Below are positions 1-64,000 of a stretch of DNA of 64,000 nt, in pieces. The notes under the pieces were generated by a model. That model worked only from the letters and a program-made list of their open reading frames with translations. It was not told the origin of the DNA and ran no database searches. Location of the stretch: the NCBI GenBank assembly GCA_016584305.1, contig JACEEZ010011094.1, positions 153,795-217,794 on the forward strand. The letters are read 5' to 3'. How positions within the stretch are numbered: position 1 is the stretch's first letter; the number at the start of each line of letters is the position of its first letter. Position numbers and translations under genes: made by a program. This DNA comes from Chionoecetes opilio (lineage: Eukaryota > Arthropoda > Malacostraca > Decapoda > Majidae).

Positions 1-783
1 GGGAGATTTCAATGATAAGTCTGCAGCACCCCCTCAACTCCCGTAAGTACCTCCCCGGGAGTATTTCACCATGGCGGCAGGTGTCTGACTGCCTACTCCC
101 TAAAGTGTAGTTTATTTATCTACATTTCTGGCGCCTGTTACATCCTTGGGGGATGGCCGCAACAATCTCCTTTTATTCCTATCCTTACATTCCCTCCTTG
201 CATGCTCTAACCCTCTCATTCTCCACTCACCTATTTCTTCCAATTTCATGTAGTACAATGTTACTTTTCACCAGTCTTTTTGAGTCTGAAAACTCTACCC
301 AGGCTACCGACCAACCTATGTGAGTAGAGAAAGTTCAAGGGTTTTGCTGAGTCACTACGCGCGTTGCCTCGGACCCAGGTTTTCGTGAGCAAATGGAACG
401 CCTGAATTCTTGGGTTCCGTGAACTGGTTCTTGAAATGTCGCAAATGGAAGAGGCCTATACGGTTTGCAATTTCACTACTCGTTTTTTTTCGCGCGGCGA
501 CAACGGCGGCAAGACACTCAGAGCATAAACACTAGCTGGCGATCTTAGTGTAGCCTGTTATCAACGTCGCCACTCGGTTGATATATTTGTAATTTATTCA
601 TTTATAGCCATACTATGACACAGATGAAGACACAAAATGACAGACTCTCCAGATAGCCCCTTCTAACTTTCCTGAAATCATGGATGTAGAAATGTAAGTA
701 TGAACGCCACCAAATGTCTGTACATCGAAAAATACGTTGTCCTGGCGACTTTAGTGTTATCTACGGTACATTGTTTGCCCATT
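1..783. repeat. MITE-rich repeat flank, no gene
   Basis: No protein-coding signal is seen. From about 530 the sequence matches, in inverse orientation, the segments near 45383-45640 and 61424-61640. It ends at 766 with GTGTTATCTACGGT, the terminal motif of the CCGTAGATAACAC MITE family found elsewhere in the window. The part before 530 contains a stretch (about 340-460) that resembles 19880-19960. This is dispersed repeat DNA. Confidence 0.6.
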
Positions 784-882
784 GTTTTACAGGGACCAGC
801 ACGTGTACGTAGGTCTCATAGCCTCTTGTAGCTTCCTTATGTTCTTATGTTCGATAGAGGGGGCATCTTACCTACCCTTCCC
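784..882 (+). mobile_element. LINE 3'-tail fragment (CR1-like)
   Basis: The stretch with TCTTGTAGCTTCCTTATG and TTCTTATG repeats is the same tail that ends the recognisable LINE 3' end at 12790-13160. It also occurs near 9560-9605, 45300-45370 (inverse) and 61340 (inverse). Only the extreme 3' end is present here. Its assignment rests on similarity to the 12790-13160 copy. Confidence 0.5.
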
Positions 883-1094
883 CTAACCCCTTCACACCCA
901 GATCTTACTTTTGCTATAAAAAATTGTATGTTGTTAGACATAAAATTACAAAAAGTAACTGAATATAGCAAACTAGTTAGTGGACAAGGATACTAAACAG
1001 GTCATATCTATAAAATATTGCTTAAATTCACTAAAAATTGTCTAATGGTACCCAAATTACAATGGAAATTACGTTCTGGGTCTCAAAGGGTTAA
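883..1094. repeat. piggyBac-like MITE, copy 1
   Basis: A ~205-bp element with imperfect terminal inverted repeats: CCCCTTCACACCCAGA at the left and TCTGGGTCTCAAAGGG at the right. TTAA follows the right end (1091-1094) and a mutated CTAA precedes the left end. At least eleven more copies, whole or interrupted, occur in the window, several with intact TTAA at both ends (for example 9071-9286). TTAA target duplication plus CCC termini is the rule for piggyBac-type elements. No coding capacity is present. Confidence 0.7.
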
Positions 1095-1472
1095 TAGTTT
1101 TTTTTATATATGGGTAGCTATCAATAATGAGGCTGACGTTATTGACATCACTATATAATCCACACTTCCTCTGTTATTCCCCCTCCTCCCCCTCTTCCTC
1201 TTCCTCCTCCTCCACCACCTCCTCCTCCTCCTCCTCCTCCTCTTCCTCCTCCACCACCACCTCCTCCTCCTCCTCCTCCACTATCACCTCCTCCTCCTTC
1301 TCCTTTCCCACTTTCTATGTTATTTTCCAGAGAGAGAGAAAGGGAATCTCAGGTGTAATCTTCCTTCCATTCTTCCAATAATCGTCACTTTTTTATCATA
1401 CATGACTGCTTATAATAGTGACGCGAGTTGCTACTTATAATTTTGTCTTTTTGGCGAGTGTTCAGCTTAACC

Positions 1473-2238
1473 GGATCACCTGAAGATCCGTCACCCCAGA
1501 GTTTGGCAGGGTGACGGATCTTCAGGTGGGATATCCTGGGGTGACGGTTCTTCAGGTGGCAACACCTGGGGTGACAGTTCTTCAGGTGGGGTCAAGACCT
1601 GACCTGACTTTACGTTCCAAATGAGGTCAGGTCAAATGGGTAAAAGGGAGGAGTCAGGACCCTCCAGTCAGGTAAGAGGACTATATAAATGTAAGTGGGC
1701 TAAAAAAAAGATTAAGTCATAGGAGTCAGTGGACCATGGCACGCAATACCTTCCAAACTATAGCGTCCTACCACTGTTGTGTGATGATTCCACTATAGTT
1801 ATTTGGTGGCTTCAACAAAACAGACTTTTAAAGCGTGAAGTTAAGTGTGATACTTGTGATAACTGGATGAATTGGACAAAATACTCCATATCGAAGGATG
1901 GTTTTCTGTGGAAATGCCAAACAAAAGACTCCCTGAAGTATATATAAATCCACGAAATAAATGTACTGTATTTTGGAATTCTGAGTAAATAAGTATAATG
2001 TATTTTGTACTTTGGAACACTGTATATTACTCTTAATTTTTTCTTTAAACTTTCACAAAAAGATGCATAACACAAAGGAATATATTTGTTATCCTAATTT
2101 TATATATTACATTCACTGTGGGCTGGGGTGACGGATCTTCAGGTGGGATATCCTGGGGTGACGGTTCTTCAGTTGGGATATCCTGGGGTGACTGATCTTC
2201 AGGTGGACATTCTGGGGTTACGAATCTTCAGGTGATCC
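1473..2238 (+). mobile_element. Merlin-like DNA transposon relic, 8-bp TSD
   Basis: A 766-bp insertion in composite copy A. It has inverted termini GGATCACCTGAAGAT / ATCTTCAGGTGATCC and a perfect 8-bp target duplication GCTTAACC (1465-1472 and 2239-2246). Copy B near 6945 shows the uninserted arrangement. The motif GGGTGACGGTTCTTCAGGTG and variants are repeated about three times next to each end, as expected of transposase-binding subterminal repeats. The only coding remnant (1729-1947) resembles the N-terminal zinc ribbon of IS1016/Merlin transposases. The 8-bp TSD fits Merlin; hAT or P elements also make 8-bp TSDs, but the zinc ribbon favours Merlin. Confidence 0.7.
1729..1947 (+). pseudogene. 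Truncated Merlin-type transposase N-terminus
   Basis: A 72-codon ORF inside the 766-bp element. What is seen: a helix-like stretch with WWLQQNRLL, then CDTC, a Met-containing linker, DGFLWKC near the end, and a stop. Merlin/IS1595-type transposases start with 'FL..GLL....C..C...M......DG..WRC....C' before the catalytic DDE domain, and this order matches. The last expected cysteine and the whole catalytic domain are missing, so it cannot transpose alone. It could be a remnant frozen in a non-autonomous derivative. The ATG at 1729 may not be the original start, because the reading frame is short. Confidence 0.6.
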
Positions 2239-2240
2239 GC

Positions 2241-2706
2241 TTAACCCCTTGAGACCCAGTACGTAATTTCCATTGTAATTTGAGTACCATTAGGCGCTGT
2301 TTAGTGAATATAAGCAATATTTTATAGATATGACCTGTTTACCGTAGATAACACTATAGTCGCCAGTCACTTGCCACTGTACTAATGTCGCCAGGCACAA
2401 CATATGAATTTTAGCATCACTACAGAATTTTACGTGCCACTGAAGACATGTAGTGTGATGTACATAATATAAACTACTGTGCATGTCTCTTCAGTGGCAC
2501 ATACAAGTCTGTAGTAATGCTAAAATTCGTAATATATTGTACCTGGCGACACTAGTGCAGTGGCGAGTGACTGGCGACTAGTGTTATCTACAGTAGTAGC
2601 CTTGTCTACTAACTAATTTGGTATATTCAGCTACTTTTAGTAATTTTATGGCTAACAACAGACTATTTTATATAGCCAAGGAAAGATCTGGGCGTGAAGG
2701 GGTTAA
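2241..2706. repeat. piggyBac-like MITE with nested foldback MITE
   Basis: TTAA (2241-2244) CCCCTTGAGACCCAG ... CTGGGCGTGAAGGGG TTAA (2703-2706). The host MITE is split at its TA by a 252-bp palindromic element (2342-2593) starting CCGTAGATAACAC and ending GTTATCTACAG. TA is duplicated on both sides (2340-2341, 2594-2595). Unsplit copies, such as 9603-9811, read ...CCTGTTTAGTATCC... across the same point, which gives a direct empty-site comparison. A TA duplication fits Tc1/mariner-type MITEs. The two arms of the inner element pair over almost their full length. Confidence 0.75.
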
Positions 2707-3007
2707 GAGTTATTCATAATTCATTCAGCCACGGTCTTACTCACGCGAGCTGATCTCCATATTCTCAATGAACATGGTAAAAAATCTTGTTTCTATTCTC
2801 TGCTACCCGTATGTCTAGCTCTTTACTGTCTGTCTACCCATCCATCCATCCCTCCATCTATCTGTCTATCTATCAGTTTTTAATCCACTCTTCTTACTGT
2901 GACTCACCTTTCATACTGTCCTTCCATGGCTTACCGCCGCTTTTATATTAGATACAATGTTTATATGTGGCCTGTGTCTCCTTGCTGCACGTCAAAATTG
3001 TGTGTTG

Positions 3008-3275
3008 GGGGTTGTGGTTAATGTGGTGGAGGCTGTGGTTAATGTGGTAGGGTGTGTAGTTAATGTGGTAGAATGTGTGGTGGGGTTTGTGGTTAATGTG
3101 GTAGTGTGTGGTGGGGGCTGTGGTTAATGTGGTAGGGTGTGTGGTGGAGTTTGTGGTTAATGTGGTAGGGTGTGTGGTGGGGGCTGTGGTTAATGTGGTA
3201 GGGTGTGTGGTGGGGGCTGTGGTTAATGTGGTGGGGGCTGTGGTTAATGTTGGGGCTGTGGTAGTGTGGTTGTGG
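3008..3275 (+). repeat. GTGGTTAATGTGGTAGGG minisatellite
   Basis: Tandem, partly degenerate 18-33-bp units built from GTGGTTAATGTGGT and GGGTGTGTGGTGGGGGCT. The same array appears at 7720-8030 (direct), 36670-36890 and 59110-59680 (inverse), with different unit numbers, and a shorter related array lies at 15640-15765. Long Val-Val-Asn-Val ORFs across it are translations of the repeat. Confidence 0.9.
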
Positions 3276-3920
3276 TGGGGGTTGCCGGGTGTCTGTGTGG
3301 AGGGTTTATGGAACTGTCGTCGATGGGAATTCTCGCCGAAACACCAACCTAGAACTCTCGCCGACGTTGAAATGTTAACCTAACCTGGACATTGGTACCT
3401 AACTTAACCTAACTGATCAAGCTATTGCTGGTATTTCATCCCTGAATACAGAAACACGGGTAAATCCTGATTGAATGTAGCCTATATATTGGGTGCTGTA
3501 ATATCAAGAATTGGAACACTCGATGACGGCGGCGAGTGTTCCGATCGGCGACAGCTTCAGGTACCGTGTGGAGAGGTATTTGGGGTGCGCCTTATTGACT
3601 TCTGATTGACTCCTATACTCCTATGTTTGTTTGGTTACAGGGAGTTTTGTACACAAGTTAATTCGTACCCAGGTTTTGTTAGTTGTTTCGTACACTGATT
3701 TTGAGTTTGTTCGTACATATCTGGTGTCGAATCGTACCTTTGGTAATCAAGTTCAACTCTGAGCTGAGTGTACGATGAAACTATGGTTTCATATAGACTA
3801 CGAAACAACTTTTTTGTGTACGAATCTACTGGTGTACGAAACAACTGGTGTACGAACTGACGGCATCCGTTTGTTTTCACTGGTTATTGTTTTGAAGGAG
3901 TGGGGATTCTGGTTATTATG

Positions 3921-4262
3921 GTGGAAGAGAGAAAGAGAGAGAGAGTGTGTGTGTGTCATTCATTCACCCACGGTCTTGTCCACGGCGGCACTCCACGCAA
4001 GTTGAACTCGCGATCGCCAGTTTTACCCTCCCCAAATATCCTTAGCCCTCCCAGTGCGAGATTGGAGCTGATTATTACCGATCTGTGGGCAATGCTGGGA
4101 CCTCACACACCACACACCCCCATCCACTTGCTCAAGGGGGACAGTAACCGCCCGCATTTGTCAGTGAAAAATCCACGGAAGCGAGTGTGGATCGAACGCC
4201 CGACCACCCAATGGCAAGACTAGAAGCTCTTAACGATTAGATGATGCAGGCGGTGTGTGTGT
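3921..4262 (-). repeat. tRNA-derived SINE (composite copy A)
   Basis: Read on the minus strand from about 4250, the sequence has a tRNA-like head: an A-box-like stretch around the ATCTAATCGTTAAGAGC segment and a B-box-like GGGCGTTCGATCC, about 40 bases apart. A body follows, ending in a GT/GA microsatellite tail at 3922-3955. The same unit occurs at about 8655-8985 (minus), 29838-30250 (plus) and 58095-58470 (plus). It is not a functional tRNA because no cloverleaf closes. I infer a SINE from head, body and simple-repeat tail. Confidence 0.55.
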
Positions 4263-4680
4263 GTGTGTTATTCACCTTGGTCTTAACCAAGCACTGGACT
4301 CGTGATAGCCAGCCATCACCCTCCCCGTAGGCTTTATGCGGGGTTCAGACTACACGTAATTGCTACGTCCGTCTTGCCAACGTGACGTCATCGTGACGTC
4401 ACTTCCTGCTTGTGTGACCTTGAAAGACTTGCGTCTCGAGGCAAAAGAATTGGAGCCTCCAGATCTTTTGGCGGGCTGCGTGAGCGGTGGTGCCACAATC
4501 TATAGAACATTATACGTAACTAAGTTTTGCAATATCAAAATAATGCTGTTTCCAAGGTCTGATTTAAAATATATTATTATCGGATTCTGGAAGACATATT
4601 AGTATGAAGACATACATGTTGTGAAAATTTGTCTGGAGATGCAAAAATAATTACGACCTTCAATAGCCTTTGGATGTACG

Positions 4681-4681
4681 N
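4681..4681. other. Single ambiguous base, assembly join
   Basis: One N interrupts the sequence. To its left is unassigned sequence (4340-4680) with nothing recognisable except a TGACGTCA-type palindrome near 4382-4400. To its right starts a LINE relic. The two sides may not be adjacent in the genome. Confidence 0.8.
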
Positions 4682-4899
4682 TGGCTCCTTCCCTCCACAC
4701 TCTGAAAAACTCCTCCGAGTCCCTTTGGGCCCCTGGTTTCCCCACGCCGTTTGCTCAAAAAAAGGGGGAACCCTATTAGGATACCATTTTAACAAGTTGG
4801 CGCTAAAGGAACTATGCAGGTATAGGCTCGATTCATTCTCACGGTGCAATCGCTGATTTACACGTAATCACCCAGCGATACCCCATGTTCTGCGAAGAC

Positions 4900-5720
4900 A
4901 CTTTTACCAAAGGCATTGATTCGTCTCTTCAAGTCCTATTTATGTTCCATTATCTCCAACCATAAGAGTAAGACAGGGATCACAAGCGATTTGAAGATCC
5001 GGATCTTTGTCCTCTGCACAGATATACCGGACAATCCCAAATCTCCCGCTGAGCGAGTCCAAACACCGTGGGCTATGCCATATCCGCCGTAAGACTTCTT
5101 GACGTGACCCGCCGTCATTATGGATGCGCTACAAGGTATGTAAAACTTTCCAAACTAAATGTCCTCGCCACAGACTTTACAGACTGTACGGGCTTCATCT
5201 AGTAAGTCTCCAAACACCTGGACCTTTTCTGAGCAGGAACCTCAAGCCCCAAAGGCTTTCCCTCCTCGTGCAGCGCCTTGAGAGCCATATCCGGACCTCC
5301 ACGAATCAGCAAAGATTTACCGGCATTCATCGGCAAAAAACAGATCAGTGATCTTGGTGTTGCCGACGGATGCTCCACAATCATTTTTGATCTAAAACCT
5401 TGGCCAATACCCAGTCCTGCAACTTGAAAAGTGATGGGGCGAAGGACGCACCCTTGCCTCACCGCTGTATTCACGGGAAGAAGCGGGATACACCTGGCCC
5501 CCACACTTCAACAGCCTCTCTCCCAGAATACAGACCAGTTATCAAACCATATCCCTTGCAGGAATCCCTCGAGTCGCAGAAGATCCTAAAGTGACTCAAG
5601 ATGAAACTGAATTCAAATGCCTTCTTGAATCAACAATAAGCTGCAAGCATCCCCGGGTCCGAAACTCTCGTCGGCGTTCCACCAGGATCTTTCGAAGCGC
5701 TATGGATGACGGTCGTTGTT
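4900..5720 (-). pseudogene. RTE-type LINE reverse transcriptase relic
   Basis: A degraded minus-strand reverse-transcriptase fragment. What is seen, 5' to 3': a phrase like VNTAVRQGCVL near 5430-5470 (the conserved G-V-R-Q-G-C-V-L box of RTE-like reverse transcriptases), ALKALHEEGKPLGLEV near 5240-5285, then TKIRIFKSLVIPVLL near 4955-5000, which in intact relatives precedes a Tyr-Gly-x-Glu-x-Trp motif. The catalytic F-A-D-D box is replaced by a divergent stretch, and several frame changes separate the pieces. It is a dead fragment. Confidence 0.65.
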
Positions 5721-5959
5721 TTGAACTTATAACCTAGTCTAGGGCGATGAAACACCATAAGTTGCGGAGTGTATCTGGATGCTTCTACCAGATGACATGC
5801 GAATCCGTGTCAGCATTAGATGGGCAAGCACCTTTGCCTTGGTACTGCTGGAGCATGTAATACCGCGTAAAATTTGTTGGGCAGTCCTGACGTCCCCTTT
5901 CCCTTTCAGTATAGGGACGACCGACCCCTTTTCCAGTCAGTATGGTAATCAAACTATGT

Positions 5960-8651
5960 TGTGAGCCATAAATGTACAAAGAGTAACTGAATATCCGCAA
6001 ACTATTAGTGGACAGGTGCATAAGACGGTCATATCGATAAAATATTGCTTAAATTCACTAAAATGTCTAATGCTTAACAAATTACATATAATTACGTTTC
6101 TGGTCTCAAAGGGTTGAAATTTTTTTTGATATATGGGTAGCTATCAATAATGAGGCTGCCGTTATTGATCTCACTATATAATCCACACTTCCTATGCTAA
6201 TTCCTCTACTCCTCTTCCTCCTCCTCAACCACCACCGATCAGGCTCTCTCCTGTCCGCCAGCTTCTCTCTTCTTCTTTTCCACTTCTTTTGTCCACCTGC
6301 CGTCGCTCCTCCTCCTGCTATGCTCACACCACCTTTCAGTCCTCGCTTCCTCCTCCTCACTCCTCCTCCTCCATCCTCCTCCTCCATCTCTCCTCCTCCT
6401 CCACACACAGTCCCACCACCACCACCTCCTCCTCCTCCATACACACAACCACCACCCCACCACCACTACTACCACACCTCTCCTCCACCACCACCAACCT
6501 CCACTCTCCTCCTCCTCCCCTCCTCCTCCTCCTCCTCTCCTCTCACATTCTCTTCTGCTTTCTTCTTCTTCTTCTTGTCCACCTCCACCCCCACCACCAC
6601 CACCACTCATCACCACCACCACCACCACCCACCTTCCTCCTCCTCCTCCTCCTCCTCCTCCTCTCACCACCACCACCACCACCACCACCTCCTCCTCCTT
6701 TGCTATGCCAAAGTGTTTCCTTCCTTTCTTCCTTTCTTCATCAATGTTTCCTTTCACTCCTTTCTTCTTCCTCCTCCTCCTCCTTTCCCACTTTCTATGT
6801 TATTTTCGAGAGAGAGAGAAAGGGAATCTCAGGTGTAATCTTCCTCCCATTCTTCCAATAATCATCACTTTTTTATCATACATGACTGCTTATAATAGTG
6901 ACTCGAGTTGCTACTTATAATTTTGTCTTATTGGCGAGTATTCAGCTAAACCCCTTGAGACCCAGAACGTAATTTCCATTGTAATTTGGGTACCATTAGA
7001 CGCTGTTTAGTGAATATAAACAATATTTTTTAGATATGACCTGTTTATCGTAAATAACAGTATAGTCGCCAGCCACTTGTCACTGCACTAATGTCGCCAG
7101 GCACAATATATTATAAATTTTAGCATCACTACAGAATTTTATGTGCCACTGAAGACATGTATACGTAGTGTGATGTACATAATATAAACTATTGTGCATG
7201 CGTCTTCAGTGGCACATACAAGTCTGTAGTAATGCTAAATTTCGTAATATATGGTGCCTGGCGACATTAGTGCAGTGGCGAGTGACTGGTGACTAGTGTT
7301 ATCTACAGTAGCATCCTTGTCTACTAACTAAATTGGTATATTCAGTTACTTTTTGTAATTTTATGGCTAACAACAGACGATTTTATATAGCCAAGGAAAG
7401 ATCTGGGCGTGAAGGGGTTAAGAGTTATTCATAATTCATTCAGCCACGGTCTTACTCACGCGAGCTGATCTCCATATTCTCAATGAACATGGTAAAAAAT
7501 CTTGTTTCTATTCTCTGCTACACGTATGTCTAGCTCTTTACTGTCTGTCTACCCATCCATCCATCCCTCCATCTATCTGTCTATCTATCAGTTTTTAATC
7601 CACTCTTCTTACTGTAACTCACCTTTCATACGGGTCGCTTCACTGCTTACCGCCGCTTTTATATTAGATACAATGATTATATGTGGCCTGTGTCTCCTTG
7701 CTGCACGTCAAAATTGTGTGTTGGGGGTTGTGGTTAATGTGGTGGAGGCTGTGGTTAATGTGGTAGGGTGTGTGGTTAATGTGGTAGAGTGTGGTGGGGG
7801 CTGTGGTTAATGTGGTGGGGGCTGTGGTTAATGTGATAGGGTGTGTGGTTAATGTGGTAGGTTGTGTGGTGGGGTTTGTGGTAGTGTGTGGTGGGGGCTG
7901 TGGTTAATGTGGTAGGGTGTGTGGTGGGTGTTGTGGTTAATGTGGTAGTGTGTGGTGGGGTTTGTGGTTAATGTGGTAGTGTGTGGTGGTGGCTGTGGTT
8001 AATGTGGTAGGGTGTGTGGTGGGGGTTGCCGGTTGTCTGTGTGGAGGGTTTATGGAACTGTCGTCGATGGGAATTCTCGCCGAAATACCAACCTAGAACT
8101 CTCGCCGACGTGGAAATGTTAACCTAACCTGGACATTGGTACCTAACTTAACCTAACTGATCAAGCTATTGCTGGTATTTCATCCCTGAATTCAGAAACA
8201 CGGGTAAATCCTGATTGAATGTAGCCTATATATTGGGTCCTGTAATATCAAGAATTGGAACACTCGACGACGGCGGCGAGTGTTCCGATCGGCGACAGTT
8301 CCAGGTACCGTGTGAAGAGGTATTTGAGGTGCGCCTTATTGACTTCTGATTGACTCCTATACTCCTATGTTTGTTTGGTTACAGGGAGTTTCGTACCCAG
8401 GTTTTGTTAGTTATTTCGTACACTGATTTTGAGTTTTTTTCGTACATACCTTGTGTCGAATCGTACCTCTAGTAATCAAGTTCAACTCTGAGCTGAGTGT
8501 ACGAAACGACTATGGTTTCATATAGACTACGAAACAACTTTTTTGTGTACGAATCTACTGGTGTACGAAACAACTTGTGTACGAAACTGACGGATCCGTT
8601 TGGTTTTCACTGGTTATTGTTTTTAAGGAGTGGGAATTCTGGTTATTATGG

Positions 8652-8701
<50 letters not shown>

Positions 8702-9070
8702 TCATTCATTCACCCACGGTCTTGTCCACGCAAGTTGAACTCGCGATCGCCAGTTTCACCCTTCCCAAATATCCTTAACCCTCCCAGTGCGAGCTTGGAG
8801 CTGATTATTACCGATCTGTGGACAATGCTGGGACCTCACACACGACACACACCCATCCACTTGCTCAAGGGGGACAGTAACTGCCCGCATTTGTCAGTGA
8901 AAAATCTACGGAAGCGAGTGTGGATCGACCGACCACACAATGGCCAGACTAGAAGCTCTTAAAGACTAGATGATGCAGGCGGTGTGTGTGTGTTTGTGTA
9001 TGTGTTATTCACCATGGTCTTAACCAAGCACTGGACTCGTGATCGCCAGCCATCACCCTCCCCGTAGGCC
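5960..9070 (+). repeat. Composite dispersed repeat, copy B
   Basis: Same order of parts as copy A, without the Merlin insertion: degraded TTAA MITE (5960-6116), a much longer CCT/CCA-rich tract (6190-6790), TTAA MITE with foldback MITE (6947-7421), CCAT/CTAT microsatellite, minisatellite (7720-8030), GTACGAAAC motif cluster (8385-8590), 44-bp GA tract (8656-8699), SINE and GT tract. Reading frames of up to 214 codons in the CCT/CCA tract (Pro, His and Ser runs on one strand, Gly/Arg/Glu on the other) are microsatellite translations. Confidence 0.75.
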
Positions 9071-9286
9071 TTAACTCCTTCACACCCAGATCTTTCCTTG
9101 GCTATACAAAATTATATGTTGTCGAGCCATTAAATTACGAAAAGTAACTGAATATACCAAATTAGTTAGTGGACAAGGATACTACAGGTCATAGCTATAA
9201 AATATTGCTTATATTTACTAAAAAAAAAAAAATCTAATGGTAGCAAAATTACAATGGAAATTACGGTCTGGGTCTCAGGGGGTTAA
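9071..9286. repeat. piggyBac-like MITE, intact TTAA ends
   Basis: TTAA (9071-9074) CTCCTTCACACCCAGA ... GTCTGGGTCTCAGGGGG TTAA (9283-9286). This is the cleanest unsplit member of the family. It retains CTTGTAAGCT-free internal sequence that matches the other copies on both sides of the nested foldback insertion, so it defines the empty state. Confidence 0.75.
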
Positions 9287-10180
9287 GCTTACAAGGAAAT
9301 TTATAAGGAAATGCAAAAAAAAATTGAAAAAAAACTTACAAGGAAATACAGGGCTTTCAAGAAGGACATCTGGGTAAAGTTAAATAGTTGCCTTGAATTA
9401 TGTATAAGGTCTGATAAATGGTCTGGTCTGCTCGAAAGCTACTCTAAACGTCACCCTTTTTATTATTATTGTATATTTACGGTGTTTTAAAAGGAGGCTA
9501 GATTTCATGGATGGTGATGAAAGGTGGATGTAGATATTAAGTAACAGGAACTACCACGTGTAAGTCTCCCAGCCTCTTGTAGCTTCCTTATTTTCTGATG
9601 TTCTTAACCCCCTCACGCCCAGAACGTAATTTCCATTGTAATTTGGGTACCATTAGACGATTTTTAATGAATATAAGGAATATTTTACAGATATGACCTG
9701 TTTAGTATCCTTGTCCACTAACTAATTTGGTATATTTAGTGACTTTTCGTAATTTTATGGCTCGACAACAGACGATTTCATATAGCAAAGGAAAGATCTG
9801 GGTGTGAAGGGACATAATTTACCTTTATTCAATCTGACTAAATGAAATGAAATGCATAATTTGTCTGAACGCAAAAGTAGCAGGTGACACCACTTCTTTC
9901 ACTGTTGCCAAGATAAAGAGCTGTAATTAATTTATTGTTACGAATTTTGCAGTAACATTTCTTCACGCACAAGATGAAAGGGGCATGGGGTATTTTGTTC
10001 TGAATTTTTTGATATTTTCAAAATTTAATAGAAAATTTATGGCGGACGATCCTCTAAATGCAGATGTGAGCACTTTTTCTGCTGATGTCCAATAATGAAG
10101 AGACAGAGTAAGGTTTATGTGATATACATATATGTGACCTGCAGAAAATAGGAGTGTAACTTATGCGTGGACAGACTGTT
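9287..10180. other. 3' flank of zinc-finger gene; MITE at 9603-9811
   Basis: No coding signal. A LINE-tail fragment (about 9485-9605) is followed by another TTAA MITE (9603-9811). Sequence at 9290-9450 and 9830-10130 reappears, inverse and heavily degraded, near 56100-56260 and 53640-53900. This shows that it belongs to the duplicated zinc-finger block. Confidence 0.5.
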
Positions 10181-10405
10181 TTTTAAGGCAATCAGCAGAG
10201 AAACCTTTAAAACCCTGGATACATTTATTGAAAGTCACACCTGCACTGCCAACCCAACAACTGCTGGGGCCATTACTCCCTCACAGAACACAAGGGCACG
10301 GCTGCCACCACACATGTAACACACTGCTCACCACCACCCATTGCCACACAGGACACACTCCCACAGGCACGGGTACAACCACACTTGTCCACACAACACA
10401 CCACC

Positions 10406-11808
10406 TCAAAAGTGGATCTTCATGTGCCTGGCAATATCCTTCTTTGTCTTGAAACACTTGCTACAAATATCACACTTGAACTCCCGCAAGCCAGTGTGTC
10501 TAAAGGTGTGTCTGGTGAGTTCATTAGTGGTATAAAACCTTTTCCCACACTCTAGGCATTCATGATTCTTAACACCACTGTGCATCAGGGTGTGTGTGGT
10601 GAGGGAACTCTTATGAGTGAACTTTTTCCCACACTCTAAACATTCATAATTCTTAATACCAGTGTGTGTCAGGGTGTGTTTGGTGAGGTTACTCTTTTGA
10701 ATAAATTTTTTCCCACACTCTAAACATTCATAATGCTTGACACCACTGTGTGTCAGGGTGTGTTTGGTGAGGTTACTCTTTTGAGTAAATATTTTCCCAC
10801 ACTCTAAACATTCATAATTTTTAACACCACTGTGTGTCAGGGTGTGTGTGGTGAGGTCATTCTTTCTAGCAAATCTTTTCCCACACTCTAAACATTCATA
10901 ATTCTTGACACCACTGTGTGTCAGGGTGTGTGTGGTGAGGTAACTCTTATGAGTGAACCTTTTCCCACACTCTAAACATTCATAATTCTTAACACCAGTG
11001 TGTGTCAGGGTGTGTTTGGTGAGGCTACTCTTTTGAGTAAATTTTTCCCACACTCTAAACATTCATAATTCTTGACACCACTGTGTGTCAGGTGTGTTTG
11101 GTGAGTTTACTCTTTAGTAAATTTTTCCCCCACACTCTAAACTTCTATTTTTAACCCCAAATGTGTGTCAGGGTGTGTGTGGTGGGGTCATTTTTATCAG
11201 ATTTTTTTCCCACACTCTAACTTCATAATTCTTAACCCCACTGTGTGTCGGGTGTGTTTGGTGAGGTCCCCTTTCTAGTAAATCTTTTCCCACACTCAAA
11301 CTTCAAAATTTTTACCACTGTTGTGTCGGTGTGTGTGGTGAGTTTCACTTTTGTAGTAAATTCTTTTCCCACACTCTAACATTCATATTCTAACACCCTG
11401 TGTGTCGGGTTGTTTGGTGAGGTTACTTTTTCAGTAAATCTTTTCCCACCTCTAAATTCATATTTTTGACACCCATTTGTGTGTCAGGAGTGTGTGGTGA
11501 GGTTACACTTGTGAGTAAATCTTTCCAACCTCTAACTTCATATTCTTCCCCACTGTGTGTCAGGTGTGTTGGGTAGAGACGCTTTGACAAATTTTTTCCC
11601 CCTCTAACATTCATAAATTCTTGACCCCACTTTTTGTAAAGGAATTCTCTCAAGGTCTCTTGTGTTTGAATTGCTTTTGTCACCTTGCTGGCACTTCAGC
11701 TTCCTCTGTGCCTTGTGCTTGAGCCTGCCGCCCTAGGTTGATTCTTGCCATCACCCTGTGCCTCCCCACCCCTGAGGCAGACTGATCCTGCTGCTCCCGG
11801 CCACTCAT
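10406..11808 (-). pseudogene. C2H2 zinc-finger protein, copy 1 (frameshifted 5' half)
   Basis: A probable nuclear DNA-binding protein. The 3' half (10406-11062) is open and encodes one partial and seven complete C2H2 fingers. Most are of the form ECLECGKRFT..S.LT.H.LTH with linker SGVKNY; the last two are more divergent (ECLECGKRFYTTNEL and CDICSKCFKTKKDI), and the protein ends at HMKIHF. Upstream (11063-11690) about seven more finger units are recognisable but are broken by many 1-2-base indels. The presumed start is the ATG at 11808, equivalent to the start of the clean copy at 63305, with the same Ser/Gly-rich lead. The first frame break in the downstream half lies in an A-run where one base is missing. 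It could be a real gene with consensus errors or a decaying duplicate. Fingers of this near-identical type are typical of lineage-specific arthropod expansions. Confidence 0.7.
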
Positions 11809-12360
11809 GCTGCTGCCCGGCCCCACAGCCACCACCGCAGCAAGACTCCCACCAGCACGCGATGACCGGTCCTGCGGGAACCCTCGGGGATGCCGGAGCG
11901 AGCAGGGTCTTAGACTGTGACTTCAGCACCTGCAACAGTGGTGACAGTCAGCACACAGAGTCAATTACATCCCTGTTATCTGAGACCCTGACAAATTTTT
12001 CACGGCCAAGATATAGCGGTTTTTCAGATGGAGATTCAGTGTTTGTAATGAAAACGGCGACCATAAAATTCGGTGATGATTTTTTTTTTTTTTTTCTTTA
12101 AATATGGGTTTCCGGAAAATAAAACAATCTCTATTACATAAAGCACCTATTTTAGGCCAGGAAAAATTTGTGTACATTTCTAGTGTTTGCCCATACTCTC
12201 CCACTTCCCCCAGACATGCTTGGGGACCTGTGGGAATGCGTGATTTTCGGGTGAGGAACAAATGATGCGTCGGAAACACGTAATTTAAGAGTTGTGTACA
12301 GGGGAAAAATTCCCTAGATCTAGTAATTTTAATTATATCTTGGTAATTTTCTTGTATCTA
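11809..12360. other. 5' flank of zinc-finger copy 1
   Basis: 11809-11950 matches the sequence just upstream of the other two zinc-finger starts (52080-52250 and 63130-63300), so it may be untranslated leader or first exon. 12180-12290 recurs in direct orientation at 53925-54030. No other feature was recognised. Confidence 0.45.
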
Positions 12361-12361
12361 G

Positions 12362-12470
12362 AGAAATTTGCCTAACCTAACCAAACCAAATCTAACCTAA
12401 CCTAACCTACCCTAACCTAATCAAATCTACCCTAACCTAACCAAATCAAATCTAGCCTAACGTCCTAGCG
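12362..12470. repeat. Interstitial CCTAA telomere-like repeat
   Basis: Irregular CCTAACCTAACC units with CCAAAT variants. CCTAA/TTAGG is the common arthropod telomere repeat. Related short runs occur at 3376-3416, 8118-8160, 23325-23385 and, corrupted, 54125-54370. Confidence 0.75.
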
Positions 12471-12789
12471 GGAGGTTGAGGGGGTTCTCGACACTTGGGT
12501 CATCATTCTGTGAGGATCGTCAGGTTCACACGTTTCTGGACTCTGAAGAAATCCAATGAATTTTCCCTGGATCTAGGGAATGTTTTCAACACCCCTAAAT
12601 TACTCACAAACTATGATGTTGCGAGGCATGTTTTGTAGCCCAGCCCAATATCCCGCATTGGCCCAGGTCCCCCAGCTTGTTTTGTGGGAGAGGGAGAGTA
12701 TGGCCAAACACTAGAATAATACCCAAGTTGCAACCAGAACTACGATGTGACGTCAACATGAATCAAAATATGAGTCATAAAACGCATGA

Positions 12790-13160
12790 AACATTAGTAC
12801 AACTCACAACACGATCTGATAGAAGTTTTTAAGTGGATCAAGGGATACAATAAAGGCGATGTAGGAAAAACGTTCTTAAGGTTAGTAACAGGGGAGAACA
12901 AGAAATCACGGATTCAAACTGGAAAAGGTGGTTTTATTAATGAAATAGGGAGAAACTGGTTCACAAAAGGGTGGTGAATGATTGGCATGGACTCAGTAGA
13001 CAGGTATTTAGTGGGGAGTCATTAGGGAGCTTTAAAAGGAGGCTGGACGTGTTATGGATGGGGATGAAAGGTGGATGTAGTAGTGTTAAGTAAAAGGAAC
13101 TACCTCGTGTAGGTCTCCCCCTCTTGTAGCTTCCTTATATTACTATGTTCTTATGTACAC
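12790..13160 (+). pseudogene. CR1-like LINE 3' end (reverse transcriptase C-terminus)
   Basis: The end of a non-LTR retrotransposon. Frame 1 reads VFKWIKGYNKGDVGKTF and continues to an in-frame stop near 12973. A one-base shift then restores KRVVNDWHGLSRQV and LGSFKRRLD. In CR1-type LINEs the reverse transcriptase ends with a 'W..LP..V....S...FK..LD' segment, which is what is seen. A short 3' tail TTATATTACTATGTTCTTATG closes the element at about 13155, with the 6-8-mer repeat tail usual for this group. 5'-truncated and dead. The next ~250 bases (13160-13410) are A-rich without a recognisable gene. Confidence 0.7.
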
Positions 13161-13566
13161 TGCCAACACCAAACCCTCTGCCAAACAGCGTTCCAATAAA
13201 TTCCTCACCAATTAAGCGCGACCCTAAACTCAACACAAAAAAAACAGTCTTTCAAATCAATGTACCTTCATCAAAAAACAACAAACAGACCAAACACAAA
13301 CTTAAGACTACTTATCAAAAAGTCACCACTCTTAAAAATAGCAATACACTACAAAAAAAAATAAAACGAAAATATAAACAACGTCATTACTCCCATACAG
13401 TACGTCCTACCGTACATAACACTATAGTCGCCCGTCACTCGCCCACTGCACTAATGTCGCCAGGCACAATATATTACTAATTTCAGCATCACTACAGACT
13501 TTTTATGTGCCACTGAAAACATTTAGTGTGATGTACATAATATAACTACTGTGCATGTCTCTTCAG

Positions 13567-15067
13567 TCTATTCTATAATAATATAAGCGAAAGTGTTTCT
13601 GTCTGTCTGTCTGTGTTGGGGTGTTGGTATAGGTTTCCGCCCCCCCTGGCGCAACACCTCATATGGCACATTTTTTGGGAAACAGGTTGACCAGGGGAAG
13701 TCATAAGCCCACTAATGAGATGATCCGATCACTTTTTTTTTTTTTTTTTTTAGCAGCCTATTAGCGAGAATTGTGAAAACAAAAGTGGGTTTCGAGAATT
13801 GAGGAAGCCTTGATGTAGGGTAATGGGTGAGTGAATGGGTGGGGTGATGGGTAATGGGTGTGGGGTGAGTGAATGGGTGGGGGGTGATGGGTGATGGGTG
13901 AGGGAATAGGTGGGGGGTGATGGGTAATGGGTGAGTGAATGGGTGTGTGGTGATGGGTAATGGGTGAGTGAATGGGTGGGGGGTGATGGGTAATGGGTGT
14001 GTGGTGATGGGTAATGGGTGAGTGAATGGGTGGGGGGTGATGGGTAATGGGTGAGTGAATGGGTGTGTGGTGATGGGTAATGGGTGAGTGAATGGGTGGG
14101 GGGTGATGGGTAATGGGTGTGTGGTGATGGGTAATGAGTGAGTGAATGGGGGTGTGGTGATGGGTAATGTGTGAGTGAATGGGTGTGTGGTGATGGGTAA
14201 TGGGTGAGTGAATGGGTGTGTGGTGATGGGTAATGGGTGGGGGGTGATGGGTAATGGGTGAGTGAATGGGTGTGTGGTGAGTGAATGGGTGGGGGGTGAT
14301 GGGTAATGGGTGAGTGAATGGGTGGGGGGTGATGGGTAATGGGTGAGTGAATGGGTGAGGGGTGATGGGTAATGGGTGAGTGAATGGGTGGGGGGTGATG
14401 GGTAATGGGTGAGTGAATGGGTGTGTGGTGATGGGTAATGGGTGAGTGAATGGGTGGGGGGTGATGGGTAATGGGTGAGTGAATGGGTGGGGGGTAATGG
14501 GTGAGTGAATGGGTGTGTGGTGAGTGAATGGGTGGGGGGTGATGGGTAATGGGTGAGTGAATGGGTGTGTGGTGATGGGTAATGGGTGAGTGAATGGGTG
14601 GGGGGTGATGGGTAATGGGTGAGTGAATGGGTGGGGGGTGATGGGTAATGGGTGAGTGAATGGGTGGGGGGTGATGGTAATGGGTGAGTGAATGGGTGGG
14701 GGGTGATGGGTAATGGGTGAGTGAATGGGTGTGTGGTGATGGGTAATGGGTGAGTGAATGGGTGGGGGGTAATGGGTGAGTGAATAGGTAGCGGGTGATG
14801 GGTAATGGGTGAGTGAATGGGTGGGGGATGATGGGTAATGGGTGAGTGAATGGGTGGGGGGTGATGGGTAATGGGTGAGTGAATGGGTGGGGGGAATACA
14901 TACATTTCTACATCCATGATTTCAGGAAAGTTAGAAGGGGCTATGTGGAGAGTCCATGTTTGGTGGGCCGAAGGCCCACCAAACACAGGTGGTGGGCCGA
15001 AGGCCCACCAATAGCCCTCCGCAGGAGCTAGCCAAAAAGTCCGCCCGGAGGGCGGCTTTGCGGCTAG
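13567..15067 (+). mobile_element. Non-autonomous Helitron with minisatellite
   Basis: A 1501-bp insertion without target duplication. It begins TCTATTCTATAATAATATAA and ends CTAG, preceded by a strong GC hairpin (CCGCCCGGAGGGCGG about 10 bases upstream of CTAG). A 5' TC, a 3' hairpin plus CTRR and no TSD are the Helitron hallmarks. Two further perfect palindromes based on GGTGGGCCGAAGGCCCACC lie at about 14960-15012. No Rep/helicase is encoded. Insertion is between G and T rather than the usual A/T. The interior is dominated by the minisatellite listed separately. Confidence 0.75.
13816..14893. repeat. 33-bp minisatellite GGGTGAGTGAATGGGTG...
   Basis: About 30 near-identical units of GGGTGAGTGAATGGGTG plus a GGGGGTGATGGGTAAT or TGTGGTGATGGGTAAT half, with occasional unit deletions. 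Because the unit is a multiple of three, the minus strand stays open for 453 and 383 codons in two frames (His/Pro/Ser/Thr repeats). These are not genes. Confidence 0.95.
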
Positions 15068-15172
15068 TGACACATATAAGGCTGTAGTGATGCTAAAATT
15101 CGTAATATATTGTGCCTGGCGACATTAGTGCAGTGCCGAGTGACTGGCGACTATAGTGTTATGTACGGTACA

Positions 15173-15776
15173 GCGTTGCCATGACAACAGTATTTTGTTT
15201 ACGTCAACATTGGTTCATTGCACTTCGCCCCAAAAACTCCTAAAAACATGATTAAACACGCTTAGTAATGACACAGATATATTAAACTATTTTTATTACG
15301 CATATTATTATTATTTGTGGATACAGAGTGTTGTATTAATGGCTGAAAGGATGAAATAGGGGATATTTAAAGAGCCGAAAGTATTGCGTCATCAGCTAAA
15401 GGTCACAAGAAGAAGAAGCTGGCTCAAGTAAACACACTTTTTGAGGTAAAATAATTTGTTTTTTATTAATTTGAGCACCGATGACGTGCTGCTTACGCTG
15501 TTTTATGGATAATTAAATGGATGAAGGATAATTATCTCAGGGTATATAAGACGGGTGGATTAAATGACATGTTTTATGAAGGTATTAGCATATTAAGGTA
15601 GTGGTGGTGGTGGTGGTGGTGGCTACTGAACTACCCCTACCACATTAACCACACCACCTACCACATTAACCACACCACCTACCACATTAACCACACCACC
15701 TACCACATTAACCACACCACCTACCACACAACCCCACCATACAGCCTCTACCACATCCCCTACCACACACCACAAT
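15173..15776. other. Unassigned sequence plus short minisatellite
   Basis: 15173-15600 shows no recognisable gene or repeat apart from an ATT-rich patch. 15601-15620 is a GTG tract, and 15640-15765 is a ~20-bp tandem repeat (CCACATTAACCACACCACCTA) related to the composite-repeat minisatellite. Confidence 0.5.
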
Positions 15777-17217
15777 GGGGAGTTTTCGAAGCTAAACCGC
15801 CAGATGTTTCTCGCGCATCTCACATCCTCTGCTCTGTGAGGCTGAATGATCTATCATTTACCGTAAATTCTCTGTACTTCTTTGGGACATATCAGAATTA
15901 TCCTTCAATACAACAACTGAAACAGTTCTTAATAAAAAATGTAGTTTATCATTTTATTTGTCTGCCCTTGGTGAAAATATTGGCAAAACAATTGAATATT
16001 TGAAAACTCAATCTTTAAAAATAGTCTTTTCATAAAAAAACACAAGTTCAAGCAGAATGAGGCTTCAGGAAATATCTACTTGTATGTAAGCATTCACTGA
16101 GTACCTATTTTGGGTGTATATGTCTCTCTTACGACGAACATTTAACCAAAACAGAGTGTGGCGTTCAGCATCTCCACAGAAACCATCCCGCCGGCAGGAT
16201 CTGCTAACACCCACTTTCCTGTTGACACGACACGGGAATGGACAGCTCAGCGCCGCCGCTCCTTACCTCACAGCTCATATCACTGATACTCCTAACTTCT
16301 CAATACCACCGGCTACATGTCATCCTAACTATCATCACCCGCTTATCTCATCACACTCTCTATCCTCTACTGGAATATTCGTGGCATCCGCTCCCACATA
16401 CCGTTTCCCACATTAAGAAGACTTTCGTCTCCTTATTTCGTGCTTTGACTGTGACTTGTGTTGTGTTGGGGCGGAGCGGAGTGGCGCGTGTAGTTACGTG
16501 ACAGACGTGCAGTCACTATGTACTGTGGGTAGTAGTAGTTGGGGTAATAAAGCCGTGCACAACAGTAAATGTCTCCTTGCAGTCCTTTCCGTCTCCTCCA
16601 TAGCCCCGAGCCGTTAGCGTGACGAAGTTTGAGAGGGGTGGGTTGCCCCCACCCTCCTTCGTTACAATAGGATAAACCAGAGGACATAGGGTATTCAGAG
16701 GGAAGGGTTGATTGATTGATTCAGAGGGAAAGATTGAGGTGGAGGGGCTTAGAGTTCGCGGCGGGGGAAATAATAAACAAGACCATGTATTGTCTTCGAT
16801 AGAGGACTGTTCGTTGAGGTGCCAAGCACTTAAATTACTTCTTGGTTAAATGTTCGTCGTAAGAGAGACATATACACCCAAAATAGGTACTCAGTGAATG
16901 CTTACATACAAGTAGATATTTCCTGAAGCCTCATTCTGCTTGAACTTGTGTTTTTTTATGAAAAGACGATTTTTAAAGATTGAGTTTTCAAGTATTCAAT
17001 TGTTTTGCCAATATTTTCATCAAGTGTAGACAAATAAAATGATAAACTACATTTTTTATTAAGAACTGTTTCAGTTGTTGTATTGAAGGGTAATTCTGAT
17101 ATGTCCCAAAGAAGTACAGAGAATTTACGGTAAATGATAGATCATTCAGCCTCACAGAGCAGAGGATGTGACAGCCTGAGAGACAGGCTTGAGCGTGAGC
17201 TTATTAGAAAACTCCCC
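15777..17217. mobile_element. Long-TIR element, copy 1 (TSD AT)
   Basis: A 1441-bp element bounded by GGGGAGTTTTC / GAAAACTCCCC with ~350-bp inverted arms (15777-16160 and 16840-17217) and an AT dinucleotide at each flank. The two arms differ near their tips: the left arm has CCGCCAGATG, the right arm has TAATAAGCTCACGC. Copy 2 at 21498-22980 carries the same two arm types in reverse order, so the copies lie in opposite orientation. The interior (16160-16840) has no convincing gene; short ORFs there are not conserved in frame between the copies. The AT duplication recalls the ISL2EU/IS4EU group, but this is only an inference. Confidence 0.7.
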
Positions 17218-17229
17218 ATACCCTACCGC

Positions 17230-18241
17230 ACTACCTACACCTTGGCCCTAACAGTACCACATTGGTAAAATTTAGAGTCCTTTCCCGCCCTAGTAATTTT
17301 ATACACTAGGACCGCAATTGCCTACACAATTGGGAGTGTGGAAATTATCCACCAAACACCCTCTCATAATTGGTAGAGTGGTAGTTTGTTTCCCCTCCCC
17401 CCTAGTGAGAGGTATTTTCCGTTCATCATAGGAGGGCGCGTATAGGGATATGTATATATAATTGTAATGGTAATGGGTAATAATTAAGGTAATTTAAGCA
17501 AATGATTAGTACTGGGATAGGATAAATTAATATTCCCAGTGGTTAATAAGCATTGCACTTAAATAATTAGCACCTTAATTTGAAGCGCGGTCATTGGCTA
17601 TCGTCATTAGATTCTAGGCCATAGGGAATAATATACGTGGCTTAGGACCAGGTAGCGGTGGCTCACCGCCCACCTTGGAGAATCAGTACACTCCAACCCT
17701 CCGTGAGGATAACATCAATTGTTAATATACGTGCTTAACTACAAGTACAGTACACTCCACCCCTCCGTGAGGATAACATCAATTGTTAAGACGTGCTTGT
17801 AGTATATAAGTACGAGTACAGTACACGCAAGACCCTCGCCTTAATAACATATAATATAGTGCTTGTCTATAAAGATTTTGTACATAGTTAATTGTACATA
17901 TAGTGTTAAATCAAAGGACGTGTCTTAGCAACACAAGAGATAACAATAGCCGTGCGTCATAGATAACCTGGTTATGAAGACCTTCTGATGCCCGTATCGA
18001 AACACTAAGTCTCCAGCCCTCCGCCTCTTGTCATCCACGGGCGGCTCTGATCACGCGCTACCACTGCGGATCACACGACTTGCAGTATTGATAATAACCT
18101 ACAGCCCATTTCAACCCACTATCCACCGATAAGTATCATAGTTAGTTAATTAGCTGGGATGATGTGTCGGGAGATAGCCATGGGTTTGATTGATTAGGTA
18201 AGGACTTCAAATTAAATATGTATGTGAAATATAATCCCACA
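17230..18241 (+). mobile_element. Probable BEL/Pao-type 5' LTR
   Basis: The right edge is defined by ...AATCCCACA followed by TTGGTGCCCCGAGTAGAGG (18242-18260), which has the TGG-start form of a tRNA primer-binding site. The left edge cannot be fixed because no 3' LTR is in the window; it must lie after 17219, where the long-TIR element ends. Inside are two ~68-bp tandem copies containing CCTCCGTGAGGATAACATC (17695-17730 and 17763-17795), followed by TATATAAGT near 17802, a plausible enhancer-plus-TATA promoter. Confidence 0.6.
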
Positions 18242-18606
18242 TTGGTGCCCCGAGTAGAGGAATATTGATGTTCATGTGATTCAAAGTGGTCGTTAATTGT
18301 GAGGTAGTTATGAGCCTACCACAATCGTTGGTTATGAGGCTGGAAGCGGGGGTTTTCGCGGCGTCAGGAATGACTCAGCTGTTCAACTACCATATGCCAG
18401 GTAGTAGATAATAGAGATTGCGTAGTACTAGTTAGTTGTAGTAGTTAGGTGGTGGTTGAAATTATATACGCCTTGCTACGCGTCCTTGTCAGGCCGAGCA
18501 GGTTCTACCACCACTTAGATATAATTAATAATCAACTAACAACTATATATATAGTAACGTAATCTTCCATTTAATATTTATTTGACTGAGTTAATCAATT
18601 AAAATC

Positions 18607-19337
18607 ATGGCGGAAGGGACTAAAACATTAGCTGCTAAATTAGGTTGGCTTACACGAGTATATAATACGTGTGAGGCAGCAGCTGGGACTAACCCTATAG
18701 ACTATAATAGTTTAAACTCAGGTCTGCTAATGCTAAACACTAAAGGGGAAAAATATGAGACGGCTTACTGCATATATGAAGTTAAATTAAGACAAGCTGG
18801 GGATAAAGAAATTATTCAGCAATGTGTTATCAATCATGAACACGAATGTCAAAGATATCTCGATAAAGTAATTGAATATGAGGGATTACTGGAGTGTGCT
18901 CATATTCCATCTACAGCTAAAGCTTCTTTAACCCAAAGTGTGCAAGGTATTAAGCCAGAACCCCCCCACAGGGAGATCACGATTATTACGCCTGAAGGTA
19001 ATCAGCTATATCAGCCACCCACAGAGTTTAAAGATCCCTCGTTAGTGGGTAGTTATCCTGCGCCTACTACGCAAATCAAACAGCCTGTAATTACGATTCA
19101 AACATCTCAGCCTACCAGTAAACCACTTAGACCTACTCAAATAATAGATACAAACCGTACATCAAGGGCGACTTCTAGTGAAGTACGAATAATAAATTGT
19201 GTCTTATGTAAGGGGGAACATACGCCCTCCACATGTAATATCTATTCAGATTGTTACGCCAGAGTTGAAAGGTTAATGCGCCTTGGTAACTGCCTAACCT
19301 GTCTCCGTGGTAAACATGCTTCAAATGCATGCGTTAT
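18607..19337 (+). pseudogene. BEL/Pao-like gag, truncated by CT microsatellite
   Basis: The Gag part of a BEL/Pao-type LTR retrotransposon, which would form the cytoplasmic particle. The ATG at 18607 follows a ~345-bp leader after the primer-binding site. About 240 codons are gag-like. The N-terminal 130 residues are mostly helical without a named motif, then comes a Pro/Thr-rich linker. Then there are two zinc knuckles: CVLCKGEHTPSTC and, after a spacer with ARVERLMRLGNC, CLTCLRGKHASNAC. Paired knuckles with this spacing are usual in BEL/Pao polyproteins. Directly after the second knuckle the sequence turns into CTCTCGTTAT/CT repeats. The frame stays open to 19845 only as Leu-Ser repeats. 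No protease, reverse transcriptase or integrase follows. Confidence 0.7.
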
Positions 19338-21497
<2,160 letters not shown>

Positions 21498-22980
21498 GGG
21501 GAGTTTTCTAATAAGCTCACGCTCAAGCCTGTTTCTCGCGCTGTCACATCCACTGCCCTTTGAGCGTGAATGATCGATCATTTACCGTAAATTCCCTGTA
21601 CTTTTTCGGGACATATCAGAATTACCCTTCAATACAACAACTGAAACAGTTCCTAATAAAAAATGTAGTTTATCATTTTATTTGTGAGCACTTGGTGAAA
21701 ATATTGGCAAAACAATTATTGAATACTTGAAAACTCAATTTTTAAAAAGCGTCTTTTCATGGATAAACGCAAGTTCAAACAGAATGAGGCTTCAGGAAAT
21801 ATCTACCTGTATGTAAGCATTCACTGAGTACCTATTTTGGGTGTGTCTGTCTGTCTTGCGACGAACATTTAACCAAGAAGTAGTTTTAAGTGCTTGGCAA
21901 CTCGAGAACAGTACGGGATGGAAGACAGTTGAAAGCGTTTGTTTACACGCGAGAGCTCCGCCGCCCCCTCGATCCACCTCAATGTCCTTCCCTCTGAATC
22001 AATCAACCAACCCTTCTCTCTGAATACCCTATGTCCTCTGGTTTATCCTATTGTAACGAAGGAGGTGGGGGTGGGCAACCCACCCCTCTCAAACTTCGTC
22101 ACACACTAACGGCTCAGGGCTATGGAGGAGACGAGAAGGACTGCAAGGAGACTTTTACTGCTGTGCACGGCTTTATTACGCAAACTACTACTACCCACAG
22201 TACAATAGTGGATGCACGTCTGTCACGTAACTACACGCGCCACTCCGATCCGCCCCAACAACACAAAGTCACAGTCAAAGCAGGGGGACTATACACAAAT
22301 AGGGGGAATTTCACAAAGCAGGTGAAATAAGGAGACTCTCCTTTATGTGGGAAACGGCATGTGGGAGTGGATGCCACGAATATTCCAGTAGAGGATAGAG
22401 AGTGTGATGAGATAAGCGGATGATGATAGTTATAGGATGACAGCCTCTGGTATTGAGAAGTTAGGAGTATCAGAGATATGGGCCGTGAGGTAAGGGAGCG
22501 GCGGCGCTGAGCTGTCCATCCCCGTGTCGTGTCAACAGGAAAGTGGGTGATAGCAGATCCTGCCAGCGGGATGGTTTCTGTGGAGATGCTGAACGCCACA
22601 CTCTGTCTTGGTTAAATGTTCGTCGTAAGAGAGACATATACACCCAAAATAGGTACTCAGTGAATGCTTACATACAAGTAAATATTTCCTGAAGCCTCAT
22701 TCTGCTTCAACTTGCGTATTTTCATGAAAAGACGATTTTTAAAGATTGAGTTTTCAAGTATTCAATTGTTTTGCCAATATTTTCACCAAGTGCTCACAAA
22801 TAAAATAATAAACTACATTTTTTATTAAGAACTATTTCAGTTGTTGTATTGAAGGGTAATTCTGATATGTCCCGAAAAAGTACAGGGAATTTACGGTAAA
22901 TGATAGATCATTCACGCTCAAAGGGCAGTGGATGTGAGATGCGCGAGAGACATCTGGCGGCTTAGCTTTGAAAACTCCCC
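21498..22980. mobile_element. Long-TIR element, copy 2 (TSD AT)
   Basis: A 1483-bp relative of 15777-17217 in opposite orientation. Termini are GGGGAGTTTTC / GAAAACTCCCC with AT on each side, and the arms are 21498-21900 and about 22600-22980. The interior shares the segment around GTTTATCCTATTGTAACGAAG with copy 1, and differs by small indels. The ORFs (99 and 122 codons) are not kept between the two copies, so I do not call a gene. Confidence 0.7.
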
Positions 22981-23830
22981 ATTCTCTCAGCGCCATCAGA
23001 CCCGCCTCCGTGCAGATGGCCTGGAACATATAGAGGTTGCACGCTGATATACACACACGCACACACGCACACAAAACACAAAGAAGTACAGCTTTCCCCA
23101 TAGAAGAAGAGATAACTAGAATGGGTTAGAAGAAGAGGTGATGGCAACAAGTGTGTAGCAATCTGAAGAAGTGGATAGATATAGATGTGGAGACAGGACC
23201 CCAGGAGTAGCTCAGACCCTGTACGCTGCCTTGCGAGTCCGATCCCTGCCCCGTGAGGACAGAGTCCACCTGTACTGGCCAGGCTGCATATTCTCCAGGC
23301 GCTCGCCCTTTTCGGCAGACCGCTATAGGTTAGGTTAGGTTAGAAAAACGTTAGGTTAGGTTAGGTAAGGTTAAGGTTGACTGCAAAATTGGTAACTTTG
23401 TGTGGGAATCACAATGAGGTTATTTTCAAGAAAATCCTGTGGTTAGAGTTTCGGAGCTACAGCCATGCGTAGAGGGCAGCCAGCTGCCGAAATGGGCGAA
23501 CGCATGGGGAATATGTGGCCAGGCTGTGGTGTGGACAACACCTCACCTCGCCTCTCTGGAGGTGTTCATATATCCATTATGTACATTTTTTGGGTGACAT
23601 TCCTGTGTAAGTTATGACAAATGTACCAGTTACATTGCATTTTTAAAGTAATTATAACTATTCCTAAAGAGATTGTTTATTATTTTAGTGTATTATGGCC
23701 AAAATACAAGTTTTATCGTGCGTGCCACAAGCATTAACAAAGGTTCGGACGCATTGAAAGATTCGAGGGGATTGGAAAAATTGTTCCCAGATGTCGCTGG
23801 AGAATTGTAATATTTGTGATATCATTAACT
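22981..23830. other. No gene seen; TTAGG run at 23325-23385
   Basis: An AC microsatellite (23048-23075) and a short degenerate TAGGT run (about ten units). The rest (23110-23320, 23390-23830) shows nothing recognisable on either strand. Confidence 0.5.
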
Positions 23831-24136
23831 TTTTTTTGTGGTGACCCAGGGCTCGGATGGTAGGCTCTGCAGGTTCACTTGAGGGTTCTGATGGTTGGTC
23901 CTCGCCCGTTGGTGGCGCAGGCAGGATTCTTATAGTGACGCCTGTGATTAGAGGCTCATGCCGCCCCCGTGTGTCCTCCGATGCACTCGCAGTCGAAGGT
24001 AGAGTTGATAGGCAGAGCATGTGGGTATTCTTAGGCCACTCGAGGGTGCAGAAAGGTTTTGGGTTTCTTCGGGGATCGAACTCGGGGCACCGAGTACGCC
24101 AGTCGGAGACTCTAACCGCTCCGCTACCGCCTCCCC
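23831..24136 (-). repeat. tRNA-derived SINE with A-tail
   Basis: On the minus strand it begins at 24136 with GGGGAGGCGGTAGCGGAGCGG, whose A box (TAGCGGAGCGGTTAGAG) lies at 24126-24110. The B box GAGTTCGATCC lies at 24083-24073. A ~220-bp body follows, ending in CACAAAAAAAAG (about 23842-23831). Both pol III boxes are near consensus and the order of head, body and A-tail is that of a SINE. The 111-codon frame across the body is not a gene. Confidence 0.75.
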
Positions 24137-24252
24137 AGAGTTGAGTTGAGTTGTTGTATATATCCGATCAACGTGTTGAACCTACTTCTAATTAAATACA
24201 GTATCCTTTGCATGTCGTGCGCATGTAATGAATGTTGAATTGGATGATAATT

Positions 24253-26800
24253 CACTGGTCAACACGATATTTCTGGCAAAAGGTTTTAAAACAAATTCTA
24301 ACTGAATTTGGGCTGCTGATTACGAATATCAACTCTATTTTTGTCTATCACATCAGGATTTCGCGATATAGCATTTTTCAATTTTTGATGAAAATGACTC
24401 ATCAGCCTATATATCGAAGGTTTCAAGATAAAAACACGTGATTTTTAGTAATACATTTTGTATATTCTTAATCAAGGAATTACAAAGATTACGAAGTCCA
24501 TGTACAAGTAAATCAAATATAGTGACAGAATTGAAATAGAAAATATAAACAATACATATATATGGTGCACAGATCAATGGCAAGTAGCAGTTATGTGAAT
24601 TTTTTTTTCTTGGCTGATCTCTGATGTACAGCTTCTGGGTTGTCTCTCATCAAGCTCCAGCAATAATCCGCCATCATATGTGAGTCCCACCGGCCTTGAT
24701 ACCGTTCTTCCATTGTTTTAATGTCCTGATGAAAACGCTCCCCTTGTTCCTCGCTCACATCCCCAAGGTTCTCCGGAAACTTGTCCAAATGGCTGTGTAA
24801 ATAGTGAACCTTGATACTCATTCTACATCCAAGATCTCGCAGGCTCATTAGTAGCTCTTCCACAATCTCTTCATAGTTGTCTGCTTTCTTATTCCCTAGA
24901 AAATTCTTCACCACATTACAAAATGCATTCCAAGCTCTTTCTTCTGTCTCATTCATTGATGTGATAACATTTGGATCTCTCATTAGTGTTCTTATTTGAG
25001 GTCCATCAAATATTCCAGCCTTTTTCTTCTCTTCACTAAGACCAGGAAAAGTTGAACATATATAGCTGAAGCATTCTCCACTGTGATCAAGAGCTTTGAC
25101 GAACTGCTTCATCAATCCAAGTTTTATGTGCAAGGGAGGAAAGACAATCTTCCTATCCACTAGAGGATCATTGATGACATTCTTATCGCCAGATGCCAAA
25201 CTCTGTCGCTGAGGCCATTCTTTTTTCACCCAATGCTCTGCTGTAGCTCTACTGTCCCAGTAACACAGAAAACAGGGGTATTTTGTGTACCCTCCTTGCT
25301 GACCTAAAAGAAAGTTAACCATTTTCAAATCGACACAAATTAACACCCCATGAACATGATATTGCAACCTCTCTAGGACAATCTTGATGTTGTTATATTC
25401 TTCTTTAAGTTTTACAGAATGACCTATTGGTACAGAGCCATACTTATTTCCATTGTGTAACAGAACACATTTCAAACTTCTTTTGGAACTGTCAATAAAA
25501 AGCCTCCAATCCCTTGAATCATATGCTAGCAGTCCCATAAAAAGAAGTAGCCCTTCTACATCAGTACAATAGACAAGCTGGCCATCTGAATGGAAGTACT
25601 TACGCAGTTCTGCTTCCCTGTTACGATAAAATGAGACACCTGTGCCGGGTTTCAGCATTCGATTCTCTTGCAGTCTTGAAGACAACAGTTCAGCAGACTC
25701 TTTTGGTAGATAAAGATCTCTAACCAAATCATTCAAAGCAGACTGAGTAAACAGAATTGGTTTGTCACAATCTTCATCAGATGGCTGAAAAATATCTGTA
25801 GTGTCTTCTTCATCAGTGGGAGCAGGTGAGCAGAGATCTGTTTCATCATTTTTTTGAAGCTCAGTAAATATTGGTACAGGTATTTCTTCACTATGGGTAA
25901 CTGATCGAATAGCTGAAGGGATACTTGGTATTGCAAATATTTCTTGTTTTCTTATTGAAACCTTTTACATTGACAAGGCAGAAATAGCAGTCATCTAAAT
26001 GATTGCTTGGTTCTCTCCAAACCATAGGCACTCCAAACTTAAGTTTAGCCTTCTTTCCTTGAGACCATGATCTCAAAGTCTCAACACAGGTTTGTGCACA
26101 CTTTGTGAGGAGCCCAATGCTTGTCTTGGTCTCCAAGTGGTACTTTGAAGTACGCAAAATACACGCTCTTAACAAAGTCAGTAATGTTGCGCCTCTGAGT
26201 CTTCAAAGTAAAGCTTCCACAGATGTAGCAAATATATTTGGATCATTTGAGCACTTTCTTCTGTGAGATGTAGAGGCCATTGTTAGAGCAGCAACACCAA
26301 CTGCGGACAAATAAAAGAAAAAGAGTTGTTAGCTACCTGAGTTGTTCCTTGAATTTGCTACCCAACCACCTACACCTTAGGCATTGTTTCACAAAAAAGA
26401 AACAACAGGAGAAATACAATAAATAACTCAATTCAATGTAAAATTCAATAATAAAACACTACCTGCGGACGATTGCTGTGCAAGTTGAAATGTGTTTGTT
26501 TACTTTCGTATCATAAAGAATGGGAATGTTATGCATGTTCAAAGAAAACGAAGATATTCTCCAGTTTATTGGGAGACTGAATTAAAAATAAACCATATAA
26601 TCCGGCCCTTTTGCTACACTACTCAATAGAAGGATAAATTTTTCTTGAAATTCATGAAAATGGAATATATACCTATAGCGCAAAAACGTGATGTGATAGA
26701 GAAAATATAAGATCAGATTTGAATTCAGCACCCTCAAATTAGTCTAAAACTGTTCTTAAATTCCATGCCAGAACTTTTTTTTTTTTTTTTTTGACCAGTG
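24253..26800 (-). mobile_element. Candidate DNA transposon around a DDE-like gene
   Basis: The ends carry CACTGGTCAA (24253-24262) and its inverse TTGACCAGTG (26791-26800). These are followed inward by ~150 bp of imperfect inverted similarity, including TTCTGGCA and CTATCACATCA. The gene described next fills the middle. No clear target duplication is seen. CAC-starting termini and the gene's D/D/C-x2-C/H/E pattern suggest the CACTA-Mirage-Chapaev group; this is an inference. The right end holds a T20 run where the two ends diverge. Confidence 0.5.
24591..26279 (-). pseudogene. Transposase-like protein, three frameshifts
   Basis: The minus-strand frame is open from about 25940 to 24591; the 25736 boundary is only a TTG codon, not a start. 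It encodes ~380 residues plus an upstream stretch. Numbering from 25736: candidate acidic residues D82 (LFIDSSKR) and D136 (ICVDLK), a C-x2-C (PCFLC, 155/158), H203 (HIKLGL), and the well-kept C-terminal block HYLHSHLDKFPENLG...EEQGERFHQDI (E and H near 333-336). Upstream, on other frames, are FTLKTQRRNI, VETLRSWSQGKK and GVPMVWREPSNHLDDCYFC, then GFNKKTR. Frame breaks are near 26215, 26090 and 25945, each explained by one base. The likely ATG is at 26279. I recognise it as a multi-copy protein in arthropod and cnidarian genomes. A DDE transposase role is inferred from the acidic and zinc residues. Confidence 0.6.
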
Positions 26801-27706
26801 ATAGGTTCAACATGCATCGCCAATGAACAGACGTAGAAGAGAAATACAATATTATTAACATTATTACTCTTCCTCCTCTTCTTCTTCATTGGCACTTCCT
26901 CCTCCTCTTCCTCCAGAAAGTAATATTAGTAATGAAAGAATTAAGAAAACATTTTTCTCATTAGTATGATTATTATTGTTTATATATTTTTGCCACTACA
27001 AGTTTGTTTATATTGTTTTATGCTTTAAATGATAAAAAGTCAAGAAAGTAAGAGAGAGAGAGAGAATAATTCAGGCAGATTTAAAAACGACCACATAAGC
27101 AAAGTATGTACCGCTTATACCGTGCGGTTTTCCCTCGCCGTAGCTCTCACTCGCGTTACCTCTCGTTCCACGTGTGACCTGCCTACCTGCCTACCTTCAA
27201 GAAGCCTTACCCTACCCTACCTTACCCTATCCTACCATACCCTACCCATATAGATGCAAGAAGACCATTCCTTCAAATTCAGCTGCCCCTTCTACTTCTT
27301 CGGATATAACGGATTATCGCATATATCGGATCACCCTCCCCCCCAAATTGTCCGTTATAGCGAGGGTTTACTGTGTATTGCATGGAAACGAGACCCTAGT
27401 AGTAAAATTAAGCTGAAAAAAGTAAATACATAGAATACAGACACAACTATATGTCACTGGTTGAGATTCCCAGCCAGAAAAACAATGAAGTGCTTCCCAT
27501 AAAAGTGTAGGAGTGGTAAAGTAACATTTTGTGGCAGCTTTGTGGAGACGAAGATCCCAGAGAGTGATGCAGCAAGGCAACATGTTACTATAGGCAATAA
27601 AATGTTATAAAAGGCCTATATTAAAGGCTTATAAATGCAATGTTACTATAGAAACATGTCGCTCAGTCCATGAACCTCACCTGTGTGGAAGTCTGGGAGC
27701 ACCAAT
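26801..27706. other. Unassigned; microsatellites and a pogo-like terminus
   Basis: 26868-26915 is CTT/CCT-rich. 27174-27250 is a CCTACC-type tandem. 27335-27372 contains TCCGTTATAGCGAGGGTTTACTG, whose inverse CAGTAAACCCTCGCTATAACG resembles pogo/Tigger-type terminal repeats, so a 3' end of such an element may lie here. 27373-27706 shows nothing recognisable. Confidence 0.4.
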
Positions 27707-28564
27707 GGGGCATTCCAGGAGAGGTGGACCAGGGGTCAACACCACACCGTCTCGGATTTGCATGAAAATTGGCTCCCAGGGTGCTTTTGGCCAAAAAAAC
27801 CGATTCTGCAAATTTCAGCTCGCTATCTCTTATAGTTCAAAAGTTATAGCCTCGTGAAATTTCGAAAATAGGTCAAAATGTCCTTGACCTTAACATTTTT
27901 TAAAGGTCGTAGCTTCCTTATTATAAGACCTAGAACAAAATGTTTTGCATGTTTTTTGCTCAGAATAAGCCAGGGAATCTTCCTAGACTTACAGAATTTT
28001 AGTAATTCAATTTGGAAAGGAAATATAAGAGTTGACCTTGACCTTGACTTTGACCTTTAAGCCCCCACCTGACAAAAACATTTATTCACGCAAAAAATGA
28101 AGATTGACCACTTGACTATGGGTTGCAACAATAAAATTTACTAATATTAATTGGGATAAGGGGTATATTTGAAGTCAAACAGGTGTATTCAACAAATAAA
28201 TGCAAAAAATGTCAACAGTTTGGAAGATTTTCACAAGTTCAATTGTGTTAGCACGCTGACAGGCAGCGATGCTCAGCAGTAGTCATTTCGTCTTCTCTGA
28301 AACAATATCTAATTCTCCTCCCCGCTTGCAACTTTGGATTAGACATAACTAGAAGAATGTCACCCCCAGGCAGCCACAATCTGTCCACTTTCGATGGAAA
28401 AGCATGGGATCCAGACTCCTTGGGGTCCGAGAAATGAGACAAGCAAATCTCCAAATTTATCAGACAACTCCTCTATCATTGCAAACCAAAGCTGTTTCTC
28501 ATAAACGCATCCCACATATGCACCCACAACAAGTTCTCCCTCCTCCACCACAAAGTCATCTTCC
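27707..28564 (-). mobile_element. Broken copy of the 6.1-kb transposon end
   Basis: Nearly identical to 30253-31105: the same GGGGCATTCC terminus, the same ~440-bp terminal repeat and the same C-terminal coding stretch (VVGAYVGCVYEKQLWFAMIEEL on the minus strand near 28520-28455). A one-base loss near 28425 shifts the frame relative to the other copy. It stops at the single N (28565). Confidence 0.75.
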
Positions 28565-28565
28565 N
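28565..28565. other. Single ambiguous base, assembly join
   Basis: The N separates a truncated transposon end from the middle of a TTAA MITE. Adjacent near-identical copies on the two sides of a join (27707-28564 versus 30253-31105) suggest that a duplicated or haplotypic contig may have been stitched here. Confidence 0.8.
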
Positions 28566-28596
28566 CTAATTGGTATATTCGGTTACTTTTCGTAAT

Positions 28597-29704
28597 GGAC
28601 CCGTTTACTAAAACCTAAAACACGGAGTATTATAAAAGCTTGGGTGCAATATAGGCTACATATCACTGTACTTATATTCTTTTTGCTGAGAAATGCACCA
28701 TAAATGAAATATATGGCCTTTTTGGGGCCAAAATATCACAAACACGGCGGAACGCGCTGTGATTGGTTGTGACGTAGTAACTGCAGACTCAGATCTCGCC
28801 TGATCAGCTGATCGGCTTGTTTTGGCTCAGCAAACCGCAAATTATATTTTTTATTTTACTAACCTAACTAACCTTACTAACTTGCATTACCCCTACTACC
28901 GCAAGATGACCAGTAATCCTCCTTCAAGTGATGTAGTAGGTATTCACTGTGTTTGTGAATATGTAAGTTGTAGTTTATAAGGAAAAAGTGGATAGACAGA
29001 GCAAAGTGGCCCGTGACACCAGACAAGTGATGACTTCTGGGATCGGCATTCCTTATAGGGAGCTTAAATAAACCTGCAATGACATGTACAGCTAGACAGA
29101 TAGACGAACTCATAGAGGAACAGGTAGAAATGTATGGTTAGTAAAGGTTGTAGTGGTGAGTAGAGTGACGAAGGGTGCATGTTTTGCTTATGTGGGGAAA
29201 GAAAGCCATACATTTCTACCTGTTCCTCTATGAGTTCGTCTATCTGTCTAGCTTTACATGTCATTGCAGGTTCATTTAAGCTCCCTATAAGGAATGCCGA
29301 TCCCAGAAGTCATCACTTGTCAGGTGTCACGGGCCACTTATCTCTGTCTATCCACTTTTTCCTTATAAACTACAACTTACATATTCACAAACACAGTGAA
29401 TACCTACTACATCACTTGAAGGAGGATTACTGGTCATCTTGCGGTAGTAGGGGTAATGCAAGTTGGTGTATTAGTAGGTAGTACATAATAGTAGCGGCCG
29501 CTTCACAGCTGTTTTGCTCTGTTGTCTAAGCTAGTGACGTCACAACATGGCGCCAGTCGTTTTAGAGCGTATACATTTTCCTGTACTTAAATTGGCTGTA
29601 TCATCAAAAATACTGTTCACATAGAAAAATCAACATCACTGCCCAACTATATGAGGCTTGAAGATGTCAAATCAATCCTTACCTCAAGTAGAGTAAACGG
29701 GTCC
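28597..29704. mobile_element. Foldback element with 257-bp arms (TSD AT)
   Basis: Ends are GGACCCGTTTACT / AGTAAACGGGTCC (28597-28609, 29692-29704), flanked by AT on both sides. The uninserted sequence CGTAATTTAATGGCTGG can be read at 57976-57993, which shows a 2-bp AT duplication. Inside, 28881-29137 and 29206-29462 are near-perfect inverted repeats around a ~68-bp centre, so a very long hairpin can form. Both arms give the same ~78-codon reading frame because they are copies. No independent evidence for a protein. Confidence 0.75.
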
Positions 29705-29830
29705 ATTTAATGGCTGGACAACATATGATTTTGTATAGCCAAGGAAAGATCTGGGTGTGAAGGGGTTCAAGCCTACGGGGAGGGTGATTGCTGGCGATCA
29801 CGAGTCCAGTGCTTGGTTAAGACCATGGTG

Positions 29831-29893
<63 letters not shown>

Positions 29894-30189
29894 GCCTGCG
29901 TCATCTAATCATTAAAAGCTTCTAGTCTGGCCATTGTGTGGTCGGGCGTTCGATCCTCACTCGCTTCCGGGGATTTTTCACTGACAAATGCGGGCGGTTA
30001 CTATCCCCCTTGAGCAAGTGGATGGGGTGTGTGGTGTGTGAGGTCCCAGTATTGCTCACAGATCGGTAATAATCAGCTCCAAGCTCGCACTGGGAGGGTT
30101 AAGGATATTTGGGGAGGTTGAAACTGGCGATCGCGAGTTCAACTTGCGTGGACAAGACTGTGGGTGAATGAATGACACACACACACACA

Positions 30190-30252
<63 letters not shown>

Positions 30253-30835
30253 GGGGCATTCCAGGAGAGGTGGACCAGGGGTCAACACCACACCGTCTCG
30301 GATTTGCATGAAAATTGGCTCCCAGGGTGCTTTTGGCCAAAAAAACCGATTTTGCAAATTTCAGCTCTCTATCTCTTATAGTTCAAAAGTTATGGCCTCG
30401 TGAAATTTCGAAAAAAGGTCAAAATGTCCTTGACCTAAACATTTTTGAAAGGTCATAGCTTCCTTATTATAAGACCTAGAACAACATGTTTTGCATGTTT
30501 TTTGCTCAGAATAAGCTTACATGACTTACAGAATTTTAGTAATTCAATTTGGAAAGGAAATATAAGAGTTGACCTTGACTTTGACCTTTAAGCCCCCGCC
30601 TGACAAAAAAAATGTATTCACGCAAAAAATGAAGATTGACCACTTGACTATGGGTTGCAACAATAAAATTTACTAATATCAATTAGGATAAGGGGTATAT
30701 TTGAAGTCAAACAGGTGTATTCAACAAATAAATGCAAAAAATGTCAACAGTTTGGAAGATTTTCACAAGTTCAATTGTGTTGTTAGCACGCTGACAGGCA
30801 GCGATGCTCAGCAGTAGGCTAGTCATTTCGTCTTC

Positions 30836-33800
30836 TCAGAAACAATATCTAATTCTCCTCCCCGCTTGCAGCTTTGGATTAGACATAACTGGAAGAATGT
30901 CACCCCCAGGCAGCCACAATCTGTCCACTTTTGATGGAAAAGCATGGGATCCAGACTTTCCTTGGGGCCCGAGAAATGAGACAAGCAAATCTCCAAATTC
31001 ATCAGACAACTCCTCTATCATTGCAAACCAAAGCTGTTTCTCATAAACGCATCCCACATATGCACCCACAACAAGTTCTCCCTCCTCCACCACAAAGTCA
31101 TCTTCCAACTTGTCATCAGATTTCAGACTTGATACCGAACGTCCCATTTGCTCAGTTGACACCTTGAACACCTGGAGTGTCCCAAATGGCTCCACAGGCA
31201 CAAATCTGTGGTACTGCTGAGTACTTTTGACAGGCACAGCTTTCATGAAACGCTCCGCAAGGGATTCTTTTTTTAGTGCAACCATTTCTGAAGAAACATA
31301 AAAGAATTTAATTTTTTATTCAAAAGATTTTGTTACGAAATCAAACATAGCCAAGGGAGTTAGGATTTGATTTGCATGTAGTCGTTGCATGCTTGCCTGG
31401 GCCACTGCTCTCTTGACCGTCCCACCAATTCCGTCACAGGCATTTTTGCCATGTGATGTAGCGAAGAAATTCCATTCACAGTCAAAAGAGTAGTCAGTTT
31501 TGTGATAGCACAAGTTCAAGAAGTTGTATTTGTTTTTATATTGTCCAGCGCATCCATCAGAAAAGTAGTGGATTTTCCTTAGAGCAGGATAGTTGTCCTT
31601 CAGATGTCCAAGAAGTACTTCCAGAAAAGCATGTACAGTCTCTGTTTTGTGGTGAAGTTCGTCAGAAATTAAGCAAAAACTCCTGTGCTCTGTGACATCA
31701 TTCTGCTTGTAGTACAAGACGAAGGGATGGATTGTCGCTTGAGAATTTTCCCAATGGAATCCCTGTACTTCGTCTTGTATTACAAACGAATAATTCTCAG
31801 AAAAGTCTCCCACAACAACACAGTCAGTCTCAGAAAGGTTGTGCTTCAAGTCCTTGAAGTGTTGCCCCTGAGTCCTCGAGATGTAGCTGTGTCTTGTCAG
31901 TTTGTAAATGCTGTCAGCAAGTGAGTCAATGTAGTCGTCAGTGCTTGTTGTAATTGTCTCCATTTTTGTTCGGTCTGTTGAAACCCACTTCTGGTAGGTA
32001 ATGTTGTCCAAGTCATCAAATATGTCCAATGTCTCCAGAAATTCTTTCACTCCATTCACACCCGGGGGCGGGCAGTCATTACATTCGTGCATCATGCATT
32101 CCTTCTTCACAACATCACACACTGCATGCCCCATCAGAACCTTGTAGGTCAAATCTTTTATGCCCATGGCAGCAATTTGCAATTTGGGGTTCTGATGGTG
32201 CTGGCAAACACAAACAGATTGAGTGCCTGAGCTGCCGGATAAAACACACCACTTTGGCCTCAAGCTTGCAAACGTTGAAAACCCAATGTTAGGCATAGTT
32301 TGATCCCTTTTATAAATCTCGTATATTTCACGCAGGTTTCCTAAGATTAATCTCTTCTGCATTTTTACTTTCTCCTCATCAATTCTAACACTCAAACAAT
32401 TTTTTCTGCCTGGGCATAAACGACTAATCTCATCTTGCTCGTAGAAGGAAACCACTTGTTTCTTCTGTTCCTTGGAGAGGGCTCTTCCTTTGGACATAGA
32501 AGGTACTTGTGGGAGAATTCCATGCAGCTTCTTCAATTCCCTGCTCCGTTTTACCATTCGAAGACTTGCTCCAAAAAATTCTTTTGTTTGTTCTTGGGAG
32601 TATGGAGATAGGGTAAGGATGTGCAGTTTTCTTGTGTTGTTGTTTGTTGAGTTGGTCTTCCTTCAATTCTTGCATCATTTTTTCATAACATCGCAGCTTG
32701 TGTTCCCTGTAAATAAAAAAGACGTTAAATATTAAGGGTGTAAATTATAGATCCATCTCCTGTGTGGAAGCTATGTAAAAAAAAATGTGAAGAAGAGAAG
32801 TAAATTATAGAATGATAAACAGTCATAAACTGAATATGATAAGTAGATTTTTATTTATAGCTGTATATACTCTATACCACACTTTTGTGTAAGAGTTATT
32901 TTTTATCTAAAAATACAAGTATTCACTTTTGTTTGATAAAATATTATTATAGAAATGTTGGCAACAGGCAGGATGTAATTTTAGAAATGAGTGCTGAAAT
33001 TAAAGTCATGGTTCCAAGTCACATTCTAAGTCTTAATATAGTTTTAAAAGTCATTTTTAAAAGTCAATTATCCCATGGATTTTAAATAACAATTTAAGTC
33101 AAATGAGTCCTTATTTATAAGTAGAAGTCACTAAGTTAATTTTATCATGAAAAAATTAAAGTCATCTAAAATTATGCCCTGGGTGACTGTATGGGGTATA
33201 TAGCTGCTAGTTTGGGCCGTGATGCCCATATATACAGCACTTGAAGAAATACCTCGAGCAATACTCCAGCCAAGGCCGAACGGAAGGACAAGGGGAAAAG
33301 CAGCCAGGCTACTACTTGTTAGATAACTGTCAAGGGCTCTTTTGAGAAATAATTCACTAGGGCATTTACTTACAGATCTTTCACATTTTCTTTCAGTCGC
33401 TTCTCTTGTGGTTCTTCAATCAGTGTGCCATATGATCTGGACAACTTTCTTTTGACTGTTTTGGTAACATTGGCCAGCTTAGAGCTCCCTTTGGCACGTT
33501 TTTGAGAATCAGTCAAGCCATCTGAAACATAAAGAAATTTGAAATAAATGCTCAAGAAATATCACGAAGGATAATTTTGTTCCTGTGCTCATAGTCATAT
33601 ATAAAACAAGACAGCAATAACAAGGGTGTCTGACATGTACTTAGAACTTGTACTCTTTTTCGAGAAGAAATTGTTAGGCACGTTGAATAAACTCACGCAA
33701 TTTGACTGGTGTTTCATGTAGTGCTGGCAGAACCTGCTCCAGTGTGACCTCTGATTCTTCATCGTCTGTGGACATTCCATTTCCGGTTTCTGGTATCGGT

Positions 33801-35626
33801 GTGATGCCAGGGTTTTTAAGTTTTGACAACTGTGTGTTGGAATGAAATTTTTTGAGATAATTCTCCACTGACGAATAAATTCTTCTCGTTACGACTGAAT
33901 TGGAATGAACTTAGTTTAGTCGGGAATTGCTGCCACCAGTCCAAGCGGGTATTCCTATGGTCTACCCCTTGAACATGATTTAATATATAAGGATTACGGT
34001 AGTCGTGGGGATACTATTAGTATACCGAGTAAGTCTGAACCTCTCTTGGGACGTGGGGAAATATTTCCATAACAGGGGAATAGTCACCTGGTGTTTTTGC
34101 AAGAAACAAAGAATCTCTACTTTAACTCATTTGGTTTATTTAACAAGAAATTATTCCTTGTTGAAACTTAACTACATGTATGGTTTAATTTAGTGAAGGA
34201 AAGCTTCTAAAGAGCATAGCCTACCTCACTGGACTATATTCCTAGACCTACCATCTACATACATACAAGATGAACACCTAAGATATACATGGAGAACATA
34301 GGGAAGGGAAAATGTGAGAGTAATGAAACTGTTTGCGAAACACGACCATGTGGGACCACGTGTTCCACTGTGAGGCGTCCACACGCTTGCCTTGCGGGTT
34401 GATAAAGAAAGAATCACCATAATTAGTCTCGGGGGACTATCGCTGGTATAAGCTACCTATCCCATTTAATGAACACTCAACACAATATGTCCGTTGATAT
34501 ACTTCTATCCTATCACAAGGGGAATGGGGGAAAGGGGGGAGGAGACGAATGTCGACACACCTTACCTTGCGGGTTGATAAAGAAAGAATGCCTTCTCCTG
34601 GTGGGTCATGGCGCGCTGAGAACCACTAACGCGGGAAATAAAAAATGTTTTGATACTCATGAGAGGCTTCCCCAAAGGGGATGTGAATCGTCGAACGACT
34701 CTTATTAGCTGGGGAAATAAATATACGTACGAAGTGAGTATTACCCAATTCTCTTAATTTGATGAAGGAAAAATTTAATTCATAACTATAATCCACGGGG
34801 AGGGTTTTACTTCATCCAGAACGGCCATACGAACACGCTTTTAACAGTGACGGGGTATTTGGAGGCGTGAGAGAAACTTTGCCGACTCTTAATTCAGCGA
34901 ATGACTCTACTAATCTATGCATTAATATGCGAAACACAACTCTATTTTGTCTTTTTTTAAGGACGCTCAGAATCTAAGAGTGTTATTCGATCTGCCAGGA
35001 GGATAAGGGGGGAAATAGAAGTTTTGACTACAAGTTATTGGCAATCGCGAAATTAATGTCTCACATATTATACCTCGTGACTCTGGCGTTTGGGGGGGGG
35101 GGGGGGGAGGAAGGAGGATGGAGGGGGGGGAGATAGGAATGCAAGAGAGAGAGAGAGAAAAACATACGGATGAAAGATAAATAATACGAGAAATGAAATA
35201 ATTTGAATGGCCTTATCCTAATAAATAACCTGTTCCCCTATATACTGGATTTAGGCAACACTTAGTCTAGATTAAACCTATGGTTATTGAAACCTTCTCT
35301 TTCCTTTCATAGACATAACTCGGAAATCGTGTGATGGAAATTTCCATCATTACTCTTGGAATTTTCCGGCACTACATCGGAGCTCCAGAAGTGGAGGGAG
35401 GGCAGCTTATTTCATCTTCCGAGCTTGTGCTTGTGCTGCTAGAGGCCTGTCTTTGTTCAGGCTGACCCTTGACTTTAGCCAAACGGCTTCTTCAGTTATT
35501 GCATATCTTTGCCCCTTTTTTCAGGGCATATGTACCTACCAAATCACTCGACACTGAGCCAATAAAGTTGAATACTCCTTTCTTGTATAACTTGAATGGA
35601 TCAACACAGTACCCTTTTCTACCCAT
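30836..35626 (-). pseudogene. Multi-exon transposase-like gene, interrupted by solo LTR
   Basis: The ATG at 35626 opens a frame with Cys motifs (YCVDPFKLYKKG, KICNN then TGA where the next Cys of a C-x2-C is expected, 35494-35492). Exon 1 runs to 35377, is split by the LTR, and resumes in frame at 33795-33697 (donor GTGAGT). Exon 2 is 33521-33374 (donor GTAAGT). Exon 3 starts at 32707 after ATTTACAG. Phases match at both joins. Exon 3 has a one-base shift in an A-run near 32632, then 413 codons from 32557. Candidate catalytic residues, numbered from there, are D251 (VVGDFSENY), D334 (FSDGCAGQYKNK), HGK 369-371 and D375 (CDGIGGTVKR). An in-frame TAA (31318-31316) precedes the C-terminal 160 codons, which end at 30836. 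An RNase-H-like transposase is inferred; homologues are multi-copy in invertebrates. Dead as assembled. Confidence 0.65.
33800..35376 (-). mobile_element. Solo LTR inside exon 1 (TSD TCGG)
   Basis: Read on the minus strand it begins TGTAGTGCCGG and ends CCCTGGCATCACA, like the LTRs at 37462-42253. TCGG is duplicated at 33796-33799 and 35377-35380. 1577 bp. Taking it out with one TCGG restores one open frame in the transposase-like gene. The region holds poly-G (35090-35130 on plus) and no ORF of note. It is left after recombination between the two LTRs of a full element. Confidence 0.8.
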
Positions 35627-35661
35627 TGTTCTGAAAAAGATGAGAATTAGCGATTATGAAA

Positions 35662-35933
35662 GTGTTTAAATTCGTGGTAGCACTGCGTAGATGGCTGCAC
35701 CACCAAACAATGGCCTTTCTGATTCCAGGCTGATGAAAGTTGACATTATAGCAAAAAAAAGTGTTTGTATAGTAAATACCTGCAACTAATAAATATTAGT
35801 GAAGTATAGTTATACTTCACTAATATTTATTAGTTGCCCTAATGTCAACTTTCATGAGCCTGGAATCAGAATTTTTTTTATGTAATTTTTGGTGGTGCAG
35901 CCATCTTCGCAGTACTACCACGAGTTTAAACAC
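35662..35933. repeat. 272-bp palindromic MITE
   Basis: Arms starting GTGTTTAAATTCGTGGTAG and ending CTACCACGAGTTTAAACAC pair over ~50 bp. A second inner inverted pair (GATTCCAGGCT... / ...AGCCTGGAATC) and a central TATTAGTGAAGTATAGTTATAC palindrome make it a hairpin throughout. It sits between the gene start and the right terminal repeat of the 6.1-kb transposon. Confidence 0.7.
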
Positions 35934-37461
35934 TTAATATTAGTAAATTTTATTGTTGCAACCCATAGTCAAGTGGTCAATCTTCATTTTTTGCGTGAAT
36001 ACATTTTTTTGTCAGGTGGGGGCTTAAAGGTCAAAGGTCAAATTCAAAAGAGGTCAACTCTTATATTTCCTTTCCAAATTGAATTACTAAAATTCTGTAA
36101 GTCTAGGAAGATTACCTGGCTTATTCTAAGCAAAAAACATGTAAAACATTTTGTTCTAGTTCTTATAATAAGGAAGCTATGACCTTTCAAAAAATGTTAA
36201 GGTCAAGGACATTTTGACCTTTTTTCGAAATTTCACGAGGCCATAACTTTTGAACTATAAGAGATAGAGAGCTGAAATTTGCAGAATAGGTTTGTTTGGC
36301 CAAAAGCACCCTGGGAGCCAATTTTCATGCAAATCCGAGACGGTGTGGTGTTAAATCTCATTTTTCTTGGACCACTTGTTTTGGAATGCCCCCATAATAA
36401 CCAGAATTCCCACTCCTTAAAAACAATAACCAGTGAAAACAAACGGATGCAGTCAGTTCGTACAAAAGTTGTTTCGTACACCAGTAGATTCGTACACAAA
36501 AAGGTTGTTTCGTAGTCTATATGAAACCATAGTCATATTAAGATAGTACCATAAGTTAGGTACCAATGTCCAGGTTAGGTTAACATTTTCACGTCGGCGA
36601 GAGTTCTAGTTTGGTGTTTCGGCGAGAATTCCCATCGGCGACAGTTCCTTAAACCCTCCACACAGACACCCGGCAACCACCACCACGCACCCTACCACAT
36701 TAACCACAGCCCCCACCACACACCCTACCACATTAACCACAGTCCCCACCACACACGACCACATTAACCACAGCCCCCACCACACACTACCACATTAACC
36801 ACAAACCCCGCCACACACTACCACATTAACCACACACCCTACCACATTAACCACAGCCCCCACCACATTAACCACAACCCCCACCACACAATTTTGACGT
36901 GCAGCAAGGAGACACAGGCCGCATAATATAAACATTGTATCTAATATAAAAGCGGCGGTAAGCCATGGAAGGACAGTATGAAAGGTGAGTTACAGTTAGA
37001 AGAGTGGATTAAATACTGATAGATAGACAGTTAGATGGATGGATGGATGGATGGGTAGACAGACAGTAAAGAGCTAGACATACGGGTAGCAGAGAATAGA
37101 AACAAGATTTTTTACCATGTTCATTGAGAATATGGAGATCAGCTCGCGTGAGTAAGACCGTGGCTGAATGAATTATGAATAACTCTTAACCCCTTCACGC
37201 CCAGATCTTTCCTTGGCTATATAAAATCGTCTGTTGTTAGCCATAATATTACGAAAAGTAGCTGAATATACCACATTAGTTAGTAGACAAGGCTACTACT
37301 GTAGATAACACTATAGTCGCCAGTCACTCGCCACTGCACTAATGTCGCTAGGTACAATATATAACGAATTTTAGCATTACTACAGACTTAATTGTTTGTG
37401 CCACTGAAGAGGCATGCACAGTATATAGTTTATATTATGTACATCACACTACATGTCTTCA

Positions 37462-39024
37462 TGTAATGCCCGGAAATTCGGAAGAGACAGGATGGAAATT
37501 CCTATCATACAATTCCCGGGTTTTGTATCTGTAAGAAGGAAAAAGGTTTCAATAACCATATGTTGTTCTGGGGCAAGTTGTCGCCTAGGCCCAGCATATG
37601 GAGGAACAGGTTATTCTTATTATACTAAGGTCAATCAAATCTTTTCTGTTCTCGTAATATTTATCTTTCTATCACTTTTCTTTCTTTCTCCCACTTCTAT
37701 CTCCCCCCCCCCACTCCCCCCCATACACCCAGAACACGAGTCCAGATGTGTGGGACATTTATTTCGCGACCTTCGATAACTGGTAGATTCAAAACTTTTC
37801 ATCCTCCCCTTACCCTCCTGACAGATCAAGGAACACTCTTAGATTCTTAATGTCCTTCAAAATAGACACAATAGTGACAGATCACGTTTATAAATGGGTG
37901 GGTTAGTCGAGTTATTCGCTAAATTGAAAGTCGACCAAATTTCTATTCCGACTCCGATACCTCGTCGCTCTGGAAAACACGTTCGTAGGCTGAAACAAAA
38001 AGGGAGAACATCTCTCCCCGAATATTAGAATAAATGTATTAAATTCTTCTATATCAAAGTAAAAGAACTGTATTATAGGCAGCCATTTCATATGCATACT
38101 TGTTTCATTAGCTAATTAGAGTCATTCGAGGTCTTATACTCCCTTCAGGGGAAGCCTTTAATAAGGATCCGAACATTCCTTTTTTTCCCGCTTCTCCCAA
38201 CCTCGCCTTGGTATACCACGAGGAAGTCAGTCTCTCACTCACTTCCCTCAAGGTAAGATATGCAGCAACTCGCTCCTATTTCCCCCCCCCCTCCTTGTTA
38301 TAATATATCTATCTATATACCTATATATATAGGTACAGTTGTTAGGTTTCATTAACGCATAGGAGGCCTGGCCGGTCCTTATAAGTGTTATTAAAAGAGT
38401 CTCTCACTCACTTCCCTCAAGGTTCCGGCGGATGTCTCAGTCTGTAGAAAAACCCCGCCACATGTTTTAGTGAACGCGAACAACATCATTACTTTTACAT
38501 TCCCCCCCCCCCCCTATATTTTCCATGTATGCCTACGGTGTTCAGCTTGTGTATACGTAGATGGTAGTTCTAAGAATATAATTCAGTGAGTTAGGTTATG
38601 CTCTGTAGAGCTTTCCTGCGCCGAATTAGAGTTTATATATGTACCTAAGTTTCTCAAACAAGAGAAATAATATTTCATGGTGAATAAACCGGATGATGTT
38701 TAAAGTATAGCTTCTTGTGTTTATTGCAACAACCCCAGGTGATTATTCCCTTGTTATGGAAATACTTCCCCAAGTCTCAAGAAGAGTTTCAGCCTCACTC
38801 GGTGCAATACTAAGTATCAACCCCGAGTACCAAATAATCATCATATAGGAAATCAAGTTCATAATTAAATCTCCGCATCGAGAAGTGTTCGTACTATAAT
38901 TAAATAATGAAGTCATATGACTAATTTCAACTCTTGTAGTTTTGCGGTGGGATTTTTTTTAGTATCGGTCATAAGATACAATAAGTACAATAAGTTTTCA
39001 AGAACTAAAAACCCTGGCATCACA
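37462..39024 (+). repeat. 5' LTR
   Basis: 1563 bp, TG...CA. Nearly identical to the 3' LTR up to about 38850. After that, ~170 bp differ (GTGTTCGTACTATAATT...GATACAATAAG) until the shared end CCCTGGCATCACA. It contains poly-C runs and TATATATATAGGTACAG (38325-38340). Confidence 0.8.
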
Positions 39025-39199
39025 CTGGTGACTTAAGCGGTGGTGTATTATTTCCTACAAATAACAGCAACAGAATCTCACTTGCGAAAATAGCTAGATA
39101 AAGTCAAATTTCGGTAAATTTTCATACAGTAGTCGATCATTATAGTAGGTTCATTAGATCTTTCCCCCTATAAACCAAACACCCTACACACATGAACCA

Positions 39200-39432
39200 T
39201 GACCATGTGGCAGTGAGCTGTAAGAAGCGAGCCGACACAGCCGTCACAGCCGTCGCCGCCACAGCCAGCCGCCGCCGCATCCACCTCAGCCCGGCCGCAT
39301 GCCGCGCGCCTAGCCGCCACGCTCGCCTCAGCTACGCCGCCCTTCACCGCCATCCCGCCGTAGCCGCTTTCCTAGCCGCTACAGCCGCCGCGTCTAGCCG
39401 CCACGCCACCCACACGCCTCGACACCGCCAAC
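39200..39432 (+). promoter_or_regulatory. GC-rich leader upstream of the fusion ORF
   Basis: A run of GCC/CGC-rich sequence (about 39235-39430) in otherwise AT-rich DNA, with GCC triplet repeats, ending at the ATG. It could be a 5' untranslated leader or another captured piece. An overlapping Ala/Arg-rich frame (39192-39521) is explained by the triplet bias. Confidence 0.35.
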
Positions 39433-39858
39433 ATGTCGAAGAAAGGACGTGGAGCCTCGTCAGGAGGGAAGTCCTGGATCTCCCTCAGCCTTCCCGCGGA
39501 CGTCGTCATGAGTTACGCTAATAACCCAAGCGCTAAGAACATGTACATCATCGCAGCTGTGAACGACATCGTGGACGCCACCTTCAAGAAGGGCGACACA
39601 GGCTCAGGCAGGGACACACTCTTAGTTTCCAAGATCCTAGAAGCGTTCCCAGACAAGAAAATGGTTACCTTCTCGGTTGTCCCATCGCCTAAGGTATCCG
39701 ACCCGATGGTCCAGCCGTATAACGCCACACTATCCACCCACCATCTGACCGAAGACGCCGGCGATACTTGCTGCATCGATAACAAGAAGCTCGACGACAT
39801 CTGCTTCCGCACGCTCAAGCTACAGAACCCGACCTACGGAGACCTCCTAGAAGACTAA
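39433..39858 (+). CDS. RPL23-like / beta-tubulin-like fusion ORF
   Basis: 141 codons, intronless, GC-richer than its surroundings, ATG in a good context (CGCCAACATGT). Residues 1-64 resemble ribosomal protein L23 (uL14): [18 protein letters not shown] at the N-terminus, [10 protein letters not shown], then a gap of ~17 residues and VDATFKKGD. Residues 65-138 resemble beta-tubulin from the GGGTGSG loop (here GDTGSGR) through [29 protein letters not shown] and DICFRTLKL to PTYGDL, about residues 142-225 of ~445. It ends LLED-stop. L23 is a structural part of the large ribosomal subunit and tubulin a GTP-binding polymer subunit; the fusion keeps neither a full fold nor an intact tubulin glycine loop, so neither function is expected. 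It lies between two LTRs, consistent with capture of host mRNAs. Expression is unknown. Confidence 0.7.
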
Positions 39859-40682
39859 TCGAGGAGTGTTCAGTATGCAGTGTTAGTTAAATGTTAGAAA
39901 ATCAAGGAAGAATAATTTTGAACATGAACATTGATAATTTATTTTATGAACTTGAAAGGAAAATATCTACTCTGTTTCGGGTAGTTGTATACCCAGGTAG
40001 GAGGTTGATTGGGATACCAGTCTCTCATTGAATTTCATTAACGGACTCAGTCTGGTTCGGTGAGTCTTCAAGGTATTTTAATTCAAGTTACAGTCAACCC
40101 GACTTGTGGTGTATTCATGGGAAGATTAAGCGAAAAGTGTTAAATGTAGATTACTGAGTCAAGGAGGTGAGTGTGTGTCGGAATAGATGAAACAATTTGG
40201 TCTAGGAAATTTCTCATTTCTAGAATTCGGTATATCTATTTTCACGGGCTCAGCCTGGTTCGGTGAGAGGAGTATTTTAATTCGAGATAGTAGTCCTGCT
40301 TCTCAACTTTACAGTCAACCAGCTTGCGGTGTGGCGGATATTTCAGGACTTGTTGGGCTCTTGTCATTTACCATGAGGCTAGCCGGCGTGCGCCTCTGGG
40401 ATATTCCTAGCAACGAGAATACGGGTACTGAGTCAGGTTTTGACGACCACGTTACTACCCAGGTAGTAGGTTGATTGGGATACTTCCCTTTTCATTGGAT
40501 ATTCGTGTAATCTAAACACATTCAGATACCCGTTTCAAAGAATAGAAGAATCTCTATTAAATTCACCATAAATTCGTCCCATTCAGACACATCCTCTTGA
40601 CACAGCTTTAGAAAGGAAACGGGAGATCAGTGAGTAGTAAATTTGATATTGAAGAATTTAATTCTCCCGGAGAATAGACGTG

Positions 40683-42253
40683 TGTAATGCCCGGAAATTC
40701 GGAAGAGACAGGATGGAAATTCCTATCATACAATTCCCGGGTTTTGTATCTGTAAGAAGGAAAAAGGTTTCAATAACCATATGTTGTTCTGGGGCAAGTT
40801 GTCGCCTAGGCCCAGCATATGGAGGAACAGGTTATTCTTATTATACTAAGGTCAATCAAATCTTCTGTTCTCGTAATATTTATCTTTCTATCATTTTTCT
40901 TTCTTTCTCCCACTTCTATCTCCCCCCCCCACTCCCCCCCATACACCCAGAACACGAGTCCAGATGTGTGGGACATTTATTTTGCGACCTTCGATAACTG
41001 GTAGATTCAAAACTTTTCATCCTCCCCTTACCCTCCTGACAGATCAAGGAACACTCTTAGATTCTTAATGTCTTCAAAATAGACACAATAGTGACAGATC
41101 ACGTTTATAAATGGGTGGGTTAGTCGAGTTATTCGCTAAATTGAAAGTCGACCAAATTTCTATTCCGACTCCGATACCTCGTCGCTCTGGAAAACACGTT
41201 CGTAGGCTGAAACAAAAAGGGAGAACATCTCTCCCCGAATATTAGAATAAATGTATTAAATTCTTCTATATCAAAGTAAAAGAACTGTATTATAGGCAGC
41301 CATTTCATATGCATACTTGTTTCATTAGCTAATTAGAGTCATTCGAGGTCTTATACTCCCTTCAGGGGAAGCCTTTAATAAGGATCCGAACATTCCTTTT
41401 TTTCCCGCTTCTCCCAACCTCGCCTTGGTATACCACGAGGAAGTCAGTCTCTCACTCACTTCCCTCAAGGTAAGATATGCAGCAACTCGCTCCTATTTCC
41501 CCCCCCCCTCCTTGTTATAATATATCTATCTATATACCTATATATATAGGTACAGTTGTTAGGTTTCATTAACGCATAGGAGGCCTGGCCGGTCCTTATA
41601 AGTGTTATTAAAAGAGTCTCTCACTCACTTCCCTCAAGGTTCCGGCGGATGTCTCAGTCTGTAGAAAAACCCCGCCACATGTTTTAGTGAACGCGAACAA
41701 CATCATTACTTTTACATTCCCCCCCCCCCCTATATTTTCCATGTATGCCTACGGTGTTCAGCTTGTGTATACGTAGATGGTAGTTCTAAGAATATAATTC
41801 AGTGAGTTAGGTTATGCTCTGTAGAGCTTTCCTGCGCCGAATTAGAGTTTATATATGTACCTAAGTTTCTCAAACAAGAGAAATAATATTTCATGGTGAA
41901 TAAACCGGATGATGTTTAAAGTATAGCTTCTTGTGTTTATTGCAACAACCCCAGGTTGTTGATTCCCTTGTTATGAAAATACTTCCCCAAGTCTCAAGAA
42001 GAGTTTCAGCCTCACTCGGTGTAATACTAAGTATCCACCCCGACTACCAATAATTCTCATATAGTAAAACGTGTTCAGGGAGTAAACCATAGAACTACTC
42101 GCCTGGGCTGGTGGCAGCATTTCCCCCTATTAACCCTAAGTTCTTACCAATTCAGTTGTGACGAGGAGGTTTTATTAGTCAATGAAGAATTATCTCAATT
42201 TAATATTATTCAACCCAAAGGTGTCAGTAACGTAAAAAAACCCTGGCATCACA
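40683..42253 (+). repeat. 3' LTR
   Basis: 1571 bp. Matches the 5' LTR to about 42062, then carries a different ~190-bp segment (AGGGAGTAAACC, CTCGCCTGGGCTGGTGGCAGC, CCAATTCAGTTGTGACGAGG) before the shared CCCTGGCATCACA end. That segment is also in the solo LTRs at 33800-35376 and 42986-44799. No strong polypurine tract precedes it. Confidence 0.8.
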
Positions 42254-42985
42254 TTCAGTGGCACATCAAATTATGTAGTGATGCTAACATTCGTAATATA
42301 TTGTGCCTGGCGACAATAGTGCAGTGGCAGGCGACTGGCGACTATAGTGTTATCTACGGTAAACAGGTAATTTCTATAAGATATTGCTTATATTCACTAA
42401 ACAGCGTTTATATAATGGTACCCAAATTACAATGGAAATTACGTTCTGGGCCTCAAGGGGTTTAGCTGAACACTCGCCAAAAAGACAAAATTATAAGTAG
42501 CAACTCGAGTCACTATTATAAGCAGTCTTGTATGATAAAAAAAGTGATGATTATTGGAAGAATGGAAGGAAGAGTACACCTGAGATTCCCTTTCTCTCTC
42601 TCTGGAAAATAACATAGAAAGTGGGAAAGGAGGAGGAGGAGGAGGAGGAGGAGGAGGAAGAAAAGAGTGAAAGGAAACATTGATGAAGAAAGGAAGAAAG
42701 GAAGGAAACACTTTGTCATAGCAAAGGAGGAGGAGGTGGAGGTGGTGGTGGTGGTAGAGGAGATGGTGCTGGTGGTGGAGGAGGAGGAGGAGGAGGAGGA
42801 GGAGGAGGAGGAGGAGGAGGTGGTGGTGTGGTGGTGGTGGTGGAGGAGGTGGACAAGAAGAAGAAGAGAAGCAGAAGAAGAAGTGGAGGAGGAGGAGGAG
42901 GAGGAGGAGATGGAGGTGGTGGTGGAGGAGGTGGTGATGGAGGAGGAGGTGGTGGTGTAGGAGGAAGAGGAGGTGGTGGTGATGG

Positions 42986-44799
42986 TGTAATGCCCATTAT
43001 TCGGGAGAGATAGTATCAGAATTATTATCATATAATTCCCGAGTTATGTCTTGTAAGCAGTTCATTTTTTTTAGTTTCACGGGTGACTCATCGCCCTTCT
43101 CTCTACACCGCCATTTTTTCTCATCTTTTTTCCTTCCTACGCGCCAATTTGTTTATCTTCTTTCGTTCATTCCCCGCCATTTCTTTATCCTTTCTCCACT
43201 CCCCCCCCCGACATGCCGGGTGCGAGTCAAAATTCGTGGGATAATTATTCCGCGATCAGTGATAACTAATGGGTTCAATCTTTTCATCTTTCCCCAGCTA
43301 ATCTGATCAGATCGAGGAACACTCCTAGATTCTTAATGTCTTTCAAAATAATCCCCATCCTTATCGATCATGTTCATACATGGATGTGTTAGTAAAGTTA
43401 TGCGCTAAATTGAAAGTCTACCAAATTTCTATGAAACACTTCCATACCCTCTCACTCTTGAAAACGCGTTCGGACGTTTGACATGAAAAGTAAACACACC
43501 CTTCTTGGGTATTAGATTAAACATATTAAATTCTTCTATATCAAAGTAACAGGTCTGTATTATAGGCAGCCTTTTCTTAGGTACGCGAGTTTCATTATTT
43601 AAATAGTTATTTCGGGATTATAAGCTATTCATTTGAGGTCACGTCGAGACCATTCAAACAACTCCCCTTTTATGCCGAGGGCCATGACACCATGAGGAGT
43701 CAGTCGTCTCTACACTTCATTATAGGTAAGACCTCTGTACCTCGCTCCTGTTTCCCCCCTTCCTTAGTATATTATATCTATATATCTCTCTCTCTATATA
43801 TATATAGGTACAGTTCAGTGTCACTAACGCATAGAAGGCCTGCCCCATCCTTATAAGTGTTATTAACGTGAGTCGTCTCTACACTTCATTATAGGCCGAC
43901 ATCTTGTCCTTGACGGAAAAGGCCACATGGTACTATGAATCCACACCACAACTCATTACTCTCACATTTTCTCCCCTATATATATATCTTCCATGTGTAA
44001 TTATAAATATTCACGTATATTACTTAAGTGAAGGATAATTCCATTAGTAGGATTCAGTGAGGAGGGTTTATGCTCATAAGAGCTTCCCTTCATCAGATAG
44101 GAAGAGCTTCCTTCAGCACATAGGAAGAGCTTCCTGTATCAGGGTGTAAAGTTTTTTCTTACATCCGATTAGAGTTTTTCCGATGTTGGATTAACCCTTA
44201 TATGTTGTATGTGATCTCAAGCAAGAGACATACTATTTCAGTATGAATAAATAGGATGATGTTTTCAAATATAGTCCTTGGTGTTTATTATAAACCCCAG
44301 GTGATTATTCTGTGTTAGGACAGTAATTCCCCACACTTCCAAAAGAGTCAGCCTCACTCGTATAGTTCCACGTATCAATCACGACTACCAAGATAAATCT
44401 AATCTTAATATTATCAAACGCGCCCAGGGAGTAAACCCAGAGAACTACTCGCCTGAGCTGGTGGCGCATCCCCTTAACTCACACCCTGTTCCCTTAACCT
44501 AAACCCTTACCCCTTCCCCTTAAACACTTCCCCCATTTCATACTCTCGCAGTGAGAAGTGGTCAAACTATAATCACATAGTGAAGTCATAAGACTAAGTT
44601 AAATCCTCCATTCAAGTTGTAATCAAATGAAAAATCATAATCAATTAATATCATTCAAGTAACGTTGACCAGTTATAAACTCCCCATAGGAGTTACCAGC
44701 AACACACTGGTAGTTTTGGTGGGAATTTTTCTTGTATCGGTCATAAGATACAATATTCATTTAAAGCCTTTTCGAAAAACCACAAAATTCAGGCACACA
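42986..44799 (+). mobile_element. Divergent solo LTR (TSD ATGG)
   Basis: 1814 bp, starting TGTAATGCCC and ending AGGCACACA. ATGG is duplicated at 42982-42985 and 44800-44803 in the AGG-rich tract. It is a diverged relative of the 37462 LTR and holds, in series, both of the alternative 3' segments found separately in the 5' and 3' LTRs above (44425-44470, then 44545-44755). A small tandem of GGAAGAGCTTCC units lies at 44085-44135. Confidence 0.75.
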
Positions 44800-45272
44800 A
44801 TGGAGGAGGAGGAGGAGGAGGAGAGAATAAGTGGAAGAGGAGGAGGAGGAGGAGGTGGACAAGAGAAATGAAGAAGAAGCAGAAGAAGTGGAGGAGGTGG
44901 AGGAGGAGGAGGATGTCGTGGAGGAGGAGGAGGAGTCGTGGAGGAGGAGAAGAGAAAGAAGAGGAGAGGAGGAGGAATAGCAGAGGAAGTGTGGATTATA
45001 TAGTGATGTCAATAACGTCAGCCTCATTATTGATAGATACCCATATAAAAAAAAAACTATTAACTCTTTGAGACCCAGAACGTAATTTCCATTGTAATTT
45101 TGGTACCATTAGACAATTTTTTAGTGACTATAAGCAATATTTTATAGATATGACCTGTTTAGTATCCTTGTCCACTAACTAGTTTGCTATATTCAGTACT
45201 TTTTTGTAATTTTATGGCTAACAACATACAATTTTTTATAGCAAAAGTAAGATCTGGGTGTGAAGGGGTTAG

Positions 45273-46127
45273 GGGAAGGGTAGGTAAGATGCCCCCTCTA
45301 TCGAACATAAGAACATAAGGAAGCAACAAGAGGCTGTGAGACCTACACGTTGCTGGTCCCTGTAAAACAATGGCAAACAATGTACCGTAGATAACACTAA
45401 AGTCGCCAGGACAACGTATTTTTCGATGTACAGACGTGTGGTGGCGTTCATACTTACATTTCTACATCCATAATTTCAGGAAAGTTAGAAGGGGATATCT
45501 GGAGAGTCTGTCATTTTGTGTCTTCATCTGTATCATAGTATGGCTATAAATGAACAAATTACAACCATATCAACCGAGTGGCGACGTTGATAACGGGCTA
45601 CGCTAAGATCGCCAGTTAGTGTTTATGTTCTGAGTGTCTTGCCGCCGTTGTCGTCGCGCGAAAAAAAACGAGTAGTGAAATTGTAAACCGTATATACTTG
45701 CAGATACAAAGCATAAAACAACGCTGAAACAGGGTAGATTGATATAAATATACTGTGTATCATCTTAATTAAGTAGCACATACACATCAGTAGTGATGCT
45801 ATAATTCTTAATATATGGATGATGGCTGGCGACATTAATGCAGGTGGCGACTTAACTGTTATCTACGGTACGTAACCAATGTCCATGTATTGTATTAAAC
45901 CGCAGTATTACAGGTGTAGTTAAGGTTCGGCAAGGTTATTTTTCTGTGGGCTCATAAACCCAGTGACCAGCCAATTTCCCTCCCCACCCAAAACCCCGAT
46001 TGCTACAGTCCCCCCCGACGTTGGGCGGGGAAAAGAAAATGGTGATTGGGAGTATTGGTTTGAAACGGGCAGATTTACCCAAGAAAAACTAAAGGCTGCG
46101 ACCTAACAGCTAAAAATGTGCCAAGTG
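45273..46127. repeat. Duplicated flank with CCGTAGATAACAC MITEs
   Basis: Matches 61310-62831. It includes a segment bounded by CCGTAGATAACACTAAAG and CTTAACTGTTATCTACGG (45384-45869), plus a stretch common to both copies (GTAACCAATGTCCATGTATTG to GGCTGCGACCTAACAGC) that leads into the zinc-finger block. Short ORFs are not conserved. No gene called. Confidence 0.6.
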
Positions 46128-46439
46128 TTGTTGTTTTTGGGGGTTTGAAGGGGCCGTGCAGGCTGTGGTGCCACAGCCTCTAGTGCCCCGAAGGTGCAGT
46201 ATAAATTGGTTAGCAGGTAGATCCTTTTGCAGTTGGCCCAACTTGTGTAGGAAGGTCCTGGTGTGTTTGAAAATTTTTGAAGGCCAACCCGGGGTCTGGA
46301 AGCCACCCAGGAGGTCAGCTAGAGTTGGCCTGCGGGAGGAGTGGGATAGAGATGGAGGAGTGCCGTGCGGTTGGATTTGTGACGAGGACATTGCGGGAGT
46401 GTTCAGTTGTGCCCCGGGTATGTGGGCACCAGGGCAGTG

Positions 46440-47100
46440 AGGGTCATCTGTCATGCCCATTTTGTGTAGGTGGGCTTTTGAGGCGGGTGTGGCCAATCTG
46501 GAGTCTGGTGACTGCGGTGTCCAGGGCACGGTTTGGGGGAGTGGGTTCCCACCAGTGGTGTCGTTTCATGTCGTATACGTCCAAGTGAAGTGTACGTAAG
46601 GCGTCAGTCAGCTCATTGTCCCAGTGTCGGTTGCATATAGTCTGAAGGTTAGTCAGTGAATCAGTCAGGTCTGGGGTTATGTCTATGGGAGAGGGGAGGG
46701 AGTGTGCCTCCGCTGCCGCCCTGTGGGCCACAGTGTTGCCCCTGACACCAATGTGGGAGGGCACCCACTGAAGGTGGATGACATGGCCAGAGGAGGATAA
46801 GTGAAGCAGAGGTGGGGGATGTAAAACAAAGGGCATGGTGAGTGTGAGGGCGGTGACGTCGGAGAAGTTGGAGGGCTGTGAGGGAGTCAGTGAAAATGGT
46901 TACAGCACAGGAGGGGGGCAGGGTGGTGGCATACTTGATGCTCTTCCCTGATGGCAAAAAGTTCTGCCGTCAGGATGGGGCAGTGGGTGGCAACCTCCAG
47001 GCGGTGGCAAGTGACGGGCCCGGGGATGAACTTTGGCCGCACCTACAGACGGAGGGCTGGCAGACGGGAGCCGTCGGTGTAAATGTGGAGGGAGTTACTG
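46440..47100 (-). pseudogene. LINE RNase H domain remnant
   Basis: VTIFTDSLTALQLL near 46905-46865 (a catalytic-Asp strand of RNase H) and HLQWVPSHIGVRGNTVAHRAA near 46780-46720 (the C-terminal H...GN..AD box; the Asp is replaced by His here) lie in two frames. An RNase H after the reverse transcriptase separates the I group from Jockey and CR1 LINEs. Confidence 0.7.
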
Positions 47101-47499
47101 TACGGGTGTGTAGGGGGGAGTAAAAAAGGTACTGCCCTGCACTGGACGGGCAGCCTTGGACCATGGTGTAGGTGTGTGAAGGGACAGAGAAATTAGAGAA
47201 GAGAGAGGAAACCAAGGGCCCGGGGGAAGAGGTCTTCTCCAGAGTGCGAAAGGAGGTGGGAGTCACCCGGATAGAAGCAAAAAAGGAGAGGGCTCTCTCT
47301 ACGAAAGGTGTTTTGGGCTTGTTTACGGCAGGGGCCATGAAGTGGTTCCCTACCGTGTGGGAGGAGGAGGGGGTGGAGGGCATGGCAGCTAGGGGAGGAG
47401 GCAATTTGGTGTAGGTGCGGCAAGGAGGGTGACCCGTCGGTGTGACAGGGAGGAGAGGGAGGATTCTGCCTGAAGGCTGTGACTGGGGAGGACTGAAGG

Positions 47500-49019
47500 G
47501 CCCCCAAAGCTATACGAAGGGCATTATTCTGGTTTACATCTAACTTGTGGAGGAGGAAGGTGAGGCCGCACCATAAACCTCACACCCGTAGTCTAGCGAC
47601 TACGGATGTAAGTGCTATAGAAATAAAGGGAGGGTATTCCGGGTCCGCACCCCACTTGACCCCTGCAAGGGACTTCATTAAATTAACCTCTTGAGGAAAC
47701 GAGGTCACCAGGTACTGTATGTGGGGGCCCCAGGTTAGGCGGGGGCCATCCAACAGTAAACCAAGGAATTTGTGGTGGGTTTTGAAGGAAATTGGGGACC
47801 CTTAATGGTGACCATCGGATGCTGGGAATACGCCTTCGGGTGAAGCACGAAGGCTAGACTTCTGGGCATCACCGTCAGGCCCCAACGGGTGGTCCATGAG
47901 TGGACGGCATCAAGCCACGTTGAAGATGGTCTTGACCCTCCTGGATAGTGGGAGCAGAGCAATGAGAGAGATTTTCATCAGCATAGAGAGTGCATGTGTG
48001 CATGGAGAGAGGAAAGTCTGAAAGAAAGATGTTGAAGAGGACAGGACTGAGGGGAGAACCCTGTGGGACGCCTCGGGTGACCGGGTAAGACCTGGAATGG
48101 GTGTTTCCGATCACCAGAGAAAAGGACCTGGAAGACAGGAAGGATTTAACCCCATTGGAGAGGGGAGCCATGCAGTCCCAGGCGGGCAATTTTTTTCAAT
48201 GATGGCATTATGGGAGGAGGTGTCAAAAGCTGCTTGGAGGTCAATAAAGGCTATTAGTGTGAATTGTTTTGGGGTAAATCCTTCCTGTATGTTGTGCTCC
48301 AGCTGGAGCAGGGCATCCGGGTGCCCCGGTGGGGACGAAACCCGAACATGTTTGATGGAAGAAGTGTTTGTGTTCCAACCACCATGTCAACCTACACCGT
48401 ACTATTTGTTCTACTACCTTACTAAGATTAGAGAGAAGGCTAATGGGCCTATAGGAGGAAGCCTCAGACGGAGCCTTGCCAGGCTAAGAATAGGAATTGT
48501 GATGGCATGACCCCCACACAGAAGGGAACGTCCCCGACAGCCAGCTGGCGTTGAAGACGTCCAGGAGGAGGGGGGCCAGAGCATCCGGGAGGCGGCGAAG
48601 AAACTCGTTCGGGACGTTGTCCGGTCCCACCGCCTTCCCAGCGGACAGTGCGTGTAAAGCCGAGGAAAGCTCCTGGGGGGGTTATAGCAGTGCTAATTGT
48701 ATGGCCGGTGTGTAAGGGGGTAACACAGGTGGGGGTACGGGGTCTGGAGAGCCGAGTGTAGTGTGAATGTGGGAGGCAAGGCACTCGACTTAATCGGCAT
48801 CAGTGATGAGGAGGGCACCGTTTCTAGTTAAAAGGGAAAGTGAAGGGGGCTGAGGGTGGACCATCTTCCTGAAAAAGGACCAAGCTCGGGAGACTGAGGA
48901 GGAGAAGGACAGGGAAGCACAAAAGGAGGCCCATGCAGAACGTTTCTCATCAAGAAATAACACGTTTGCATCGGGCCTCCAATAAACGGAAGCAACTACG
49001 GAGCAAGGGAATGGGGTTT
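47500..49019 (-). pseudogene. LINE reverse transcriptase remnant
   Basis: The clearest block is GVPQGSPLSPVLFNIFLSDFP near 48075-48015, followed by LYADE near 47990-47975, where the second catalytic Asp of YADD is changed to Glu. W...WGL and a K-x-F-V-like thumb motif lie near 47905-47850. Frames change several times. Inactive as assembled. Confidence 0.7.
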
Positions 49020-50119
49020 TTTACGCCACGCAGTAAAGGCGTGGCGTTTGGCCTGGGAAGGCTGCCGCACACTTCCGGGACCACCAGGAGACCCGGAAAG
49101 AGCGGGAGGGGTGGGAAGTGATTAGATGAAAGTGGTGGGACCCCACGTCCACCAGGGTGACCGTGAGGTATTGAATTGTTACCGTGAAGGGAGGGTAATG
49201 GGGGGGGTAAGTGAATTTAATTCTGATTGAAAAAGAGCCCCAGTCTCCTTTGGTGAAGGCCAACGAGGTCTGCGTGAAGGGGGAGGGGGTGGTGGTACTG
49301 AAGGGAAGGAAATTACAACAGGAAGATGGTCGCTCCCCCCGTAAGGGCCAGTTTTTGACAGTGGTGAGGAGGAGGGGGCCATTACCCAGGCAGAGGTCCA
49401 AGGTGGAGGGTTTCCCTGAAACTGGATCAGTCCTGGGAGGGAGGCCAGGTGGAGTAGGAGAGATAAAGAAGCACTGTCCGCCAAAAGCTCGAGAGGGAAC
49501 CCGCCCGAGCGGTTTCTCCGGCTCCTGGGGAGGGCCGGTTCCCAGAGGGGCATGATGGGCATTAAAATCACCCATTATTAAAGCTGGGGAGGAAAGCTGA
49601 GAGAACAAGTGCTGGAAATTTCCCGAAGGGTTATATCAAACATGGGTTGTATATTTAAAAGAATCTGAAGGGGCCCTGAATCAAAGGTAACAGTCACCCC
49701 AGATGCTCCAGGCCACCTCCAGGGAAAAGGGGTGATAGTGAAGGGCTAGAAGAGAGGGAGCGGTGGACCAGCAGAAGCAGGCCGTCTCCTGCCCCGCCGG
49801 TCCCCCTGTCCATCCCGTAGGAAGCATAGTTGGGAAAGGAGGGGGAGAATGCGTCTGTGAGCCACGTCTCACAGACGCCAACAACTAGAGGAGTGTATGA
49901 TGAGAGCGTGGTTTTAAAAACTAGAAGTTTCCGGTACAGAGACCGGGCGTTCCAGAAGATGAAGTGGGGGGGAGTAAAGGACTCACTGCGTGAGTGACAT
50001 AAAGAAGGGAAGGAGGCCTGGCAGGCATCGAATGAGGCTGTCCCTGAGGCTGGAACCTGAAATAAGGAGATTAAAAATTCAAGTGCAATGGGTGCAATTC
50101 CCTTAATGAAGCTGACCAT
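49020..50119 (-). pseudogene. LINE endonuclease domain remnant
   Basis: FIFWNARSLYRKL and VVGVCETWL near 49960-49860, then, after a frame change, ALIMGDFNAHH near 49585-49555 and STLDLCLGN near 49410. These are the N-, E- and D-N boxes of the exonuclease-endonuclease-phosphatase fold, which nicks target DNA to prime reverse transcription. At least two frameshifts break it. Confidence 0.7.
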
Positions 50120-51700
50120 GCCAAAACCCGAAACATGTGGGCCTGAGAAGGAGAAGGGGGTGCAAGGTTAGCACTGGGCCCCGTGGAAAGGGGAGGGGCT
50201 GTTGAGCTGCTGGCAGTTGGGCATGGGGGCTGAGGCTGGGAGGGCAGGGAAGGAACAGGTCGGGGTGGGGGGGGTTAGGTGATAAGGGGGTAGGGGGATG
50301 GAAAGTCACCCCAAAATCCTCCCTTAGGGCCCTCCGGAGGAAGGGGGGCCTGTGCCATATTTAAGTTGGGGTATGTTACGGTGCCGGGGGGACTGTTGGC
50401 GCCTTTGGGGTTTGGAGGAAGGGGAAACCCCCTGATAGTGGGTTGGACGGGTGGGGGGACGCAGCCAGCAGCCAGCTGGACAAACAGTAATGGAGGGGCT
50501 CATAGGATGGCAGGGGGCAGGCCTTGGATTAGGCTGACAGGCAGGGGGGGGCCCTGGAAAAGGCGGGCACGGAAGGTGGCGAGTAGGGGAGGACGGCTCC
50601 CGTACAGGGGGGCCCCCCTTTGGACGGAAGGGCCCAGGGTGAATGCCCCTCAGCTTCCTCTTCACATCCGAGATGGAACAGGTGGCTCATGTTGAGGAGT
50701 TTTCACCTGCATCGCCTGGAGGTAAGCCGGGCACTGCTTATAGGGGGGGGCGGTGGTCATCACCACAAAAAAAAGGCAGTACACCGGCCGGGCACACCCC
50801 TCTGCAACATGAAAACCGCTGCTTACTGCAGCGGATCTTCATGTTGCAGGTGGCATTACCATGGCCAAAAAGGAGGCAGCGGGTACACCGGAGGACAGGG
50901 AGGGTGTGGGCCGGACCCGGTACACTGCGTTGTTCCCAGAGAGACCCGGTCTGGAAGGGGGCCCCGAAATTTGACCCTGATTGCCATGTTGGCCTCCGAC
51001 TCACCGTCCTGGACGGGAGTCTGGAGTCTAAGGGCACTAACAATTACTGAAGGAGAGCCGTCAAGTACAATAAGCCCAGCCAGAATCTCGTCATTTGTCA
51101 TTTCTGGGGAAACAGGGAAAATTCTCCCGAACATGTAGGTCGGGTCGTCGTCCGATGCAACCCAGCACTTCACGGACCACTCCCCCAGCGTTGTGACAGA
51201 CTCTGGGGGCTGGGCAAGGTTGTCAAGGTTGGCCACCTCGAACTTGATACCTCTGCCCCCCCCGGTGATGGTTAGAGTGCTAGACACAAATTTCTTTTGA
51301 AAAATGGAATAAAAAACTGCCCTGGACACCTTCCCGGGTTGATAAATGACCTGAGTCCCTCAGCTGACCTGACGATGATGAGGCGATTAGGCTGGGAAGG
51401 CAGAGAGCAGGCGGATTCAGAAGCACCCAGAAGTGGTGGGTATAGCATCGCGTGGAGGGAGGAGGCAGTGATGGAGGCAAAGGAGCGTGCAAGCTTGCAG
51501 GTCTTATCAGGCAGGTGGGTCTCACCAGACGGAGGGGAAGGCGAGCGGATCTCTTGGGACAGATGAAGTGGTGTCCATATCCACGGCACCGGCTGGGGGC
51601 CGTCGTCGTCAGGCGGCATCAATCACGGGAATAGGGGGACCAGGGCACAGACATACCCGTCACCACACACAGCAGAATCAGGCACCACTACAACTTAGTG
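50120..51700 (-). pseudogene. LINE ORF1 (gag-like) remnant
   Basis: Pieces in several frames. A ~157-codon frame (51329-50856) is followed by CCHC-type knuckles (CTRCLLFGHGNATC, then C-x2-C-like remnants) near 50880-50820. The upstream part is Pro/Ser-rich, as is the part towards 50120. Nucleic-acid binding is the usual job of this protein. Frame breaks, mostly in G or C runs, prevent a single reading frame. Confidence 0.6.
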
Positions 51701-51810
51701 TAGTGTCGTGGACGGTGAAGCGATAGTAGCGGTTATACTTTGGTGGAGGAGCTGGGCACAACGTCTTGTCAACCACCACGTAGCTCAAAGAGTCCTTGTT
51801 TTGCCAAGTG

Positions 51811-53900
51811 GCTGGTAGGGGGGGTGCCGTTGTTTAAGCCAGACCTCTTGATCAACAAACAACGCAACACTGGCCTGAGGGTTCCATTGGCCTGCACCGG
51901 CCCGCGTCTGTGTCCTGCCCTGGCCCCCTGGTGCAGGATCCTACCCTCTCCACACTTGCTGCTGCAGTGTCCACGCCCCCACCACGCCCTCAACGTCACC
52001 ACCTTTGTCCTGCTGGCGTCCCAACAACACACAACACGGTGTAGTGAGGCAGGAAGCAGGGTGTGGGCCCCGCAGACAGGAGCAGAGTGTCGGGCGGGGC
52101 CCGCGCGTGGCTCTCTGTTGCTAAACTGTCCCCAGTTGCGGTGCGGGGGTTTCACAGTCCAACCCCGGCTGCTCCCCCCCGGCACGCCCCGGCCCTCCCT
52201 GGGCACCCCCCGAGGGTTCCCGCAGGACCGGTCATCGCGTGTTTGGTGTGATTTTTTCCCTGCGGTGGGGGCTGTGGGGCCGGGAAAGCACCCTAGGGGC
52301 CGGGGAGCAGCGTATCATTTTTCCCTCGGGGGTGGGGAGGCACGGGGGTTGATGGCAAGAATAACCTGGAGGCGGCCTTTCGGCCACAGGCACACAGTGA
52401 CTAAAGTGCCAGCAGTGGGGACAAAACTTAAAACGAAAGAGTAAGTTTGAAGACACCCTTTGGGACAAACAGGGGGTGTCGGGGGAAAAAATTAAAAAAA
52501 AAAATAAATGTTTAAAAGTGGGGGAAAAGATTTACTAAAAAGGAGTAACCTCCCCAAAAACCCCCCGGGGCCCCAAAAAGGGGGTGTTAAGAATTTAAAT
52601 TTTTAGGGGGGGGGGGAAAAGATTTACGGGAAAAAAGTACCCTCAACAAACACAACCCGACACCCAGTGGGGGTTTAAAATTATAAAATGTTTAGAGTTG
52701 GGAAAAGTTTTAACTCAAAAGAGTCACCTCACCTCACCCCACCCTGACACACATTTGGGGGTTAAAAATTTAAAGGTGTTTTTGTGGGGGAAAAATTTTT
52801 CTAAAAAAGGGTGACCTCCCCCCCACCCCACCCTGACCCCCAAACCCAAATTGGTTTTTAAAAATTATAAATTTTCCTTGAGTGGGGGAAAAGATTTACA
52901 AAAAGGTTCCCTCACCAAAAAAAACCCTCCCCCGGTGTTAAAAATGTAAAGGGCGGGATGGGGGAAAAAGATTTATAAAAGGGTTCCCTCACCAAACACA
53001 CCCTGATACACAGTGGTTTTTAAAATTAAAAAATGTTTAGAGTTTTGGGGAAAAAAATTTACGAAAAGGGTTCCCCCCCAAAACCCCACCCTGATAAAAC
53101 AGTGGTTTTTTAAAAATCAGGGGATGCCTAGAGTGGGGAAAAAGTTTTTATACCTTTTCAAATTTAAACAAACACCCTTTAACAAAAGGGCTTGGGGGAT
53201 TCAGTGTGATTTTTTAGCAAGTTTTAAAGACAAAATAATTTTGGGCCAAAGGCACTGAAGACCCCTTTTTAAAGGTGGTGGGGTTGTTGGAAAAGTATGG
53301 TTTACCCGTGCCTTTTGGGAGTGTGCCCTGTGGGGCAATGGGGGTGGTGGGGGAAAGTGGGGTTACATGGGGGTGGCAGCCGGGGCCCTTGTGTTCTGTG
53401 AGGGAGTAATGGCCCCGCATTTTTTTGGGGTTTGGGCGTGCAGGTGGACTTTCAAAAAATTTTTATCCGGGGTTTTTTAAAGGGTTTTCCTTTGCTAAAT
53501 TCCCTTTAAAAAACCATTGCCCCACGAAAAAGTTCCCTCCTTTTTCTGCGGGTCACATATATTATACCCCAAAACCTTTCCTGTCCTTCACTTTGGGACA
53601 GCAGCGGGAAAAGTTACAAAACGCTTTGGGGATCGCCGCCAAAATTTTCTTTTAAAATTTTTGAAAAAAACAAAAATTCAAAAAAATAAACCCCAGCACC
53701 TTTCATCTTGTGCGTGAAAAATGTTCCCGAAAAATTCGAAACAAAAATGAATCAAAAAGCTTTTTTTTTAAAACCCCTTTTGGGAAAAATTGAAAGAAGT
53801 GGGGTCGCCGCCTACTTTTGCGTTCAGACAAAAAAGGCCTTTCTTTTCTTTTGGGCAGTTTGGAAAAAAGGGGAAATTTTTGGCCCCCAAAATAAAACCC
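51811..53900 (+). pseudogene. C2H2 zinc-finger protein, copy 2 (badly degraded)
   Basis: The leader (51811-52440) matches 62832-63440, including a segment with CTGGTGCAGGATCCTACCCTC. From about 52430, seven or so finger units can still be traced by the spacing of TGGGGGAAAA...ATTTAC...TCACC...ACACACCCTGA. Bases are widely replaced by their neighbours, so no frame survives. The 3' part (53270-53880) matches the inverse of 9830-10390, downstream of copy 1's stop. Biological decay alone would not produce such homopolymer smearing; poor consensus is likely. Confidence 0.6.
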
Positions 53901-53924
53901 ATATTTTTCCTTTTGGGTAAAATT

Positions 53925-56260
53925 CTATTTTTGCCCATACTCTCCCCCTTCCCCCAAAACAAGCTTGGGGCCCGGGGGGAATGGGGGGGTTTTCCGGGGG
54001 GGTAGCAAATAATGCGTCGGAAACACAAATTTTTTTGGAGTTTTTTTATCCCTAGACTGGGTTTTTTTTCCCATTCAGGGCGTTTTTCTCAAGACGGGGG
54101 GAGGGGGCCAAAACCAAAATTAACCTCCCTACCGGGGGCAAACCCACCAAACCAAAATCTAACCTAAGCTAACAAAACCCAAAATCAAACCTAAGCAAAC
54201 CTAACCAAACTAACCAAACCCAAAACCCAAACCCAAAATCAACCTAACCTAACCAAATAACCAAAACCAAACCAAAAAAAAAACCTTTTAACCTCCCAAA
54301 AATTTAAACCTACCCCTAACCAAACCCAAAATAAAATCTAACCAAACCAAACAAATCTAACCTAACCTCCTGGGGGGTTTGGGGGGAGGTTTTTTTCGAC
54401 ACTTGGGGTCATCATTCGTGACGATCGCATTTTTTCACACGCTTTGGACCAGAAAAACCAAAAAATTTTCCCTAAAACTGGGGAATTTTTTAAAACCCCC
54501 CAACCCCAAAAACAGGGCGGGCAAACCCCGAATTATTTTCCCCACCCCAAAGGGCCCCGCACCCCCGGGCCCCACCCGGGGGGGGAAAAGGGGGGGGAAG
54601 GGGAAACACTAGAATTATACCCCCTTTGCAAAAAACGGGGGTAAACCCAAAAATTTACAAAAAGGCCAAAAATTTCCAAAAGGGGGGCGGGGGAAGAACG
54701 GTCTTCCTCAAAAAATTTCCAACCAAAAAACCCCGTCCTGGGGGCCCCAAAATTAAAAAGGAAAAAAAGGGGCGGGCGGGGGGGGGAAGACAAAGAAAAA
54801 AAAAAAGCCGAGGCAGGAGACCCCGGGGGGATTTTCCGGGACAATATCCACCTTCCCCCCACCATAAAAACTAGCCCCAAAACCCGAAAAACAAAAAATA
54901 ATAAAAAGGGGAGGGGGGGACCCCGGAGCAGACCGGGGCGCAGGGGAAGGGCTCAAACTACACCCCCAGGGGCCAAGCCGCGGGGGAAGGGGGCCAAGAA
55001 GTTTACTAAAAAAGCTTTTGGGGGCCGGCACACCCCCGGAAAAGGGGACAGGGGCCCAAAACCCTTTTTATGCCCCCAAAACCCAAATCAGCGGCGCGAC
55101 ACAAGTCTGTTTTTTGGGGGGAAAACGTATACCAGGGGGCCCCCCCCTCCCCCTTCCTCTCTCCTCCCCCGCCCCCTCTTTTCCCCCTTTTCCCCTTCTC
55201 TCCTCCCCCCTCCCTCTCTCTCTCCCCTCCCCCTTTTTCCCCCTTCCCTTCTCTCTTTTTTTTTCCCCTTTCCCTCTCTTTCCCCTTTCCCTCTCTCTCC
55301 CCCCCCCCCCTTCTCTCTCCTTTCTTTTTCCCTTCTCTTTTTGCCCCCCTTCTCCTCTCTCCCCTCTCCCCTCTCTTTTCCCCCTTTTTCCTCTCTCCCC
55401 GTCTCCTTTTTTTTTTTCTATTTTTTCTTCTCCCCCTTTTCCTTCTCCTTGATTTTGCCAATTTTATTTCTGCAGAAACATTGCAGTGCACCCGGGGTTT
55501 TTTTTTTAGTCTCTCTCTTCCCCCTCTCTCTCTCCCCCCTCCCCCCTTTTCCCCCCCAAAAAAAAAAAACCCCCCTTCCGTTCTCCCCCCCCCTCCCTCC
55601 CCGCGTCTCCCCCTCTCTCCTTTTTCCCCTTTTTTTTTCTTCTATTATTTTTTTCTCCCCCCTTTTTCCTTTCCCCCCTTTTACTCCTCCACACACCCAT
55701 CAACCGTATGTGATATTATCGTGAAAAACCCCTTTTTTTTTTCTGGGGTGTTTTGATATTTTTAAAATTAAATCTGCAAAACCTTTTTCTGCCCGCAAAT
55801 CATATCTTTTCCCCCGCCCACCCCCCCCCTATATTTTAATAGTAATATACCCCCCCCCACCCCCCCCCCCCCTTATTATTAACTAGTGTATTTACAGCCT
55901 AATATACTAATCGTCAAAAATATATAAAAATACCAAAATATAACCATTGTTTTTTATGGTGAGGGAAAAAATTGGGGGGGCTAAGACCCCCAAACCCCGC
56001 CTTAGTTTACACTCGCTGCATTTGTTTTAGGCGGAGCGAACTTTGTTTCCCAAAAATGTCCACCTAGCGCTAAGTTGGTTTTAAATTCCCCAAGGGGCCC
56101 CCTTTTAAGAAGTGTTCCAAAATGCCGCCCCAGCCCTTTAAAATTCCAGGAAACTATTTAACTTCCGGAAATGTCCTTCTTGAAAGCCTGTTTTTCCCTT
56201 GAAAAATTTTTTTTTTAAATTTTTTTTTTTGCATTTTTTAAAAATTTCCCCTTTTTGGGT
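53925..56260. other. Low-quality smeared sequence, no reliable feature
   Basis: 53925-54640 matches 12185-12730 in direct orientation, including the telomere-like run. 54650-55900 is a C/T or G/A homopolymer mixture in which ORFs of up to 228 codons arise from base bias alone. 56100-56260 resembles the inverse of 9290-9450. Nothing here should be annotated as coding. Confidence 0.7.
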
Positions 56261-56392
56261 TGTGAGACCCAGACCGTAATTTCCATTGTAATTTTGCTAC
56301 CATTAGATGTTTTTTTTTTAGTGACTATAAGCAATATTTTATAGCTATGACCTGTTTAGTATCCTTGTCCACTAACTAATTTGGTATATTCA

Positions 56393-57964
56393 CCCAGCTA
56401 ACCATGACCGGCGGGCCTACGTAGGCTGTAGAGCGGCGAACGGCGGCCGCCGGCGGCAAATTTACCTCCGTCAGCCCTCCGAAGGGCCGCTGGTGTATTT
56501 TCAGACGGGAAAACTTACTATGTTGAAATTAATGTACAGAATTTGAAGAATTGAATATTTCTATGTGTAAACATTTTGAAACAACAGTTATATGATTATC
56601 TTGATGTAGTATTACATCAGTAGTGACAAGCAGCGGCAACTTGACGTCAATCCTCTGGAGGCCTGCTGGGCGCTGGTACGTATTTGTAAGTGGGAAATAT
56701 TCATATCATATTATATATATTAACTCAGTAATATACATAGTATCTCAATATCGGTACCATCACTATTATTAGGCCTGTTCAAGCTATTAAAAATTGTTAT
56801 AAAAGTTTTTATAATAGTTTATAGAAATTATCATATATCAGTTTATTTCAAATATTTCCAGCTTAATCAGGAACACCCAGAGATACATAGAAATAAAGAT
56901 GAATACGTACATAGGAAGGAGTTTACATGGAAAAAGGTTATCAGTTAGTCTATGTGTGTAGCTAGTATCATATAAAAATAACATTTTATTAATTAACCGA
57001 GCAAAGATTACGGGATAACATGTGCACAAGGTCATATTTTCCCTTATTTCTATCATTTCCAACATATTATCAACACATATCAATACTCATCGGTACACCT
57101 AATAAGGAATATGTAGATGATGGAGAATTAACATGGATAATATCATGATTTAGAACAGAATATTATTTGAATTCCCTGCTATCAATGCACTAAACTGCCA
57201 GACGTACGATAGCCATTACAAAGGGTTAAAAACCCACAAAGGGCCTAAATTATCACCCTTAATCAGTCGATAACATAATGAGAACTTAGTTATAACATGT
57301 TTTCGCTCCTTTATTATATCGAAATAGACTGAATAATATAAATGATTGCAGTACGACACGTTTTTTTAGGAATTCCTCGGCAGCGTTGTGTCAGTGACTC
57401 GGTGAAATCACTTCAAATCAGTTACTTGGAAAGCGCACAAGCGGGTGGATGTTGTTATGTTGTTCGCCGCAATCAATATCCTTCTACATGGCTGTACAGT
57501 GTTCCACGTACACCAGCATGTATATATATAAACCCAATAACGAAAATGTTTTTGTACTTATGAAATAAACAATGTCCGTAGCAATTATGATCTCCTTTTC
57601 ATCGTATTACTGGATAACGACAGGAATATTTATGGTTATACTTTCTAAGTATATTGCAGATATAGTAATGTTTTTATAAGTGTTGAACAGTCCATTAGTC
57701 TATTAATCGGCTAATGGGTTGTGCAACACCCCTTAAAACATTACTATATCTGCAATATACTTAGAAAGCATAACCATAAATATTCCTCAATCAGTTAATA
57801 TAACAGCGGCAAATGGGCAAATGCCCTACGGCGGGCCGCTGGGAGCGGCCCGCCGGTGAGCCTCTGAGCAAATCCCCAGCGGCCCTACGTCGTACACTTC
57901 CGTCGGGCCGCCGGTAAGACATACGGAGGGCCTCCGGAGGCCCTCCGTCTTTGTGTTTGCTGGG
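56393..57964. mobile_element. 1.57-kb insertion with GC-rich palindromic ends
   Basis: Ends are CCCAGCTAAC / GTTTGCTGGG, flanked by CA on both sides (56391-56392, 57965-57966). It splits a TTAA MITE whose empty form reads TATATTCAGTTACTTTTCG. Dense GC palindromes (GGCGGCCGCCGGCGG, GGGCCGCTGGGAGCGGCCC, GGGCCTCCGGAGGCCC) crowd both ends. The middle is AT-rich and includes a ~60-bp inverted pair (57626-57680 and 57735-57790). No gene was recognised. The superfamily is unknown; the hairpin-rich ends leave open a rolling-circle or foldback origin. Confidence 0.6.
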
Positions 57965-58417
57965 CAGTTACTTTTCGTAATTTAATGGCTGGACAACATA
58001 TAATTTTGTATAGCCAAGGAAAGATCTGGGTGTGAAGGGGTTCAAGCCTACGGGAAGGGTGATGGCTGGCGATCACGAGTCCAGTGCTTGGTTAAGACCA
58101 TGGTGAATAACACACACACACACACACCGCCTGCATCATGTAATCGTTAAGAGCTTTTAGTCTGGCCATTGTGTGGTCGGTCGTTCGATCCTCACTCGCT
58201 CCCGGGGATTTTTCACTGACAAATGCGGGCGGTTACTGTCCCCCTTGAGCAAGTGGATGGGGGTGTGTGAGGTCCCAGCATTGCCCACAGATCGGTAATA
58301 ATCAGCTCCAAGCTCGCACTGGGAGGGTTAAGGATATTTGGGGAGGGTGAATTAACTGGCGATCACGAGTTCAACTTGCGTGGACAAGACCGTGGGTGAA
58401 TGAATGACACACACACA

Positions 58418-58470
<53 letters not shown>

Positions 58471-61310
58471 CCATAATAACCAGAATTTTCACTCCTAAAA
58501 AACAATAACCAGTGAAAACAAACGGATGCAGTCAGTTCGTACACAAGTTGTTTCGTACACCAGTAGATTCGTACACAAAAAAGTTGTTTCCTAGTCTATA
58601 TGAAACCGTAGTCGTTTCGTACACTTAGCTCAGAGTTGAACTTGATTACTAGAGGTACGATTCGACACCAGGTATGTACGAAAAAACTCAAAATCAGTGT
58701 ACGAAACAACTAACAAAACCTGGGTACGAATTAACTTGTGTACGAAACTCCCTGTAACCAAACAAACATAGGAGTATAGGAGTCAATCAGAAGTCAATAA
58801 GGCACACCTCAAATACCTCTCCACACGGTACCTGGAACTGTCGCCGATCGGAACACTCGCCGCCGTCGTCGAGTGTTCCAATTCTTGATATTACAGGACC
58901 CAATATATAAGCTACATTCAATCAGGATTTACCCGTGTTTCTGAATTCTGGGATGAAATACCAGCAATAGCTTGATCAGTTTGGTTAAGTTAGGTACCAA
59001 TGTAAAGGTTAGGTTAACATTTCCACGTCGACGAGAGTTCTAGGTTGGTGTTTCGGCGAGAATTCCCATCGACGACAGTTCCATAAACTCTCCCTCCACA
59101 CAGACTCCCGGCAACCCCCACCATACACCCTACCACATTAACCACAGCCCCCACCACACACCCTAACACATTAACCACAGCCCCCACCACACACCCTACC
59201 ACATTAACCACAGCCCCCACCACACACCCTACCACATTAACCACAGCCCCCACCACACACCCTACCACATTAACCACAGCCCCCATCACATTAACCACAG
59301 CCCCCACCACACACCCTACCACATTAACCACAGCCCCCACCACACACTACCACATTAACCACAGCCCCACCACACACCCCACATAACCACAGCCCCCACC
59401 ACACACCTACACATTAACCACAGCCCCCACCACACCCTACCACATTAACCACACCCCACATTAACCCAGCCCCCACCACACACCCTACCACATTAACCAC
59501 AGCCCCCACAACACTACCACATTAACCACAGCCCCCACCACACACCCTACCACATTAACACAGACCCCACCACACCTATCACATTAACCAGCCCACACAC
59601 TACTACCAAACCCCACCACATGAAACACACCCACCACAGTAATCACAGCCTCAACCACATGTACCAAACCCACCACACAATTGACGTGCAGCAAGGAGAC
59701 ACAGACCGCTAATATAAACAGTGTATCTAAATAAAACGGCGGTAAGCCAGAAGACGTACGAAAGGTGAGTTACAGTAAAAGAGTTGGTTAATACTGTAGA
59801 TAGACAGTTAGATTGGAGATAGATAGCAGTAAAGAGCTAGACATACGGGTGCAAGAATAGAAACGATTTTTTACCGTTCATTGAGAATATGGAGTTCACT
59901 CGCGTGAGTAAACCGTGCTGAATGATTTGATACCTTAACCCTTCACGCCAGATATTCCTTGATATAAAATCTTTGTTACCTATAAATTACGAAAGGATAT
60001 ACCATTTATAGACAAGGCTCTACTGTAGATAACAACTATAGTCGCCAGTCACTCGCCACTGCCACTAATGTCGCCAGGCCCATATATTACGATTTTAGCA
60101 TTACTACAGACTTGTATGTGCCACTGAAGACGCATGCACAGTAGTTTATATTATGTACATCACACTACATGTCTTCAGTGGCACATACAATTCTAAAATT
60201 CTGTAGTGATGCTAACATTCGTAATATACTGTACCTGGCGACATTATAGTGCAGTGGCAAGTGACTGGCGACTATAGTGTTATCTACGGTAAACAGTCAT
60301 AGTTATAAAATATTACTTATATTCACTAAACAGCGTCTAATGGTACTCAAATTACAATGGAAATTACTTTCTGGGTCTCAAGGGGTTTAGCTGAACACTC
60401 GCCAAAAAGACAAAATTATAAGTAGCAACTCGAGTCACTATTATAAGCAGTCTTGTATGATAAAAAGTGATGATTATTGAAGAATGAAGGAAGATTACAC
60501 CTGAGATTCCCTTTCTCTCTCTCTGGAAATAACATAGAAAGTGGAAAGGAGGAGGGTAGGAGGAGGAAAAAAGGAGTGAAAGGAAACATTGATGAAGAAA
60601 GGAAGAAAGGAAGGAAACACTTTGGCATAGCAAAGGAGGAGGAGGTGGTGGTGGTGGTGGAGGAGGTGGACAAGAAGAAGAAGCAGAAGAAGAAGTGGAG
60701 GAGGAGGAGGTGGACAAGAAGAAGTGGAGGAGGAGGTGGACAAGAAGAAGTGGAGGAGGAGGAGGAAGAGGAAGAGGAAGAGGAAGAGGGGGAGGAGGAA
60801 GAAAGGAAGAAAGGAAAGAAACACTTTGGCATAGCAAAGGAGGAGGAGGTGGTGGTGGTGGTGGAGGAGGTGGACAAGAAGAAGAAGCAGAAGAAGAAGT
60901 GGAGGAGGAGGAGGTGGACAAGAAGAAGTGGAGGAGGAGGTGGACAAGAAGAAGAAGTGGAGGAGGAGGAGGAGGAGGAGGAGGAGGAAGAGGAAGAGGA
61001 AGAGGGGAGGAGGAGGAGGAATAGCAGAGGAAGTGTGGATTATATAGTGATGTCAATAACGTCAGCCTCATTATTGATAGATAGGCTACCCATATAAAAA
61101 AAAAAATATTAACCCTTTGAGACCCAGAACGTAATTTCCATTGTAATTCGGGTACCATTAGACAATTTTTAGTGACTATAAAAGCAATATTTTATAGATA
61201 TGACCTGTTTAGTATCCTTGTCCACTAACTAGTTTGCTATATTCAGTTACTTTTTGTAATTTTATGGCTAACAACATACATTTTTTTATAGGAAAAGTAA
61301 GATCTGGGAA
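57965..61310 (-). repeat. Composite dispersed repeat, copy C (inverse)
   Basis: Inverse order of copy A without large insertions: TTAA-MITE half, SINEs with CA (58110-58127) and CT (58418-58466) tracts, GTACGAAAC motifs (58535-58745), minisatellite (59110-59680), TTAA MITE with foldback MITE (59935-60389), AGG-rich tract with an internal ~180-bp direct duplication (60590-60780 and 60795-60990), and a TTAA MITE ending at 61309. Indels increase at 59340-60000. ORFs of up to 264 codons in the AGG tract are repeat translations. Confidence 0.75.
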
Positions 61311-62831
61311 GGGTAGGTAAGATGCCCCCTCCTATCGAACATAAGACATAAGGAAGCTACAGAGGCTATGAAACCTACACGTGCTGGTCCCTGTAAAACA
61401 ATGGGCAAACAATTTTAATGTACCGTAGATAACACTAAAGTCGCCAGGACAACGTATTTTTCGATGTACAGACGTGTGGTGGCGTTCATACTTACATTTC
61501 TACATCCATGATTTCAGGAAAGTTAGAAGGGGCTATCTGGAGAGTCTGTCATTTTGTGTCTTCATCTGTGTCATAGTATGGCTATAAATGAACAAATTAC
61601 AAAAATATCAACTGAGTGGCGACGTTGATAACGGTCTACACTAAGATCGCCAGCTACCGTAGATAACAGTGAAGTCGCCACCTGCAGTGAAGTCGCCAGA
61701 CGCCAAATATTACGAATTATAGCATCACTACTGATTTTTATGTGCCACTGAAGATGATACACAGTAGTTTATATCATGGCTGTATAATCTACCCTGTTTC
61801 AGCGTTGTTTTATGCTTTGTATCTGCAAATATAACTGTTGCGCATTTTGCTTCTCACGTTTTTCTTCGCGCGATGATAGACAGTAAACAGTAGCTTTTCA
61901 GGCGACAGGACACAGACTTGCCAGATCTTTCAAACTTGAATAGAATTTATTTTCACGTTGGCAGAGGAATTTTTATATATCCAAGCATCTTCCGCAGCTA
62001 ATATATATAGAGACTTGTTTTACTTTACCTCTAATTTCCCCGAATTCCCCAGAGTGGCGACTCAACTGTTGGGTTAAAATACTAGCTGGCGACTTTACTG
62101 TAGTGAGGTCGCCACCCGGTTTTATTTTTGTAATTTGTTCATTTATAGCCCTAATATGACAGATGAAGACACAAAATAACACAGACTTTCCAGATAGACC
62201 CTTCTAACTTTCCTGAAATCGTGGATGTAGAAATGTAAGTATTAACGCCATCACACGTCTGTAAATAACAAAGAAACGTAGAACTGGCGACTTCACTGTT
62301 ATCTACGGTAGTGTTTATGTTCTGAGTGTCTTGCCGCCGTTGTCGTTTGCGCGAAAAAAAAAACTAGTGAAATTGTAAACCGTATGTAGCCTTGCAGATA
62401 CAAAGCATAAAACAACGCTGAAACAGGGTAGATTATACAGTCATGATATAAACTACCGTGTATCATCTTAATTCAGTGGCACATACACATCAGTAGTGAT
62501 GCTATAATTCGTAATATATGTATGGTGGCTGGCGACATTAGTGCAGGTGGCGACTTTACTGTTATCTACGGTACGTAACCAATGTCCATGTATTGTATTA
62601 AACCGCAGTATTACAGGTGTAGTTAAGGTTCGGCAAGGTTATGTTTCTGTGGGCATCATGAACCAGTGACAGCCAATTTCCCTCCCCCACCCAAAACCCC
62701 CGATTTGCCACAGTCCCCCAGGCGTTGGGCGGGGAAAAGAAAATAGTGATTGGGAGTATTGGTTGAAACTGCAGATTTACCCAAGAAAACTAAAGGCTGC
62801 GACCTAACAGCTAAAAAATGTGCCAAGTGGC
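61311..62831. repeat. Duplicated flank, expanded MITE cluster
   Basis: Matches 45273-46127 with extra CCGTAGATAACAC-family pieces: termini are seen at 61423, 61655 (inverse pair around GATAACAGTGAAGTCGCC), 62310 and 62572. Several insertions or recombinations of the same MITE are implied. No gene. Confidence 0.6.
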
Positions 62832-63304
62832 TGGTAGGGGAGTGCCGTTGTTAAGGCCAGACTCTTGATCAACAAGACAACGCAACACTGGCCTGGGGGT
62901 TCCATTGGCCTGCACCGCCTGCGTCTGTATCCTGCACATGGCCCCCTGGTGCAGGATCCTACCCTCTCCAACACTTGCTGTTGCAGTGTCCACGCCCACC
63001 ACCACGCCCTCAACGTCACCACCTTTGTCCTGCTGGCGTCCACCACAACACAACACGGTGTGAGTGAGGCAGGAAGCAGGGTGTGGGCCCCGCAGGCAGG
63101 AGCAGAGTGTCAGCAGGGCAGCGCGTGGCTCTCTGTGTGCTGACTGTCACCACTGTTGCAGGTGCTGAGGTCACAGTCCAAGCCGGCTGCTCCGCCCGGC
63201 ACTGACCCGGCTCCCTCAGGCATCCCCGAGGGTTCCAGCAGGATCGGTCATCGCGTGCTGGTGGGAGTGTTGCTGCGGTGGAGGCTGTGGGGACGGGCAG
63301 CAGC
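62832..63304 (+). other. 5' leader of zinc-finger copy 3
   Basis: GC-rich sequence common to the copies at 51811-52250 and, in part, 11809-11950 (inverse). No frame is conserved among the three copies before the ATG, so it is probably untranslated leader, upstream exon or promoter. No TATA box was identified. Confidence 0.4.
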
Positions 63305-64000
63305 ATGAGTGGCCGGGAGCAGCAGGATCAGTCTGCCTCAGGGGTGGGGAGGCACAGGGGTGATGGCAAGAATCACCTGGAGGCAGGCAGCTCAGGCCAC
63401 AAGGCACACAGTGAGCTGAAGTGCCAGCAGTGTGCCAAAACATTCAAATGCAAGAGTAAGCTTGAGAGACATTCCTTGACACACAGTGGTGTTAAGAATT
63501 ATGAATGTTTAGAATGTGGGAAAAGATTTACTACAAAGAGTTCCCTCACCAGACACTCCCTGACACACAGTTGTGTCAATAATTATGAATGTTTAGAGTG
63601 TGGGAAAAGATTTACTAGAAAGAGTGACCTCACCACACACTCCCTGACACACAGTGGTGGTAGGAATTTTGAATGTTTAGAGTGTGGGAAAAGATTTACT
63701 AGAAAGAGTCACCTCACCACGCACACCTTGACACACAGTGGTGTTAAGAATTATGAATGTTTAGAGTGTGGGCAAAAATTTACTGAAAAGAGTAACCTCA
63801 CCAAGCACATCCTGACACACAGTGGTGTTAGAAATTTTGAATGTTTAGAGTGTGGGAAAAGATTTACTAGAAAGAGTCACCTCACCACGCACACCTTGAC
63901 ACACAGTGGTGTTAAGAATTATGAATGTTTAGAGTGTGGGAAAAGATTTACTGAAAAGAGTCACCACACCAGACACAGCCTTGAATCAGGGTGTCAAGAA
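63305..64000 (+). CDS. C2H2 zinc-finger protein, copy 3 (partial, intact)
   Basis: A frame open for 232 codons from the ATG at 63305 to the window edge, so the 3' end is missing. It starts with a ~40-residue Ser/Gly/His-rich lead (MSGREQQDQSASGVGRHRG), then a first divergent finger (CQQCAKTFKCKSKLERH), then seven near-identical fingers ECLECGKRFT(T/R/E)KS.LT.H joined by (S/T)LTHSGVKNY linkers. All zinc ligands are present until the last finger, where the linker after HTRHS departs from the repeat. Helix positions vary little between fingers (S-S, S-D, S-H, S-N), so arrays may bind a repeated DNA motif; this is an inference. The start is chosen because the other two copies share it. Probable nuclear transcription factor of a lineage-specific family. 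Confidence 0.8.
   Translation, partial: MSGREQQDQSASGVGRHRGDGKNHLEAGSSGHKAHSELKCQQCAKTFKCKSKLERHSLTHSGVKNYECLECGKRFTTKSSLTRHSLTHSCVNNYECLECGKRFTRKSDLTTHSLTHSGGRNFECLECGKRFTRKSHLTTHTLTHSGVKNYECLECGQKFTEKSNLTKHILTHSGVRNFECLECGKRFTRKSHLTTHTLTHSGVKNYECLECGKRFTEKSHHTRHSLESGCQE

Follow-up and report, generated by a model that had tools for sequence, protein, structure and literature searches.

The window analysed here, a stretch of 64,000 nucleotides from the crab Chionoecetes opilio, holds at 39433-39858 an open reading frame in which parts of a ribosomal protein and of beta-tubulin are joined between long terminal repeats (LTRs), and this raises the question of how pieces of two housekeeping genes came to share one frame inside a retroelement and whether their product is kept for a use. 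The frame is uninterrupted and encodes 141 aa, and the features of the element around it are given below in order of position.

37458..37461, no strand: target-site duplication TTCA, left copy
37462..39024, plus strand: 5' LTR, TGTAATGCCC...TGGCATCACA, unlike the 3' LTR in its final ~165 bp
39025..39050, plus strand: candidate primer-binding site CTGGTGACTTAAGCGGTGG..., from a motif pattern
39220..39432, plus strand: GC-rich (73%) leader ahead of the ATG, fast-changing among copies
39433..39858, plus strand: chimeric ORF, 141 aa, the sole frame of at least 130 aa in the window element
39433..39594, plus strand: uL14/L23-derived part (L23 residues 1-68 minus 14 internal residues), by tblastn and phmmer
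39592..39846, plus strand: beta-tubulin-derived part (tubulin residues 140-224), by Pfam and phmmer
39859..40682, plus strand: 3' internal region holding no long frame; it also follows L23-headed frames for which no tubulin match is listed
40683..42253, plus strand: 3' LTR
42254..42257, no strand: target-site duplication TTCA, right copy

A preliminary description of this DNA had read the frame as an L23-like half joined to a beta-tubulin-like half, and when the two were searched for separately both matched, by phmmer in each case and by Pfam for tubulin only. ORF residues 54-138 aligned without gaps to beta-tubulin 140-224 (59/85 identical, E 5.5e-33, phmmer), with a Pfam Tubulin score of 44.8 bits (cut-off 33), and ORF residues 1-42 aligned to L23 1-42 (24/42 identical, E 4.9e-10, phmmer). 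The kinship of the N-terminal part to L23 is based on phmmer and tblastn, the Pfam and NCBIfam profile searches having returned no match for it. With tblastn of L23, residues 1-68 were found to be covered by 54 codons, so that 14 internal residues are gone; the internal gap described earlier is thus present, and the L23 part was found to end at about residue 54 rather than to extend over some 64 residues. The join reads AAGAAGGGC directly followed by GACACAGGC in five of the seven copies inspected, with one silent base different in the copy at L017 and two extra residues in that at L023, and its exact position is common to 31 of 32 aligned copies (the exception being L023). The bases GGGC at the join may stem from both parents, judging from inferred parent codons, and micro-homology at this point is plausible.

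Neither half keeps a complete parent fold, just tubulin 140-224 and a gapped L23 1-68 being left; the tubulin piece has lost the greater part of the GTPase domain and, in the loop, has GDTGSG in place of GGTGSG, and the L23 piece is without its C-terminal half. AlphaFold predicted no confident fold, either from the single sequence or with 32 copies (mean pLDDT 37 and 40). With no complete parent fold, an altered loop and no confident predicted fold, a functional tubulin or ribosomal protein was rejected as the nature of the product. A search of IMG/VR returned no relative.

The claim that the frame is housed between LTRs held, as paired LTRs (37462-39024 and 40683-42253) with TG...CA ends and a short duplication, TTCA, give the 4.8-kb element (37462-42253) the structure of an LTR retrotransposon. 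The two LTRs are 98.5% identical over 1401 columns (K2P 0.010 over 1394 sites), and three paralogues of the host repeat elsewhere in the window are without the element, their empty sites (2441-2444, 7150-7153 and 60174-60177) overlapping by 4 bases where it was inserted. Within this same insertion the last ~165 bp of the LTRs (38862-39024 vs 42078-42253) are unlike each other, parts of the 5' version resembling a neighbouring LTR at 44547-44755, which is the pattern that conversion or recombination would leave. The candidate primer-binding motif followed the 5' LTR in 56 of 61 copies by pattern search, several of them with TGGTGGCAGCGGTGGGAT, which we take to be the complement of a tRNA-Leu 3' end. 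No clean polypurine tract was seen before the 3' LTR, where the window copy reads ...GGAGAATAGACGTG and then TGTAATG; among frames of at least 130 aa the window element has no gag or pol frame, and Rfam and tRNA scans of the window gave no match. Other target-site duplications, read by eye, were CAAA (L020), TAGA (L022), TTTA (L013) and AGAG (L017). The GC-rich leader seemingly diverges faster than the 3' region (mean 0.38 vs 0.19), its repeats making that alignment unreliable.

When the 1.94-Gb assembly was searched with the ORF, the best 150 of 719 candidates were scored and gave 152 matches. The full ORF (residues 1-141) was spanned in 106 of the 150 listed entries, 103 of these being stop-free (window copy included) and three carrying a stop, and the other 44 were partial; the copy count is a lower bound and the rate of intactness is biased, as these are the best-scoring matches. 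Some of the places may be allelic duplicates, the ORFs of L021 and L047 being identical. At one further place, G000:C6416:53420-54078, overlapping matches to tubulin 58-279, with stops, cover the chimera match, and this may be a processed tubulin pseudogene or a longer capture.

Sixty of the 150 loci were retrieved (20 with ~8-9 kb and 40 with 2.2 kb), mostly the best, with some broken ones. The ORF was present in all 20 large loci and the window. Direct repeats on its two sides were seen in the window and in 19 large loci, L015 having no repeat pair. At L016 an outer repeat pair was rejected as the element's own LTRs, the element lying inside a gag-like frame and there being no 3' LTR match. 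K2P between the LTRs of a pair ranged from 0.006 to 0.128 (18 of 20 loci measured), so the family has moved over a long period, and the LTRs of eight loci compared were only ~65-87% like those of the window. Among frames of at least 130 aa in the 20 loci and the window, no element-own gag or pol frame was seen: a 164-aa antisense frame that overlies the chimera in L014 matched no Pfam family, and in L018 an antisense frame of 285 aa with a reverse-transcriptase domain (RVT_1) lies inside a 2.5-kb insert (L018:4855-7330) that splits the 3' region of the element. Multiple copies without gag-pol are what defines a non-autonomous LTR element, and the domain order of a Gypsy (Metaviridae) pol was not seen, as no element-own pol frame was found. 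The chimera is therefore no one-off: it is the established gene of a non-autonomous LTR family with many copies.

Selection on this gene was studied in 61 copies (the 60 retrieved and the window), of which 52 were open at 137-143 aa and 48 were kept; nine (L033, L044, L062-L068) were set aside, and from the open copies L027, L028 and L055 were dropped for shifted stretches and L047 for its identity to L021. The shifted stretches of L027 and L028 lie within the ORF, yet both are open to the original LLED stop. A comparison of dN/dS among copies, which the preliminary description had suggested as a check, gave a pooled value of 0.369 (codon bootstrap 0.258-0.519; 48 copies, 1128 pairs), with 0.374 (0.206-0.638) for the L23 half and 0.367 (0.237-0.578) for the tubulin half, the sample being similarity-ranked copies with open frames only and the bootstrap unit being codons, not lineages. 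Mean dS was 0.180, divergence in the 3' region 0.186 and dN 0.065, dS and 3' divergence being equal on average only, with their ratio going by bins from 3.8 in the closest pairs to 0.5 in the farthest. Binned by dS in the 52 copies, dN/dS was 0.80 under 0.03 (11 pairs), 0.35-0.44 at 0.03-0.4 and 0.49-0.59 above 0.4, the deepest bins being those that include the three copies with shifted stretches.

Neutral simulation (five copies, stops excluded) gave 0.84 at ts/tv 1 and 0.75 at ts/tv 2.1, and 0.65 or 0.59 with CpG made 3 or 8 times as mutable. For transversions the observed ratio was 0.237 (0.118-0.460), or 0.252 (0.097-0.753) without CpG contexts, and for transitions 0.619 (0.402-0.995), or 0.601 (0.322-1.059) without CpG contexts. 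The 11 mutual nearest pairs held ~42 synonymous and 55 nonsynonymous changes, a ratio of 0.39, with P ranging from 6e-6, against a null ratio of 1, to 0.026, against one of 0.59. Indels relative to the window copy were multiples of three in 21/21 cases in the ORF vs 94/388 and 66/416 in the flanks, in part because open frames were chosen (48 copies), and changed sites spared the sites conserved among alpha, beta and gamma tubulins weakly (P 0.033, 0.052, 0.13 and 0.17). An argument about neutrality from the window copy alone, which assumed indel rates, was set aside and dN/dS used instead. In the tree of open copies, whose root was placed for drawing only, a well-supported branch has on one side the 137-aa form with its 4-residue deletion, and several lineages keep the frame. 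Distances in the ORF and in the 3' region were partially correlated (Spearman 0.70, 1128 pairs), as recombination of lineages may give, which is no proof of it.

These data, good though not final, suggest that the chimera is under purifying selection, alike in both halves. A need for an open frame alone, such as in escaping RNA decay, is less likely because it would not itself push amino-acid change below neutral. The openness of the frame had been taken to hint at selection or at recent formation; it is the former that gained support (0.37, 0.26-0.52, against a neutral 0.59-0.84), and recent formation fits poorly with a multi-copy family whose LTR pairs reach K2P 0.128.

The order of the two captures may be read from relatives headed by L23 without tubulin. 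In a genome search with L23 alone (best 150 of 366 candidates listed), most listed matches covered L23 1-57/58 in 168-171 nt, without the 14-residue gap, and stood at the start of frames open for a similar length; nearly all of the listed places were distinct from the listed chimera copies, C3630 and C4274 being in both. At C3219, L23 1-101 was matched in 273 nt, with a stop. A search with the 3' internal region (best 40 of 1045 candidates, places paired by coordinates) placed 17 of the 40 listed matches by a chimera copy (that on C531 at 1.65 kb), 16 at 99-222 nt downstream of an L23-headed frame, with 90-98% identity, and 7 by neither. One of the L23-headed places, C14700:68722-69515 (98%, query 28-824), is closer to the 3' region of the window than any other listed chimera place. 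With this region found behind both types of frame, elements with the one and with the other share a body. Among the tubulin matches listed, none lies at the 16 L23-headed places, whose tails (99-222 nt) could not hold the tubulin piece of 255 nt, and since L23-headed frames keep parts of L23 that are absent from the chimera they are not derivable from it by simple loss. On these comparisons, capture of L23 before that of tubulin is the simplest order and the probable one. At C3630, ungapped L23 1-58 is followed 36 nt later, in the same frame, by tubulin from residue 138, which may be an intermediate or a recombinant, and the chimera at L059 (C15258), with the highest tubulin identity (74%) among the full-length chimera places listed, may be closest to the captured state.

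Starting from what was observed directly (the chimera, its LTR structure, copy number, shared join and amino-acid constraint, and its L23-headed relatives), we consider it likely that a non-autonomous LTR family took up two host genes by transduction and has retained their fusion as a working protein. A host L23 mRNA, and later a beta-tubulin fragment, would have been transduced by template switching during reverse transcription, and the chimera, at 137-143 aa in the copies analysed, would be the characteristic protein of the family, the element having taken it to over 100 places while purifying selection kept it in replicating lineages. The family is probably mobilised in trans by a Gypsy-type partner, which we infer from the 4-bp duplication only. 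Constraint in both halves of a protein whose element shows no gag or pol frame suggests that it is the element which this protein serves; its upkeep would be explained most simply if the chimera were translated and aided the element's own RNA in cis, possibly through RNA binding, packaging or recruitment to the particle of the partner. A bolder version, possible though doubtful, is that Gag has been replaced by a host-derived protein with an L23 head and exchangeable tails (L23-only, then L23-tubulin) that acts in cis for reverse transcription by the partner. If true, captured ribosomal and cytoskeletal pieces would have been turned into a retroelement replication protein.

The chimera might otherwise be captured junk, its openness and low dN/dS coming from youth, from the choice of open copies and from CpG or codon composition. 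Broken or partial copies are indeed common (44/150 entries partial and 3/106 full-span copies with stops), only open frames were analysed, the closest pairs (dS under 0.03) gave 0.80, the interval for transitions (0.62) reached 0.995, or 1.06 without CpG contexts, and strong CpG mutation brings the neutral ratio down to 0.59. We nevertheless regard a mere passenger as unlikely, as the upper bound of the observed 0.37, at 0.52, is below even that neutral value, transversions alone gave 0.24, and LTR pairs with K2P up to 0.128 are not those of a young family. Purifying selection in both halves would also be expected if a domesticated master chimera were maintained by the host and seeded the element copies; the ORF has a repeat on either side at all but one of the 20 9-kb loci, as it has in the window, and the frame is kept in several lineages of the tree (of open copies only), which makes host maintenance very improbable.

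The preliminary description had proposed a template switch during reverse transcription, and the GGGC overlap makes a switch at the join plausible; that one reverse transcription joined both mRNAs, with the L23-headed elements arising by later loss of tubulin, fits this overlap (parent codons being inferred) and is nonetheless quite unlikely, as L23-headed frames hold L23 1-57/58 ungapped, and at C3219 1-101, parts that the chimera is without, and at C3630 a single frame runs from ungapped L23 1-58 into tubulin. That two genes were falsely linked in the assembly, which the preliminary description had named as a possible undoing of its claim, is effectively excluded by at least 103 places with a stop-free match through the join and by the position of the join being common to 31 of 32 aligned copies.

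No such fusion, nor an animal equivalent, was found in the literature searched, which covered few subscription papers, and within that scope the earlier statement that this is not a known gene stands. The nearest precedent is maize Bs1, and LTR elements with several captured host fragments are already known. Bs1 carries fragments of three host genes in a chimeric gene reported to be transcribed and translated (PMC13317346, PMC5408686); the crab element is like it in fusing fragments of at least two host genes in one ORF between LTRs and unlike it in that Bs1 captured plant genes and the crab element is without a gag or pol frame. For plant LTR elements, transduced ORFs are reported to occur as one copy or a few (PMC7264820); the crab chimera is kept at more than 100 places. 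LTR-mediated retrocopies in animals arise when reverse transcription switches template at micro-similarities shared by element RNA and cellular mRNA (Tan et al. 2016 per PMC5408686), to which the switching proposed here would be alike; those cases are described as retrocopies, and the crab family propagates with a constrained two-gene chimera. With TRIM, LARD, TR-GAG and Helenus/Ajax elements it shares LTRs, a candidate primer-binding site, no pol and presumed trans-mobilisation, and differs from all of them in an internal ORF of host origin (PMC10886601, PMC6431247); the 4-bp duplication is also that of animal Helenus elements, which are thought to be moved by Gypsy (PMC10886601). Membership in TR-GAG was rejected, as the ORF matches L23 and tubulin, not Gag, and in Pfam matches Tubulin only. 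PMC6431247 also refers to LTR elements of bdelloids that carry captured ORFs. In sorghum, host genes captured inside LTR elements are, as in the crab, in some cases under purifying selection, but those form a genome-wide list and the crab case is one amplified two-gene chimera (PMC3726574). In the crab, an amplified animal family has as its characteristic protein a chimera of two conserved housekeeping genes, apparently constrained in its amino acids. This opens to test the path by which a host fragment turns into a protein of the element, and whether such a protein is able to act in cis where gag and pol are lacking, and the L23-headed relatives with the same body may show the before and after of a second capture.

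The element itself sits inside a repeat, parts of which recur many times across the window in both orientations. This surrounding repeat (37297-37461 and 42254-42462) has copies at ~2232-3406, 6448-7933 and 59467-60799 and includes an inverted pair, 37297-37408 and 42254-42361. Diverged solo LTRs of the same family lie at 33800-35376 (minus strand, CCGA) and 42986-44799 (plus strand, ATGG). A gag-like ORF at 18607-19845 (plus strand) continues into a long microsatellite encoding Ser-Leu repeats; a Pfam search of 18607-19305 matched no family, and a relative of this ORF (85% over 153 residues) surrounds the element at L016. A C2H2 zinc-finger ORF of 218 aa, with seven stretches matched by zf-C2H2, lies at 10406-11062 on the minus strand.
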